DNA from: Dacryopinax spathularia
Lineage: Eukaryota; Basidiomycota; Dacrymycetes; Dacrymycetales; Dacrymycetaceae
Assembly: GCA_037974965.1 (NCBI GenBank)
Contig: JBBPFI010000003.1
Location: 1,922,001-1,986,000, forward strand
Length of the DNA stretch: 64,000 nt
Direction of reading: 5' to 3'
Positions 1 to 64,000 of the stretch are shown piece by piece. How positions within the stretch are numbered: position 1 is the stretch's first letter; each line of letters starts with the position of its first letter. The position numbers were made by a program, and so were the translations under genes. The notes below the pieces were generated by a model. It saw only the letters and a program-made list of their open reading frames with translations, searched no databases and was not told the origin of the DNA.

Positions 1-2081
1 CCTCCTCCTCCTCCTCTTCCTCCTCCTCCTCCTTCAGCGGCGGCAAAGCCTTCCACTTCTCGTCAAAGATCCTGTTCAGCTCATCTCCGGCCGCGCGGAC
101 CGGCGTGCCCTCGGCATTGTACAGCCTACAGTTCTTGATCATCAGCTTGAAGTCGGCATGGAACTCCTGCGCGGTGCCGTATTGCTTTGCTTCGAGCTTC
201 TTTTTCATCGTGCTGAGGTCCATGGGCTTCTTGACGATCTTGGGGTAGTCCGGGATGTTAAGGGCGACGTGGTCTACGGCGCGCATACGTCAGCTCTAAA
301 GTTTGTGGGTCGAAAAAAGGGAGGCACTCACCAACAGGATCGTAGAACGGATAAGCGGCAGAATAGAACTGCTTCTTAAACAGATGCTGGATAACCTGGC
401 CACAGAACCTAAGTTGCTCCTGCGTGCCATCATCCCTCTCCTTGCCCTTGCCCTTGCCACGGCGTTTCTTCCCCGGCGTAGGCTCAGCATAAGGCAAGTC
501 CCTCGGAGGTGGGGGGTGGATCTCCCGCTTTGGGCGTACGACCGCAGTGGGCGTCTCGGGCGAGTTGCGCCGAATGACGGGGACGGCGATGCTCTGCCTG
601 CGCTGCTGTTTGGGAAGCGCGGAGGGCGTCGTCGCTGATGCTGCCACCGGCGGGGACGGCTGCGTAGGGATGACAGGTGCTGACTGCGTAACGGGAATGA
701 CAGGCTTGGGATGCTCAGGCTCGGGCATCTTCTCGAGCTGCTTGTCGAAGAGCGCTTGCAGGCGCTTGGCCATCTGGCTCACAACATGCGCCTCGCCGTT
801 GAACTTTACAGCATTGTCGAACACGAGATGGACGTCAGCGACGAACTCGTCCGCGCTCCAGTAGCGTTTTTCAGGGTTGAGCTGGGAGACTTCGAGCACC
901 TGGGAGTACTGCTTCGTACCCGGCTTTATCGCGGGGTTGGAAAGGGTGAGCTTCTCCTCGACCGTACCCAGGTCCATGGGGTGCTTGATGATCATGTGGT
1001 AGTGAGGGATGTTCAGCCCGACAGTGTCGACGGGCTTAAGGAAAGGAGGCGCATCACGATTCTTCTTGAGGTTACGCAGCACGCCAGACATAAACCGGTG
1101 CTGCGCGACGGAGATGGTAGAGACGCGCGGGTGGTTAAGCCCGTTCGTGTGGATGTGCAGCTGCATATATGCGTCAACAAATGCAATGGGCAAGGTACAT
1201 GCAGGATGACTCACATCAGGCGTAGGCGTCAGCCGCTGCCGCTTGGACAGAGGCTCGCCGTTCTCCTGCCTGCCCAGAGTCTGGGACGTAGCAGCAGTAA
1301 GCTGGGACGAGCCGTCGACGGCACCATCAGCAGGCGCAGCAGCAGGGACGGAGGGAAGCGGTTCCGCCTTGGGAGTGTCGACGTCCATCCCGTCCGCAGC
1401 AGGGCTGACCAGCTCGTTCACGCCATGAATCTCCTCCTTTGGCTGCTCCAGGCCAGGGGCAGAGAGTGAGTCAGACTCAGGCACCAGCGTAGCTTCCTCC
1501 ATCTCGTCCGCCGTCCGCTTCTTTGCGGCAGGCACGCCCTCTTGGACCTGATCCACAACAGCAGACGACTCGCCATTAGGCGCCACCTGCCCTTGCACGG
1601 GTACAGGCGTCTGACCCTCCACGGCAGGAGGCAGTACCTGGTCAGGCAACACCTCCTGCACCGGCACTGGCCTCTCCTCATCTTTCACCTCTCCCGCACC
1701 AGCCTCACTACTCGCCTCAGCCATCTGCACATCCTCCAGCATCCCTCCCACTGGCGGCGGGGGCGTGCCCTTAGGAGGGGCGATCGGGAGGCTCGCCGGG
1801 TCCTGAGGTGTATGCACTTCAGGGACGATAGACGCTGCGTCCAAACTCGGCTTCTGGGGCGGAAGAGCGAGAGGAAGAGACGGCTGCGGGATAGGGCGAG
1901 GTTCTTGGGATGAGGTAGAGGGAGGGTCGAGTGGTGCGGAGGGGGTCATGGAGGGGAGAAGTGAGGCAGGAGGAGGATGTATGCCGTTTGGCTGTTGTTG
2001 GGGCTCGGGTGCCGATGTCGGCACGGGCGCAGCAGGGGAAGGCGACGTAAGCGTGGTAGTTGGAGGATTAACGCCGTCCAT
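1..2081 (-). CDS. BET-family double bromodomain protein (Bdf1/BRD4-like), 3' end outside the window
   Basis: A chromatin reader that binds acetylated histone tails and acts in transcription in the nucleus. The first 285 or so residues are Pro/Ser/Glu-rich and low complexity, with a KRQR basic patch. Bromodomain 1 follows, with HYHMIIKHPMDLGT and the acetyl-lysine Asn in AVKFNGEAH. A basic linker with a KKRRGKGKGKERD run leads to bromodomain 2, with VALNIPDYPKIVKKPMDL and the Asn in NCRLYNAEGTP. An acidic Glu run at the left edge probably leads to the ET domain, which lies outside. I read introns at 1161-1214 and 274-331; both restore the bromodomain frame. The start is the first ATG of the long open frame. 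The tandem bromodomains make the BET assignment strong. The fungal orthologue would be Bdf1. Confidence 0.93.
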
Positions 2082-2621
2082 CTTCTGTTGTTTCCCTCCG
2101 AGGAAGTAAGAGTGAAGGAAAGAGTCGTAAGAAGAGTGAAGGATGCAGTTTCGGTTTTTGATAATTGAGGGCGTTGGGCGATATGTGCGCCCCTACAGAA
2201 TGTGGGTCGGTGGTTTGTGTGTGGTGGTCGTTGAGCGTGTGAACGGCTAAACACCGACGAGAGTAATCGGCGATAAAGAGCAAGACGCGTCAACGGCTGT
2301 ATCGGGCGACTGGGGAGTCAGGGGTCCTCGAGCGTCTCCGGGTTCAAGTGCAGGACGCGGCGCGCGTGAGGGAGGCCTTATGTACGCGACTCGTCCGGAG
2401 GCAAGCAGCGGACAGGCGAAAGTCAAACGGAGGCTTTTTAGGGCCCTTTCCCGGTTGATGCGCCGTGGGATGGCGAGCATAACGTGGCGCGGCACTCCGG
2501 CATGGTCCGTGCGCGCAGCCGCTTTTTTTCGCTGGATGATGACTAGCCATCGCCGCAACCAGGCGAAAGGAAACTACACTACAATACTCGTAATAAAAAC
2601 GTACAACATCGCAACCGGCGT

Positions 2622-5288
2622 CTACTCGTCCTCCTTCTCCTCCGTCGTATCGACTTGCTGGAAAACCGGCTTGGGTTGATTCTGCCTCCACGCTGCAAAA
2701 CAGAAAAAATCAAATCAGTAAACAAACCGGAAGCAGATTTCCGCCCAAAAGCAAAAACAGACATACCCGCAGTCCAAATAGGGTCTTTCTCCGCAACGTC
2801 GGCGTACTTGAGCAGGGCTTCTCTGGGCTGTCAGGCGCGAGAGAAAGGAATAAGTGGTTAGTATGTGGTTTCTTTGCGTGTTGAGGAGAGGTGGTAAGTG
2901 GCGGGAGGGAGGTTGCAGCGGACGCGTAAGGGGCGCACGAGTCATGCACCATGGCTTCTTCGGCTTACGTAACCCGATGCGCCACGTATACGTGTGCGGG
3001 GTAATGCAAAAAAAGGCGTCGGCGCCGTTTGGGTGGCCGTAGCCATCAACAATGCACCATGAGGCAGAGATCGGGCCAGGGTCCGACGTGACCCAACAAT
3101 CAACAATCCCAAACCATCCGACCCCAACCAATAACCACAGAAGCCACTGACCAGCTTGACGACGGCGAGAGAACAGGAAATGGCGGGAGTGGAAGAGAGA
3201 GATGACAAACGAAAGACTCACATCCTCGTCCCTCGTGTTGTCCCTGAACAAATGCTGCACCAAATGCTGCGTCGCGCTCGCCCCGACCCTTCCGCCCTTG
3301 CCCGGCCCATGCATAGGCGGCATCGGCTTCCTCGTCGGCCCACCAACCTGCATCCTCTCCTTCTCCCTTCTCCGCTTGTTGGGCCTCCCTGTGTCTTCCC
3401 GCCCCATACCGGGCTCGTCTGGCAGCAGGATGGGAACGTACGCGGAGGACGCGTAGTCTTCTATCGTACGGGATTTGACGCCTTTCGGGACGCAAAGTTT
3501 GGCGCCGTTTATTGAGTGCGTGGGCGAGTAGAGGACGCGGATCGTGCCGTCCGCATGTCCACAAACGATCTACAAACTTTATCAGCCAACAGCCCTCAAT
3601 CAGCACTCAATGAGACAGGCCGTACCTGGTTGATCTTCGGATGCCAAACAACCCTCAACACGCCCCTCCCACCAAGAACGACTTCCCTCTCCACCTCCAG
3701 ATTCTCTCGCTTCAGGAGGAGCAACTTTCCACCACCAGCAACACCCGCCTCGGCCTCGTCCCTCGTAGCGCCCGCAGAAGTACCAGTAACGACATACTTG
3801 TTATCCGGGGAGAATGTCACATTCGTCCCCGGGTAGATAGTAGGCGCAGGAGCGGTCGCTATGGGACGCTTGAATTTCCGGGTGTCCCATACTGCTCTCT
3901 AGGTCAGTACGTCTCTCAAAGCAGGCCGAAAAGGGGAAGGGAAGATGAAGACGGAGACGTACACTTTACGGTCCCGTCCTCGCTCCGGCTCACGAACCCC
4001 CACCCATCCAACGAGAACGCGCAACTCGTCTCCCTCCCTTTCTCATGCGCGTCCTCAGCCGTCAGATTAGGTCTTACGAAATTCGACTTCGCAGCCCACA
4101 AGTGAATCGTGCCGTCCGTACATGCTAAATCCCCCTCGTGAGTAAGGAGCTGAGGTAGGGGAGGAGGGAGGAAGGGGCGTACCACCGGATATCATTGAGC
4201 CGTCTTTGTTGTATCCGCACCATGTTACTCTTGTTCTCGTACCGCGCTCTTTGCTCTTGACGACTATGACGGTTTTCTGTTTTCTCTTATTCTCCGTGTC
4301 CCATATCCTATTCTCATCAGCCATTGCTGCCGCTAGCAGGAGGGCAAGAGCGCGACGCACCGAATAGTGGAATCCGCCGAACTGGTAATAAACGTGTTAT
4401 CCTCCACCGGACTCCAGCAACACGCCGTCAGCTCCCCCACATGCCCCGCCGTATTCCTCATATCCCGGATATACATGTCGCCCTTAACGAACTCGGCCTT
4501 CTCCTCCCCATCGCGATCAAACAGCTTCGCTTGCGAAGTTCCGGAGATACAGAGGAAGGAGTCCCCATAGGGTGAGAAAGCGAGGTCTCGTATGGGGTAG
4601 TTTCCGGCGGGCTCGAACGAGCGGAAGGGGCGCAGGGAGAGGTCCATCCCGCCGAAATCCCACAGTTTGGCGTCGTAGTCGTGCGAGCCGGAGACGATGC
4701 GCGCACCAGAGGGGTCGAGCGAGAGGGCGGAAACGGCCTGTACACATGGGTCAACATGTCTCCTTTCTCGCCGAGTCAAGGCGGGGACGCACTTTGGTAT
4801 GATCCTTCAGTAGAATCTCATGCGTTAGAGGGAGGTCGTCCTCCGGCTCGCCATAGTCCTCGTCATCTTCCTCATCCTCCTCATCTGCGTGAGCCCCATT
4901 CGTCCCATTCGAGACAGCAGGCATAGGCCCGATATCCTCCTCATCGTCCTCATCGTCCTCCTCCCCATCACGCTTGGCTTCATCCTCTCTCGGTCGCTTG
5001 CCCACCACCTACCATCCATCAGCCCAAATCTTAGCATCACTAACGACAGAAACACACCTTAGCCGGCTCCTCCGGCCCCCTCACAGGCCCCCTCACTGGC
5101 CCTCTAACCTTCGGAGGATCCCCATCCGCCTTTGTGGAAACAGAAGCGGGCGACTCCTCCTTCTCCCCCCCCTGGGATGTGCCATTCCCGTTCCTCCTTG
5201 TCTGCTCAAATCGCTGTTGGGCGGTGGGCTTGTTTCGCTGTGGCTTGCCGAAGCCGGTGGGGAGGCCGAATGCTGATAGGTCGTCCAT
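2622..5288 (-). CDS. WDR70: WD40-repeat protein of the WDR70 family
   Basis: A nuclear beta-propeller protein; WDR70 orthologues act in chromatin and DNA-damage responses (family knowledge). The N-terminus MDDLSAFGLPTGFG is followed by a KVRGPVRGPVRG repeat and an acidic stretch (DEEDEEDDEDYGEPEDDLP). The propeller opens with LPLTHEILLKDHTK, then LSLDPSGARIVSGSHDYDAKLWDFGGMD, a hallmark of this family, and ITSSADSTIR with IWDTENKRKQKTV. Late repeats carry DGTIHLWAAK and SEDGTVK. The C-terminus is short and acidic (KPVFQQVDTTEEKEDE). Several short introns interrupt the frame. It lies head-to-tail with the bromodomain gene, about 540 bp upstream of it. The start is the only Met giving the conserved family N-terminus. 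Confidence 0.88.
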
Positions 5289-5812
5289 TTTTCGTCTATG
5301 GCAAGGGGAGTGGCGAGTTCTTGTTGGTGAGGAGTTGGAACTATGGATGGCAGAGGGGTCGGTATGCGTTAGGTTGGCGGCGTTCGAGCGCTTGTTGCTG
5401 GTCGTGGTCCCTGAATGACTTCACTAGACCGGGTGATGAGCTGACTGCTCCCGCAACTTGGGCAACCCACAACTCCCAATATTATTATCCAATTCTAGTC
5501 TCTCAAAATCAGAGCTGAAGTCCTGTTTTGAGCTTATTGATCTTACCTACGACTTCCCATAAACCACCAGGAGTCACCAAAAGTGGCCCAAAAGCGCGCG
5601 GCTTACCTCATCCCACGCCTTTGTCGCGCGAACACCGCGGCAGCAGTAACGAAGTCCTACGCGGCCCTATCCATTACCCACAACACCCGTCGCCTCCTTC
5701 AATCCGAACCACTATCTGCCTCTTCTCATTCTCCTTCTTTGGCTCAACCCTACCGTTCATCAGTCTTTATCCCTATCTCCCTATCTTGTCTTGAAGGAGT
5801 ACTGCAGGAGAG
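5289..5812. other. Intergenic: divergent promoter region
   Basis: The gap lies between the divergent starts of the WDR70-like gene and the orphan acidic-tail gene and must carry both promoters. I see no TATA box, RNA gene or convincing reading frame. Pyrimidine-rich patches near 5690-5790 may be the leader of the plus-strand gene. Confidence 0.5.
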
Positions 5813-6647
5813 TTGGAGACGCAGATGCCGTTACTCCACCCTGTGATAGCACCGATATCGATGCCGCCCTCGCCTGCTCCGCAGCTGAAGAGACGGAGGG
5901 ACGAGGTCGATTGGCTCGATCGAGCGCCATCACCATCGACGCCAGCGCCCGCGCCTGCATCTCCGGCTAGTCATTGGGAGCTGAGATCGACAGAGATCGC
6001 AAGGCAGGACAACGCAGAGCAGCAGCCTGGAAAGAGGGAGATCAAGCGCCGCCGTCTGGCTCCTCGGGCGCTACCTCCACCACAACCAGCATTCACCTCC
6101 TCGTCTACCAATCCTCCGTCAGATCAGAGTTCAGCCACTGTTTCCTCCTCTGCTGCTGTACATTCGCCATATACCCAAACCGAGCTAAACGAGGACAAGG
6201 GCCGCTTACCGACACCGAATGGGAGGGAGATGCACGAGTATTCGCAGATCAACAACCTCTTACATACGCTTCACACGCTGCGGACGCATACGAGTCCGGG
6301 AGGCTCAACACCGGCTTCCACTCCCACTGCCTTCACATCCACCCAAGCACGGGAAGAGTCGCCCTTCCACCGAGAGCATATAGGGCAGCAGGAGAGAGAC
6401 AAAGGTCAAGTAGATGCAGGGTACGAAGCGACCAACAGGTACGCACTCTGTTTGACTCGCGTGGATCCGTTCTGATCATGTATGCAGGATATTAGGCTCC
6501 TTAGCGCTTGAACGCAGGAGACGATTAGGCTCTCAACAGTCGGAACAAGAAGATAACGAGGATGATGATGATGAAGGGGACGGGGACGACCAGGACGCCG
6601 GTGGTGCTGATGACGCTGACGGATGGGACGACGACATGGACATGTAG
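5813..6647 (+). CDS. Orphan protein with acidic C-terminal tail
   Basis: I do not recognise a family. Two exons, 5813-6438 and 6488-6647, with a 49-bp intron (gtacgc...tatgcag), encode about 261 residues. The N-terminus is Pro/Ala/Ser-rich with basic KRRR patches resembling nuclear localisation signals (LKRRRDEVDWLD, REIKRRRLAP). A helical segment follows (EYSQINNLLHTLHTLRTH), then ATNRILGSLALERRRRLG across the splice junction, and a nearly all Asp/Glu/Gly tail ending DDADGWDDDMDM. Composition suggests a nuclear protein, perhaps a histone- or nucleic-acid-associated factor, but that is inference. A second in-frame ATG four codons downstream could be the true start. The clean splice that rescues the frame supports a real gene. 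Confidence 0.65.
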
Positions 6648-7030
6648 CCTCGTCTGTCAGCTAAACTGCCGTCTTTGTCCTCTGCCGCCGGCTGCTGCTG
6701 CTCTCACTCCTCTTTGTGTTCCCACCTCTCTCTCTTCCAATCCTTCTGCATCCCCGTCACCAAACCAACCAGTCACCCATGTGCATATACCCACTTTTCC
6801 CTTCCTCACTCCAACTTTCCTGCTCATGTCGTCTGCAAGCCTGTACTCTCCGCACCTGACCGCACTGCACTGTATCATCCAACGAATGATAGATTCCCAA
6901 TGAGATGTGATTCCAAAGATTACGACGACGACCCATTACCCGTTGCGATCAGCCGTCCATTACCACCACCTGTCCGATCCTCCCACCCTCTACAGCTCCT
7001 CCCAGCATAAAAAAGGGAGAAAGCAAGCCG
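6648..7030. other. Intergenic: convergent 3' ends
   Basis: The gap lies between the stops of the orphan gene and frataxin, which converge. It should hold both 3' UTRs. I see nothing else in it. Confidence 0.5.
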
Positions 7031-7893
7031 CTACCGCCCCTCCTCCCGCTTCTCGACCCACACCTCGACCCTCTCACCCGCAAACTCGCTCAGCTCTCTC
7101 TCCAGCAGCGCCTTAAGTGTGCTCCCATCCCGATGATAAAACCACGCCTCCTCCCCTCCCACCTCCTTTCCGCCCTCTTCTCCCTCCTTTCCCGTCTTGG
7201 ATGTAGAGGTGGAGGTGGAAGGAGGAGCGGTGGCGGAATCGTCCGTATCTGCTCGGGGAAAGCCGTAGTCGTACCGCTTCGGCCCTGACGCGGGCGAAGA
7301 GAGCCAGATCTGTAAATTCGGCGGCTGTTTGTTGAGGACATACGTCCCATGCGGTCCACACGAGAGGGTCAACACGCCCGACTGTACCAATCATCCACCA
7401 TCGAACGACATCAGCACGCATCTCACGAACGGCAACATAGGGCGGAGCAAGGAGGAGAAAGGGGGAGAGGGAGAGACGCACAGAATAAGAGACCTCCCAC
7501 CCCTCCTCGGCTGACTTTCCCACGCCGGCATCGATGGCCTCTTCCAGGGACTCGAGCATGTTGTCCATCGCGGCGTCGGACAGCTTGTGGTATTCTTCTT
7601 CTGTTAAGTGTCTGCCCTTCCAGCGTTAGTGCGTGGCTCTGTGCGGAGGGGGAGGGGGGAAAGGGAGGGGAGGGGACGGACGTTCGGTGGGAGGATTGAT
7701 TTCGCCTGCTGGAGGGCAGGAGCCTGGGTTGGGCGGCATGGGCAGGGCGGGAGTGGGAGAGGAGGTGAAGGCTTCGAAGAGGTATTGATGGGGCGGCTAG
7801 ACGCAGGAGGGGGACGCAAGGACGAGGTCGGGTTATGCAGCGGATAGCGGCGGTTGAGGATCGGGCTGCCATCGTCCAATCGTGGCTCCCCAC
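7031..7893 (-). CDS. YFH1: Frataxin, mitochondrial
   Basis: An iron-binding mitochondrial matrix protein that promotes Fe-S cluster assembly on the Nfs1-Isu scaffold complex. Exons 7682-7893, 7482-7611 and 7031-7381 give about 230 residues. The first 60 or so are rich in Arg/Ser/Ala with almost no acid, as expected of a matrix-targeting peptide. The fold begins at [17 protein letters not shown], followed by LEEAIDAG, the beta strand [19 protein letters not shown] and [20 protein letters not shown], all typical of frataxin. About 40 Ser/Thr/Glu/Gly-rich residues then interrupt the fold before [21 protein letters not shown]. The donor at 7681 is gtccgt and the next is gtgcgt. The start could also be the Met seven codons downstream (7872), which looks more like a presequence start. 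Confidence 0.93.
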
Positions 7894-8276
7894 TCAGTTA
7901 CTGCAGATTGAAGCAAGTGAAGCAGGCGCTGTACAGCTAGTATAAGTAGCACGTGGTCGAAAGGGGTAGGACTGGTCTTGATGCTCCTAGTCACCAAGCT
8001 GGAGGAGAGGTTGAGTAGATGTCGTGTGAAACGTCCCCTCGGAGTCCCGCTGGTTCGAACTTCACGCGCCTGATTGCGCGCTCTCAGAAGGGTCATTACG
8101 TTATCTCGGTCATACCGGCATTCTCCTAAACCCGACAACTTCCCCCTACCTTCCTCATCTTCTTTCTCCTCCATCATTCCACTCACTCTGCCAGTCTTGC
8201 AGCGGACCAGGTCTTTCATTACAATCCATACTGGTCATAAGATTGAGGGAAGCTACAGCTATAGCTACACACGCTC
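7894..8276. other. Intergenic: frataxin promoter and NIC96 3' end
   Basis: The gap lies between the frataxin start and the NIC96 stop, both on the minus strand. No RNA gene or TATA box is convincing. A GGTTCGAAC string at 8052-8060 was tested as a tRNA B box and rejected. Confidence 0.45.
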
Positions 8277-11200
8277 TCAGCTGTGCATATACGACTCCAG
8301 CGTGTTCAGCGTCGGGAAGTCCATCCCCGCCAGCCCAAGCGCAGTAGCGAACATATTCAGCCTCTTCGCCTTCTCCCTCAAGCTCATCAGTCTCTGCGCG
8401 CCCCACCAGACCGCATCAGCACCACTTTCCCCAGCACAAGATATAAAAGGCAAGCGTACCTGCTGGAACCCCTGTTCTCCGGAACGTTTTTTCGCCTCTC
8501 TGTACAGCGTCCACAGGGCTTCCATGGTTTGTTTTATGATCTCGGGCAGGTTGCGTACGATCGCAGGGTCTTCGCGCTTCACTTCTTCCGCTTTGCGGTG
8601 CATGTCGTATACGGTCGTCTTGAACGGCAACAGGTGCGTTTGGTCCAATTTCTACCCAGCGCATCATCAGTCCTCCTTCATCACAACGCAAAGACCGGAA
8701 AGTCGAAATGGGGAGCAAGCACGTACTTCGAGACCGAGCTCCTGACGCCCATAATGGATATCCTCGAACCCCTCCCTTATCTTCAACAGCTTCTGACACG
8801 TCCTCAACAATGCGTCCTGCACCCTCCCTCTCACTTCAGGAGTAGAATAATACACCTCCCACATCTCCCTCGCCGTCGCCCTCACCTGTCCCGCCTCACT
8901 CTCCACTTCCGGACTCTCGAAGAGCGTATCCCCGACGGACTGGATAAGCAAGCGGAGGACGTCGTTGTATTCCCCCGCGAGGTTGTACAGCTTCACGGCG
9001 TCGATTAGGCGCTTTTCGGTGTGGTATTGACGCGCGAGGGCGAGCACGATCGATTGGTGGTAGGCGTGCGCGTCGTCCAGGTGGAGGAGCTTCATATTCT
9101 GCTCTATCGCACCCGGCTGCTCACCCCATCAACCTCTTTCCCTGCAAATGAGAAGCACAGGAGAAGACGTACGAAACTCAATCCATCCCTCCTACGCCCT
9201 CCGACGAGCTCCTCATAGTTCGGGCTCTCGAACGCGATCTGCCTGCACAGACTCTGGGCGTACGCGACTTGCTGCTTCCCGATATCGCCGGGGACGTCGC
9301 TGTTCAGCGTGATGAGGTAGACGTATTGGAGCGCTTCTTTAGGATCGATGCGCGTGAAATGCCGGATATAGCGTTGGATGAGGGTATCAAAATGGATGTA
9401 GGCGGTGTTGTCGATGACGACCACTGCGCGCGCCCAGTCAGATCAATCAGATGCAAACTAAGGAAGGAGATGAGCTTACGCAGACTGTTTTCGGAATCTT
9501 GCGACGCCTTCGGGATGCGCAGAAGGCCGTAATATGCTAGAGCGATCGCAATGTGCACCGCCTCGACAGTCATATTCGACTTCTCATGCATAGTCGCCAC
9601 AGCCCGCTCAAACTCTCCACAGCTGAGCAGTATCCTCGCCCACAACCACGGCCTCTTCCCGTCCTTATCAAAGCTCTTCTCGCCCAGCTTGACGACGGTC
9701 GCTGCGAGCTCCTTCAGGCCCCCGTTGGTTGGGACGCCTTCTTTGGGCTCGTCGGCCATGGCGAGCTGGAACCAGAGCCAGTCTTCGGTCGTTTCGGTTA
9801 CGTGGGTCACGTTCCTCCGAGTTGGCTCGGCGCGAGCGATGAGCTTGAAGAGAGCGTGCTTGAAGGGATCGATTGTCGGTGCATGCCGGATATGGGTGTT
9901 ATAGGATGTTAGCAGACGGTCCCGCAGCTGCTTCGAAACGCTGTGCATCGCGATTATTATCTCGCCTATATGGACGGCGCTGGCACGTACCTCCGATCTT
10001 CGCTTGTAACCCACTCCCTCAAGCACGGCAAGAAGAACTTGTCAAACTTGTTCAACGCAATATCCTGCTTCTCCGCCTCCGCAAGCGCCTCCTCCGCATG
10101 GCCGCAGCGTAATAGGAAGTAGATCTTCGCCCAGAGTGGCTGGCCCTTCACGAGCTCTAGGTTGGACTGCCATCGGCCTGCGTCGTAGTACCTCATCGCG
10201 AGGAAGGCGCGAAGCTTGTTGCTCGCGCTTGGGCTTGCTCCGAGGGCTGCTTCGACGGGATTGTTTTGCAGAGTTAGGTCAACATGTTGGGTATATCTGG
10301 AGAGTGTGCTTTAGCACGCTGCTTTCTATGCGGTGAACGCTTACGCACAGGTCTTCAAGCCATTTCATGCTTCCCCGCAGAATTTTCCTCCGCAAGTCCT
10401 TCGCTAATGGAGAAGAGGTTTGCGAAGCCAGGTAGGCTTGACTATATGCGCGTGCAGGGAGAGGATCCGTCTGATAGCTCGCAGAGCGTGGATCTTCTTC
10501 GCCAACGATTGAAGCCAGGAGGGAGAAAGTCGAGATGATCTGATCTCGTTTCTACGCACTGTCAGCCGGTTTCTGCATTCCGCCACAAACCAGACTTACT
10601 GTTTCGGCAGGTAAACGCTCAGTCGCTTCTGTCAGGGAATGGATGATCGGGAAGGGTGTTTCTTGTAAGCGAGCATAGTTCAGGTCAGAGACGACGCGGT
10701 CGTAGACCATCATCCGGCTGTGGGCGGGCATGCCCATAGGCTGACTGGGGCCCGCAACCTGGGACTGCGATACTGACGATCCGAGAACGAGAGATTGGGA
10801 CTGCGCCATCTGAGAACGAGTAGTCAGACGGGGAGTATCAGTCATTCTGAGGGTAGGACATACACTCCGTGAGCCCCATAACGTGCCACTCGACTCCAAC
10901 AAGCGCCTCTCGTCCCCAGTGGCCAACTCCTCAATCACCCGTTTCTTCTTCTCCTCCCAGTCCTTCCCAATCTTCTCCTCCATGCTCCTCCAAAAACTCT
11001 GTGACGTATCTCTCCTCGTCTCCTCAATCGTGGATAGTATTGCTTGCTCATGTGCATGGCGTAAATGAGAGGCAATGTCGGTGTCACGAATGGGTTGTAG
11101 GGGTGCGAAGGTGAGGGCAGGGTTCAGGGAAGTCGCGAGGTCTTGTAGTTGAGGGGCATTGACATGGGCTTGGGCGAGCAGATAATTACTGGAGAAGGCT

Positions 11201-11403
11201 TAGCATACATCTAGCATTTTGCGCATATTCACGACTCACGCCCGCTCAGCAGCCCCCACGCCGCCCGTCCTCGACACGAGCTTCCTGGACTGGTTTTCAA
11301 TTTGGTCCAAGCCAAGTGTCAAATGAGGTAACTCCTGCTGCTCCAGATGAGCCGCCAAGTTCCTGCTCGACGCCAGCAGCGCAGCCAAGTCCGGAGTCGC
11401 CAT
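8277..11403 (-). CDS. NIC96: Nucleoporin NIC96/Nup93, nuclear pore inner ring scaffold
   Basis: A structural alpha-helical nucleoporin that anchors the Nsp1-Nup57-Nup49 channel trimer to the inner ring of the nuclear pore complex. The N-terminus (MATPDLAALLASSRNLAAHL) starts a helical trimer-binding segment, followed by RHAHEQAILSTIEETRRDTSQSFWRSMEEKIGKDWEEKKKRVIEEL. A linker with SQPMGMPAHSRMM and DRVVSDLNYARLQE leads into the long helical solenoid. Recognisable blocks include WAKIYFLLRCGHAEEALAEA, DWLWFQLAMADEP, YGLLRIP, DPKEALQYVYLITLN and VKLYNLAGEYNDVLRLL. The C-terminus is AKRLNMFATALGLAGMDFPTL. At least seven short introns break the frame. The order and spacing of blocks match Nup93 family proteins throughout, so the gene looks complete. 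Confidence 0.93.
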
Positions 11404-12076
11404 AGTTTGTAGGAGTAGTGGGTGTCAACACGCAGACGCTGTGTGGACCTTTGTTCAGTGGCGGACGACGCGAAGTTCAAGAAACGCGCTTCAGGGATTT
11501 TGATTCCGCCAATGTTTGACCGACGCTTCTCTTTACGACCGACTCGTGCTGCTGTTTGATTCTTGCTATCTCTCCACAAGCATGCAGTAGTTCCAAGGAC
11601 ATCGTGATACCTCTGCTTCGACTCACATGAAATGTGTCCTACTTCCATGGGACTGACTTCTTTGACTCAGAATGCTCTGTCGATCAGAAGAGATGCATCG
11701 GCCAGGCTTGTCCAGGCTCCCGGACCGGGACCGAGGACGATATCCCTTGCATCACTACCATTTTGACCTTTCTGGCATGCAGCTCTATGAAGTGTGGAGG
11801 AAGGCTCTGATTCTGGGCATATCTTCTCATTTCACTTGTCGGGCATGCTGTCGGTGACCTGTCAGGAGCGTGCTGCGTACTGCCAGCATAACATTCAAGC
11901 TAGATCGCAAGTATCCTTCTCCAATTCTTCTGCCATCCTGAAAGTCACATTATTCTCCCATGCTCTATTCTCATTCCGAGCATCATTGTGCGCTCCTGGA
12001 GGAATTTCCGCTTCATATAAGGATTCGGGTGCTAGACAACTCTGTAACCCTCTCGAGCGCCGCTCGACTGCCGACC
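11404..12076. other. Intergenic: divergent region between NIC96 and the P450 array
   Basis: It holds the NIC96 promoter on the left and the P450 A promoter on the right. No reading frame or RNA gene is supported. Confidence 0.5.
12014..12020 (+). promoter_or_regulatory. TATA box of P450 A
   Basis: CATATAA lies 57-63 bp upstream of the ATG at 12077, a normal distance for a fungal TATA box. Confidence 0.55.
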
Positions 12077-13959
12077 ATGATCTCGCTCTTATTCTTAGGA
12101 TCACTCTTGCTTCTCCTGGCTATCCGCCGATGGGCGCGCCTTCAGCGCTTCTCCCGTCTCCCACCCGGACCTCCCGGCTTGCCTATTCTGGGCAACATAC
12201 TTCAGCTTCCAAAAACGTTCTTGCACCTTCATCTCGATGCTTGGGCAAAGCAGTATGGGCCGTTCTACTCCTTCTGGATTATGGGACAACCGTTCGTCGT
12301 CATTGGAAATGTTGAGGTAGCTTCGGACGTGCTTGATGGGATGTCATTAGCTACGAGTAACCGGCCTCCTATGATCAAGGTAGGTCATCTGTCGTACACC
12401 GAGTGGGCGGGACGGGATCAACTGGATTGGCACTAGATCCGCGAGTTCTACTCTTACGACTACCTGCTAACTGGCCAAGATAACACGCCGACGTACGTCC
12501 CCGTCCTGAACGGCCGTCCTCGTAGATCTGAACCCGACTAGCTGGCGGGCACAGCGTCGTGCCGTTCACTCTAGGTGGATCCACCCCATCGTGCCCGAAA
12601 TGCGATAACGGTGATTCACCCCCAATAGTCTCAACGTCCGCGCTGCCAGTCGACTCTGGCCTATGCAAACCCACGAAGCCTCTCAACTGGTCCTCGGCCT
12701 CCTGCAGCACCCTGACCTCCCATTCCACAAGCACGCACATCGCTATTCCGCATCAGTGATCATGAGCTGTCTCTACGGCACCGACGAGATCCCTCTCCTG
12801 GGGCCCGATCCAAGCAAACGGATCGAGGAGCTTACGAATGAGTGGATGAAAGCTGCCATGCCGCAGAATAGCGTTGTCGATAAGTTTCCTATCTTGAAAC
12901 CGATCATTCAACGCGTCAAGTACTTCAGGCGGGAAGCGGATAAGTGGTTTCAGGACTCGTATCATGAGGCAAAGAGACTGTATGAAGCTGCCTCACCCAC
13001 CGACGTGAGTTGCACAAACCTGGATCCTTCATCATACTGACATCATCGTAGCGATGGGGAGCGACGACCTTTGCGCAAGATCTCCGTACAAACGGCGACA
13101 AGTACGAAGTGGCACCCGACCAACGCTACTGGCTTGCAACGACGCTGTTGTAAGTCGGGATTTTGTGGAACGCGATCCTCATTTGCTAATAGCACACCAC
13201 AGCTCAGCCGGGCAGGAAACCACGCATACGGCTTTGCGCATCTTCGTACTCGCGATGCTTCACCATCCCAATGTTGCCCGAACAGCTCAGTCACAGCTCG
13301 ATGCTATCTGCGGATCGGAACCGCCGACCTTCGCCTTGGGAGACAAGCTACCATATATACATGCTGTGGTGAAGGAGACGCTGCGTTGGCGCCCTGGCGT
13401 CCCTATGAGTGTACCGCACTACGCTTCCGAGGTGCGGATGATCCTCATGTGCAACGTGGGTGTCTGACGTCGTGGAGCAAGGATTTCGAATATCGCGGTC
13501 ATCTAGTACCCAAAGGTACCATCATCTTGGATAATCTTTGGTACGTTGTAAGTTCTATGTTGGAAGCTGCTTCTAAAGCTGCCCTTCAGGAGCGAAACAC
13601 GTGATCTTTCTGTCTATGAGAATCCAGAAGCGTTCGATCCCACCCGCTTTCTCGACGCTTCTGGCAACGTGCGGCATGGCAACCAAGACGCTCGCCTCGA
13701 TCAGCTCGGATTCGGACATGGAAGACGTATTTGCCCGGGACGGGATTTCGCATACAACAGCATGTTCATCGCGGTTGCTTACTTGCTCTGGGCATTCGAT
13801 TTTCACTGGCCGAGGGACGAAAACGGAAGAGAGATGGTTTTCGGGGTTGATGACTTTTTCGATAATGGTCTTGCCGTTGCACCCAACCCTTTTGACGTGC
13901 TGTTCAGTTCCCGAAAGCCCGGTCTCGAAGAACGCTTGACGGTGTCCAAAGAGGGATGA
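12077..13959 (+). CDS. Cytochrome P450 monooxygenase A
   Basis: A heme-thiolate monooxygenase, probably ER-anchored; substrate unknown. Eight exons: 12077-12379, 12437-12492, 12542-12574, 12629-13004, 13052-13149, 13203-13431, 13482-13540, 13590-13959, giving about 507 residues. An N-terminal membrane helix (LLFLGSLLLLLAI) precedes the proline hinge LPPGPPGLPILGN. The C-helix WRAQRR sits in a 33-nt exon. The I-helix reads SAGQETTHT, the K-helix ExxR is KETLRWRPGVP, the PERF-like motif FDPTRFLD, and the heme-binding loop FGHGRRICPGRD. All catalytic signatures are present, so it should be active. The donor of intron 3 is an unusual gtggat, supported by reading frame and by the paralogues. It is closest to gene B. 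The family number cannot be set by eye. Confidence 0.92.
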
Positions 13960-14360
13960 GGTGCGATGCGAGACTGGACTGCAGAAGGATCGTAGCGCTA
14001 GCCCCATTGCCGATGTATGATGATATGAGAATTACGTAAGTCAAGCAGCCCGTTCCATCAACCTGGCTAATACGTGTGATGAAACAGGTAATGCCACCAT
14101 GTTCTGATTCTTCGAAGTATGTGTTTGTCCAACTCATTGCGTGAATGAACGAGTTTGGTAAACCGAATGATCCCTTCCGTCCTACCTCCTCGATATGGGC
14201 ATGCGACATCTCCAACTTGGGACCATCCCAAAAGGCGATATCGACGTTCCCTCGGCCATGGGTGCTTCAGTGCACGCTCTTGAGGCGAGGCGAAGGAAGG
14301 GCCCCTATATATCCTCGAACCCGTGCCTGTAAGGTAAACCCAAACGACCCGTGGTTAACC
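13960..14360. other. Intergenic between P450 A and B
   Basis: It holds the 3' end of A and the promoter of B (TATA at 14305). Nothing else is seen. Confidence 0.5.
14305..14312 (+). promoter_or_regulatory. TATA box of P450 B
   Basis: CTATATAT lies about 50 bp upstream of the ATG at 14361. Confidence 0.6.
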
Positions 14361-16252
14361 ATGGCTCATCTTCTGATATTTGCCTTCCTGCTGTTGCTCG
14401 TATTGATGGTTAGCGCGGAGTACCTCAAACAACGTTCACGACTGCCACCAGGTCCACCTGGATTACCCATTCTCGGCAATATCCTGCAGCTCCCGCGCGT
14501 CTTCTTGCACATGAAGCTGCACAGTTGGTCAAACGAATACGGACCATTCTTCTCGTTCTGGATCATGGGGCAGCCATTTGTTGTCCTTGGTAACATCGAA
14601 GTTGCTTCTCAAGTCCTCGACCGAATGTCTTCCATCACGAGCGATCGACCACCTTTCATCAAGGTGAGGTTTCCGCTTTGCCAACTGCTAGTCTGCTCGT
14701 TTGCGACACTGACGGCTTGAGAAGATCACGGAGTTCTATTGCTCCGACTCAATGCTAACTTCCCAGGATAACACGCCCATGTTCGCGTCTTTCGTTCTCG
14801 CACAGAACAAGTTCTGAATCCAGCAGCTGGAAAGCTCAACGTCGGGTGATCCACTGCAAGTGCGTTCGGACCGCTAACCACAGGGGCACCAACTGAATTA
14901 TGGCTTAGATTCAATGTCCGTGCAACCACCGGATTCTGCCCCATGCAAGAGAGCGAAGCTGCCCAGCTTGTCCTTGATCTTGGCCAGCATGCGGAAATTC
15001 CCTTCCCTCTTCAAGTGCACCGATTCGCGGCGTCCGTGATCATGCGTTGCTTGTACGGTGGAAACACGATTTCTCTGTTTGGACCGGATCCGAGCAAGCG
15101 CATTCAGCAATTGACAGACGATTTCACCCGTGCTACTTCACCGCGGCATAGTATCGTGGATACATTTCCACTCTTAAAGCCAATTATACAGCGGTCGAAG
15201 CTTCTCCGACGCAAGGCTGATCTATGGAACAAAGATGCGTACCAAACGGCTAGTACTCTTTACGCAGGGGCCGCTTCTACTCTGGTATGATCACCAATGC
15301 CATTGAGCTCGGAGGCTAACCCCTTTTAGCCGTCCGGGGCAGAGACCTTCGTCCACGAGCTGAAAAGCAATGGTACGAAGTACGGAGTCACCTCGGAGCA
15401 AGGTCTGTGGCTGGCGTTCACAATTTTGTGGGTGCTGTAGTCGGTTGACAGCATGGCGGGCTTGCTGAAAGATTTTCGAGCAGTGCGGCCGGGCAGGACA
15501 CGACGAACACCGCCCTGCTCGTCTTCATACTGGCGATGCTCCACCATCCCATTGTGGCCAAAGCAGCTCAGCATGAGCTGGATGTGGTTTGTGGGGACGA
15601 ACCACCGTCGTTTGAAGTGAAAAACAGGCTGCCATACATTCAGGCTATCGTGAAAGAGACCTTCCGCTGGCGTCCAAATGTGCCACTGAGTATTCCACAT
15701 CGAGCTTGCGAGGTATGCATGTCTTCGGAGGAACCGACATGGGGCCTTGACTTTCGGATCAGGATTTCGAATATAGCGGTTACGTAGTTCCGAAAGGAAC
15801 TATCATACTTGACAACATCTGGTATGGTACTTTGATCACGTTTCCCGGTTTGCCCACTAAGTGCAGCCTCAAGGAGCGAAACACGCGATCCTGCGATATA
15901 TGATGATCCGGAGACATTTGATCCAGCTCATTTCCTTGACGCTTCTGGCAATCTGGTCCACGGAAAGCGAGACGGTCGAGCCGACCACATCGTTTTCGGA
16001 CGCGGTCGCCGCACGTGTCCTGGGCGAGAATTCGCGTATAACAGCATGTTCATAGCATGCGCATACTTGCTCTGGGCATACCGGTTCGAGTGGACCAAAG
16101 ATAAGCAAGGAAGGGAGATGGCGGGTGGGAAGGGAATGGACGACTTCTTCGACAACGGTACAACAATGTGGCCCAAGCCTTTCGGAGTGGTGTGCGTCGC
16201 CCGAAAGGAGGGTTTGCAAGAGCGCCTTGTGGTGAATCGTTCCGCTATGTAG
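14361..16252 (+). CDS. Cytochrome P450 monooxygenase B
   Basis: Paralogue of A with the same eight-exon plan: 14361-14663, 14725-14780, 14827-14859, 14909-15284, 15330-15427, 15484-15712, 15763-15821, 15874-16252, about 510 residues. A strongly hydrophobic N-terminal anchor precedes LPPGPPGLPILGN. The C-helix is WKAQRR, the I-helix AAGQDTTNT (Asp where its paralogues have Glu), the K-helix KETFRWRPNVP, the PERF region FDPAHFLD and the heme loop FGRGRRTCPGRE. Six of the seven internal exons match A to the base in length, and so does exon 1, which supports the model and a recent tandem duplication. No inactivating change is visible. Substrate unknown. Confidence 0.92.
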
Positions 16253-17113
16253 CAATCGATAGCTCTCGACACGGTCTCTATACAACCTCTGTCCCTGAGA
16301 AGATAGTTGGGTCGGTCCGTTCTATTCGGGCCGCAGTCCGCTCACCGCATTCCACCTGAGTCAAGTTAGAGAAACAGGTGGTCTCCTAGACAGTGGATCC
16401 GCTGCAGTTGATTGTGGAGAAATGGGAAATAGGAAAGACAGTCTGGCTATTTGGGGCTACATCTGGAAGAGCTGAGGGAGCCCGGTGAGCAAACAAATCG
16501 TTTGAGGCAGCATACTAAGCAGTCACATCAGTTGCTTACGTCACACTGACTGACAAACCGCTTCCAACGGGCGGGGAGGCGATGTACTTACTCTTCCTCC
16601 TTCCATCTACGCGCGGGGCCAGAGCAACACGGTTGAACCAGCTCTCTATGAACGTCGTCGCTCCTCTGCGCTCACAGCGTTGATAACTGTATTCAGAACA
16701 TGCAGCCGGTCACGGTTCGGGCGATCACCACGATGGGGCTGCTTCAGCGATACCTGCCTCCGACTTCCCTGGACGAGCCTGTGAAACTGCGCTTGTCTTC
16801 CTACAAACTGCTGGTAGTGAGAAGGATCAGGGCGAAGAGAAGGAAGGCATCTTTATTCTTGGTCCGTCTTAGAACGCTGGGAGACTTCTCAAGCTGGAAC
16901 GCCCCGTCGTGCCTCTTCTAGGTCAAAGCCATACCGGGTGGTGCGGGAGAAGTGGGGTGACGGCTGGTTCTATCCTTGCCGGTCCAGCCTGCGGTCCGCT
17001 ATCAGTAGGCAGCGCTGGGCCTGGGCTGCTGTCCTCCGGAACATGAACTAGATAAATATGGATCCGTCTTATGCCCTGGTAGGCGCCCGCTGTACCGGCC
17101 TGCCCTCATCACT
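16253..17113. other. Intergenic between P450 B and C, with a degenerate repeated segment
   Basis: About 860 bp without a supported gene. Around 16,695-16,850 the sequence is similar, with gaps, to 19,495-19,650 in the corresponding place upstream of P450 D. Shared landmarks are GGACGAGC, CTGCTGG and AAGGATC in the same order. The segment is either a decayed gene or upstream DNA duplicated together with the P450. A weak TATA-like gataaata at 17051-17058 precedes gene C. Confidence 0.45.
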
Positions 17114-19028
17114 ATGCTCTACCTCGCTGTGCTCCTCACCCTGCTGTGGCTGATTTGTGCTGCTGTTCGTGATGTTTATCGTCGCCGTCTATCCCGCCTT
17201 CCTCCAGGACCACTCGGTTTACCTCTTCTGGGAGTTGCTTTGCAGCTTCCGCCGACCCACCTTTGGCTCAAGCTTCACGCTTGGTCCGAGCGCTATGGCC
17301 CCTTCTACACTATATGGGTGATGGGCAAACCTATGGTGGTGATAAGCAATGTTGAGGTCGCAGCTGATGTGCTGGACCGCATGTCGGGCGTCACGAGTGG
17401 TCGGCCTCGGACAGCCAAAGTGGGCCGTTCATCTCGCTCAGATGTGGACTCTATATCTGACACACGATAGGGAGAATTTTACCGCATACGCAGCATGTTT
17501 GCACAGGAAGATCTCGGTCCCCAGTGAGTACGTAACGTTAAGCATGACACGTTTACTTAGCCTTCCTCTAGCTTCCGGGCAGGGCGACGAGCTATCCATG
17601 CTAGGTGAGGAACCCACTGCTTGCAGGTCCTAGAAGTAGGTGCTGAAACCCGTGAGCAACAGTTTCAATATCAGAGCCGCGGAACAATTCAATCAAATTC
17701 AAACCGAAGAAGTTGCCTACTTTGCGCTGGGGCTGATGAGATACCCTGCGAAGTCACTCGACGACCATACTCATCGACTAGCCGGTTCCACAGTCTTTCG
17801 GGCGTTATACGGTGGCAAGAGTTTCGATCACCTGGGAGAAGATCCCAGTAGAGTCATGGAGAAGATAACTGATGAACTGTTGTACGCAATGATGCCATCG
17901 AACAGCCGGGTGGACGCTCTACCGTTCCTCAAACCAATCGTAGAGCGGAGCAAGTGGTTGCGGAAGCCGGCCGAGGACTGGCATAGGAACGCTACTCAGG
18001 AGGGATACAGGTTGTTTGACGAGGCTGATGAGCAAGTAATGGGCATCTGATTCGTTGGTGTAATGAGCGGCTGATGTACAAGCTCCATGGCAGAATCCAC
18101 TGAGCATGGTGAATGACCTTCGAGTTAATGGCGAGAAGTACGGGTTGTCCAAGCAGAGCGCGGTCTGGGCTACTATCGCAGTGTAGTAAGCATTATAAAC
18201 TTTCTATCCTGCAGTTGACATAAGCTTACATGCCGAGCAATAGCATGGCTGGGCAAGAAACCACGCATACCGTCCTACGTATTATGATCCTGGCCCTTCT
18301 CCACAATACCCATGTGATGTGGACGGCCCAGCAGCAACTGGACGATGTGTGTGGGGGTCGAATACCTTCATTCGGCGATAGAGAGAACCTCCCTTACATC
18401 GACGCACTCATAAAGGAGACTATCCGCTGGAGGCCTGGAGTACCTATCGGCCTACCACACAAGGCGCAAGAGGTCTTAATTTCAATCTTTTGGATTCAAT
18501 ACTGCCTCTCACCGCGAGTATGCAGGACTTTGAGTATGGTGGGTACATCGTACCGAAAGGTACACCGCTTTTGGATCACATATGGTGAGCCGTCACTGGC
18601 CCTCGGTCAGCATTTGGAATAAGTCCCTCACCCAACTGGTCAATAGGGGTGAAACACGCGATTCCACCGTATATCCCAACCCAGAAGTGTTCGATCCAAC
18701 TCGCTTTCTGGATGCGTCTGGAAGGGCCCGACCCGTGACGCCAGATACGCGGCTCGACCTCTTGGGCTTTGGACACGGCCGACGCGCGTGCCCAGGTAAA
18801 GACTTCGCAATGAACGGCATGTTCCTTGCTGCGGCTATTCTCCTCTGGGCCTTCGACATAGACTGGCCGGTAGACGATCATGGAAAGAAGCTCATCCGGG
18901 GTATCGATCCCCTCAAGGACTTCGAGGATCACTCTGGGTTCCTCGGAGTGCCCAAGCCGTTCGAGCCCGTATTCACGCCTAGGAAAGACGCGCTGGAGGA
19001 GAAACTGCTGGATGTCCTCAAGGGTTGA
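17114..19028 (+). CDS. Cytochrome P450 monooxygenase C
   Basis: Eight exons: 17114-17419, 17471-17523, 17572-17604, 17663-18035, 18094-18185, 18244-18472, 18526-18584, 18647-19028, about 508 residues. The N-terminal anchor MLYLAVLLTLLWLICAAV is followed by LPPGPLGLPLLG. The 33-nt exon encodes FRAGRRAIHA, so the usual C-helix Trp is Phe. I-helix MAGQETTHT, K-helix KETIRWRPGVP, FDPTRFLD and FGHGRRACPGKD are all intact. It belongs with D, E and F in a second subgroup (53-bp exon 2, 373-bp exon 4, 92-bp exon 5), whereas A and B have 56, 376 and 98. The ER monooxygenase role is from the family; substrate unknown. Confidence 0.92.
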
Positions 19029-19894
19029 CTATGTTTCCCGCCCAGGTGATGAGTGGAATACGAGCATAGGACATGCCGATTGATGCCATGTATGAATGTG
19101 TTGAGTCTTCAGACGATGTGACGGAAGACTCTTTCCTAGGCCAGTACTTGTCCTCCTACTCCAAGCAGCCGGGGTCAGGTAGTCCGCTTCAGTATAGCCC
19201 ACCGATTCAGTAGCGAGAACAGCTCTGTAGCCAGTTTGACTGGTACTCGGTGTGCAGATAGCGGCAGTACAACGGAGCAAGTGATGAAGCCAGGTTGGGC
19301 CAGCATGGCATCTGATAACTTGCTTACGCAATCGAGCTTGACTCACCGTTCCCCATGAGCGACTTTTCTAGCTGTTGTAATCTGGTTCCTTTCTCCTGAA
19401 AATCCTTGCGTGTGCACACAAAGAAGGGGATAAACCACTGGTTGTCGAATGCTACAAACTCAGCCCGGTGTTCCGTGGTTCTCCAATCTCTGAACACTGC
19501 TATCTCCCGCCCGTGGTTCAGGTGACCATGATACGGCTTCCTCTTATGGCCTTGCCTGTCTCTGCTGGACGAGCTTCTGGAATTCCAAATTACCCCTGAC
19601 ACACTGCTGGCAAGGATAAGGATCGACCTGAACGAGAAGAACCGCTTGGATTTGGCCTAGACTCGTGTCGATTGCTGCTTTGACTTCACAACTTCGCAAC
19701 TTGCTGCGTACCTGTCTCCTGTTTAGCGGAAGAATTTGGAAGATATGGTCTCGCGTCCTTGCTTGTCGACACTGCGGCTGGCCAACAGGCTACAGGACGA
19801 CGCAAGGAGGACCAATCGATGGAGTAGGGACTAGCCGTATATATTTCTCTCAACTTCGCCTAGCCATCAGCGTGTGCATTTGCCCTTCGTCACT
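19029..19894. other. Intergenic between P450 C and D, with a degenerate repeated segment
   Basis: It contains the counterpart (about 19,495-19,650) of the repeated upstream segment found before P450 C. The minus strand is also open for about 90 codons at 19324-19602, ending in a good-looking donor, but no family is recognised and I do not call it a gene. Confidence 0.4.
19838..19844 (+). promoter_or_regulatory. TATA box of P450 D
   Basis: TATATAT lies about 55 bp upstream of the ATG at 19895. Confidence 0.6.
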
Positions 19895-21811
19895 ATGCTG
19901 TACCTCGCCCTCCTCTTTGCTCTGCTCTGGCTGTTGGGTGCTGCCGTTCGTGATGTGTATCGTCGACGTGTCTCTCGTCTACCGCCTGGACCGCTAGGTT
20001 TGCCGCTTGTGGGGAATGTCTTGCAGCTGCCGTCTACCCACCTTTGGCTCAAGCTTCACTCTTGGTCCGAGCGCTATGGGCCGTTTTACACGATCTGGGT
20101 GATGGGTACACCCATGGTAGTGATAGGTGATGTTAAGGTGGCGGGTGATGTGCTGGACCGCATGTCGGGCATCACAGGCGGTCGACCTAGGTCGGCTAAG
20201 GTGAGTCGCTGATCTCGTCCGCATGGGAGGTTGACTGATGACGCGTTACAGTCGGAATTTTATCGCGTACGCAGCATGTTCGGGCAGGAGGACCTTGGTT
20301 CTCAGTAAGTGTTCGGCAGAGGCCCAGGGTGTTAGTACTGAAGTTCCAATCAGTTTCCGAGCAGGGAGACGAGGTCTCCATGCTAGGTGAGGCAAGGCAG
20401 GCACTGAGATTATAGCACTACCGGCTGAGCCAGTTCATCACCAGCTTCAATGTAAGAGCTGTAGGGAAGTTCAGTCAAGTTCAAAGCGAAGAAGCCGCCT
20501 ATTTGGCGCTTGGTCTGCTCCAGTATCCTACAAAATCGTTCTCCAGTCATACCCATCGATTGTCCGGTTCGACAATCTTCCGTGTTCTCTATGGCGGGAA
20601 GAGTTTCGAGCATATGGGCGAAGATCCGAGCAGAGTCGTGGACAAGTTAGCTAAGGAGATTCTCTACGCTATGATTCCATCGAATAGCCGGGTGGACGCT
20701 CTGCCATTCCTCAAGCCAATCGTCGAACGGGTCAAGTGGTTGAGGAAGCCGGCTGAAGACTGGCATAGGAACGCTGCAAGTGAGGGCTTTAAACTGTTCG
20801 ACGAGGCTGATGAACACGTAAGATGGTCCTCATTTCATGGTGGGATGCAGAGCTGAATCAGCACGCTGGATGACAGGACCCATCGAGCGTGGTGAATGAC
20901 CTTCGGTTGAATGGCGAAAAATACGGGTTGTCCAAGCAGAACGCGGTCTGGGCCACCATCTCAGTGTAGTAAGAATCTCTGCCGCTTTTTATACTGCGAT
21001 CGGAATGTGCTAACACGTTGAGCAATAGCATGGCTGGCCAAGAGAGCACTCATACGGCCTTACGCGTCGTCGTACTTGCACTCCTACACCATCCGCATGT
21101 GATGAGGACGGCTCAGCAACAACTGGACGACGTATGCGGTAGTCGGGTACCTTCATCTGGTGATAGGGAGCAGCTGCCCTATATCGAGGCCATCGTCAAG
21201 GAGAGTCTGCGGTGGAGGTCTGGTGCTCCTCTCGGTGTGCCGCACAAGGCAGAAGAGGTTCGTGATCCGATTCCCGAGATGCAGGCTCGATCTCATCCTC
21301 CCTATACAGGACTTTGAGTATGGTGGATATATTGTTCGGAAAGGGACGACCATCCTGGATAACATATGGTGAGCCTCCGGCAATGCTCTCAGTGAATTGT
21401 CTACTGGACGCGGTGGTAAACAGGAGTCAGACGCGCGATGCCAGCGTATATCCCAATCCCGAAACATTCGATCCAACGCGCTTTTTGGACGCGACCGGAA
21501 ACCTGCGACCCTCCGCGCCAGATACACACCTCGACCTCCTTGGCTTCGGACATGGCCGACGCGTCTGCCCGGGCAAAGACTTCGCTACGAACGGCATGAT
21601 TCTCGCTACGGCCACGCTGCTCTGGGCGTTCGACATCGACTGGCCGGTTGACGGCCAGGGAAACAAGATCATTCGCGGTGTCGATCCCTTCAAGGACTTT
21701 GAAGATCATTCGGGACTGCTTGGGACTCCTAAACCGTTCGAGCCGGTGTTCACGCCTAGGCAGGAAGGGTTGGAGGCGAAGTTGCTTGAGGTGTTCAAGG
21801 CGTCCGCCTGA
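19895..21811 (+). CDS. Cytochrome P450 monooxygenase D
   Basis: Eight exons: 19895-20200, 20252-20304, 20354-20386, 20445-20817, 20877-20968, 21029-21257, 21310-21368, 21424-21811, about 510 residues. The anchor MLYLALLFALLWLLGAAV precedes LPPGPLGLPLVGN. The 33-nt exon gives FRAGRRGLHA (Phe for the C-helix Trp). The I-helix reads MAGQESTHT, with Ser in place of the first Thr of the usual TT pair. K-helix KESLRWRSGAP (ExxR kept), FDPTRFLD and heme loop FGHGRRVCPGKD are intact. It is the closest paralogue of C, sharing long identical stretches such as ENVTRLNGEKYGLSKQ-like sequence in exon 5. It should be functional; substrate unknown. Confidence 0.92.
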
Positions 21812-22168
21812 TGAAGTCACATGTGGGTCAAGTGACCGGTAGCAGAAGATAACGTCCTGCAGATCCCCTGATACTATGTATGCCTATGTCCCGACTCTCC
21901 TTGATGCTCCTAGTTATGCATGTCTGTGACGCGTGAGCAGGTGACTGTCTCTCGGAGAACAACCAAGCAGCCTGGCTTCACATTTCCGGATGAAGACACA
22001 GCAGCGTACCAAACCTGATAGCGATACATATTAAACACAAGAAACTTGCCATCCCGGCAGATTAAAGAGCGAATACAGAATAAGCCAACCATACACAAAG
22101 TCCGCCATTAGCCACCCACAAACTCATCTAAGAAACGAGACGCAACGAAACGAACGGGGATATCGAAT
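21812..22168. other. Intergenic: convergent 3' ends
   Basis: The gap lies between the stops of P450 D (plus) and the oxysterol-binding protein gene (minus). Nothing else is seen. Confidence 0.5.
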
Positions 22169-25100
22169 CTACCAAAGTCCCGGGTCATCCCACGCCCTCT
22201 TCTCGCGGGCATCCCAATACCGTCCATTAAACTCCCATTCCTCTGTCGCTCCGCTCGTGCCAGGCACCCGCGCAAACCACCTCGGTTCCCAGCTCTTTCC
22301 CATATCCTCCCTCTCCTTCCGTCTCCGCCGCTGTGCTTGCTCCAAGCGAAGCTTCTCGGCTTCGGCATCGTCCAGCCTGCCTTCTTCCAGAGCGCGCTGG
22401 GCGGGATTGAACCGAGAGTCTGTTGGGGGCAGGAAGGGAGCTTGGGAGGGAAGGATCTCGTTCAGCTCTATTGCGAAGGCGGTGAAGCCGTAGTACCGCT
22501 CCGCGTGGGCCGGCATGGGATTAGCGCGCCAAAGGACATTGAGCGTCTGCGCGTCCAGCTGACGCGAAAAACTCTCGTGCCACGTTCCTTCCAGAGTGGC
22601 CAGGACAGCCCCGTCGGGAGAACGGACGACTCCGCTGACGGCATTCCGGGACGAACCCCAGAACCCGGCATCTTTGAACTCCAGCGTACAGGTGAGCCCG
22701 GAGGGAGAAGAGTCGGTGATCGTCATCTGCCCCACATGCTCGATATACTTCTGCCCACCCATGATATTCCGCATAAAACTGCTCGGTTTGCCCCTATCCC
22801 GCCACAACACATCAGCTCCCCATCTCACTCACACGCCGGAAGAGGAAAGTGCGCACCACTGATAATTGTTCTCCCCGATCTTCAGATGGGCAATGAACAC
22901 CGGAATGACCTCCAAGGACCTCCCCCAAAACTTATTCTTCGCGCTACTCGTCGCTGCGTACGTCCATCTCCCCGCTACGTCTTCCGCAAAAGAAGCCATC
23001 ACGGGTGGGTGGTGCGTCACTTTCTCCGCTATGAACCGATAGCCCGGGCGGACGTCCTCGAACGTTTCGCCGAGCATGGGGTTGAACGGCTTGCGCGTGG
23101 CGCGGTAGTGTGTGTGTGCGTAGCCGGAGACGGCGAAGGCTGCTATGTAGCAGAGGCGCTCGACGGGGTCGGGGGTGGCGGCGGCCCTGGCGTGCTCTGT
23201 TTAGCATCATCCCCATACACCACCGTATTGAAATGGCTCACTTGGAAAGTAGGTCGGCATACTCCATCTCCTCCGCCAACCTGGCCAAATATCAGCTACC
23301 TCCCCTCCCATCAGTTGAAGAAGCAGCAGCTCACTTCTGCAACAAACTGAGCGGCTCGTTGAACGTCACGGGGAAAGAGACGGTCGACAGATCCTTGCCC
23401 ACGTTCTTCCTCAACACAGCCCACAGGCTGACTTCTTCCCCACTGACAGTCGCGGGGAGTCTGGTTCGTCGCCTTTCCTCCACCGCGGCAGGCAGGACGG
23501 CGCCACCCCCAGGTGCAACCTTCTGCACCCCACCGAGCCCAGCAGGTTCAGATGGCTCAGCCTCAGCCTCCTTCCAACTCACACCATCCTCGCTCCCACT
23601 CCCACTCCCACTCTCGCTACCCCCCTCCCCCTCCCCCCTCTCAAGCGCACGCGCAACCTCCCTCTCCTCCTCCCTCTCCTCCTCCTCCTCCAGCTCACTC
23701 CCGCTCTCCCCTTCGCTCCCCGCACCACCACCACCCTCCTCACGCGCTTGAGCAGCAAGGAGGTCAAGGTCGATCTCCTCCCCATCCCAGTCGTCCGCGT
23801 CGAACCATTCTTCTGCCGTGCCCCCACTGGCTGTTGTTACGAGGCTGAGCCGTTTCTGCCCCCCGCCGCCGGAGAGGGAGAGGGGGTCGTTCAGGCTTAT
23901 ATGTCCTTGCTCGAGCTCTGCTTGGGCTGCTGCGGTGGACGAGAGGATGGCGATAGGTGAGTGGTGCTCGTGTTCGTGCACTGTCCCGGGCCTGCTATGC
24001 GCCCGAGAAGCAGGTTCTTGGAGGATAGAAAGGAGTTGGGCATGCTGCGTTCTCAGGGCCTGCAGGGAAGCTGAGAGGGCTGCGAGTGACTGAGCAGCTG
24101 CTGCAGCAGCTGCGGTGGGCGGCGGGGGATAGGCCGTAGACTGCTGTGACGGCGCACGGGAGGGGGTGGGGGACGATGTGGTGCGGGAGGAGAGCGTCGG
24201 GGTTGGCGTTGGGGTATCGGAGGTGGAGGTGGATTGGATCGAGGTCGTTTGGGAGGATGGAGTGGGGGAGTGGTGGTCTTTGTGCGATGCTACCCGTTTG
24301 TTGGTTAGGTTCACCCGAGAGAGAGGGAGGGAGATGTATGCGCGTACCTCGGCGGCTGAAGAGGCCGAAGATCTTTTCTTTCTCCCTTTCCCCTTCCTTT
24401 CCCTTCTCCTTCCCATTTACCTCTCTCCCACTACTACTATGACTCGAAGCCCCTCCAGCAGCGTCCCGTCCCTCTTTCTTCCCCCTAATCCCAAAACTCT
24501 GCACCCTCCTCGGACTCGGCGCCTGCGGCCTCCCATCCGCCTGCCCCTCCTCGCTCATCCTCCCCACCAATTGCTCCATCTCCCCCAAAGTCCTCTCCAT
24601 CCCCCCCAAAACGCCCATCATCCTCCCCACCCTCCCCCCTCTCCCCACCTCCTCGCCCTTCCCCAACCTAGCAGCCAGAGCACCCAAGCTCGTGGAACCC
24701 CTCACACCCCTCACGCTCCCCACCGGACTCCTCAGGCTCCTCCTCTCCGCATCTATCAGACTCAGGGAGAGAGCGGGGTGAGAAGGATCCGAAACGAGGA
24801 TGAACCGCCGGATAGCCGTCATCCACCATGTCCAGTCCTCGCCCGTGAGGGTCCGGAGGTGCCAGATCTCGTCGTCTGCGCTTCTCCCCGCTCCTGCTCC
24901 TACTCCTCCTACTCCTCCCAGACCCTGATGGGGGTGGGTATGGACGGGAAGGGAGACGCCGCCGTCGATGGTGATCTGCCTCAGTTTGCCAGACGCAGCG
25001 ACCGAAACTGCTCTAAGCGCTCTACTGCCCCGAGTGGGGTGAGACGGCGAAAGACCGTACGAGAGGACACCGTGGGTCGTGAGCGTAAAATACCTCCTTG

Positions 25101-25581
25101 CGTACCCTGCAACCCCGGCGATACCTCGTCAGCACGAGTAAAGGCAGGGAAAGGAAGGGGGGGGAGAGGACGCACCTTGAAGCTTCTTACGGCCTTTCTT
25201 GAGGAGCCAGCCGCTTTGGAGTACTTCGTCATGCGTCCCGTTTGGTGAGGAGGGCATGTACGCGTGTCCTCTATGTGGCGAGCTTGGCCCTGCTGTTGGC
25301 TGGTGGTCGGGCGTGCCGTTCGGAAGGCCGTTGTGCATCTCCTGCAAGGCCGGCAAGCGCTGTGTAGCGGTAGCGGTAGAGGTCGAGGTCATCCTCGAAT
25401 GGCCTTGCGCGGACGCAGCGTCGGAGACGGAGGTAGGAATAGGAGGCACTCCACTCCCGGACGGCACAGATGGCAGAGGAGGCACAGGGGGCGGCGTTTC
25501 CCGCTCCTCCTCGTCGTTTTTTCGTCTTGACAGGTCGAGTGAGCGCACGTGGGACAGCGTCCGTCTTCGGAGGGTTGGCAT
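22169..25581 (-). CDS. Oxysterol-binding protein with PH domain, FFAT-like motif and ORD
   Basis: A lipid-transfer protein of ER-membrane contact sites that moves sterol and/or phosphoinositide. Order from the N-terminus: a Pro/Ser-rich leader; a PH domain beginning SGWLLKKGRKKLQG and ending in LTGEDWTWWMTAIRRF; a long Ser/Pro/Gly-rich linker; an FFAT-like motif EEWFDADDW (about 23,780-23,820) for VAP binding; an acidic Glu/Ser run; then the ORD, with LWAVLRKNVGKDLS, FNEPLSLLQK, YRFIAEKVTHHPP (the EQVSHHPP signature), NKFWGRSLEV and YYGFTAFAIELNE. It ends in the conserved basic helix RRRRKEREDMGKSWEPRWF. Several short introns interrupt it. It lies between two blocks of P450 genes, with no obvious functional link. 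Confidence 0.92.
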
Positions 25582-26816
25582 CGTCTTTTCTCTTGTGTTC
25601 TAGGGGAATGTTTGAGGTGGTGACGCGTTTTTGGCACGTTTCAGCGCGCTGGTCGTGGCGTCCGGGGGTGGCGTCCTACCAGGCGGCTATCGACGCGTTC
25701 TGCTCTCCTGCGGTAACTTGCTGCCTGACAAGGGCTAGAGCACGCGTAGACCACCAAGAATGTAGGAGCCAAACGAGGAGGGTGATGGCTGAAACCGCAA
25801 CTGTCGACGACGACCCCGAACTGAAAGTCGCGGCCGCCGCCGTTCGCCGCCGCGTCTCGTCTCAGTTCCCCAACGTCGACTCTGTTGACACGCACTGCGC
25901 ACGTCGAACCCTACTTCCGATCTGATCCCCTGTTGGGCTGGATGCTGATCTTCGCCCGGAACACGTGCGTCCTCCCCTAAGTATGTTGAGACTGATGGCT
26001 GTTTCTATGAGTTGGTGGACAGAGACGATGCCAGCCAGGGGGAACGGCTTGCAGGACAGTTCCGGAGCAGCAAACCCACCCTCACAAACAGAAGCCCGAA
26101 CCTCAGAAGCGGCAGTCTTCCTGGGCGTAATAAGGCACCGAACTGGACCCCTACAATCAACCTCGAGCCTCAGCCCCAACCAATCCGAGCCTATAGGGAA
26201 GGGGTTATTATTAGCCTCATCCTGTTCCCTCTTTGCTGATCTGGGGATGTGGTCATGGTCGTGGTTGTGAGTGTGGAGGAAGCAGGGTATGATACATTAC
26301 TGCACTCTGTTTCTGCCCTTCAAGCAGCAGAGCGTTGCTGGAAGTTGGTATGTACGTGTACAGATTGTCTTGCGCCCCCCTCCAAAAAGAGGGGGTGCTA
26401 CAGGTATGCTTGGAATGAGATTGGGAAAGGAAGTGACGATGATGCTGCACAGCAGGAAAGCGGGGGAATCGAGTCCAGATGGAGATATGTACTGCGCTTG
26501 GAACCCAGAAACGAGAAGGGAAAAACAGATATAAAACAGTGGGGGAAACAGCTGCTCAGGTGGAAGTAACGATGTTGCTGTTGTACGGAGCGGATCTTGC
26601 GAAGATATGCGCGGGTAGAGCGTGAAGGGTATGAATGTCCTTGAAATGGGCTTCGGAAAGAGCGCCGGGAATGATTGGGTTGAGGGTCAAATCCGAGAAG
26701 AGATTGATGACTGATCCAGGAGGAGGCAGAGACCAGGCGAACAGAGGAAGGAGTCGGCCACCTTGAAGGGATGACCGACCACTCACTCGACCGGCAACCG
26801 GCCGCCAGAAGCGGGC
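25582..26816. other. Intergenic between the OSBP start and the DOT1 stop
   Basis: About 1.2 kb carrying the OSBP promoter and the DOT1 3' UTR. Several frames stay open for 80-150 codons but none resembles a protein or has splice support. Confidence 0.45.
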
Positions 26817-29321
26817 TCACCACCCATACTTCCTCGCAAACGCATGCAGCTCCTCCCGATCACACGTATGCAAATACCATTTCCCGCCCTCGTTCGTCCA
26901 CGACACAGCGCCCTTCTGATACTTGCGTACTTCCATCTTGAGTATGCTCTGGGGGTCGTCCATCTGCGCGTGCACGCATCAGCGTCTGTCCCTGGTGCTG
27001 GAAGCAGGAGGAAAGTAGGAAGATGGAGGGAGAGAGGGAGGGAGGGGAGGGAGGGGTGAGAGGGAAGAGGGAAAGGGAGAAGGGAGAGGGGGACGTACCG
27101 TCTGGATGCGGATCTTGAACCCCTTGTTCTTGAACGGTATTAGGGAAACAATCCTGCACCCCGGCTTACACTCGATCCACATCTGCCTCAGCGTATTATT
27201 CACTACCAACCCCATTATCAGCACCTCATCCTCCCGTCACACTCGCACTGAAAGAGAGAAAGAGGGAGAGGAAGAACTCACAATCCGCCTTAAACGCATA
27301 ATTATTGCAAATAATCACATCCGCCTCCCCCAACCACGCCCTCACGTCCGGCGAATCCGTAAAGTCTCCCTGGACAGCCCTGACCCCTCCGCCCCACGAA
27401 ACGCCCCACATGCGCGCTCGGCGCTCACATTCGGCCACTTGGGACTCTGCGATCTGGGCTGCGTCTTCTCGGAGCTCGATGCCGAGGGATTGACAGCCTG
27501 AGAGGAGGGAGGCTTGGATCAGGGCGTGGGAGGTCCCACTTCCCAGGTCGAGGACTTTGGATGTGGGGGTCATGCCCGTTACGTAGGCCAGTTCGGTGAC
27601 GAAGCTACCATGCCATCCGTATTAGTACCTATTGCGAGGGAAGAGGAGAGGGACGGGGGGGAGGGGACGCACCTGGGGCTGAACTCCCCATACACCTTGT
27701 TGGACCAAGCCTTGTACTGATTCAACTCCCTCGCGTGTGGGCCCACGGTCCGATGATGTACTTCCTCACAAATGTGCGTGACGAGGTCATGATGCAGCCC
27801 CTGCATCGCTCTAACATTCTTCTCCACTTCACTCAGATGCGCCAGGGGGTCGTCCGACATCTCCGGGGTAGAGGGCCGGGTTTTTAGGGGGAGGAAAAGG
27901 GCGTTGAATCGCTCGACGGCGCTGACGAAGGAGGCAAGGTCGCGCGATTTGAGCGAGTCGATCAGCTGGCCCCAGATCGTTGGCTGGCCCGAGTAGATAC
28001 GCGCTTCTTTGGCGTCGGCTTCTTCTTTCACTACTGGGTCGCTCAGAGGTGCAGGGGTGGGCGAGCTGCCAAACTGAGGGGAGACGCTCTCGGCGGCTAG
28101 GGTGCAGGAATCGACGGCTGTCACGTCCGAGGCGGGCGTGGCGGACTTGGAGGGAGAGAGAGAGCCGCGTTTCCGCGGCTTCTTGGGCTCGCGGTCATAG
28201 ATGAAGTCTTTCATCGAGAGCGAGGGCAGGTAGCCGAACGCTTGACTTTGCTGGAGGGTTAGGTATCCTGCGTCAACACGTCAGAATCGTACACCATTAG
28301 GGGTGGAGAGTGTGCGTACGCTTCAGCATCATCTCCATCGTACTGACGAGGTTCTCGATCGGCTGGTAGTCGTCCCTGTCCTTAGGGAAGAGGAGAATAT
28401 ACTCCTCCCTCGCCCCAGGTGCGGGATACTCGAGGAACACAGTCGGCGGGTTACTGAGATCACACGGTCCGTCAAAGTCTGCTTTCCTGTCAGTGCCGGA
28501 GCGCATCAAGGCAACGGGCAGGGCGTACAAGGTCGATAATCGTCGATATTCCCCCTCACTATGTCCGCACCGGAGATGGCCCCCTCGAAAGAGCCGTACT
28601 CGTCGATCCACACTTGTCGCGGTATAGGCTCCTCGAACACCCTCGCATCGAGCGGCTCCACACCCTCGCTCACGCTCCTCGGTCGGGCGCTGCCTTCGGC
28701 TGAGCTGGGCGAGCGCTGACTCGTCGTCGCCGCTGCGGTCGACTTCTTCGTCTTCCGTGCAGCAGTAGGCTTCTTGGGTGTCGTCTTGCGGCTCTTTGTC
28801 TTCGATAGAGAGGGCTTGACCTTGACCTCTTCCGGCGAGGACGGCGTGAGTTCAGTAAGGTCCGAGACGGTCACACTGGACGTCGCGAGTGGGGAGATGC
28901 CAGTCTTCCTTCGTTTTGGCGAAGGCGAAGGAGTAAGAGGTGGAGTAGCGCTACTGGCTTCTGACGGCGCTTTTGTTCGTGTCCGACCTCGGCTGGAAGT
29001 CTCGGCTTGTTCAGGCGCCTGTTCATCCCAAGCGCGCTTGAGCGAACGCGTCCGCTGCGTTCCCTGTCCATGTCGGGCAGGGGAGGGAACCGGTGGCTGC
29101 CATTGGATCCACTGTAAGCTCGCGAAACGTGTTGCAAACTCTGGAGCTTTCAGCGGCGGTAGCATGTGAATGGGCATGACTGGTAATGTTGGCAGTGGCG
29201 GGAGAGGATGATGATGTGACTGTGGTGCGTGAACAGGCGCGTGTGTCGTCTCTTGCGGTTGGAGTGTCGATGTCGAGCCCGGGACGTCCATTATCGGTAA
29301 TGGTGGGAAGACAGACGCCAT
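26817..29321 (-). CDS. DOT1: DOT1 histone H3 lysine-79 methyltransferase
   Basis: Methylates H3K79 on the nucleosome core, affecting silencing and the DNA-damage checkpoint. The N-terminal third is Pro/Ser/Thr-rich with basic KKPTAARKTKK patches, probably for DNA or nucleosome binding. The catalytic domain carries VYGEFSP, the SAM-binding VLDLGSGTSHAL, the acidic GIELREDA, GDFTDSPD, and NNYAFKADLNNTL (Dot1 NNxxF type). The last exon gives KMEVRKYQKGAVSWT and ends in ELHAFARKYGW. Introns fall near 26,960-27,100, 27,190-27,280, 27,600-27,670 and 28,270-28,320. The start MASVFPPLPIMD is the first Met of the open frame. The neighbouring P450 genes are unrelated to it. Confidence 0.93.
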
Positions 29322-29736
29322 CTCTTGTTGATGATGTTGATGTATGTAGAATGGAAGAAGGAAAAGAGATGGCGGCGATGGGAGGTATCGAGTGCTGTCA
29401 AAGTCACAGTGTGAGGGCCACTAAGGCCGAAAGAGGCACATTATTACCGCACACCATTCAACGGAGGCATTGGAGTGGCTGTGCTGATTTGGGCCAACCA
29501 AAGAAAGAGACGGGCCACGCGCTTTGGCGTCATTCATCAATTCACGCTCTGCTTCCGGACACTCCGCCAAGTCAATGATATCAACAATGCAAACGTAACA
29601 AGGGGCAAGACAGGACAGGGAGCTCAGGGACTGCAGCTCTCTCAAACCATGGACGACCTTTCGGTGTTGGGACGCAATTCATACGAAACTCAGTACCTGT
29701 ACAACCACCAACTACTCAGCTCGGCGCGCCTTATCC
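29322..29736. other. Intergenic between the DOT1 start and the P450 E stop
   Basis: It holds the DOT1 promoter and the P450 E 3' UTR. No other feature is seen. Confidence 0.5.
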
Positions 29737-31646
29737 TCAATCCTGGAGTACTTGGTGCAATTTCTGCTCCAATCCTTCCTTCCTCGGCGTGAAAACAACC
29801 TCAAACGGCTTGGGCGCAGTGAGAAAGCCGGAATGGTCCTCGTAATCCTTCAGCGGGTCTGTCCCAATGGAGACCCTATCATCCTGAGCGTCAACGGGGA
29901 AGTCGAAGTCGAACGCCCAAAGAAGAATCGCCAACGCGATGAAGATTCCGTTGGTTGCGAAGTCCTTTCCAGGACATACGCGCCGTCCGTGCCCGAATCC
30001 GAGGAGATCGAGCCGTGTATCTGGTGTAACCGGACGCAGGTTGCCGGTGGCATCCAGGAAACGGGTGGGATCGAATGCATCTGGATTGGGATATACACCG
30101 GGATCCCGAGTTTGACCCCTATTCACCCGTCAATTCCGCGCAGGGCCTCAGCAGAACCGGTGTATGCTCACCACAGGTTATCGACAAGTGTTGTACCTTT
30201 GGGAACGATATAGCCACGATATTCGAAGTCCTGAATATCGATGATGAGCGATGTACGTGACTTGAAGGAGACCAGTTAGAACCTGCTCCGCCTTATGTGG
30301 GATGCCAAGAGGCACTCCGGGCCTCCATCTGATTGCCTCTTTCGCGAGGGCATCGATATATGGTAGCGCGTTCCTGTCGTCGAAAGATGGAAGCCGACTA
30401 CCGCAAACGGCGTCAACCTGCTGCTGTGCTGCGCGCACCACGTGCGGATGATGCAGAAGTCCCAAAACGGCGGTGCGCAGTGCGGTATGGGTTGTCTCTT
30501 GCCCGGCCATGCTAGCGGCGGATGTTTTAGCGCCGAGCACCAAATGAGGAGACGTGTGAGCTGCTTACTATATTACGACTGTAACCCACACCGACTCCTC
30601 TGTCGTCAAGCCGTATTTCTCCGCGTTGTTTCTCAAGTCTTCGACGACGCTAGGTGATCCCTATAGTGCACGCTCGTCGACAAGGTGCGGTCCATAGGTG
30701 GCAGAATAGCTCACCCGCGCATCGACTTCATCAAACAGCCTGAGCCCCTCTCCCCATGTTCGATTATGCCAGTTCTCGGCGTCCTTCCTCAACCACTGAA
30801 CCCGTTCCACCACGGGCTTCAGGAAAGGCATCACGTCTACCCGGCTGTTCTGCGGTAACATGGCATACACCAGCTCCTTGTGCCTCTTCTCCATGACTCG
30901 GCTGGGATCTCCCCCATATGGTCAAACTTCTTCCCGCCATACAGTACGCGGAAGATTGTCGAACCGGCAAGTCGATGTGTATGATCATCGAACGATTTCG
31001 TGGGATGTTGGATGAGACCAAGCGCAAAGTAGGCAACTTCCTCGCTCTGAATCTGATGAAATTGGCTCGTCGCTCGGATATTGAAACTATTGGCAACCAG
31101 GGTTAGCGCAGCCTTCCAAAGCCCCGGAGCCGATCAGATTCCACTTACTTGGAATGGATGGAGCGCCTTCCGGCCCGAAAACTGGGGAAACTGTTAGCTC
31201 AGCCGTAAGGCGCATGTATATCAGGACGAACTGGCGACCAAGGTCTTCATTGACAAACATGCTGCGAACAGAGTAGAACTCTGACTGTATGGGCGGCGTT
31301 AGCCTTGATATCTCCTCGCGCGGACAACGTAAGAGCCAACCTTGGCCGACCTCGGCCGACCGCCCGTAGCGCCGGACATACGGTCAAGCACATCAGCTGC
31401 AACCTCAACATTGTCCAGTATGACCATCGGTTTTCCCATTACCCAAATGGTGTAGAACGGGCCATATTGCTGAGCCCACGAGTGGAGCTTCGACCAGAGA
31501 AACGCGGCGGGCAGTTGGAGAGCATTCCCTACGAGCGGAAGACCAGGCGGACCCGGCGGCAGACGCGAGGCTCGACGTCGGTACACATCCCGAAAACCAG
31601 CATAGACGAGCCAGAGCAGAAGGAGTAGTGGAGCGAGATAAAGCAT
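29737..31646 (-). pseudogene. Cytochrome P450 E, one-base frameshift in exon 4
   Basis: Same eight-exon plan as C, D and F on the minus strand: 31341-31646, 31232-31284, 31149-31181, 30715-31086, 30569-30660, 30283-30511, 30172-30230, 29737-30118. All signatures are present: LPPGPPGLPLVGN, FRAGRRSIHS in the 33-nt exon, MAGQETTHT, KEAIRWRPGVP, FDPTRFLD, FGHGRRVCPGKD. However exon 4 is 372 bp where C, D and F have 373. One base is missing in or beside a run of five C (plus strand) at 30911-30915: the frame reading YGGKKFDHMG ends there and the next frame resumes as MEKRHKELVYAMLP. Downstream exons are otherwise clean. It is either a very young pseudogene or an assembly error in the homopolymer; if the latter, it is a functional P450. 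Confidence 0.8.
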
Positions 31647-32607
31647 AGGGACGAGGCAAGCAGAAATATTGCCAGCGTGCGTAAATTACACGATCCCCGT
31701 ATATATAGGCTGTAACCAGGTCTCTGTCTGATAGACCCGGTCACGAGTCGGTTTTGGTAGCCTGGTCATCCTCGACCGACGTGGAGAGCATTTTGCAGGG
31801 TTTCTCGGGTTCACCACGGCTCGAGAAATAAGCAGTAAACCGTGCCAAAGCAGGGGTAACACGTCCCAATTGGGCAGGAACGCGCGAATCGATGGGGCCG
31901 AAGACAGCAGACCGGCAGTAAAATGACCGACTGCCTCCCTTCAGAAAGTCTTGTACATTCCAGCAAAGTCCCAGAAGACAAAGCTGCTATTGGAGTTCGA
32001 CGCAGATAGCCATGAGGGACGAAGGAGCGAAGATCGTCCCTGACCGTGTTGGGCGAGGTCCGATTCAGGCTGTGACTCGTGTCCATCTCGTCCCCCTTCT
32101 CGACAGCAGACCGGTCGAGACCGGACGCCTGTCAACCGTAAAGGATTTGTGAATACGAACAGGACAGTGGAGAAGTTAAACGAAGCGCGTACACAAGCTG
32201 GAATGAGACTGTTGGATGTGGCCCGGGCCCTTTACTGCACCGCCTGCTTACTCACGCTTGCATACGTAATCAGGCTTCTTGCATTCTAATGCAATTGGCT
32301 TTTACACCGTGCAAAGTCCTTACCACCTGGACTACATCATGGGAGGATCGACAAGGTCTGACAATCTGGAACGCTTAAACCCAGTCATCGGCCGGAACAG
32401 CCTGCGCAGGCTGACTGGCAATCGACGCAATGCCCGAATCTATATCGGGCCGGAAGCGGGCATCAACCGTGAACATCTCGCAAATGGAGCCTGCAACGCC
32501 AAACAGCAACGGGAAATCTTGTGCGATGGACCTGGAAGACAAGGTGGACAACGTATAGTGAAGGGAAGATGAACGTCTCGTCAGGCGCCCTCTTATCCAT
32601 TGAGACC
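31647..32607. other. Intergenic between P450 E and F
   Basis: About 960 bp carrying the promoter of E (TATA at 31700) and the 3' end of F. No gene is supported. Confidence 0.5.
31700..31707 (-). promoter_or_regulatory. TATA box of P450 E
   Basis: TATATATA lies about 55 bp upstream of the minus-strand ATG at 31646, the same spacing as in genes B and D. Confidence 0.6.
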
Positions 32608-34517
32608 TCAATACCTCTCCCCGGTCCTCATCACTTCGAGTAGTTTCTCTTCGAGCCCTTCCTGTCTTGGAGTGAAGACGGCCTCAAAGGCTTTGGGCGC
32701 ACCGATGAACCCCGAGTGATCTTCGAAATCGTCGACGCCGCAAACGACTTTGTTCCCGTGCTCATCAACCCGCCAATCGAGGTCGAAGGCCCACAGGAGC
32801 GTCGCAGCCACGATGAACAGGGCGTTCGTTGCGAAATCTTTGCCAGGACAGACGCGCCTCCCGTGGCCAAATCCGAGCATATCGAGTCGTGTATCAGCTG
32901 TTACGGGTTTGGGCTTCCCGGAAGCGTCGAGGAAACGGGTTGGATCAAAGACCTCCGGATTGGGATAAGCAACCGGATCACGGGTTTGACCCCTACGTCA
33001 AGGTGAGCCGAAATGTAAAAGATATAGACAGCTGGATTTCTTACCAGATGTTATCAAAAAGCATCGTCCCCTTTGGGATGACGTATCCGCGATACTCGAA
33101 GTCCTGATTGTCAGTTAGCAGAACTATCTCGCGGCGCTAACTTTAGGACGAACCTCGCTCGCTTGATGTGGCACTCCTATGGGAAGACCAGGCCGCCATC
33201 TCATGCCCTCTTTCACGAGCGCATCAATATAGGGAAGCTGGTCCCTCTGGTCGAAGGTGGGTGGGTTGCTACCGCAGACTGCATCAAGTTGCTTCTGCGC
33301 CGCCCGCCTCACGTCAGGGTGATGCAGGAGCCCGAGAACCAAGATGCGGAAAGCTGTGTGAGTCGTCTCCTGGCCTGCCATGCTTCCGAGTTCGACATTC
33401 TTCAGCATGCCCCGTGACTGACGAGAGCACATCCGCTTACTAGATTGCAACAGTCGTCCAGACCGCCTGGTGCTTTGTCAAGCCATACTTCTCACTGTTT
33501 GCTCTGAAGTCCTTCACAATGGTGGGCATTGCCTGCGGCAATGTGAGGACACTCTTCAACCAGCGTCAGAGAGCAGGAGACCAACGCACCCCATCATCAA
33601 CTCCATCATACAGCCTATAGCCTTCTCGGGTCGTCTCCTCTTGCCAGTTGTCGGCTTCCCTTCTCAACCACTTGCTTCTCTGCACGAGCGGCTTCAGGAA
33701 GGGAAAGGCGTCCACCCGGCTGTTCTGAGGAAGCATGGCGTACAACATCTCCTTGTCGAGCTTCTCCATGACGCGACTAGGATCTTCACCCATGTGTTCA
33801 AATGGTTCCCCACCGTATAGAATACGGAAGATCGAGGAACCTGCCAAACGATGGGTATGCGCCTCGAACGTTTTGGAGGGATATCTAAGAAGGCCGAGCG
33901 CAAAGTTGGCAACTTCTGCAGTCTGTAGCTGACAAAATTGAGAAGTCGCTCGAATGTTGAAGCTGTTGGATGGGTAGGATGAGTCATAACAGCTTCCTTC
34001 AGACTGCGGGACATACTTGGCGTGCAGAGCCCGTCTCGCACCTCGGAAACTAGGGGAGTTCAATTTGTGGAACGACTCGGCAATGACTGGCGTACTGCGG
34101 GCCAAGATCCTCACTGATAAACATGCTACGGAGACCATAGAACTCGCCCTGGGCAATGAGGCCTGTTAGCCTGGCTTCGAAGGAGATGATAGAAGACGGC
34201 ATTACCTTGATAGAGCGTGGACGGGCTGCCGTGATTCCCGACATACGGTCCAGGACATCCGCAGCTACCTCAACGTTATCGAGGATCACCATCGGTCTTC
34301 CCATGACCCATATGGTATAGAACGGTCCATACTGCTGAGACCACGAGTGAAGCTTGTACCAGAGAAACTTAGCAGGGAGCTGCAGTGCATTTCCGAAAAT
34401 CGGAAGGCCAGGGGGTCCAGGGGGCAAGCGGGATGTACGTCGACGTTGTACATCTCGCACTGCGGCATAAACTAGGTAGAGAACAGCCAGGCCCAGGAGG
34501 CCGAGTACGTAGAGCAT
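32608..34517 (-). CDS. Cytochrome P450 monooxygenase F
   Basis: Eight exons on the minus strand: 34206-34517, 34096-34148, 34017-34049, 33590-33962, 33441-33532, 33154-33382, 33045-33103, 32608-32992, about 511 residues. An in-frame Met at 34535 would add six residues; 34517 is chosen because it gives the MLYxx start of C, D and E. The membrane anchor is followed by LPPGPPGLPIFGN. The 33-nt exon encodes FRGARRALHA. I-helix MAGQETTHT, K-helix KEGMRWRPGLP, FDPTRFLD and FGHGRRVCPGKD are intact. Exons 2-7 match C and D exactly in length. No defect is visible. It is the functional minus-strand sister of E; substrate unknown. Confidence 0.92.
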
Positions 34518-34535
34518 CTTGGTTGGCAGAGGCAC

Positions 34536-35300
34536 GATGCGCTTGAAGGGGCGCTCGCGCGATTGGAGCCCTTTATGAGGCCCAACTTACCGGTTGGAGC
34601 ACACCACCGCAGACTTGTGTTTGTTGGCAAACTTCGCACGTCTGGCCCTTGACGGAAGGTTGATAGCCCGAGTTCTCCATCAGTAGCAAGAAGTTCAGAC
34701 CCGCAGCCGCCTTGTGTCAACCCGCAGGAAGAGTTCGAGAGAGAAGCAGCTTCAGCAGCATCCTTCTATCTGCCAACAACGCGCCAGTAGATAACCCCAG
34801 AACGTATGATACGGTCCATTGAGTGACAAGGTCTCCCCGGCGGATCAGTCTCGCGTTGCCTCTTGTGGAAAGAATATTGGGTGCCCGCTGCATCAAATTC
34901 ATCCACCATTCATTATTCCAGGCGAATGGACGGCAAAGTGACTGTGGTCTATCTGTCAACTCAACTCAGCTGGAGCAGAAGACCAAGGAGATACCTGGCT
35001 AACTTGCGACGTGCCTTGGATGGCGAACGTAGCAAGACCCATCTGCGCAGCAACAATGATGTCCCAGAAAACTAGAATGCTTCGCGATGCAGAGGCGGAG
35101 CGCACGCTCCTTATACCATCTTGAGCGCGTCAGGGGGGAACATCGTGCCGTAAGATCATCCGTTGCTGCTGACCCCTCTATGAATGGACTCTTGCACCCT
35201 ATGAACTGGAACCGACCTAACCGTCGCTTCAGGGCCCGATCACCAGCAAGACCCTTATTGAAGCGAGAGACGTTGGCTGAAGTCGTCAGAAGAACGTGCA
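34536..35300. other. Intergenic upstream of P450 F
   Basis: It carries the promoter of F, with a weak TATA-like CATAAAG (minus) at 34571-34577. No gene is supported. Confidence 0.4.
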
Positions 35301-35319
35301 AGCTCGGTTGCTTCTTTCC

Positions 35320-36000
35320 TGTAGCCGATGGAAACGATCTTATCTGGAGTGTTTACGGGATGGGACACCCGATGGAGCATTGTAAGAGATTGGATTGTTC
35401 CTGAACTCGAACATTCCCTATCAGGCTGAAATGCATGAGTGTAAGCATCATAGGCAGGAGACCAAGCGCTTCACCTACTAAGCTTTGCCAACCGTCTTGC
35501 GAGGCAAGACGCTTTGTTCCAGTGATGTAGGCTTGGTTATTGCGTAGCTGTGGTGCGACAGAGACCGAATCCCGGGCTCGTCCTCCAACAGTGTCGCTCG
35601 ACTACGATCGCTTAGCAATGCTACGTACAGCTTCCTGCGCCCTCTTTGTCATAGAAGAATAAGCCGTACGTTTCTGTGGCATAAGCTAAGGCACGCCTCC
35701 GGGTGTATGAGACGGTTGTTGTCAGTAACTGCGGGTAACTCTGAGATCACTGCGGATTTGTTGGATGGGATGAGGCCCTTGACTGCTTCCGAAACGCGAG
35801 AGCCAGCTTGCTCGTCCGGTATAGGGCGGGATGTCCGACTTCAGATGAGACGGAAGCTTCAGTGTTTCGCCCTTGCCCAGGCCGTTCTATGAGCACTGCA
35901 TGCAGAGAGTTGCGTTGTTGATCACTTGGGACAGTGAGGGCTGTGAAACCGTTCGACCCTTCTTTACTCCCAAGGAAGACAGCTCTTCAAGTCCGCCGAT
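35320..36000 (+). pseudogene. Decayed cytochrome P450 remnant
   Basis: Three P450 pieces lie in the right order on the plus strand without a usable frame. Around 35,345-35,375 the reading WSVYGMGHPM resembles the IWVMGKPM of exon 1. At about 35,733-35,790 GNSEITADLLDGM resembles GNVEVASDVLDGM of P450 A, with clear nucleotide similarity. At 35,944-35,985 the bases match the C-terminal KPFEPVFTPRKDAL region of P450 C. The central part, with the I-helix, K-helix and heme loop, is missing or unrecognisable, and unrelated sequence separates the first two pieces. It is a dead member of the same array, in the orientation of A-D. Confidence 0.6.
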
Positions 36001-36407
36001 CGCAAGGGTACACATAGGGGGGAAGTTCAATCAACCCTACTTACATAGAACGAAGCAGAGTCAGGCGCAGAAAAAACAGGTCGATCGCTTGGAGAAGCAG
36101 AGGACATGGTCAACAGTCAGAGACAGGCTCCCGTTCGGGGCCGATCCCCTAAGTGACGTAAGAATGCCTCCGCCGACAATGTTATGGCGGAATCAGATTC
36201 TTTCAAATCTCAGTGCGCCTATTAAGCCATCCGCTGCTTTCGACAACCCCGCATTAATACGGCCACACAGCGCATATACTTGCAAAGTCCATACTAGACA
36301 ACACCGGTAGTCACCAGCAGAATCAGTAACGGGTCGAATATCTTGTTGCTATCCTTGGCTTGCACATTCGAGGCTGCGTGTAGGAGGCTCACGCCAGCCT
36401 TCTTAAC
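36001..36407. other. Intergenic upstream of the RBM26/27-like gene
   Basis: The stretch may include more of the P450 remnant (VHIGGKFNQ near 36,010 weakly resembles LYGGKSFDH) and carries the promoter of the next gene. Confidence 0.35.
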
Positions 36408-38978
36408 TTGACTTTCATCATGCTCTTCGACGTGTCGCGAGGAGATGAACTGCGGCCATGGCTGATATCGACACTCGAACCAATATGCGATGCCGACCCC
36501 GAAGTCCTCGCAGACTACGTTATCGCGCTCCTGCGCCATGACGGCGATGAGCAGCAACTTCGAGGCGTGTTCGTCTCCCAGCTCGAAGACTTCCTGGACC
36601 AAGAAGCGCCCGCCTTCGTGGACAAGCTCTTCGCTGAGCTCAATAGCCGGCGAATGATTGTTCGTCCCCAAGCGCCCGCCCAACCCGTACCTGGACCCAG
36701 TAACTCCAACCCGATAACCGCGCCGAGTCTCCCTACGCCGCCAGACGAAGGCATCCCAATACCGCTCGAAATGCTGGCTGGTCCTTCGTCTTCTGCTCAA
36801 GTGGGGCAGAAACGAGGTCGCGACTCAGATGATATGGATGTGGACCGCGGTCCGCCGAAGGGGCCGAGGATGGGCACTGGTCTGCAGGGGATCCAGCGAT
36901 ACGAGAGCAGAAATCAGAACGGACCTGGTGGGTTCCAGGGGCCAAATGGAGGGCCATTCAGAGGGCAGGGGCCGAGAGGTGGAAGAGGGCGAGGTCGCGG
37001 TGGGAGAGGAGGCTTCCCTGGCCCTGGTCTCGGTCCTGGCCGAGATGGACGGGAGCCGTGTCGCGACTTCCATGGTGCGTCTATCTGCTCAAGTACCCGA
37101 CTACAACAGCTAACAGTCACGTTCAGAGAGAGGGTTCTGCTCCAGAGGCATGCTGTGCCCTTTCTCGCACGGCGACGACATGGGCATGGTACCGCCCATG
37201 ATGCCATTCTTCATGCCAGGCATGATGCCCGGTATGCCCATGCCTGTCCCAGGTCCGAACGGGGAGATGCAATTCCCGATGATGCCGAATATGTTTGGGC
37301 CTGCTGGTCTGCCCGGACAACCTGGAGGCGGGAAGGACGGGGAATACGATCCGAGTCAGGCGCAGATGCCGATATCGCCTACTGGGATGGGGATGATGAG
37401 TGCCATGATGGGCGGAAGTAGCGAGGACCAAGATATGGATGGTGGCGACGGATCTGGAAGGGGACGCGGACGAGGCGGCTTCCGAGGAAGAGGCCGGGGG
37501 AGAGGTGGTCAACCCCATGGAGGCGGCTTCCGACCTAGCCCAGAGGACAAGACCCTCCTAGTCGAGAAGATTCCCACTGAGCACCTCTCACTCACTGCGA
37601 TCAACGAGCAGTTCAAGAAACACGGCACGATCACGAACATCGCCGTCGACGCTCGGGGCGCAAAGGCGATGGTCACATTCGCGACGCATGAGGAGGCCCA
37701 GCGGGCGCACCGTGATCCGGAACCGGTATTCGGCAGCCGGTTCGTTAAGGTGCTTTGGCATCGGCCGCTCGAGGGCAAGGGTACGATAGGCCAAGAGATG
37801 CTAGAGAAGAGCAAAGTGCTCGTGAACAACCTGAACAACCCGAAACCCCCAGCACCAGCCGCTCCTAAGCCTGCTACCCCTGCAGCAGGTCAAGACCCAG
37901 CTGCGGCCGCACTGGCAGCCCGGACGCAGTTGATCGAGAAACATCTCGCGGAGCAAAAGACGCTCATGGAGAAGTTCGAGAAGGCCTCCACGCCTGCGGA
38001 GAAGAAGGAGATCCTACAGCTGATCAAGAAGAATGATCAGGCGATGAAGGAACTCAAGGAGGCACCTTTGCCTGTCCCCGCTCCGAAGCCTGCCCCTGCC
38101 CCGGCTGCTCCTGCTCCTGTGAGTGGAGCTGGCGCGGGAGCTGGTTCGAGAGAGGCGCAGATGAAGGAGAGGTTGGATAAGGAGCTGGATTTGCAGAATA
38201 CGATGGATGAGATCAAATCGAATGGGGATGCGAATCCGGAACTACTTGCACAACTGCAACAGCTTCGTGAGGAGGTAAGCCGCTTCTGATAACTACTTTC
38301 ATTATCTAGGTACTGACTGTGAGATTCAGGCACGACAAGCCGGCGTCCCGCTCGACGCGAACGGTCGACCAATCGAGCAGCCCGCACCTACTTACACTCC
38401 CGGCTATTCCCGCCAATACGCACGTGGACGTGGGCGAGGCAGAGGCCGCGGTGGATGGCGTGGCGGTCCTCCGGTTTATCATCAGTCGATGAAGCTGGAT
38501 CTCCGACCAAAGAAGTTGATCGTCAAGGGCGTTATGCCAGGCGATGAGGACGCGCTCGCTGCAGTGAGGAATTTCTATGTGGTATGTATGGTGTCCATTC
38601 GCTACTGCGCAACGCTAATGCCCGATTGTCTTCTCTTAGGCTTCTGGCGGCATGGAATCCCTCGAGCCCCAGCCAGACGGGACGATCCACGTCAACTTCT
38701 TCAGCCGGAGCGCAGCAGAACTAGCAATGTCCAAAGGCTCCTCCATCCCCAACGCGGAGAACGTAACCGTCAGCTGGCCACCACCCGCTGCACCGCCAGC
38801 ATCTTCCCAGCCCGCATCATCCGCGCCAGGGTCGCAAGCCAGCCAGCCACAGCCAAATACGGAAGAGAGCCAGGAAGTGGAGCATCAGCTTGCTAGTGGA
38901 GCGCAGGAGTCGGCCGACCAGCAGCAAGGCGACGATGATCCCTGGGCGACGAGCCAGGATATTGTTGTCGATGAATGA
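36408..38978 (+). CDS. RBM26/27-type RNA-binding protein (PWI-like, CCCH zinc finger, two RRMs)
   Basis: A nuclear RNA-binding protein. RBM26/27 and fission yeast Rmn1 work with exosome-targeting (MTREC/PAXT-like) complexes in RNA turnover (family knowledge). Exons 36408-37074, 37127-38274, 38330-38581 and 38640-38978 give about 801 residues. An N-terminal PWI-like helical domain (RPWLISTLEPICDADPEVLADYVIALL) is followed by a Gly/Arg-rich stretch. The CCCH finger is created by splicing across 37074/37127: C-x8-C-x5-C-x3-H in CRDFHERGFCSRGMLCPFSH. Then come a Met/Pro/Gly-rich region, a second RGG stretch, RRM1 (KTLLVEKIPTEHLS ... RFVKVLWHRP), a coiled coil of Lys/Glu (about residues 495-560), another RGRGRGRGR run, and a degenerate RRM2 (KKLIVKGVMPGDED). 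The C-terminus is acidic. Confidence 0.9.
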
Positions 38979-39425
38979 TTGCAGTGTCTACCATGGTGGG
39001 CTGAGCGAGAAGAAGCGAATAGTGTATATTGAACCATGTATTGCGCGACGCAGCGGACGGGCACCGTGACTGTTGAATACATCCATTGAGTCCGAGCCAC
39101 TTGCAAGCTTGGACCAAAACCCTCATTTCGCACAAAAGAGCGCCGCATAGTCCTTTGTGCTCGATCGAACAAAAGCAACCACAGACGAAAGGCGGGAATG
39201 CGGCGACGCCGCACTGATTTCACGTTCCCGCAGCCCTGATGAGACGAGAAAACTGACCAATAGCGTAAATCCCTCGGCGCGCGGCAGCCATGCGGCCCTT
39301 GCCGCATCCACAAAATGCCTCAATGAATTCTCCCGCTTCTTTCCCCCTGTCACACACGCATCAGCGGTGCGGCGTCGCCGCATGATGGAATGCGCGATTT
39401 TTTGTTTGGCTGGGCGAAGGAGGGG
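38979..39425. other. Intergenic downstream of the RBM26/27-like gene
   Basis: It holds the 3' UTR of the upstream gene. Nothing else is seen. Confidence 0.4.
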
Positions 39426-39432
39426 TATATAA
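39426..39432 (+). promoter_or_regulatory. TATA box of orphan locus 1
   Basis: TATATAA is followed by a pyrimidine-rich leader (about 39,478-39,545), the usual layout of a strong fungal core promoter. No recognised gene follows it. Confidence 0.5.
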
Positions 39433-41386
39433 GACGCTGGGTTTTGTGCGATGGGGGCGGGGATATGGGTTGAGGCTTTTTCCCTCCTTCCACTGCTCAG
39501 TGCTATCCCTCGCCCCCGTTCGACTCTCCCCTTCCCTGGTCCCTCCCTTGGGTAATGGTAGCTTGTTTGACTAGTCACTCGAACTTGGCGCTCTGCTATA
39601 TGTCTGGTCTTGCTTGGTCTTGGTTCTTATCTTTGCTTAACTCGGTCTTCCCCCTTGCACGGCTCTTCTATGTCCGGCCCTCTTTTTTTCTGAGGCTTCG
39701 CCCGTCTGTCTGCACGGTCAACCTGGATGAAGTCGATGGACTTTATGAAGACTTGGATCCTGCTTGACTTGTCTGCTTGCTTCCTTCTCCTCCTGGACTC
39801 ATCACTCGGGCGTCATCAATGACGGCCTATACTACATACCCAACCAAGCACCTCCTAACTGTCAGCCGTCCTCATGGTCCTCGGTCTCCGTCTACCATCC
39901 AGGTCGTCGCCTCCTTCCCTTGTCCATCCTACCCCCTCTATGCCTCACCACCGCCGCCCTCATCACCCCTCACCCATGCTCGTCGACATCAAAGCCCCTC
40001 TAGCCGGCCCTAATCAACCCCCATCCAACTTCACCCTCCCCACCGGCCCGCCCAACCCGACGGGATCCGCCTCCGTCGTCGTCGCCCCCGATCATCCCGT
40101 CGTCACATCATCTGTGCGGTGTCGCCTCATGGCAGCGGTCGTACGTCGCCGAGAGATCGTTCCACCCTCTTGGTCACGAAGGGTCTGGTAGCATGTACTA
40201 CTCGTCGGCGGCCGTCGGAGGACGGCCTGTTCTTGGCCACATTCTTGGCAAGAATGTGATCGTATTCTCTATCGTCGTCGCATGCTCTCAGACTGGTATG
40301 GATGTCCGTTTGAAAGCCTCATGTTCTTGAAACATGCACCTTTCGGGTGACTTCCCAAAGTTGGCGAGGATGCATCGGGCTGTCACATCCCTTCACTGCA
40401 ATTCTTTTGGACTTTAACCCATGAGGCAATGTTTCAACGTAATCAAGGGAGCAAGATGCGCCCATGTCGATTTTCAGCGTCGAGGGGTCGTTCGACATGG
40501 CGAGTCCTCGGACGCGGAATGAAGATGCCATGCATGCAATTCCTGGTTAATCACCCATGGCGTGATCTCAAACAGTCAAGAGAGGGCTATCGAACGAGGG
40601 ATCCCTTGCGACGCCCTCTCCACTTGCCGGGACTGCGGAAGGCCATTTTCAAATCACATCACATTCCGTCTCTTTCCGTCAGAAAGTGGTCCCATCCACC
40701 TGGTTTGGGTATGGAAGACCCCTTGGGACGCCTCCCTGCCCCGGGTACGCAAATGAACGAAACAAATCCCGTTGCATGAGCGAGAAATGTGCCCGCTCGA
40801 AGAGCCGCTCCAGAACCCCATTCATGGGTAGTTCCAGCGACTCCTCAAGCGACTCCTCGGCACCAAACGAGCATGAGTACTGCAGCATGCATGTGGGGGG
40901 AAATGTCCTTGTATCGGTGGAGACTTCGGTCGAATATCTTCGAGCGAAGTCTGCGGCGACAAGGGGCTGTGAGTTCACGCCTGGTTGCGTTACGACAAGT
41001 GTGAGTGAAAACGGCTCTCTGGTGGGGGCTTGCCTGTTCCTTGTTTATTCCTCGGAAGACTTGGGACTGTGCGACTTTTGAGTAACTGAAGGGGGTTGCA
41101 AGCATGAGTAAGGTCAACGTCGACGTTTCCTGTCTGATTGGGTGGCGCCCGGCGGAAGGCAATGCTTGTGGAACAATGACGATAGGGAGCGACTTGACAA
41201 AGCCCAGGAAGGGGTGCAACACCCGCCTGACAAGTCATACTGTAAAACCAGAACAAACAATAAATTTCCTAATATTCGGCAAGACAACAACGGCTCGAGA
41301 AGAGAGGCGTCCTCGGAAGATTACAACCCCTTCTCCTTCTCCTCCCAAACACGCCCTGCCTCCCACCGCATCTCCCTCCAAGCAAG
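39433..41386 (+). other. Orphan locus 1: possible transcription unit of unknown product
   Basis: About 1.9 kb after a TATA box and CT-rich leader. Short frames are open, for example AGPNQPPSNFTLPTGPPNP at about 40,000-40,055 and a Ser-rich frame with SSSDSSSDSSAPNEHEYC near 40,825-40,885, but no start-to-stop model can be defended. Two blocks, 40004-40021 and 40717-40734, recur at 45236-45253 and 45865-45882 in the same order and strand, each after a TATA box. A third, looser copy of the second block lies at about 40600-40617. This could be a spliced gene for a small protein or a noncoding RNA. Confidence 0.35.
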
Positions 41387-42316
41387 TCAGACGCTCATCC
41401 CCAGCGCAGCCGCCACACCCAACAGCACCGCCAGGCCAGCACCCATCGACCCTGCCATGAGGGAAAGAGCGCCTGACGAGCCTGAGGAGCCGGACGAGCC
41501 CGTGCTGTTTGACCCGGAACCGGTCGAGTTCCCGGAGGATGAGGAGGTCGAGGTGGAGTTCTTGCACGTTACGTTGGAGGGGACGGTGTAGTTCGTGATC
41601 AGCACCACGTCGGCGCACTATAGTTCACCAGTATCAGCACCAGCACAGAACGAAGAGCAGTACCACGAAGAAGAAGGGAGAGGGAGAGAGGGTAACAGGA
41701 GAGGTAGACATACGTCATACAGCGCCCCATCACCACCATTAAAGTACACCTGAATAGTCGCGTTCGTCCCGTTCGCCACTTGAAGTCCAACGTTCTCAGC
41801 ATCGACAGGGACACAGAGCTCGCCCTGGTAGTTCATCGTGAATGTCGGCACGAGCGGGCTCTGCTCTCTTTCGTAAGCTGTTGTTCCTATCAGGGGAGGG
41901 GGGGACGTACGATAGCGGTGCCATTGCTCGTCTGGTTGAACTGGGCGAAAGTGGTCGGGTCGTTGTCGAAGCTATTCATCGCAATCTGTCAGCTCCTTGC
42001 GCTGGGGAAGGGGGGGGGGCGCACCTGATGACAATCTCGACCGTTGCAGACGGGTGCTCGGAGGTGATGTCGACTACGCCAGAGTCAAGCGGGAAGGGAG
42101 AGCGGGCTCCGGTGGGGTAGGAGGAGCAGAATGACGTCTCTTTTTGCTGTGACGTGGGGTTAGTATGGCCAGAACTAGTGGGAGAAGGGGAGGCAGGGGG
42201 AAGGGGGAGGAGGGACGTACGGCGACGAATGGGCCGCGGGGAGGGGGGTAGTTGAGGTGGAAGTGGGCGAGCGCTGGGGCTGCGGCGAGAAGGAGGAGGG
42301 CAGCGGTGGAGAACAT
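41387..42316 (-). CDS. X325/BIM1-like copper-binding GPI-anchored protein 1
   Basis: A cell-surface copper-binding protein of the LPMO-like X325 (BIM1/CBI1) family; in Cryptococcus the family helps the CTR transporter take up copper. Exons 42221-42316, 42025-42146, 41911-41971, 41714-41860 and 41387-41617 give about 218 residues. A signal peptide ends in PALA and exposes an N-terminal His (HFHLNYPPPRG), the histidine-brace start of the family. QKETSFCSSYPTGARSPFPL, EHPSATVEI (candidate second copper ligand His) and FNGGDGALYD follow. Cysteines are spaced as in its paralogue. A Ser/Gly/Asn-rich stalk and a hydrophobic C-terminus form a GPI signal. It lies about 4 kb from a CTR gene and has a close paralogue at 50,622-51,480. 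Confidence 0.9.
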
Positions 42317-42403
42317 CTCTGCGGCTTTCGGCTCTTCAAACTTTTGGAATGGTCGGGGAGGTGGGAAAGGCTTGAAGAGATGAGAGTCGGGAGGTGTTGA
42401 GGG

Positions 42404-42410
42404 TTATATA
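42404..42410 (-). promoter_or_regulatory. TATA box of X325/BIM1-like gene 1
   Basis: TATATAA (minus strand) lies about 90 bp upstream of the ATG at 42316. Confidence 0.55.
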
Positions 42411-43350
42411 CCGAGAATGAGGAGTGGGGGATTGAATACCGTCCTTAGTGATACACAAGAACACTTGAAGTCCTAACCGGATGGTGCCTGGCTTCCCTTC
42501 CCTTCCCAAAGACGACGGACTGTCGCAAACGGCCGAACGCGGTGCACCGAATGCGGGTCCACGATCTAATCGCGATACTGCGAGAAGACAAGGGAAGCCA
42601 CCGAGGGAACGGAAGTAACGGAAGCAGGTTTGGGTCCGGGAGATGGAGGGACCCCGGGAGCGCTTGATGGAGGGCCGGAACTTTTGGGATTTTTTGGAGG
42701 AATACAGCCTTGGGGCTTCTGGTGGGCTTCTTGGCGTCCGGCGTGTGTTGCAGGATGCCAGGGATCTGACCAACAGAACTAGTGAACCCAGCAATGCACT
42801 GCTTGTCGCACTCAACTGAGCATGGGTACGCTCAACCTAACTTGGTGAGGCACACCCAGAACTCAATCAGACCGACTACTGGAGAAGCAGAACTTGATGC
42901 GAGCTACGGGTTCATCGATGTTCTGCCCGAGGTACCTCATCCTTGATGTTCGTTCTGTTACGCAGAAATATAATTAGGATTGCTACGTGAGCAGATCGAG
43001 GCCTGCGATATGCACTCCCGCGAAGACAGAGCGAGCTATCTGAACAAGATGGAGTTCAGCTCGGAATCGCCAGGAACAAACAGAGGAATCTGTATCTCCC
43101 TTCCTCACATCGAAAACGCCAGCCTGAGATTCAGAGCTAGAAACCCAACCCTTTGAGGAGCATGCTTATTATATTTGCAATGCATAGTGACACCGGACCT
43201 TGCGCAAGAGTCTCCGAACTGGACCACACCCTGGTATCTTCTTCAGAGACCGGACCTCGTATACACCGTTCTTTCCTCCCCACTTCAACTTTCTGCTAGT
43301 GTAGCATTCCCATGAGGTTCGTCTAAAATCTCGGCGGCATCCCGACGGGC
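42411..43350. other. Intergenic upstream of X325/BIM1-like gene 1
   Basis: About 0.9 kb of upstream DNA, the likely place for copper-responsive control of the minus-strand gene. I see no gene and no clear copper element. Confidence 0.4.
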
Positions 43351-43354
43351 ATTG

Positions 43355-43565
43355 GAGCAGCCGCGATCGCCCCCGTCAGGCAAACGGTCAATTCCAAGCT
43401 CGGATTAGATTCGCAGATCATTGTTGACAATCGAGTCGAATAAGATATCCATAATAACATAGATGTTTTTGCGCGGATTGTTTTCTCGAGTCGTCGTCCA
43501 CCAGTCAGAGATGTTCCAAACGTCAGTCCCCCACCCGACCACAATCCCTTGCCTCGCCAAAGAAC
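43355..43565 (-). pseudogene. Degenerate reading frame of unknown family
   Basis: The minus strand just after the rhodanese stop reads GWGTDVWNISDWWTT, NPRKNIYVIMDILFDS and IVNNDLRI, then a TAA, and continues in the same frame as SELGIDRLPDGGDRG. The amino-acid composition is protein-like, but there is no start and one in-frame stop. It may be a gene remnant or a poorly resolved exon. I do not recognise the family. Confidence 0.3.
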
Positions 43566-43568
43566 CTC

Positions 43569-44178
43569 TCAATTATCTTTCCCCCTCTCCTGCTCCTTCG
43601 CCGTCCAATCCAACCAGCTCCCATCATAGTTCATAACCCCCTTCCACCCGCTCCTAACCGCAAGATCACAAGCAGTCAAGCTCCTCTTCCCGCTCCTGCA
43701 ATAAAACACCACTTTCTTCTCCTCCGTGTTGCCCGGCTTGGGGAAGCCGAATTTCTGCTCGAATTCGTGCGCGGGGAGAGTGAGCGCACTGGGGAGCTGC
43801 GAGAGGGGGAGGGCGACGGAGGAGGGGATCGAGCCTTGGGCGATCTCGTCCGGCTCGCGGACGTCGACTAGGACGACGTCCTGCCGCATCTCTCTTTAGC
43901 TACACTGCCGGCTTTGGAGTGGAGGGAAAGGGGAAGGGGTGACGAACCTCGCTAGGCTGCTGAGTCCATTTCTTCACTTGGTCATACGTCACACTAGGAT
44001 GATTCCAGTGCTCAGCAGCGATTGAGCCTTCCGCCTTGGGCCCCGTACCCGGGCGTGGGATTTGCTCGTTCGCCCGACGCAAGGAGGTGGAGAGAGCCCG
44101 GCTTTGGCGGGGGAGGATGCGGACCACTGGTGGGACCGTCCGCGGCATGCGTGTGAGCAGAGTGCGAGCGCGGTACAT
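43569..44178 (-). CDS. Mitochondrial rhodanese-domain sulfurtransferase
   Basis: A single-domain rhodanese that transfers sulfane sulfur from thiosulfate or a persulfide to a thiol acceptor. Exons 43948-44178 and 43569-43889 give about 183 residues. The N-terminus (MYRARTLLTRMPRTVPPVVRI) is Arg-rich with no acid, a matrix-targeting signal. The domain has VTYDQVKKW, VVLVDVREPDEIAQGSIP (the conserved DVRxPxE) and the active-site loop VVFYCRSGKRS with the catalytic Cys. It ends in GWKGVMNYDGSWLDWT, typical of the family. The start at 44178 is preferred over an upstream in-frame Met because it begins the presequence. It sits inside the copper gene cluster; a link through sulfur or copper chemistry is speculative. 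Confidence 0.88.
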
Positions 44179-44563
44179 TGTCGGTTTCTTTGCTGCGAAT
44201 GACCAGTAAGAACGCAAGTGATAGTGACTGCGATGGTCGTGCGGTCTGTTAGAGATTGAGCTGCTGGAAGAGGGTCGTGCGCGAATTACCAGCTCTGCGG
44301 AGCACGTCATCCCATCCCCTGGCCAATCAGCCTCACCCCTGAGGAAGAACGGCCGATCCTCGGCTTCGACAGCTTCCGTCTCCCTTTCCCTGGCATTTCC
44401 AGCACATTTCCCTTCCTTGGGACTCTGGTCAGCCAACCGCATAAACCCCTCATATCCGCACGGAAGCACCTAAAATGCCTCATCACACACCGGCTGATCC
44501 TCCCCCCTTACACACAGCAGAGCGGCAGAAATCGCGCATCTCAGCGCGGAGGGTGAACGGGCA

Positions 44564-44570
44564 TATAAAA
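44564..44570 (+). promoter_or_regulatory. TATA box of orphan locus 2
   Basis: TATAAAA is followed by a CT-rich leader at about 44,625-44,700, as at orphan locus 1. Confidence 0.5.
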
Positions 44571-46300
44571 CCCCTCCCCACTTCGTGCAGGGCGCAGCGA
44601 AAGGAAAACGCCCCGCTTGTCATTCGCCCATCGTCTTCCCTTCATCCCTCTCCTCTCCCTACCCTGCCTTCTCCCTTCCTTCCTTCTCTGTTATCTCTCG
44701 CTATGGGCTTCTTTGGCTCTTGAGAGATGGGGATGCTGCGCCTGGCTGTGCTCCATGGGAGACAAGGCGCATATATGGCTCCCCTCATCCCGCCTGTCAA
44801 CGATTGACACCTCTCTATCGCCCTTGATGGCGGCTTCACCTGATCATCCATCATCGTCCCTCGCCGACCCCTCTCCCCTCATCCCGAAACCATCCACCAT
44901 ATATATCCACCCGGCTGCTTATCTCCGCTTCCCCTCCTGATGGCGTGCTTCTCTCTACACCTGGCTCTTCTCCCCCTCTGGTACGAGGCACGACCCGCCT
45001 TTGCCGACGCTCTCCCCGGTCAGCTTTGGATATCCTCCATGAAAGCGAGAAGGGGTTGAGTGCCTGGCATGGGCTGGTCGTCGCCTACCGCTCTCCGTCT
45101 AAGCTCAAGACACGCTGGCATTGACTGTCTACCACTGCTACCTACTGCCACCACCTGGTCACCCCCTCCTGGCCGCCTTCTATCCTCAGCATCTCAAGGC
45201 AAGCAAGATCACCGCACATCCTCAAGCACGCAAGACCGGCCCTAATCAACCCCTCTCCCCCTTCAGCTCATCGTCGATGGTCCGTGCCCACTCCAATCCG
45301 CCTCCTTCCGCCTCCGCCAGCTTCCGTCCTCCTCAGCGTCCTCAGCGTCCTTCGGGAGTTCGCATACGTTCTTGGGATACGTCAGCGGGCCGGCTTGTCT
45401 TGCGTCAATGAATCTTGGAGAATGTGGGAATTGCCCGATGGGCGGATGAAATGTCTGCATGGTTGGGAAGAGTCTGGTGATCGGCGACCGTTTTGGAGAA
45501 GGAGGGTTCTGAACGGCTCCTTCCAGTTTCCCATTCTCTATGCATCAAGCACAGTATGGCGCCATCTCCCGCTCGTGCTCCGTTTGGCAACCCGCCCTCC
45601 TCTGGCACAAGCCGATCAGGCTGTTGAGGAACACGAAGCACCGCGACTGTATTGCATTCTGTTGAAGGCTATCTAATCTGTTGGTACTTGCCAGATGGAG
45701 AACGCCGTGGCGTGCCATGGACTCGGGCTCCTTCAGGTTCTCAGGCACATGCCCCTCCCTATACGGTAATGGCACGACATTACGAAGGTGGACGAAGAGC
45801 TCCACAAGCGGAGCGGAGCGATGGGTGACGGCAAGACCGGCTTGGGTCGATCATCCTCTCCAAGGACCCCTTGTGACGCCTCTTTCCTGCTTTCACTCGC
45901 GAGTCTGCGAAATTCCTTGCTTTGCCAAAACTGCGAAACTCAACACCGGACAAAAGCGATTATCAAGATCTTATCTCCCCCATCATGACCGGCCAACTCC
46001 GGGCGCCTAACATATATGGCCAAGTAAGAGGCCGGAGCGCCGGCACACTTCCCGGCCCAATTCGGCGAAAGGCGAGTGAAGAGTGAAGAAGGGTTCGGCA
46101 CCGCGCGCGAGGGCTTTGGACGGAGGCAAAAGACGGGAAGAAATTGGAATGCGGTGATCGTGGGCGGAGGTATATCTTGTCTCCGAGCATTGGGAGGTAG
46201 TGGATTGATTACGAGTGCCCCGACGACTGGCGACTGGGAGGGTGAGACCTCCTCGGGCGAGTGCTGTGCTCTTGTATCTTTCGTCTCTCTCTGCCGCTCT
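44571..46300 (+). other. Orphan locus 2: possible paralogue of orphan locus 1
   Basis: About 1.5 kb between the divergent rhodanese and CTR genes. It shares an exact 18-bp block (45236-45253) and a 17/18 block (45865-45882) with orphan locus 1, in the same order. In one frame the second block reads RTPCDAS and is followed 18 residues later by LCQNCETQ; at locus 1 the loose copy reads GIPCDALSTCRDCG. If coding, this suggests a small protein with Cys and CxxC. No complete reading frame is visible, so it may equally be a noncoding RNA. Confidence 0.35.
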
Positions 46301-46377
46301 GTCCCGTGCGATCGTTTGGGAGTCTACGTTACTTAGGTGCGCTATAGTCCTCTCTCCGTTGAGTACCTTCACTCACC

Positions 46378-46385
46378 TTTGCTCG
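46378..46385 (+). promoter_or_regulatory. Candidate copper-response element upstream of CTR
   Basis: TTTGCTCG, 73-80 bp upstream of the CTR ATG, fits the yeast Mac1 site TTTGC(T/G)C(A/G). The same 8-mer also occurs inside the rhodanese coding sequence (44061-44068), so chance is possible. Confidence 0.3.
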
Positions 46386-46457
46386 CTCAGTCCCACCAAC
46401 CAACCACTCATACCCGCCCTTGCACTACCCAGCTCAGCGAGCAAAGAACAAGCAAAG

Positions 46458-47182
46458 ATGGACATGGACGACATGCCCGGCATGGACATGGACGGCACGA
46501 CCACCACCATGGGCACAATGGGGATGATGCTCGGCTTCCACGCTATGCCCTTCGACCAACTCTGGTTCTCGGGCTGGACACCGCTCACGAACGGGGCGAT
46601 GGTTGGGGCTTGTGTGGGGATCTTCTTGCTTGCGATTGTTGATCGGTGGGTGGCCGCGATTAGGGGGTTGTGTGAGGTTTGGTGGAAGATGAGGTGAGTC
46701 GCTTTGCTTCCCTGCTCTGTACCGAGAGCAGCCAGCTGATAAGGACCTGCAGGACCGATGCTATACTGGCTAGGAAATATGCAAATTCCGCCTCCTCCGT
46801 CCTCCCCATCGTCGGCTCCCAACCAACAAACAACGAAAAGAAATCCGCCTCAGCCTCCGAAGTGGACGTCGAAGACTGCTGTTCCCCCAGCACGCCCAGC
46901 GTGCCCATCCCCGCCCTCTCCTACCGCCCCCTCCCGCCCCCCTTCCCCACCCGCCTATCAGCGATCGACAGGCTCATACCGCCCTTCATATTCTCGCACG
47001 ACGTCCCGCGCGGCGTGCTCCAAGTTGCGCAGGCCGCACTGGGGTATGCGTTGATGTTGGCGTTTATGACGATGAATTGGGGATATTGTTTGTCTGTGCT
47101 GGCGGGGTTGGGGGTTGGGGAGGTGTTGTTTGGGAGGTATGCGAATCATGGTGGGCAGCATGGGATGACTGGGAGTGCTTAG
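46458..47182 (+). CDS. CTR-family high-affinity copper transporter
   Basis: A trimeric plasma-membrane (or vacuolar) Cu(I) importer. Exons 46458-46693 and 46753-47182 give 221 residues. The extracellular N-terminus is Met-rich (MDMDDMPGMDMDG, then MGTMGMMLGFHAM), the copper-capturing Mets motifs. TM1 follows (GAMVGACVGIFLLAIVDRW). A cytosolic loop of about 100 residues contains EDCCSPS, a Cys pair that might hold copper. TM2 has the copper-selective MxxxM (LMLAFMTMNWGY) and TM3 the packing GxxxG (LGVGEVLFG). The C-terminus ends in YANHGGQHGMTGSA with two His. The length fits small fungal CTRs. It is flanked by orphan locus 2 and the FRE-type reductase on the same strand. Confidence 0.95.
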
Positions 47183-48175
47183 GCTGCTTGGCTGCTGGTC
47201 GCCCATGGGTGGATGTTGTGTAGGATGTTGTAGTGGGTTGGGGATGTGTATCTGTTTACGTTTTATTATGAGAGGAATGTACAACTATGTTAAACTGTGA
47301 ACTGTGCGACGACGCTGCCTGCTGCGAATTGCGCATCTGCTCTGTCCGTTGTTCCCCCCCAATCTCTCCAGCTCATCCTACGTGTCGCAGGCCGCGCTAT
47401 CTCCCCTGCAGAGGAATTGGGCAGTGGAATGAGTATCTAGAGCTCGTGCATGCCTGCCCAGGCCCAGCAGGCTCTCACACACGACAGGAGGGGCAGATTA
47501 TTCATGCCCGCAATCCCCAATTCTATCCCAATATCCAGGAAGTCCCCCTGATCGAGATATGCCAAATGACCACCTCCCTCACCACCCGGTCGCCACAAGC
47601 CGACTCAGACTCCATCAATCCATTCCCCAAATCGGCAGTCGTCCCCAAAATCTGCTTCCGCTAAAACCGGAGTGTCCGGGGTCTGATCCACCCTTACAAA
47701 GGCACGCACAGCCCTCGTTCCGTTGTCTTCCCTCCGTCATCCTTTTTCGCCACAGCTTCTCACTCTCGCAACCCCGGTCCGGAACTATTATAGGCACTTG
47801 TTCTCGTATCTGTGCGGCTGCGCTCGCTCCTCCTCCTTCCTTCCGTCAGGACCATCATATCGGGCACGCACAAGCTTCTCCGTGTGCATCTCGGCGACAC
47901 TGCAAGGATAGGAAGTGCTCTCGGGGGCCTACTTGGATCCTTGCAAGTCTCAAGCTCATTCACTCCTCACCTCGCTGATCGACGCCGGCACGTTCCGCGG
48001 AGCCTGACTTTCCCTTCCCTCGGCTGAGTGGGGGATCGGGGCGTGACCAGGACTGCGGATATCTTGAGCCAAAAGGCCCCTTCTTATTCCCCTGGACTTG
48101 GGAACCCATCAGTAGTAGTTCTCTCTCTCCTCTGTGCTTGTGAGGGCTTGGACGGTTCTGTACTACTGGACGACA
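47183..48175. other. Intergenic between CTR and the FRE-type reductase
   Basis: About 1 kb containing the CTR 3' UTR and the reductase promoter. A TATA-like ATTATAG lies near 47,787. No gene is supported. Confidence 0.45.
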
Positions 48176-50110
48176 ATGTCCGACCCGGGTGCTCCTCCTG
48201 ATATTCCTGCTCCTCCTGGACAACAGGACAAGTAAGTCCTTTCGCTTTGAAGATCGGGTCATGCGAGCTAAACGTGCAACAGCGTCTACCTCATCGACCC
48301 ACAATATGCGCTGATATTCACCTACACCTGGGTATCAGTCGCCGCAGCCGCGATACTCTACCGATCCCCCAAGCTCTACAGGCGGATCCGGAATGCCTGG
48401 AAACGGGACGGGATCCACGGATGGGGTATCTACGAGGATATCTCGCCGCTTAACGTGGAGGAGGAAAAGGAGGCGCTGATTCATGGTGCTGCTATCAAGC
48501 GAACAGATAGTGTGCGATGGGTCAGCGTGTCTGGGCCTGTTAGGCTGCTCCGAGCGGCAGAAGCGCTGTTCAGGAATACGTTTGGTTGGGAGGTGAAGTA
48601 CCTGCGCCTCAGCGTCGGCCAGCGTACGTCCACCACGGGCTCCCTTGATATCTACTGACTCTCTTGCAGTCGTTCTGCTCGTCGGCTTCACCCTCACCCT
48701 CCTCCTCTGCTTAACCCTGAACTCCGAACTATATCTCAACTCCAACCGAGCAGGATTCATGGTCCTCTCCCTCCTCCCGCCCGTCTTCCTCCTCTCCACG
48801 AAAAATTCCCTCCTCGCATTCCTCCTCTCGATCGGGTACGAAAAGCTCAACTTCTTGCATCGCTGGGGAGGACGGATGATGTTCGTCCTTGCGTGCGTGC
48901 ATGGAGGGCTGTGGATCAATAATCGGATCATCAATGGTCAAGCCAGCTTGCTTCTCACGGAGGATAAGGAACGGAGGGGGATTGCGACGATCTCCGTGTT
49001 GACACTTATCGTGCTGACGAGCATTCGGCCGATCCGGATCTTCGCCTGGCAGTTCTTCTTCGCATCACAGTACGTTTCACGTCCCGAATCGTCATAACTT
49101 ATGTGCTGACGATACGCCAGCGTGGCGCTGTACGTGGCATTTTTCGTCTGCCTGAACTACCACACTCCCTACGCAGTGCCCTGGATATTCCCAGCCCTCG
49201 CCTTCTACGGCTGGGACATCGCAGTCCGCATGCTCCGTTTCCGGATGAAAGATGCCACCCTTCTACCAGTAGACGACCAGATGACGTTGGTCCATATCCC
49301 CGACGCGACCGGCGGGTGGCGTGGAGGGCAGCATGTCCGGCTGAGGATCTTTGTCGGGACGCAGGCGTTCCAGGCTCATCCACTCACCATCCTGAACTCG
49401 CCTGCGCCGAGAGCGGATACGACCCGGACGCAGGGGATGCTCCTCGCCGCGAGGGTTAATGGAGACTGGACCAGGGCGCTCAACCGCCTTGGGAAGACCA
49501 GGGCATGGGTCATGCTCGATGGGCCGTATGGAGGTGTTAACATGACTCCGAAGGAACGGGTGCTGCTCGTTGCGGGCGGATGTGGTGTTACCTTCACGCT
49601 CGGCGTGATGGACGAGCTCATTACTGCTGTTGAGAATGGTGATCGCCGGTTGAGGGAGATCGAGTGGGTGTGGTACATCCGGTCTTATGGTAAGCATATA
49701 CATTCTTACTGGACACGCCTGTTGACTCCCTTGAAGATTGCGTCAACTGGTTCGTCGCCCAACTGCAATCCCTCGCCCTCCGCGCACATGCCATGCCATT
49801 CCTCGACCTCCGCGTGCGCATCTTCCTCACCTGTCCCTGCGGCGACCCCCCGGAACTCCTCTCCTCCATCCCCGACTGCATCGTAACAACCGACAAACCC
49901 AAGATTGCCGACCTCCTCGAGCCCCTGCTAGACTTCGAGATCGAGGATGCCGAAGGGCGCAAGCCCGCCATGGGCGGCGGAGTGGGCGTTGCGGCCTGTG
50001 GGCCGGAGATGCTCGTCCGGCATGCGCAGAATGCTGTGGCTGCTATTAGTCCTGCTAGGGCGGCGAGGTGCGGCGGGGTGGAGGTGCATGCGGAGAGGTT
50101 CAATTTGTAG
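48176..50110 (+). CDS. FRE-type ferric/cupric reductase
   Basis: A plasma-membrane metalloreductase that passes electrons from NADPH via FAD and two hemes to Cu(II) or Fe(III) outside. Exons 48176-48231, 48283-48623, 48670-49069, 49121-49689 and 49737-50110 give 579 residues. TM1 is LIFTYTWVSVAAAAIL. The ferric-reductase membrane domain carries two His pairs about 14 residues apart: FLHRWGGRM / CVHGGLW and SHVALYV / NYHTPYA, the expected bis-heme ligands. The FAD motif is AFQAHPLTILN. NADPH motifs are VAGGCGVTFTLG and ACGPEMLV. Its position between CTR and the second X325 gene suggests cupric reduction for copper import. Gene order is suggestive only; iron reduction is equally possible biochemically. 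Confidence 0.93.
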
Positions 50111-50546
50111 TTACTGTAGTATCGGATGTATTACCTATCTGTACCAAGTCTATCCAAGGAGTCCAACCTTGCCTGGTTCGGGAAGCAGGCTCGTCCGGAG
50201 CTTGCGGTACCCTGTACTACCTCCGTACGGGAGGGTCAACCGTTCATGATGCCAAGCCCACCAACCGAGCAGGACGTCAAGTTCCGGGGTCTTAGTCTTC
50301 ATCTATCGACCATCTAAGATCTGCGGAAGAAGCCGCACACGACTTGTGGCTTGGACGCCAAGACTTGTTCACTTGTTGCTGTTTCCTCCGCACGACGAAA
50401 AGGGTCGATGGAGGTTCGGGACGGGAGGAAGGTTGATGCATGTCTTTCCTGGTACGTGGTGAGGAAGCCAGGCACGGAAAGTTGTCCGGATAGGATAAGC
50501 GGGCAATGGACGTGATGTTGTCACAAGTTTTCCGCCCCTTTTGAGG
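50111..50546. other. Intergenic between the FRE-type reductase and X325/BIM1-like gene 2
   Basis: It carries the reductase 3' UTR and the upstream region of the next gene. Nothing else is seen. Confidence 0.45.
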
Positions 50547-50558
50547 TATAAGAGCTGG
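50547..50558 (+). promoter_or_regulatory. TATA box overlapping a candidate Cuf1-type copper element
   Basis: TATAAGAGCTGG lies about 65-75 bp upstream of the ATG at 50622. TATAAG is a plausible TATA box. The last ten bases fit the fission yeast CuSE consensus D(T/A)DDHGCTGD, which is degenerate enough to occur often by chance. Confidence 0.35.
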
Positions 50559-50621
50559 AGTTTGCATGGGCTATTGGAGCATGCTGCGACTGGAGCCTGA
50601 TCCCCTTGTTTCTCTCTAAAG

Positions 50622-51480
50622 ATGTTCTCCGCGCTGCTTGTTCTCGCTTTTTCGGCCCTCCCAGCCTTCGCCCACTTCACCCTCAACTACCCTCCTCCTA
50701 GAGGCCCATTCGTAGCTGTAAGTTCCTACTTCTCTCTCCCTTCCATTCGGCAATTCCATGGCTGACCCACCGTAGCAAAAAGAACTCTCCTTCTGCTCCG
50801 GCTACCCCACAGGCGCCCGCTCGCCCTTCCCCCTCATCGGAGGCGTCATCGACATATCGAACCATCACCCCTCCTGCCAAGTCGGCGCATGGATCAGCTT
50901 CGACGCCGACCCTACCCAGTTCGTGCAGTTTAACCATACCGACAACGGAACTGAATATGTGGGTCCTGTTGCTCCTTCAAGAACACTGGGAAAGGGCTGA
51001 TCGGGCGGGCAGGGGATGCTGCATGGGTTTATTCCTATGAACTGGCAGGGCGATATTTGTTTTCCCGTCGATATTGAGAGCCTCGGCGTTCCGGGCGTGG
51101 GCAATGGCACGCTGGCGACGATCCAAGTGCAGTATAACGGCGGCGACGGTGCTCTCTTCGACGTAAGCTTCTTCCATCCCCATCCCAGGTGTGTCGCAGG
51201 CTTAGTAGATGGATGACAGTGCGCCGATGTCGTCCTCCTTGCCAACTACAGTGTCCCGTCCAACGCGACTTGTACCAATTCGACCGCGGCGACCAACTCG
51301 TCTTCCGATAGCAGTATTACGGCGCTTCCGACTGCTACGCCGAGCAGCAGTAGTGCGAGCAAGGGCACGTCCAGCGGGTCGGGCTCGAAGGGTGCTGCAC
51401 TCGGCGTAGATGTGCGCTCCGTTGGGACTACGCTTGGAGTGCTGTTTGTTACTGGGGTTACAGTATTGCTGAGCTTCTGA
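50622..51480 (+). CDS. X325/BIM1-like copper-binding GPI-anchored protein 2
   Basis: Paralogue of the protein at 41,387-42,316. Exons 50622-50717, 50776-50958, 51013-51162 and 51220-51480 give 229 residues. The signal peptide ends in PAFA and exposes HFTLNYPPPRG, so the mature protein again starts with His. QKELSFCSGYPTGARSPFPL, NHHPSCQVG (two adjacent His near the expected second ligand), FDADPTQF and YNGGDGALFDCADVVL align closely with paralogue 1. A Ser/Thr-rich stalk and a hydrophobic C-terminus (TTLGVLFVTGVTVLLSF) form a GPI signal. One intron present in paralogue 1 (after ATC AG) is absent here. It follows the FRE-type reductase on the same strand. Confidence 0.9.
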
Positions 51481-52022
51481 GCCTAAAGACTGGGTAGGGA
51501 AGCCAAGCATGTCCGTCGGGCGTCCTCGAAGAACCGCAGGACAGGCAGGTCTACCCAGTTCAAAGCCGGTAGGTACATAACTTCCCGCGTTCTAGGAGGG
51601 CAACCCGCCGAGCCAGTGGGACTAGCATTCATCCCTTCATAGCCAGGGATCAGAAAGAATACAATCGGCGGTCGAATCCGTATCAATGATCGATCACGTG
51701 ACAACGTCGCCTTGAGAGCCACACTCAGCATGACAATCGAACATATGCTGATGTTGTCGCAATTGTTGACATTGATATTGCTACCAGAGCCAGTGTAAAG
51801 GCAAGCTGACAGACGTCGGATGATAGAGAGACTGCGGCGAGCATTGCCCCATTAACAATAGCGAGATTGCCGTATGAGTGATCGTCATCGGCATTGGATT
51901 GCCTCCGCTGCGGGGCGGCGTAACACGCAACGACCGCACACACACAGCCGTCCATCTCGTAACTTCACACAGCGTACTCATCACCTTCTGCCCCTTCATC
52001 CTTCCAACTCACTGTCGACATC
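51481..52022. other. Intergenic upstream of the Rab GTPase
   Basis: It carries the X325-2 3' end and the GTPase promoter. Nothing else is seen. Confidence 0.45.
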
Positions 52023-52880
<858 letters not shown>

Positions 52881-53110
52881 ACTTGCGCTTGGCTTCCTCT
52901 GGTGCTCCAAGGAGCACGACGTTCCGGTTCGCGTTATCTCTCTCCTGTATACCACGTTAATCCTGTTCTCTTTTTCTCTGCGCTCCTACTGTCGGTCTTG
53001 TACAGCCGTGCCAATATACGGATACAAGAGCTCTCTCTACTCGATGGATATGACAGATTGACGGCGCACGCGGCGTCGTCGTTGGGTATCATGCGCTCGG
53101 GGCGAAGGGG

Positions 53111-55826
53111 TTAATCGTCAATGCCCACCGCGCCTGCCCAGTTCCCCCCTCTCCAAGCCTTGATCCTCTCCGGTCCCCACTCGTTGTACATCTCCCTTGT
53201 CGTAAGACACTCCTGGAGCTCCGACGTCCGCGAGAACTGCGCCATGCCTCGCCAGGCGTCCAGTCTTGTGTCCTTTGCTGGCCGGATGGCGAGTGGTGCG
53301 CCGAACGGCAGGGACTGCGCGACCTCGTACTGCAGTCGTTCTGGCAGACCTGGGAGCTGGGCCGGTCCTCCAGTGATATGGATGTTCTGCGTACAGTTCA
53401 GTACCGATTCACACATTAGGCGTAGTCGGACGCACCCGACTAAGTCGATCCCTCTGCTCATCATCAAAGCTCCTCAGAATCCCCGTCAGCACCTCCCCCA
53501 GCCCCGCACAGTCCACACCAGCAATACTCGGGTTAAACCACGCCTCCGGGACGCGGATCCGCTCCGTGTTCAGCCAGAGCTGGTAGTTCGCAGCGACGTT
53601 GTTCTCTGGCGGGATGGGCCGGAAGGCGTCCAGCAGTGCCGAGCGGCGGTTTTCGCGCGCGGCAAAGGTGAGGGAGACGTCGAATGTCGGGTCGTGGGTG
53701 AGGAGCTTGGATTCGAGCGCTTCGAGGCGGGCAAAGTCGTCCTCTTCGTCATCGTCGTCTTCTGCTCCTTGCTGGATCACCACTGTCAGCCGCCATAGCC
53801 GTACGGTGGAATGATGAACAACCCACGATCTTGCGATAGATCGCCCAGTCCTCATCGTCGGCGCCGAACATATCCTCTGCGTTCCGCTTTCGTCGCTTGC
53901 TGCCGGTCGGCGTATCAGCCGCGAGGTTGGCGATACTCCGCATCCTCTGTTGAGCAGCCATGCTCTTCCTGTCCGACAGAGCAGCCTGTTTCCGCTTGCG
54001 GTCCTTGATCTTCTCGATGATTGCCTGCATCCCACGTCAAGATCTGGACCAGAGTGCTAAAGCTAAGGGAGTTGCTGCGCACCTCGTGCTCTCGCTTGAG
54101 CTTATCAGTCCATCCCTTCAGATCTCTCTCCCTCTCGTCCTCCTCCTCCTTCTCCGCCTGCCGTTTCCGCTCCTCCTCCCTCTCCTTCTCCGCCCTCACC
54201 CTCATCCGCGCATCATACCCCGCCTTCATCAGCCTCTGCTTCCTCTTCTCCTTCAGTTCCTCCTCGTTCAACTCCGAATCCGGCCTGTCGAGCAGGGGGA
54301 ACGTAGGCGGCGTCTCGTCCGCCACTGGCTCCTCGAGGCCGGCCTCTTTCCGCCTAGCAGCGGCGATGGATGCCTCGAGCTTCCGCACGACCGTCTCGAA
54401 CTCGGCTTCGCTCTCGAACCCGTGATCCTCTAGCCGCGCGAGGTAGGACGAGCGTTTCTCCTTGTCCCGCCACTCGCGGAGCTTGGTGTAGTACTCCAGG
54501 TTGTTCTCTTTCTCGATGAGCTAGGACGCATATCAACGGCTGTGCCATAAAAGAATGAGAGAAGGTGATACGTACCTTCTCCATCCGGATCCGTGCGCTT
54601 GTCTCCTGTAGCCTCTTGCCCGCCTCGCGCCGTTTCTCGGCCTGTCGCTCGAGCTCCTCCTCAGTGAGCTGCTGCACCGCCTACAGAACAATCAGCACAC
54701 AACACCGGGCAACATGAAGCTGATTCAAGGCGTACCACAGCGACGAACGGGAACTGGACGATCTTCGTGAACTGCTTCAGCCTGAGCGGATCCGCCAGCT
54801 CGCGCACTTTATCAATATAGCTCCCCGGCGTGAATTCGCATAACGACTGTAACATCCACTGCCTCTCGCACATCAGCCATCGAGCCTCCTGACAAGGTGG
54901 GGAGGGGAAAGGGACATACAGCCGCCTGAGCCTGCGTGACGCGCGTCGGGAACCCGGGGTACTTGAGCTGCACGTACTTGAGCAGCAGGTCGATTGCTTG
55001 CGTGCCGCCGAACGGGATGCGCCGGGCTTGGGACATTTGGGTCTTGCCGTCTAGGACGGGCCAGATGTTTGTCGATTGGGAGTTGAAGGAGACGACGATG
55101 CCGTCTAGGGGTGCTTGGGATTGCGGGGATGGGGAGTTGGCGTATAAGGAGAAATAGCCGTCGGGGCCGTAGAGGACGGAGGGGACGGTGTATGCCTCGA
55201 ATAGGAGCTCGGAGATGACTATATACGGGTGTCAGTGATGAAGTTCTAGCCAGGTAGAAGGTACAGTGGACGCACATGCCCTAGATGCCAAAGGCGTCGC
55301 AAACCTCTCCGTCATAACGACCGTATGATCAACCTTGTCATCATCAATGCCCAGCTTGATGAACGTCCAGTCAAACGCGGCCTCCATGATCTCCGGATTG
55401 ACGCATATATCGCCATCAAAGGGGGATTTCGCATTGCTGCGTGTCGTCGCGTCGTCTACCAGCTCGTTGCCGAATAGCAAGACAGGCGTGTTCGTCTTCC
55501 TGTCTCGATACTTGGAGACGAGGTTGTCGACGACGATGTAGGGGTCGTCGTCCTTTCCGAACCCAGCGCGGAAGTTTGTTGCTCCTGCGAGACGGTCAGC
55601 TTGATATCAGTGAAGGAAAAGAAGTAGCCGTACCATTGTCGATGACTATTGGTACCCGGTCCGGATAGTAGTCCTCCCTGTAGTTGGACAGCACAGGGAT
55701 GTACGGCGTCGTTGGCGGTACGCCGATGGGCACTACGGGCGGCTCGAAGGGTGAAGTGCTGCCAGACGCCTCCGCACCGTCCATCTCCACGTCCATCGCC
55801 GTGTTTGGTGGTACAGCGACGGGCAT
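53111..55826 (-). CDS. ARP5: Actin-related protein ARP5, INO80 complex subunit
   Basis: A nuclear actin-related protein that forms a module of the INO80 chromatin remodeler. The actin-like N-terminal half has VPIVIDNGT, NFRAGFG, FDGDICVNPEIMEAAFDWTF, TERFATPLASR, ELLFEAYTVPSVLYG and GGTQAIDLLLKYVQLKYP. A long charged insert typical of ARP5 then follows (about 250 residues), with coiled-coil Lys/Glu/Arg runs such as EREEERKRQAEKEEEDERERD. The actin fold resumes with EAWFNPSIAGVDCAGLGEVL, NIHITGGPAQLPGLPERLQ, DAWRGMAQFS and EMYNEWGPERIKAWRGGNW. At least eight short introns break the frame. The start MPVAVPPNTAMDVEM is the first Met in frame with the actin domain. Confidence 0.94.
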
Positions 55827-57036
55827 CGTTGGTCAGACACCGTAACGTCGGCGTCAACGAGCGCTGAACATTGACGATCAGACCGCCGCCCATCGACGCC
55901 GAGGACCCTGGAACATCTCGGAGCCGAGAGCAGAAACGCCGGGCAGTCAGAAGTCGCGAAGTCAATCTTTGGCGCTTCATTCTCTGCCCTACGTCGGTAT
56001 ATGCAGGGATGCCCGATGCCCTCTTCATCGGTCATATTAGCGTTCATTTCATAAGACAGACCAGCCAGCCCAAATCAGGCACCTCATCCTTGGCCAATGT
56101 CTCCACCGAGACATCAAATCCGCCTTTGTGCTCACGTGCGGCATTCTCTAGAACATTGACCTTAGCTTTTACCCATTTCCCCGCCATCGCCCCCTTGCAT
56201 AGTTCTCCGCCCGGCGATCCACACCCGCCAAGTGACAGCGCGTGAACGCCTTTTCCCTCAGGCCCGACGGCGGACTTGCATGGTACCCGCCTGAAAACGA
56301 GTCACCCACTACTGCCCGCGTAAACGATCAAGCCGCCCGGGTTCGGGAAGCTCGGTTGAGCCCAGCCACAGCGTGGTCACACGGTCAAGTTCCCCGCGAT
56401 ATCAACCCCGCCTTCGTTTGACCTTTGCGGGCAACACAACACAACGATTTGGTCATTAGTGAGCCACTTGATTTCGGTGAGTTCACCGCCGCTCTCTGCC
56501 AAATAATGATGATGGGCTTTGGGTGGGCACTGTAGGGACGCTCGAACATTCTCTGTCTGTCTCCCCCGCGTTCGTTAGATCCGATTTTGTCTGGGCAGCT
56601 TCTAGACAGACGGGAGCAAATCGAATGGGTTTGCCACTTCGCATGTCCGAGTCCAGTGCGCGCCTTCGCGTACTTACCTCCGACCGCAGTGTGGGCCCCC
56701 GCCAATCACGGTGTAAAGAAATTGTCGCAATCACCTGTCCATCGATGGCAAAACCAATTATGGTCGCAGCCGGCGGGGTTCAAGCGACCTCAGGGGAGAT
56801 GAAGGGGAATGGAAGACGGCCGGTCGTCTGGATCTGACACGCCCACGCCCGTGTCAGGCTTGATAGAAGATCCAGGCACGCCCGGGCGGGGCGGGTGGGC
56901 AAAGGCCTTTCGGCATATAAGGCTCGGAGAAGCAGACCGTCGTCCCCTTCTGTCGACGCCGTCGTCCTGCCCCGTTCTTGTCGACGCTGCCCGTTTCCCT
57001 TCCTTTCCCCTCTGAGCGACGCCCCCCTATCTAACC
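55827..57036. other. Intergenic: divergent region between ARP5 and the MFS gene
   Basis: About 1.2 kb. It holds the ARP5 promoter on the left and the MFS promoter on the right. No gene is supported; several antisense frames are open by chance. Confidence 0.5.
56914..56920 (+). promoter_or_regulatory. TATA box of the MFS transporter gene
   Basis: CATATAA lies about 117 bp upstream of the ATG, followed by a pyrimidine-rich leader at about 56,965-57,012. Confidence 0.5.
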
Positions 57037-59164
57037 ATGTCTGGCACTTTCGACCCTGAGAAGGCAGAGGAGCTGCATATCGACACTCCCCCCGGCGTTG
57101 ACCTAGACGACGTGGACCTCGACCAAGTCGGAGAACGCGAGGGCTACGTGCTCGACGCCAACGTCTACCGAGCAGAGCACGGCGGCAAGGCACTCAAGAC
57201 CGCCGCGGACGGGAAAACGATCCTGATCCCGCAGCCCTCGGACGACGTGGAGCACGACCCCCTGCTCTGGCCTCAGTTCCGGAAGAACCTGCTCTTGATC
57301 ATCATCTCGTGGGCGGCCTTCCTGCCCGATTACGGCTCGGCTACGGGCGCGGTAACTCTTCTTCCGCAATCGGCAATCTGGGGCATGTCGCAGGACACGG
57401 TAAACCACTCGCAGGTTCGCATGCGCTCCAGTCTGTTCTCCCGGTCTTAGTATCCTGAATCTGTGTCTTTGCAGGTCGGAAATGTGTTCATGCTCGGCGC
57501 GGGCGGTGTATTCGTGACCATCTTTGGTGCCTACTTTGGCCGTCTGCCGACGCTCTTCTGGTTCCTCGTGATGGCCTTCTGGACGGCGGCGTGGTGCGCA
57601 GGTAGCAAGACATTTAATGAGTTCATGGCGGCTCGGATCCTGAACGTACGTCTTCCTTTGCTCGTTTCGTTCAGGATTTGGGCTTATGTGGCTCCAATCT
57701 GTAGGGATTCTTCTCCACAGTCGCTCAAGATGAGTAGAGTTCTCCTTCTTGTTGAAAGATAGACTGACAATCTGTGCACGCGGTGGTCTCATGTTCATCA
57801 AGGACTTGTTCTTCTTCCATGAACACGCTCGCAAGATCAATATCTGGAGGTAAGGACCCCTTATTGGCCCTCCTGTCGGACCCTTGCTGAGGAATGTTGC
57901 AGTTCCTTCATTATCCTGAGCCCGTACTTCGGTCCCCTTATTGCTGGTGAGTGGCCCGTGGAGCGAACGGTCACCTGGAAGTCGCGCGGCGTCTGACCGA
58001 CTCCTCAGCTTTCATCATCAACACGCTCTCATGGGAGATCCCGTTCTGGGTATACACGGCCATGACCGGCCTTGCCCTCGTCTCCGTCATCCTATTCGGC
58101 GAAGAGACATTCTACAACCGCCACGTCCCCATCTCGCAGCAGCCTCCGCGCAAATCCCGGTTCCTGCGACTCATCGGCGTCGAGCAATGGCGCACCAACC
58201 TGCTCGGGAACAGCTTTGCGGAGGCCTGCTGGCGGCCTGTTAAGGTCCTCTCCCGGCCGACGGTCCTCATCTGCGTCCTGTACTATCTGTTCACGTTCGC
58301 TTGGGTCGTCGGCATCAACACGACTCTGGCAATCTTCGTTACGCCTCTGTACAACTTTGGTCCTAAGCAGATCGGTGCGTTCGGCCGAGCCGGTCATTCG
58401 TAGAGTGAGACTGACTGTGAGAATAGGCTTCTTCTACTTCACCCCTGTTGTGGCTGCGATTCTTGGCGAGCTTGTCGGCCATTGGCTGCACGACTACCTC
58501 GCAAAGATCTACACGAAGACGCACGGTGGTCACTTTGAGCCAGAAGCGCGGTTGTGGGCTATCTTCATCAGCGAGCCGGTACGCTGTCCTTCATATACTC
58601 ATGCGTGCGACAGTTATTGAGACTTCGTAGTTCATGCTCGCTGGCTTGATTGGCGTCGGCTTCGCCCTCGAGCGCGCTTATCATTTCATGATCCTCGCCC
58701 TGTTCTGGGGCTTGTACGTGTTTGGCATCAGTACGTGCCTTCTTGCCTATTCATCGGAAGCATGTTGACGAAAGAAACAGTGATTACGACCGTCGCGCTG
58801 AACGCATATAACCTCGACTGTTATGGTGAGGGAAGCGGAGAGATCGCCGCATGGATCAACTTCTCCAGAACTACCGGGGTGAGTCCTCCGTCTGTTCTGA
58901 CTACCGAGCCCGTGGCTGACCCAACTCTTAGGGCTTCATCGTCAGGTTCGCACTCCCGCCGGCTAATGACCACTATTCAGCTGCTGACGCTTCTCTATCT
59001 CTAGCTACTTCCAAGTCTCCTGGGCCCAGTCCCTCGGCACAGAAGTCTCCTTCGGGACACAGGCCGCCATCTGCGGCTTTGTATTCATCGCCATCGTCTT
59101 CCTGCTCTTCTTTGGGAAACGGCTCAGGCAGTGGTCCGGCCCGCTGCAGTTCAAGACTTACTAG
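57037..59164 (+). CDS. Major facilitator superfamily transporter
   Basis: A 12-TM proton-coupled transporter; substrate unknown. The N-terminus is long, acidic and cytosolic (GVDLDDVDLDQVGEREGYV, then PLLWPQFRKNLLLI, a common start of fungal DHA1-type MFS proteins). TM segments include LLIIISWAAFLPDYGSATGA, NVFMLGAGGVFVTIFGAYFG, LFWFLVMAFWTAAW, LICVLYYLFTFAWVVGINT, LWAIFISEPFMLAGLIGVGF and AAICGFVFIAIVFLLFF. The loop between the two halves carries the basic PPRKSRFLRLIGVEQW. The C-terminus is KRLRQWSGPLQFKTY. About eight introns interrupt it. It does not fall in the copper cluster. Similar proteins are often annotated as general or multidrug transporters, which says little about the substrate. 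Confidence 0.88.
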
Positions 59165-59490
59165 GTTTAGGTTTGGGAGAGGGATTTGGGAGAGAGAGGA
59201 GAGAGGAAAGTACTATGGATGTATACGTATTTTACGAGCTTATAATAAGCATTCTTGTTTTGCGATGTTCAGCTTCTCGAGGGCGAGATGACCTCCGGAT
59301 ACGAGGGGCTCTGCATTCGGCTCCGGGTGTGGCGCCCTGATCGGGCCTCGGCGCGTCACGCTTCCGGCTTGTGATCGGGGCGACGCCGCCATCACTCGCT
59401 GTGCGGACACACAGTCCTTCCCCTGCCCATTATCCTGTTGTACATAACCCACTTATTCTGTAACCTGCTCGCAGCAAGCTTGGGAGCAAT
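59165..59490. other. Intergenic between the MFS gene and UBE2W
   Basis: It carries the MFS 3' UTR and the UBE2W promoter. Nothing else is seen. Confidence 0.5.
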
Positions 59491-60234
59491 ATGACCACTA
59501 TCTCGAAGAAGAGGCTGACGAAGGAGCTGAGAGAACTGCAGAACAACGGACCGCCAACCGGTAAGCGCCGTCCCACCACCCCTGCCCCTGAGCCGCCGCC
59601 GCTTCTACGCCCAGCTTACCTATCGTCCAGGAATCGGCATCGTCTCAGCCGACGACTTCGAATGCTGGCTGTTCACCATCGAAGTCCTCGGCAACACACT
59701 CTACGAAGGGGAGAAGTTCTGCCTCCGATTCCGGTTTCCCAATAACTATCCTATCGAGAGCCCGGAGGTGACGTTCGTGGTGGATGAGAAATGGACTGCG
59801 CCTGTGCATCCGCATGTGTATTCTAACGGACATGTGCGTATATGCTGTTTATTGTTGAGTGGGGAGAGATTCTGATGAGGGGATAGATATGTGCTTCTAT
59901 CTTGGGTATGTCGATGTGGAGCCTCATTAGAAGAGGTCGGACCTGATGGGGGGGTGCAGGGAATGAATGGTCACCGGTTCTGTCGGTTATATCAGTATGC
60001 TTGACACTGCAGTCCATGCTAGCTTCATGCACCAGCAAGCAAAGGTGCGCCTGTCCTGATAGCCGGCCGAAGCCCAATCTGATATCAATCCCCGCAGACC
60101 GCCAGATAACGATCGTTATGTCCTCCACGCTCCGCTCAGTCCGAAGAAGACGAGGTTCCACTATGATGACGATACGTGCGTACCCTTCCGGGGTCTGGCC
60201 TTGGATGAGTGGCTGATGATGCTGCAGCGTATGA
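59491..60234 (+). CDS. UBE2W: Ubiquitin-conjugating enzyme E2 of the UBE2W type
   Basis: An E2 whose animal orthologue puts ubiquitin on the alpha-amino group of disordered N-termini. Six exons: 59491-59560, 59631-59833, 59887-59905, 59960-60044, 60098-60175, 60228-60234, giving 153 residues (animal UBE2W has 151). The N-helix is SKKRLTKELRELQNNGPP; then TLYEGEKFCLRFRFPNNYP and VHPHVYSNGHICASIL with the catalytic Cys. The E2 signature HPN is replaced by HPH, a UBE2W trait. NEWSPVLSV, SMLASCTSKQRPPDN and PKKTRFHYDDDTV complete the W-type C-terminus. The catalytic Cys lies in a 19-nt exon and the last coding exon has 7 nt. All splice sites are GT/AG. It precedes MPH1 on the same strand. Confidence 0.9.
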
Positions 60235-60915
60235 TATGTGATACCCAGAGCGGTGGGGAGATGTGGTTCGACTGAACGCCATGGCGTTCATATACCCTTC
60301 AACGGTTGAGATATACGGGGTACAGATGGTGTATTACATGGTGTTGTATGTATGACTGGTGCGACTTGTACGTGCAATATTAAGCTGTTACCTGTGTGAG
60401 TCTCCTCGAAGGCCCGAGTCAAACCCGGGACGCCTGTATGCTCTACGGCCAGGCGGCCCGATATGGGGAACGAAAGATGCAACGGTGGGCAGCGAGCGAC
60501 AGCTTGGGAGCGACGTTGGAAGGCGGTTGTAATGCAAGCGAGAACTAGGTTCCTGAGCATCACAAATATCTTATCCCGGGTGAGATAGTCCCACATCAGT
60601 GGACTGCAGCTGCATATCCGAGGCATGTAGATGGTCGTCCAGCCCAAAGCAGTTCTGCGGCAAGGAAAAGCAGTCGCGGTGCACGTGATTGCTCCCGGCC
60701 TCCTCAATCATTGCGACGCGTCCCTGTCACTCCTACTGACTGTACCACGACTTCTCAGCCATGCATCCACTCCGACCCCTTTAGATCACCCCAACATACT
60801 CTATACCTGCTATACTGAATTATTCCTGCTTGATATTCCTTGAAATCTTGAAACCGGCGGGCCGAATCAGAGACCTTGCTGGTGACTCCAACCCGGCTGG
60901 CTGACGAGATCAACA
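60235..60915. other. Intergenic between UBE2W and MPH1
   Basis: It carries the UBE2W 3' UTR and the MPH1 promoter. A T-arm-like fold near 60,411-60,430 was checked and rejected as a tRNA. Confidence 0.45.
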
Positions 60916-63900
60916 ATGTCGGACGAGTTCGACCAATTCGATGACTTCGACGACTCCTTTCTGAAGCAAGTCGACCTGCTCGAGAAATCAGTATCGCATG
61001 GCCGTTCAGCTACCGCGCCGGTGAAAGGCGGCACTTTCAGCGTGTTCGCTGGCAATGCCGGTCCATCGAATCGTCCTGCAGTGCAAGCTCCGAGGTCGGT
61101 GTCCGGACAGACCAGTTTAAGCCTTCGGCGACCTCCGAACGCCCCACAGGTGGAGAAACGACAAGTTGCCGGACCGTCGACATCCAGGTTCAAGCCAGTG
61201 GCGAAACCCCCTTCTTCTGACCCCTACGACCTCTCCCTTGACTTGGATGCAGCTGCGCTTGCTTCGCTCGAGCACATCGAACATACCTATCAGCGTACCG
61301 GGACCACCTCAGCAGCACCAAGATACCAAACCACGTTGTATGGCACGCTTGCGCGAACGCCCCCTCGACCGGCAAACGAGACCGGACGAGCGAACACAAG
61401 AACGGGAGAGGGAGGAGGGGCGATGGCACCTGCTCGGTCTGGTCCTTTCGGGCGGCCAAATCAGAGAACGAAGCAGTGGGATAGGACGCAATTCGCTGCA
61501 ACCGGGAAGCGGAACTTGGGCAAGGTGAAGGGGAAGAAGAGGAAACGGAAGGGGTATGATGAGTGTAGTGAAGGGGAGGAAGAGGAGGACGAGGTTGAAT
61601 TTGAGCAGTTTCCGGCTCCATTTGTATCATGTGCGTTCGGATATCTCTTCCTCGTTGAGTGACTGCTGAATCCCATTGTAGTAGGGTGCGTATGTACTAC
61701 AGTAGATTCTGCGCTCTTGCTTACTTTAACCTCGATGGGCGCTTCTTCGCAGACCGGTACGTCAACTCGCGCTCGCCGTTTGCTTCAGATGCTCATACCT
61801 CCGCAGCCACCACCCATGAAGCTTGTCCCCGACCTTGACCAAGCCAGAGAATGGATCTACCCAACCAACAAACCCATACGTGACTACCAGTACAACATTG
61901 TCCAAGCCGCCTTGTTCAAGAATACCCTGGTCGCGCTTCCAACCGGGTTGGGGAAGACATTCATCGCTGGCGTTGTGATGCTGAACTGTAAGTTCCTTGC
62001 TCACCGTTGCGGTCGTAACAACTGACCTCCGTCATACAGATTACCGTTGGTTTCCGAAAGGGAAAGTGGTTTTTGTAGCGCCTACGAAACCGCTTGTCAG
62101 CCAGCAGATTCGAGCGTGCCACGAGACGTGTGGGATTCCGAGTGAGGACGCGATCGAGATGACTGGTGAGACCAGCCAGGCGCACAGAGAGCGATACGTG
62201 CGTGACCCACCTGACCAACACATCTATGTGCTAACTCGTGCGACAGTGGCGAACCAAGCGCGTTGTATACATGACCCCCCAGACCCTGCAGAACGACCTC
62301 CTACGCGAAGTGGTCGATGCGAGGGACATCATCCTTCTCGTCGTTGACGAAGCGCACAAAGCGACGGGCAACTACGCATATGCGACCGTTGTGCGGTATA
62401 TGATGGCGAAGAACCCCCATTTCCGCGTGCTGGCGTTGACCGCTACGCCCGGCTCGAAACCGGAAGCTGTGCAGGAGGTGGTCGATAGTCTTCATATTGG
62501 ACATATCGAGATCAGGGATGAGAGGAGTTTGGATCTGAAGCAGTATATCCACGAGAAGGTAATTTGCGCGATATTCCAGCTGGGTTACTATTGCTGAATC
62601 GTGGTCAGACTATGGAGAAGTGTGTGGTGCAGATGGGAGCGTCAATCAACGCAATCAAGGACAAGCTGGTTGCGCTGATGGAGGTATGAGTTATCCATTA
62701 CGCTATGTTCCGCGAGCTGACCGCTCGCACAGAGCACCGTCAAACCCCTCCGGGGTAAAGACATCTTTCCTGAATACGTTCGACTTGCCGATATCCACCC
62801 TTACCGTTGCAAGAATTGGATAGATGACTTGCGGCGGAAACCCCAAGGTCGTCAATTTCCATGGGCGACGGCCCTGCTCATGCGCTTGCATAAACTCACT
62901 TTTGCTATGGCCTATCTATGCGAAGAAAGCGTCGAGATGGCTTACAACACCCTGCTTGACGCCGCGGGCAAGAAGACGACCCAGAAGGAGGGCGGGAACA
63001 AGCTCTCGAATGACCCGAAATTCCGCGAGCTCATCACTGAAATTGAAGACTATCGGAATGAACGCACCACCGGTGGTGCTCCTGTTGGTCATCCGAAGAT
63101 GGACAAGCTCGTCGCTGTTGCGCTGGAGCACTTCACCGCACCCGAAGACGGCGCAGAGGACACCCGTGTCATGGTATTCTGCCAATATCGCGACTGCGTC
63201 GACGAGATTGTCAAATCCCTAAACCTGCAACAGCCGATCATTCGCGCGAGCAAATTCGTCGGTCAGAGTAGCGACAAGCGTGGAGATCGGGGTATGGCGC
63301 AGAAAGATCAGATTGAGATGATCCAGCGATTCAAGAAGGGGGAGTTCAATGTCCTTGTTGCTACCTCCATCGGAGAAGAGGGTCTCGATATCGGAGAAGT
63401 CGACCTTATCATCTGTTATGACGTGCAGAAGAGCTCCATCAAAATGGTAAGACTCCATTCTCTTGGTCATATTATCAGCTTTTAAAGCTGCCGTTCAGCT
63501 CCAGCGTATCGGGCGTACTGGTCGGAAACGCACGGGCAAGATCGTCGTGCTCATGGCAGAAGGCCGTGAAGAGCCAAATTGGGATGCGGCAAATGAGAAC
63601 TATTCAACCGTACAGCAGTCCATCATCCGTGGAGACCAACTAGAGCTCTTCGATGATGATGAGCGGCTTATTCCAGACAATATTCGACCTACCGTGCGGA
63701 AACAGCTTATGGAGATCCATCCGTTTCCGCGTGGGGATGCTGCGCAAACTAGGAAGCGGTCAGCCGGTGTTCAAGGCGATCGCCCACCGAAGCGACGGAA
63801 GCGTGACGATAATCCTAGTCGAAATATCCCTCAAGGGGCGTTGTCCGGCTTCATTTCTGCAGCGAAGCTTGTCACGAAGCCAAAGAAGGTGCTCCCGGAA

Positions 63901-64000
63901 GAAATTACCATCGAACACCTCGCTAAGGACCTGGAAGAAGACGAGGATGATCTTGATATTACTCGAGGCAGGCTGAGTGCGACACCAGTATCATCACCAG
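60916..64000 (+). CDS. MPH1: FANCM/MPH1-family DNA helicase, 3' end outside the window
   Basis: A 3'-5' DNA helicase/translocase (Mph1, Fml1, FANCM) that remodels replication forks and unwinds D-loops. The acidic, Ser-rich N-terminus ([20 protein letters not shown]) is followed by a disordered basic stretch. The helicase core has [24 protein letters not shown] (Walker A), [40 protein letters not shown] (DEAH box) and [11 protein letters not shown] long insert follows, then [33 protein letters not shown] and [16 protein letters not shown] (motif VI). At least seven introns are seen so far. The C-terminus with the rest of the accessory region is cut off by the window edge. Confidence 0.93.

Follow-up and report, generated by a model that had tools for sequence, protein, structure and literature searches.

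BIM1/X325 proteins help in copper uptake. How they hand copper to Ctr transporters, and which enzyme reduces the metal, are questions touched by a locus of the basidiomycete Dacryopinax spathularia in which genes of all these families are assembled. In Cryptococcus neoformans, the GPI-anchored X325 protein BIM1/CBI1 (CNAG_02775) is reported to aid copper uptake by Ctr1 (PMC9258870), and the locus described here likewise contains X325 genes together with a Ctr gene. A closely similar gene set is known from Aspergillus fumigatus, where the neighbouring and co-regulated genes Afu6g02800, Afu6g02810 (ctrA2) and Afu6g02820 code for a GPI-anchored protein, a Ctr and a metalloreductase (PMC2481287). 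For the Pseudogymnoascus destructans proteins FRE VC83_03096, CTR1a and BLP2, the homologues in A. fumigatus are given as XP_747795, XP_747796 and XP_747797 (PMC13208438). When these two papers are joined, the consecutive accessions and the agreement in function indicate that XP_747795-XP_747797 very likely represent the Afu6g02800-Afu6g02820 trio, in which case the GPI-anchored protein should be BIM1-like. Note that at high copper Afu6g02820 is reported among the metalloreductases which an aceA mutant upregulates less strongly than the wild type does (PMC8425704), a behaviour that does not fit a purely low-copper role.

Two kinds of gene pairs from this set have also been described. Of 127 fungal species screened, 110 are reported to contain a Ctr and a metalloreductase gene in tandem, an arrangement also shown by AnctrA-AnfreC (AN3209-AN3208) of A. 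nidulans, a Ctr gene adjoining a gene for an FRE proposed as cupric reductase, with a common promoter containing a Mac1 region (PMC7705104); Ctr-FRE pairs under Mac1 are likewise reported from Fusarium (PMC11563359). The terms BIM1 and GPI are absent from the text of the former paper, as is BIM1 from that of the latter. The other pair is found in P. destructans, where BLP2 (VC83_03095) and the FRE7-like VC83_03096 are both reported as upregulated on copper withholding (PMC12113139, PMC13208438). As judged from their locus tags, these two genes are neighbours, as are FRE and X325B here, whereas the P. destructans CTR genes carry the distant tags VC83_00191 and VC83_04814 and the CTR gene of D. 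spathularia lies within the cluster.

Both of these pairings known from the literature, Ctr-FRE and FRE-X325, recur in the locus of D. spathularia. It shares with A. fumigatus the adjacency of a Ctr gene, a metalloreductase gene and a gene for a putative GPI protein, but differs from the trio of this ascomycete in carrying two X325 genes instead of a single GPI/X325 gene, and in containing an intervening rhodanese gene. It resembles the A. nidulans pair in the adjacency of Ctr and FRE, but here both genes are read from one strand with about 1 kb between them, and candidate copper-response sites are found before CTR only. The first-pass annotation of this DNA had hinted that the linkage might be new, which does not hold in view of the frequent Ctr-metalloreductase adjacency and the A. 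fumigatus trio already in print: this kind of linkage has been seen before, and its core is known from moulds. What the locus adds is a basidiomycete set with two X325 copies, one on each flank. A statement on X325-CTR-FRE linkage as such was not found in the open-licence literature searched, and the expected conservation of linkage in relatives is borne out by published data from ascomycetes only.

Genes of the locus and their products

The analysed window comprises 64,000 bases (C3:1922001-1986000 of the genome) and is located away from the ends of its contig of 2,613,975 bases. Between 41387 and 51480, hand-built spliced models yield the gene order X325A (-), rhodanese (-), CTR (+), FRE (+) and X325B (+), so that CTR, FRE and X325B are consecutive while the rhodanese gene intervenes between X325A and CTR. 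The span had been delimited in the first-pass annotation and is bounded by the stop codons of the two X325 genes, with X325A ending at 41387 and X325B at 51480. Its claimed content of two X325/BIM1-like proteins, a Ctr and a two-heme FRE is confirmed by the spliced models and by Pfam: all five proteins score above the cut-offs of their families, the FAD domain of FRE barely so (23.2 vs 22 bits). All introns in the four copper genes belong to the GT-AG type and measure 46-96 bases.

X325A (42316 to 41387, minus strand; exons 42316-42221, 42146-42025, 41971-41911, 41860-41714 and 41617-41387) contains four introns and codes for a predicted secreted protein of 218 amino acids, and X325B (50622-51480, plus strand; exons 50622-50717, 50776-50958, 51013-51162 and 51220-51480) contains three introns and codes for one of 229 amino acids. 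Both belong to the BIM1-like family PF20238, with E-values of 4.7e-29 and 3.2e-24 (102.1 and 86.4 bits, cut-off 27). The predicted mature N-termini HFHLNYPPPRG and HFTLNYPPPRG, noted before from the reading frames, were reproduced from the spliced models, the signal cleavage being placed by alignment to the chain start of the solved protein LaX325 (6ibh). The alignment of both proteins with LaX325 begins at His1 and covers the whole domain (E-values of 3.8e-24 for X325A and 7.5e-24 for X325B) at 38-41% identity. In X325/Bim1 proteins, the copper site is described as combining a His brace with an Asp of a Gly-rich loop (PMC7529816), and a nearby Asp is also given as fourth ligand in PMC10952591. 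The candidate ligands are His1, His46 and Asp120 in X325A and His1, His46 and Asp121 in X325B, the Asp residing in a GGDG motif in either case, and they align with His1, His49 and Asp122 of LaX325, whose ligands were assigned by combining the alignment with this published account of the family rather than from the structure file. By alignment to 6ibh, the ligand residues of the postulated histidine brace are conserved in both proteins. The C-termini consist of a Ser/Thr/Gly-rich stretch followed by 20 hydrophobic last residues (mean Kyte-Doolittle values of 1.87 and 1.81), a GPI-like tail that may correspond to the anchor proposed in the first-pass annotation.

Of 147 residues aligned in the domain, 100 are identical between the two X325 proteins (68%), and their genes have three intron positions in common, while one additional intron of X325A cuts the equivalent of the 183-base exon 2 of X325B into 122 and 61 bases. 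Because of this degree of identity, the common introns and the X325A-specific one, they should be regarded as paralogues which do not go back to a very recent copying event. Mature X325A contains four Cys, and mature X325B contains four Cys at the matching places plus Cys49, three residues past His46, resulting in an odd number; moreover, His45 adjoins His46 in X325B. A scan of viral contigs for X325 yielded 53 pattern matches, none of which was confirmed as a relative.

The CTR gene (46459-47182, plus strand; exons 46459-46693 and 46753-47182, one intron) codes for a Ctr copper transporter of 221 amino acids (PF04145, E-value 7.2e-34) with a Met-rich N-terminus and the motifs MLAFM (MxxxM) and GLGVG (GxxxG), and residues 150-206 match the solved chimera of high affinity copper uptake protein 1 (6m97, E-value 1.1e-7). 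The intron acceptor was picked among several in-frame AGs, a choice that alters only the residues right after the first transmembrane part. The FRE gene (48176-50110, plus strand; exons 48176-48231, 48283-48623, 48670-49069, 49121-49689 and 49737-50110, four introns) codes for a ferric/cupric reductase-like protein of 579 amino acids (PF01794, PF08022 and PF08030). It contains two H-x13-H pairs (H196/H210 and H266/H280), the number expected for two hemes, which is consistent with the predicted two-heme reductase, and the motifs HPLT, GPYG and CGPE; solved proteins match FRE only weakly (best E-value 1.2e-4).

The fifth gene (44178 to 43569, minus strand; intron acceptor provisional) codes for a single-domain rhodanese (PF00581), which is probably a bystander and, from its basic N-terminus, possibly mitochondrial. 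The DNA between the five genes totals 5,036 bases, and none of ten hand-picked intergenic ORFs of 81-183 amino acids matches a Pfam family, in agreement with the previous view that only a rhodanese and unassigned DNA lie among the copper genes. A search for small Cys-rich genes among the ATG-started ORFs of 20-120 amino acids between 41000 and 52000 gave no convincing candidate, the two short Cys-rich ORFs present (31 and 20 amino acids) showing no sign of being genes. No tRNA was detected in the window with the bacterial code, and no Rfam family matched it at gathering scores. In the flanks, seven of 47 ORFs of at least 170 amino acids were checked against Pfam, plus three shorter ones taken from a codon-score gene finder, which missed most known exons and served as a guide for these three ORFs only.

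Related genes elsewhere in the genome

The whole-genome Pfam searches (29.2 Mb) score the best candidates only, and all counts derived from them are lower bounds. At least two loci with a BIM1 domain are present, and both loci found are X325A and X325B, with no further one detected. At least three Ctr matches occur at two places, two of them being the exons of the CTR gene and the other place being located on contig C6, where no FRE or X325 match was found. The Ferric_reduct family is represented by at least nine matches, of which FRE of the window scores best; it is not among the at least eight NAD_binding_6 matches of the genome search, though its spliced protein matches this family. Compared with the FRE loci elsewhere in the genome, FRE shows 24-30% identity over pieces of at least 106 residues (all seven fetched loci holding an FRE match). 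One of the other reductase genes, on contig C10 (943253-944539, plus strand), faces a gene for an FTR1 iron permease (945265-946337, minus strand) with 726 bases between the matched parts, and its product is about 26% identical to FRE of the window over 176 residues. The genome thus keeps a separate reductase gene adjoining that of the iron permease. As a side observation, an IMPDH fragment of the genome has its best PDB match in 4af0 (504.5 bits; 455 for the next entry), a Cryptococcus neoformans entry, which for this one protein is consistent with a basidiomycete. With the only two X325 genes found flanking one Ctr and one FRE gene, the likely reductase and transporter partners of the X325 proteins are named, and the locus represents a compact set for testing them.

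Proposed role in copper acquisition and alternatives

We regard the locus as a copper-acquisition gene cluster with a probability of about 0.82. The two X325/BIM1-like proteins, presumably GPI-anchored at the cell surface, would bind Cu(II) via His1, the second His and the Asp; FRE would pass electrons from cytosolic NADPH via FAD and two hemes and so reduce the copper; and a trimer of the Ctr protein would take in the resulting Cu(I) via its Met-x3-Met filter, which implies a hand-over between the parts. This sequence of capture, reduction and import, already proposed in the first-pass annotation, is supported by the protein families, the GPI-like tails and the brace ligands predicted here.

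It is conceivable, if unlikely, that the main task of the X325 proteins lies in the chitin/chitosan architecture of the cell wall or elsewhere at the surface, and that they are neighbours of the other genes by virtue of a common copper response, with no hand-over to CTR. Such a role would be in line with reports that Cbi1 of C. neoformans also alters the levels and exposure of wall chitin/chitosan (PMC9258870) and that BLP2 of P. destructans is abundant in every copper condition tested (PMC13208438), but the copper ligands are retained in both paralogues, and the same Cbi1 is described as acting in Ctr1-dependent copper uptake. The role of FRE might be questioned in a similar way, as it may be a general or iron reductase located next to CTR only incidentally. 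FRE proteins are able to reduce both metals, and the metal is not fixed by the sequence of the window, so that a copper specificity of FRE would have to be read from its gene context. That context makes an iron role rather improbable, considering the separate FRE-FTR1 pair on C10, the recurrent adjacency of Ctr and metalloreductase genes in other fungi (PMC7705104) and the triple deletion in A. fumigatus, after which growth on low iron was not diminished (stated with data unshown in PMC2481287). That four unrelated surface genes should have become neighbours by chance is hardly credible, even though a rhodanese gene and 5,036 bases in which no gene was recognised are interspersed and no promoter element was found in common. 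If two X325, two Ctr and nine FRE loci are placed uniformly at random, an X325 gene lies within 10.1 kb of each of a Ctr and an FRE gene in 23 of 2,000,000 trials, under a crude model which ignores tandem duplication and for a locus pre-selected by the earlier annotation; chance clustering is unlikely on these grounds, and the same families are adjacent in ascomycetes.

The linkage may have arisen independently of the ascomycete clusters or by horizontal transfer, which we consider a serious option at somewhat below even odds, as opposed to descent from a Dikarya ancestor. The locus numbers of the known copper-uptake parts of C. neoformans, among them CNAG_02775, are presumably scattered, and its X325 gene is not known to be linked to CTR or FRE genes, which would favour an independent origin. 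The strands also differ from those of the A. nidulans pair (PMC7705104). Viewed alongside the findings from A. fumigatus and P. destructans, the locus suggests an early fungal origin of the three-part set. A far-reaching version of the descent reading holds that X325, CTR and FRE formed one cluster before the split of ascomycetes and basidiomycetes, which was later scattered in lineages such as Cryptococcus, and that X325 was doubled here with the copies diverging in their jobs: X325A would capture Cu(II), and X325B, with His45-His46 and Cys49, might pass on Cu(I) after its reduction. We consider this combined scenario doubtful.

Upstream regions and candidate regulators

Two TTTGCTC sites, both in the form TTTGCTCGC, are located on opposite strands before CTR (46378..46445), beginning 81 and 20 bases 5' of its start codon, and represent candidate copper-response elements. 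The motif forms the core of a Mac1 site that is given as TTTGCTCA in PMC11563359. The 9-mer TTTGCTCGC occurs three times in 143,208 bases examined, including both CTR sites. TTTGCTC itself shows no clear enrichment in the window, where its 12 matches compare with a shuffle mean of 8.03 and are reached by 16 of 100 shuffles, and one of the 12 matches falls within the rhodanese gene. The motif, which stems from other fungi and may not be that of the host regulator, is absent from the 700 bases before X325A, the 700 before FRE and the 500 before X325B. The CuRE consensus of C. neoformans (from PMC7961099), for which the same reservation applies, has no exact match in any of the four upstream regions; at one mismatch, two occurrences are found before CTR and none before X325A, FRE or X325B. 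The number of 5- to 7-mers common to the four upstream regions also does not exceed that of random stretches. Copper-regulator sites are accordingly not present before every gene of the cluster, and a common promoter element, sought in these three ways, was not found. The four genes may be under common control by low copper; by motif, such joint control is supported for CTR only, because TTTGCTC is found before CTR alone, CuRE is absent and shared words are at chance level. As to potential regulators, copper-fist matches occur at two places of contig C10, one being a protein with the motifs KGHR and KGRP (C10:49895) and the other starting from C10:42872.

Residues near the brace and borders of the window cluster

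X325B, one of the two paralogous BIM1-like proteins of the probable copper-acquisition cluster, carries an additional His45 and an additional Cys49 near the brace residue His46, the latter making its cysteine count odd, and X325A has no counterpart of either extra residue. The motif HHPSC comprises mature residues 45-49 of X325B (window exon 50776-50958).

The interval between the rhodanese and CTR genes (window 44179-46458; 2,280 bases) contains no recognised gene. The cluster is flanked on the right by a Ras/Rab-type GTPase (52465-53058) and on the left by a PWI-domain protein (36384-37418), beyond which a cytochrome P450 starts (34053-34586); none of the 10 flank ORFs searched is a copper gene.

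Copper and iron genes on other contigs

The second Ctr gene of the genome, which resembles the Ctr3/Ctr4 type, starts at C6:660302 (stretch L014, 4803 onward) with the sequence MNHDHAMHASAPPMRRCAMNMLWN; its 700 upstream bases contain no TTTGCTC, the candidate copper-response site.

On contig C10, an FTR1 iron permease gene and an FRE gene face each other (C10:938500-948400, stretch L016, ~4754-7838 within it), spaced by 726 bases between their matched parts, and the domain search recovered no match to Cu-oxidase_3 (FET3-type) on this contig. Close to its start lie two copper-fist matches on opposite strands, 7 kb apart (C10:42872-49975; L022, L023).

Four Ferric_reduct matches within ~40 kb (C1:1207050-1247007; L010, L012, L013, L018, L020, L021) constitute a local reductase gene group.
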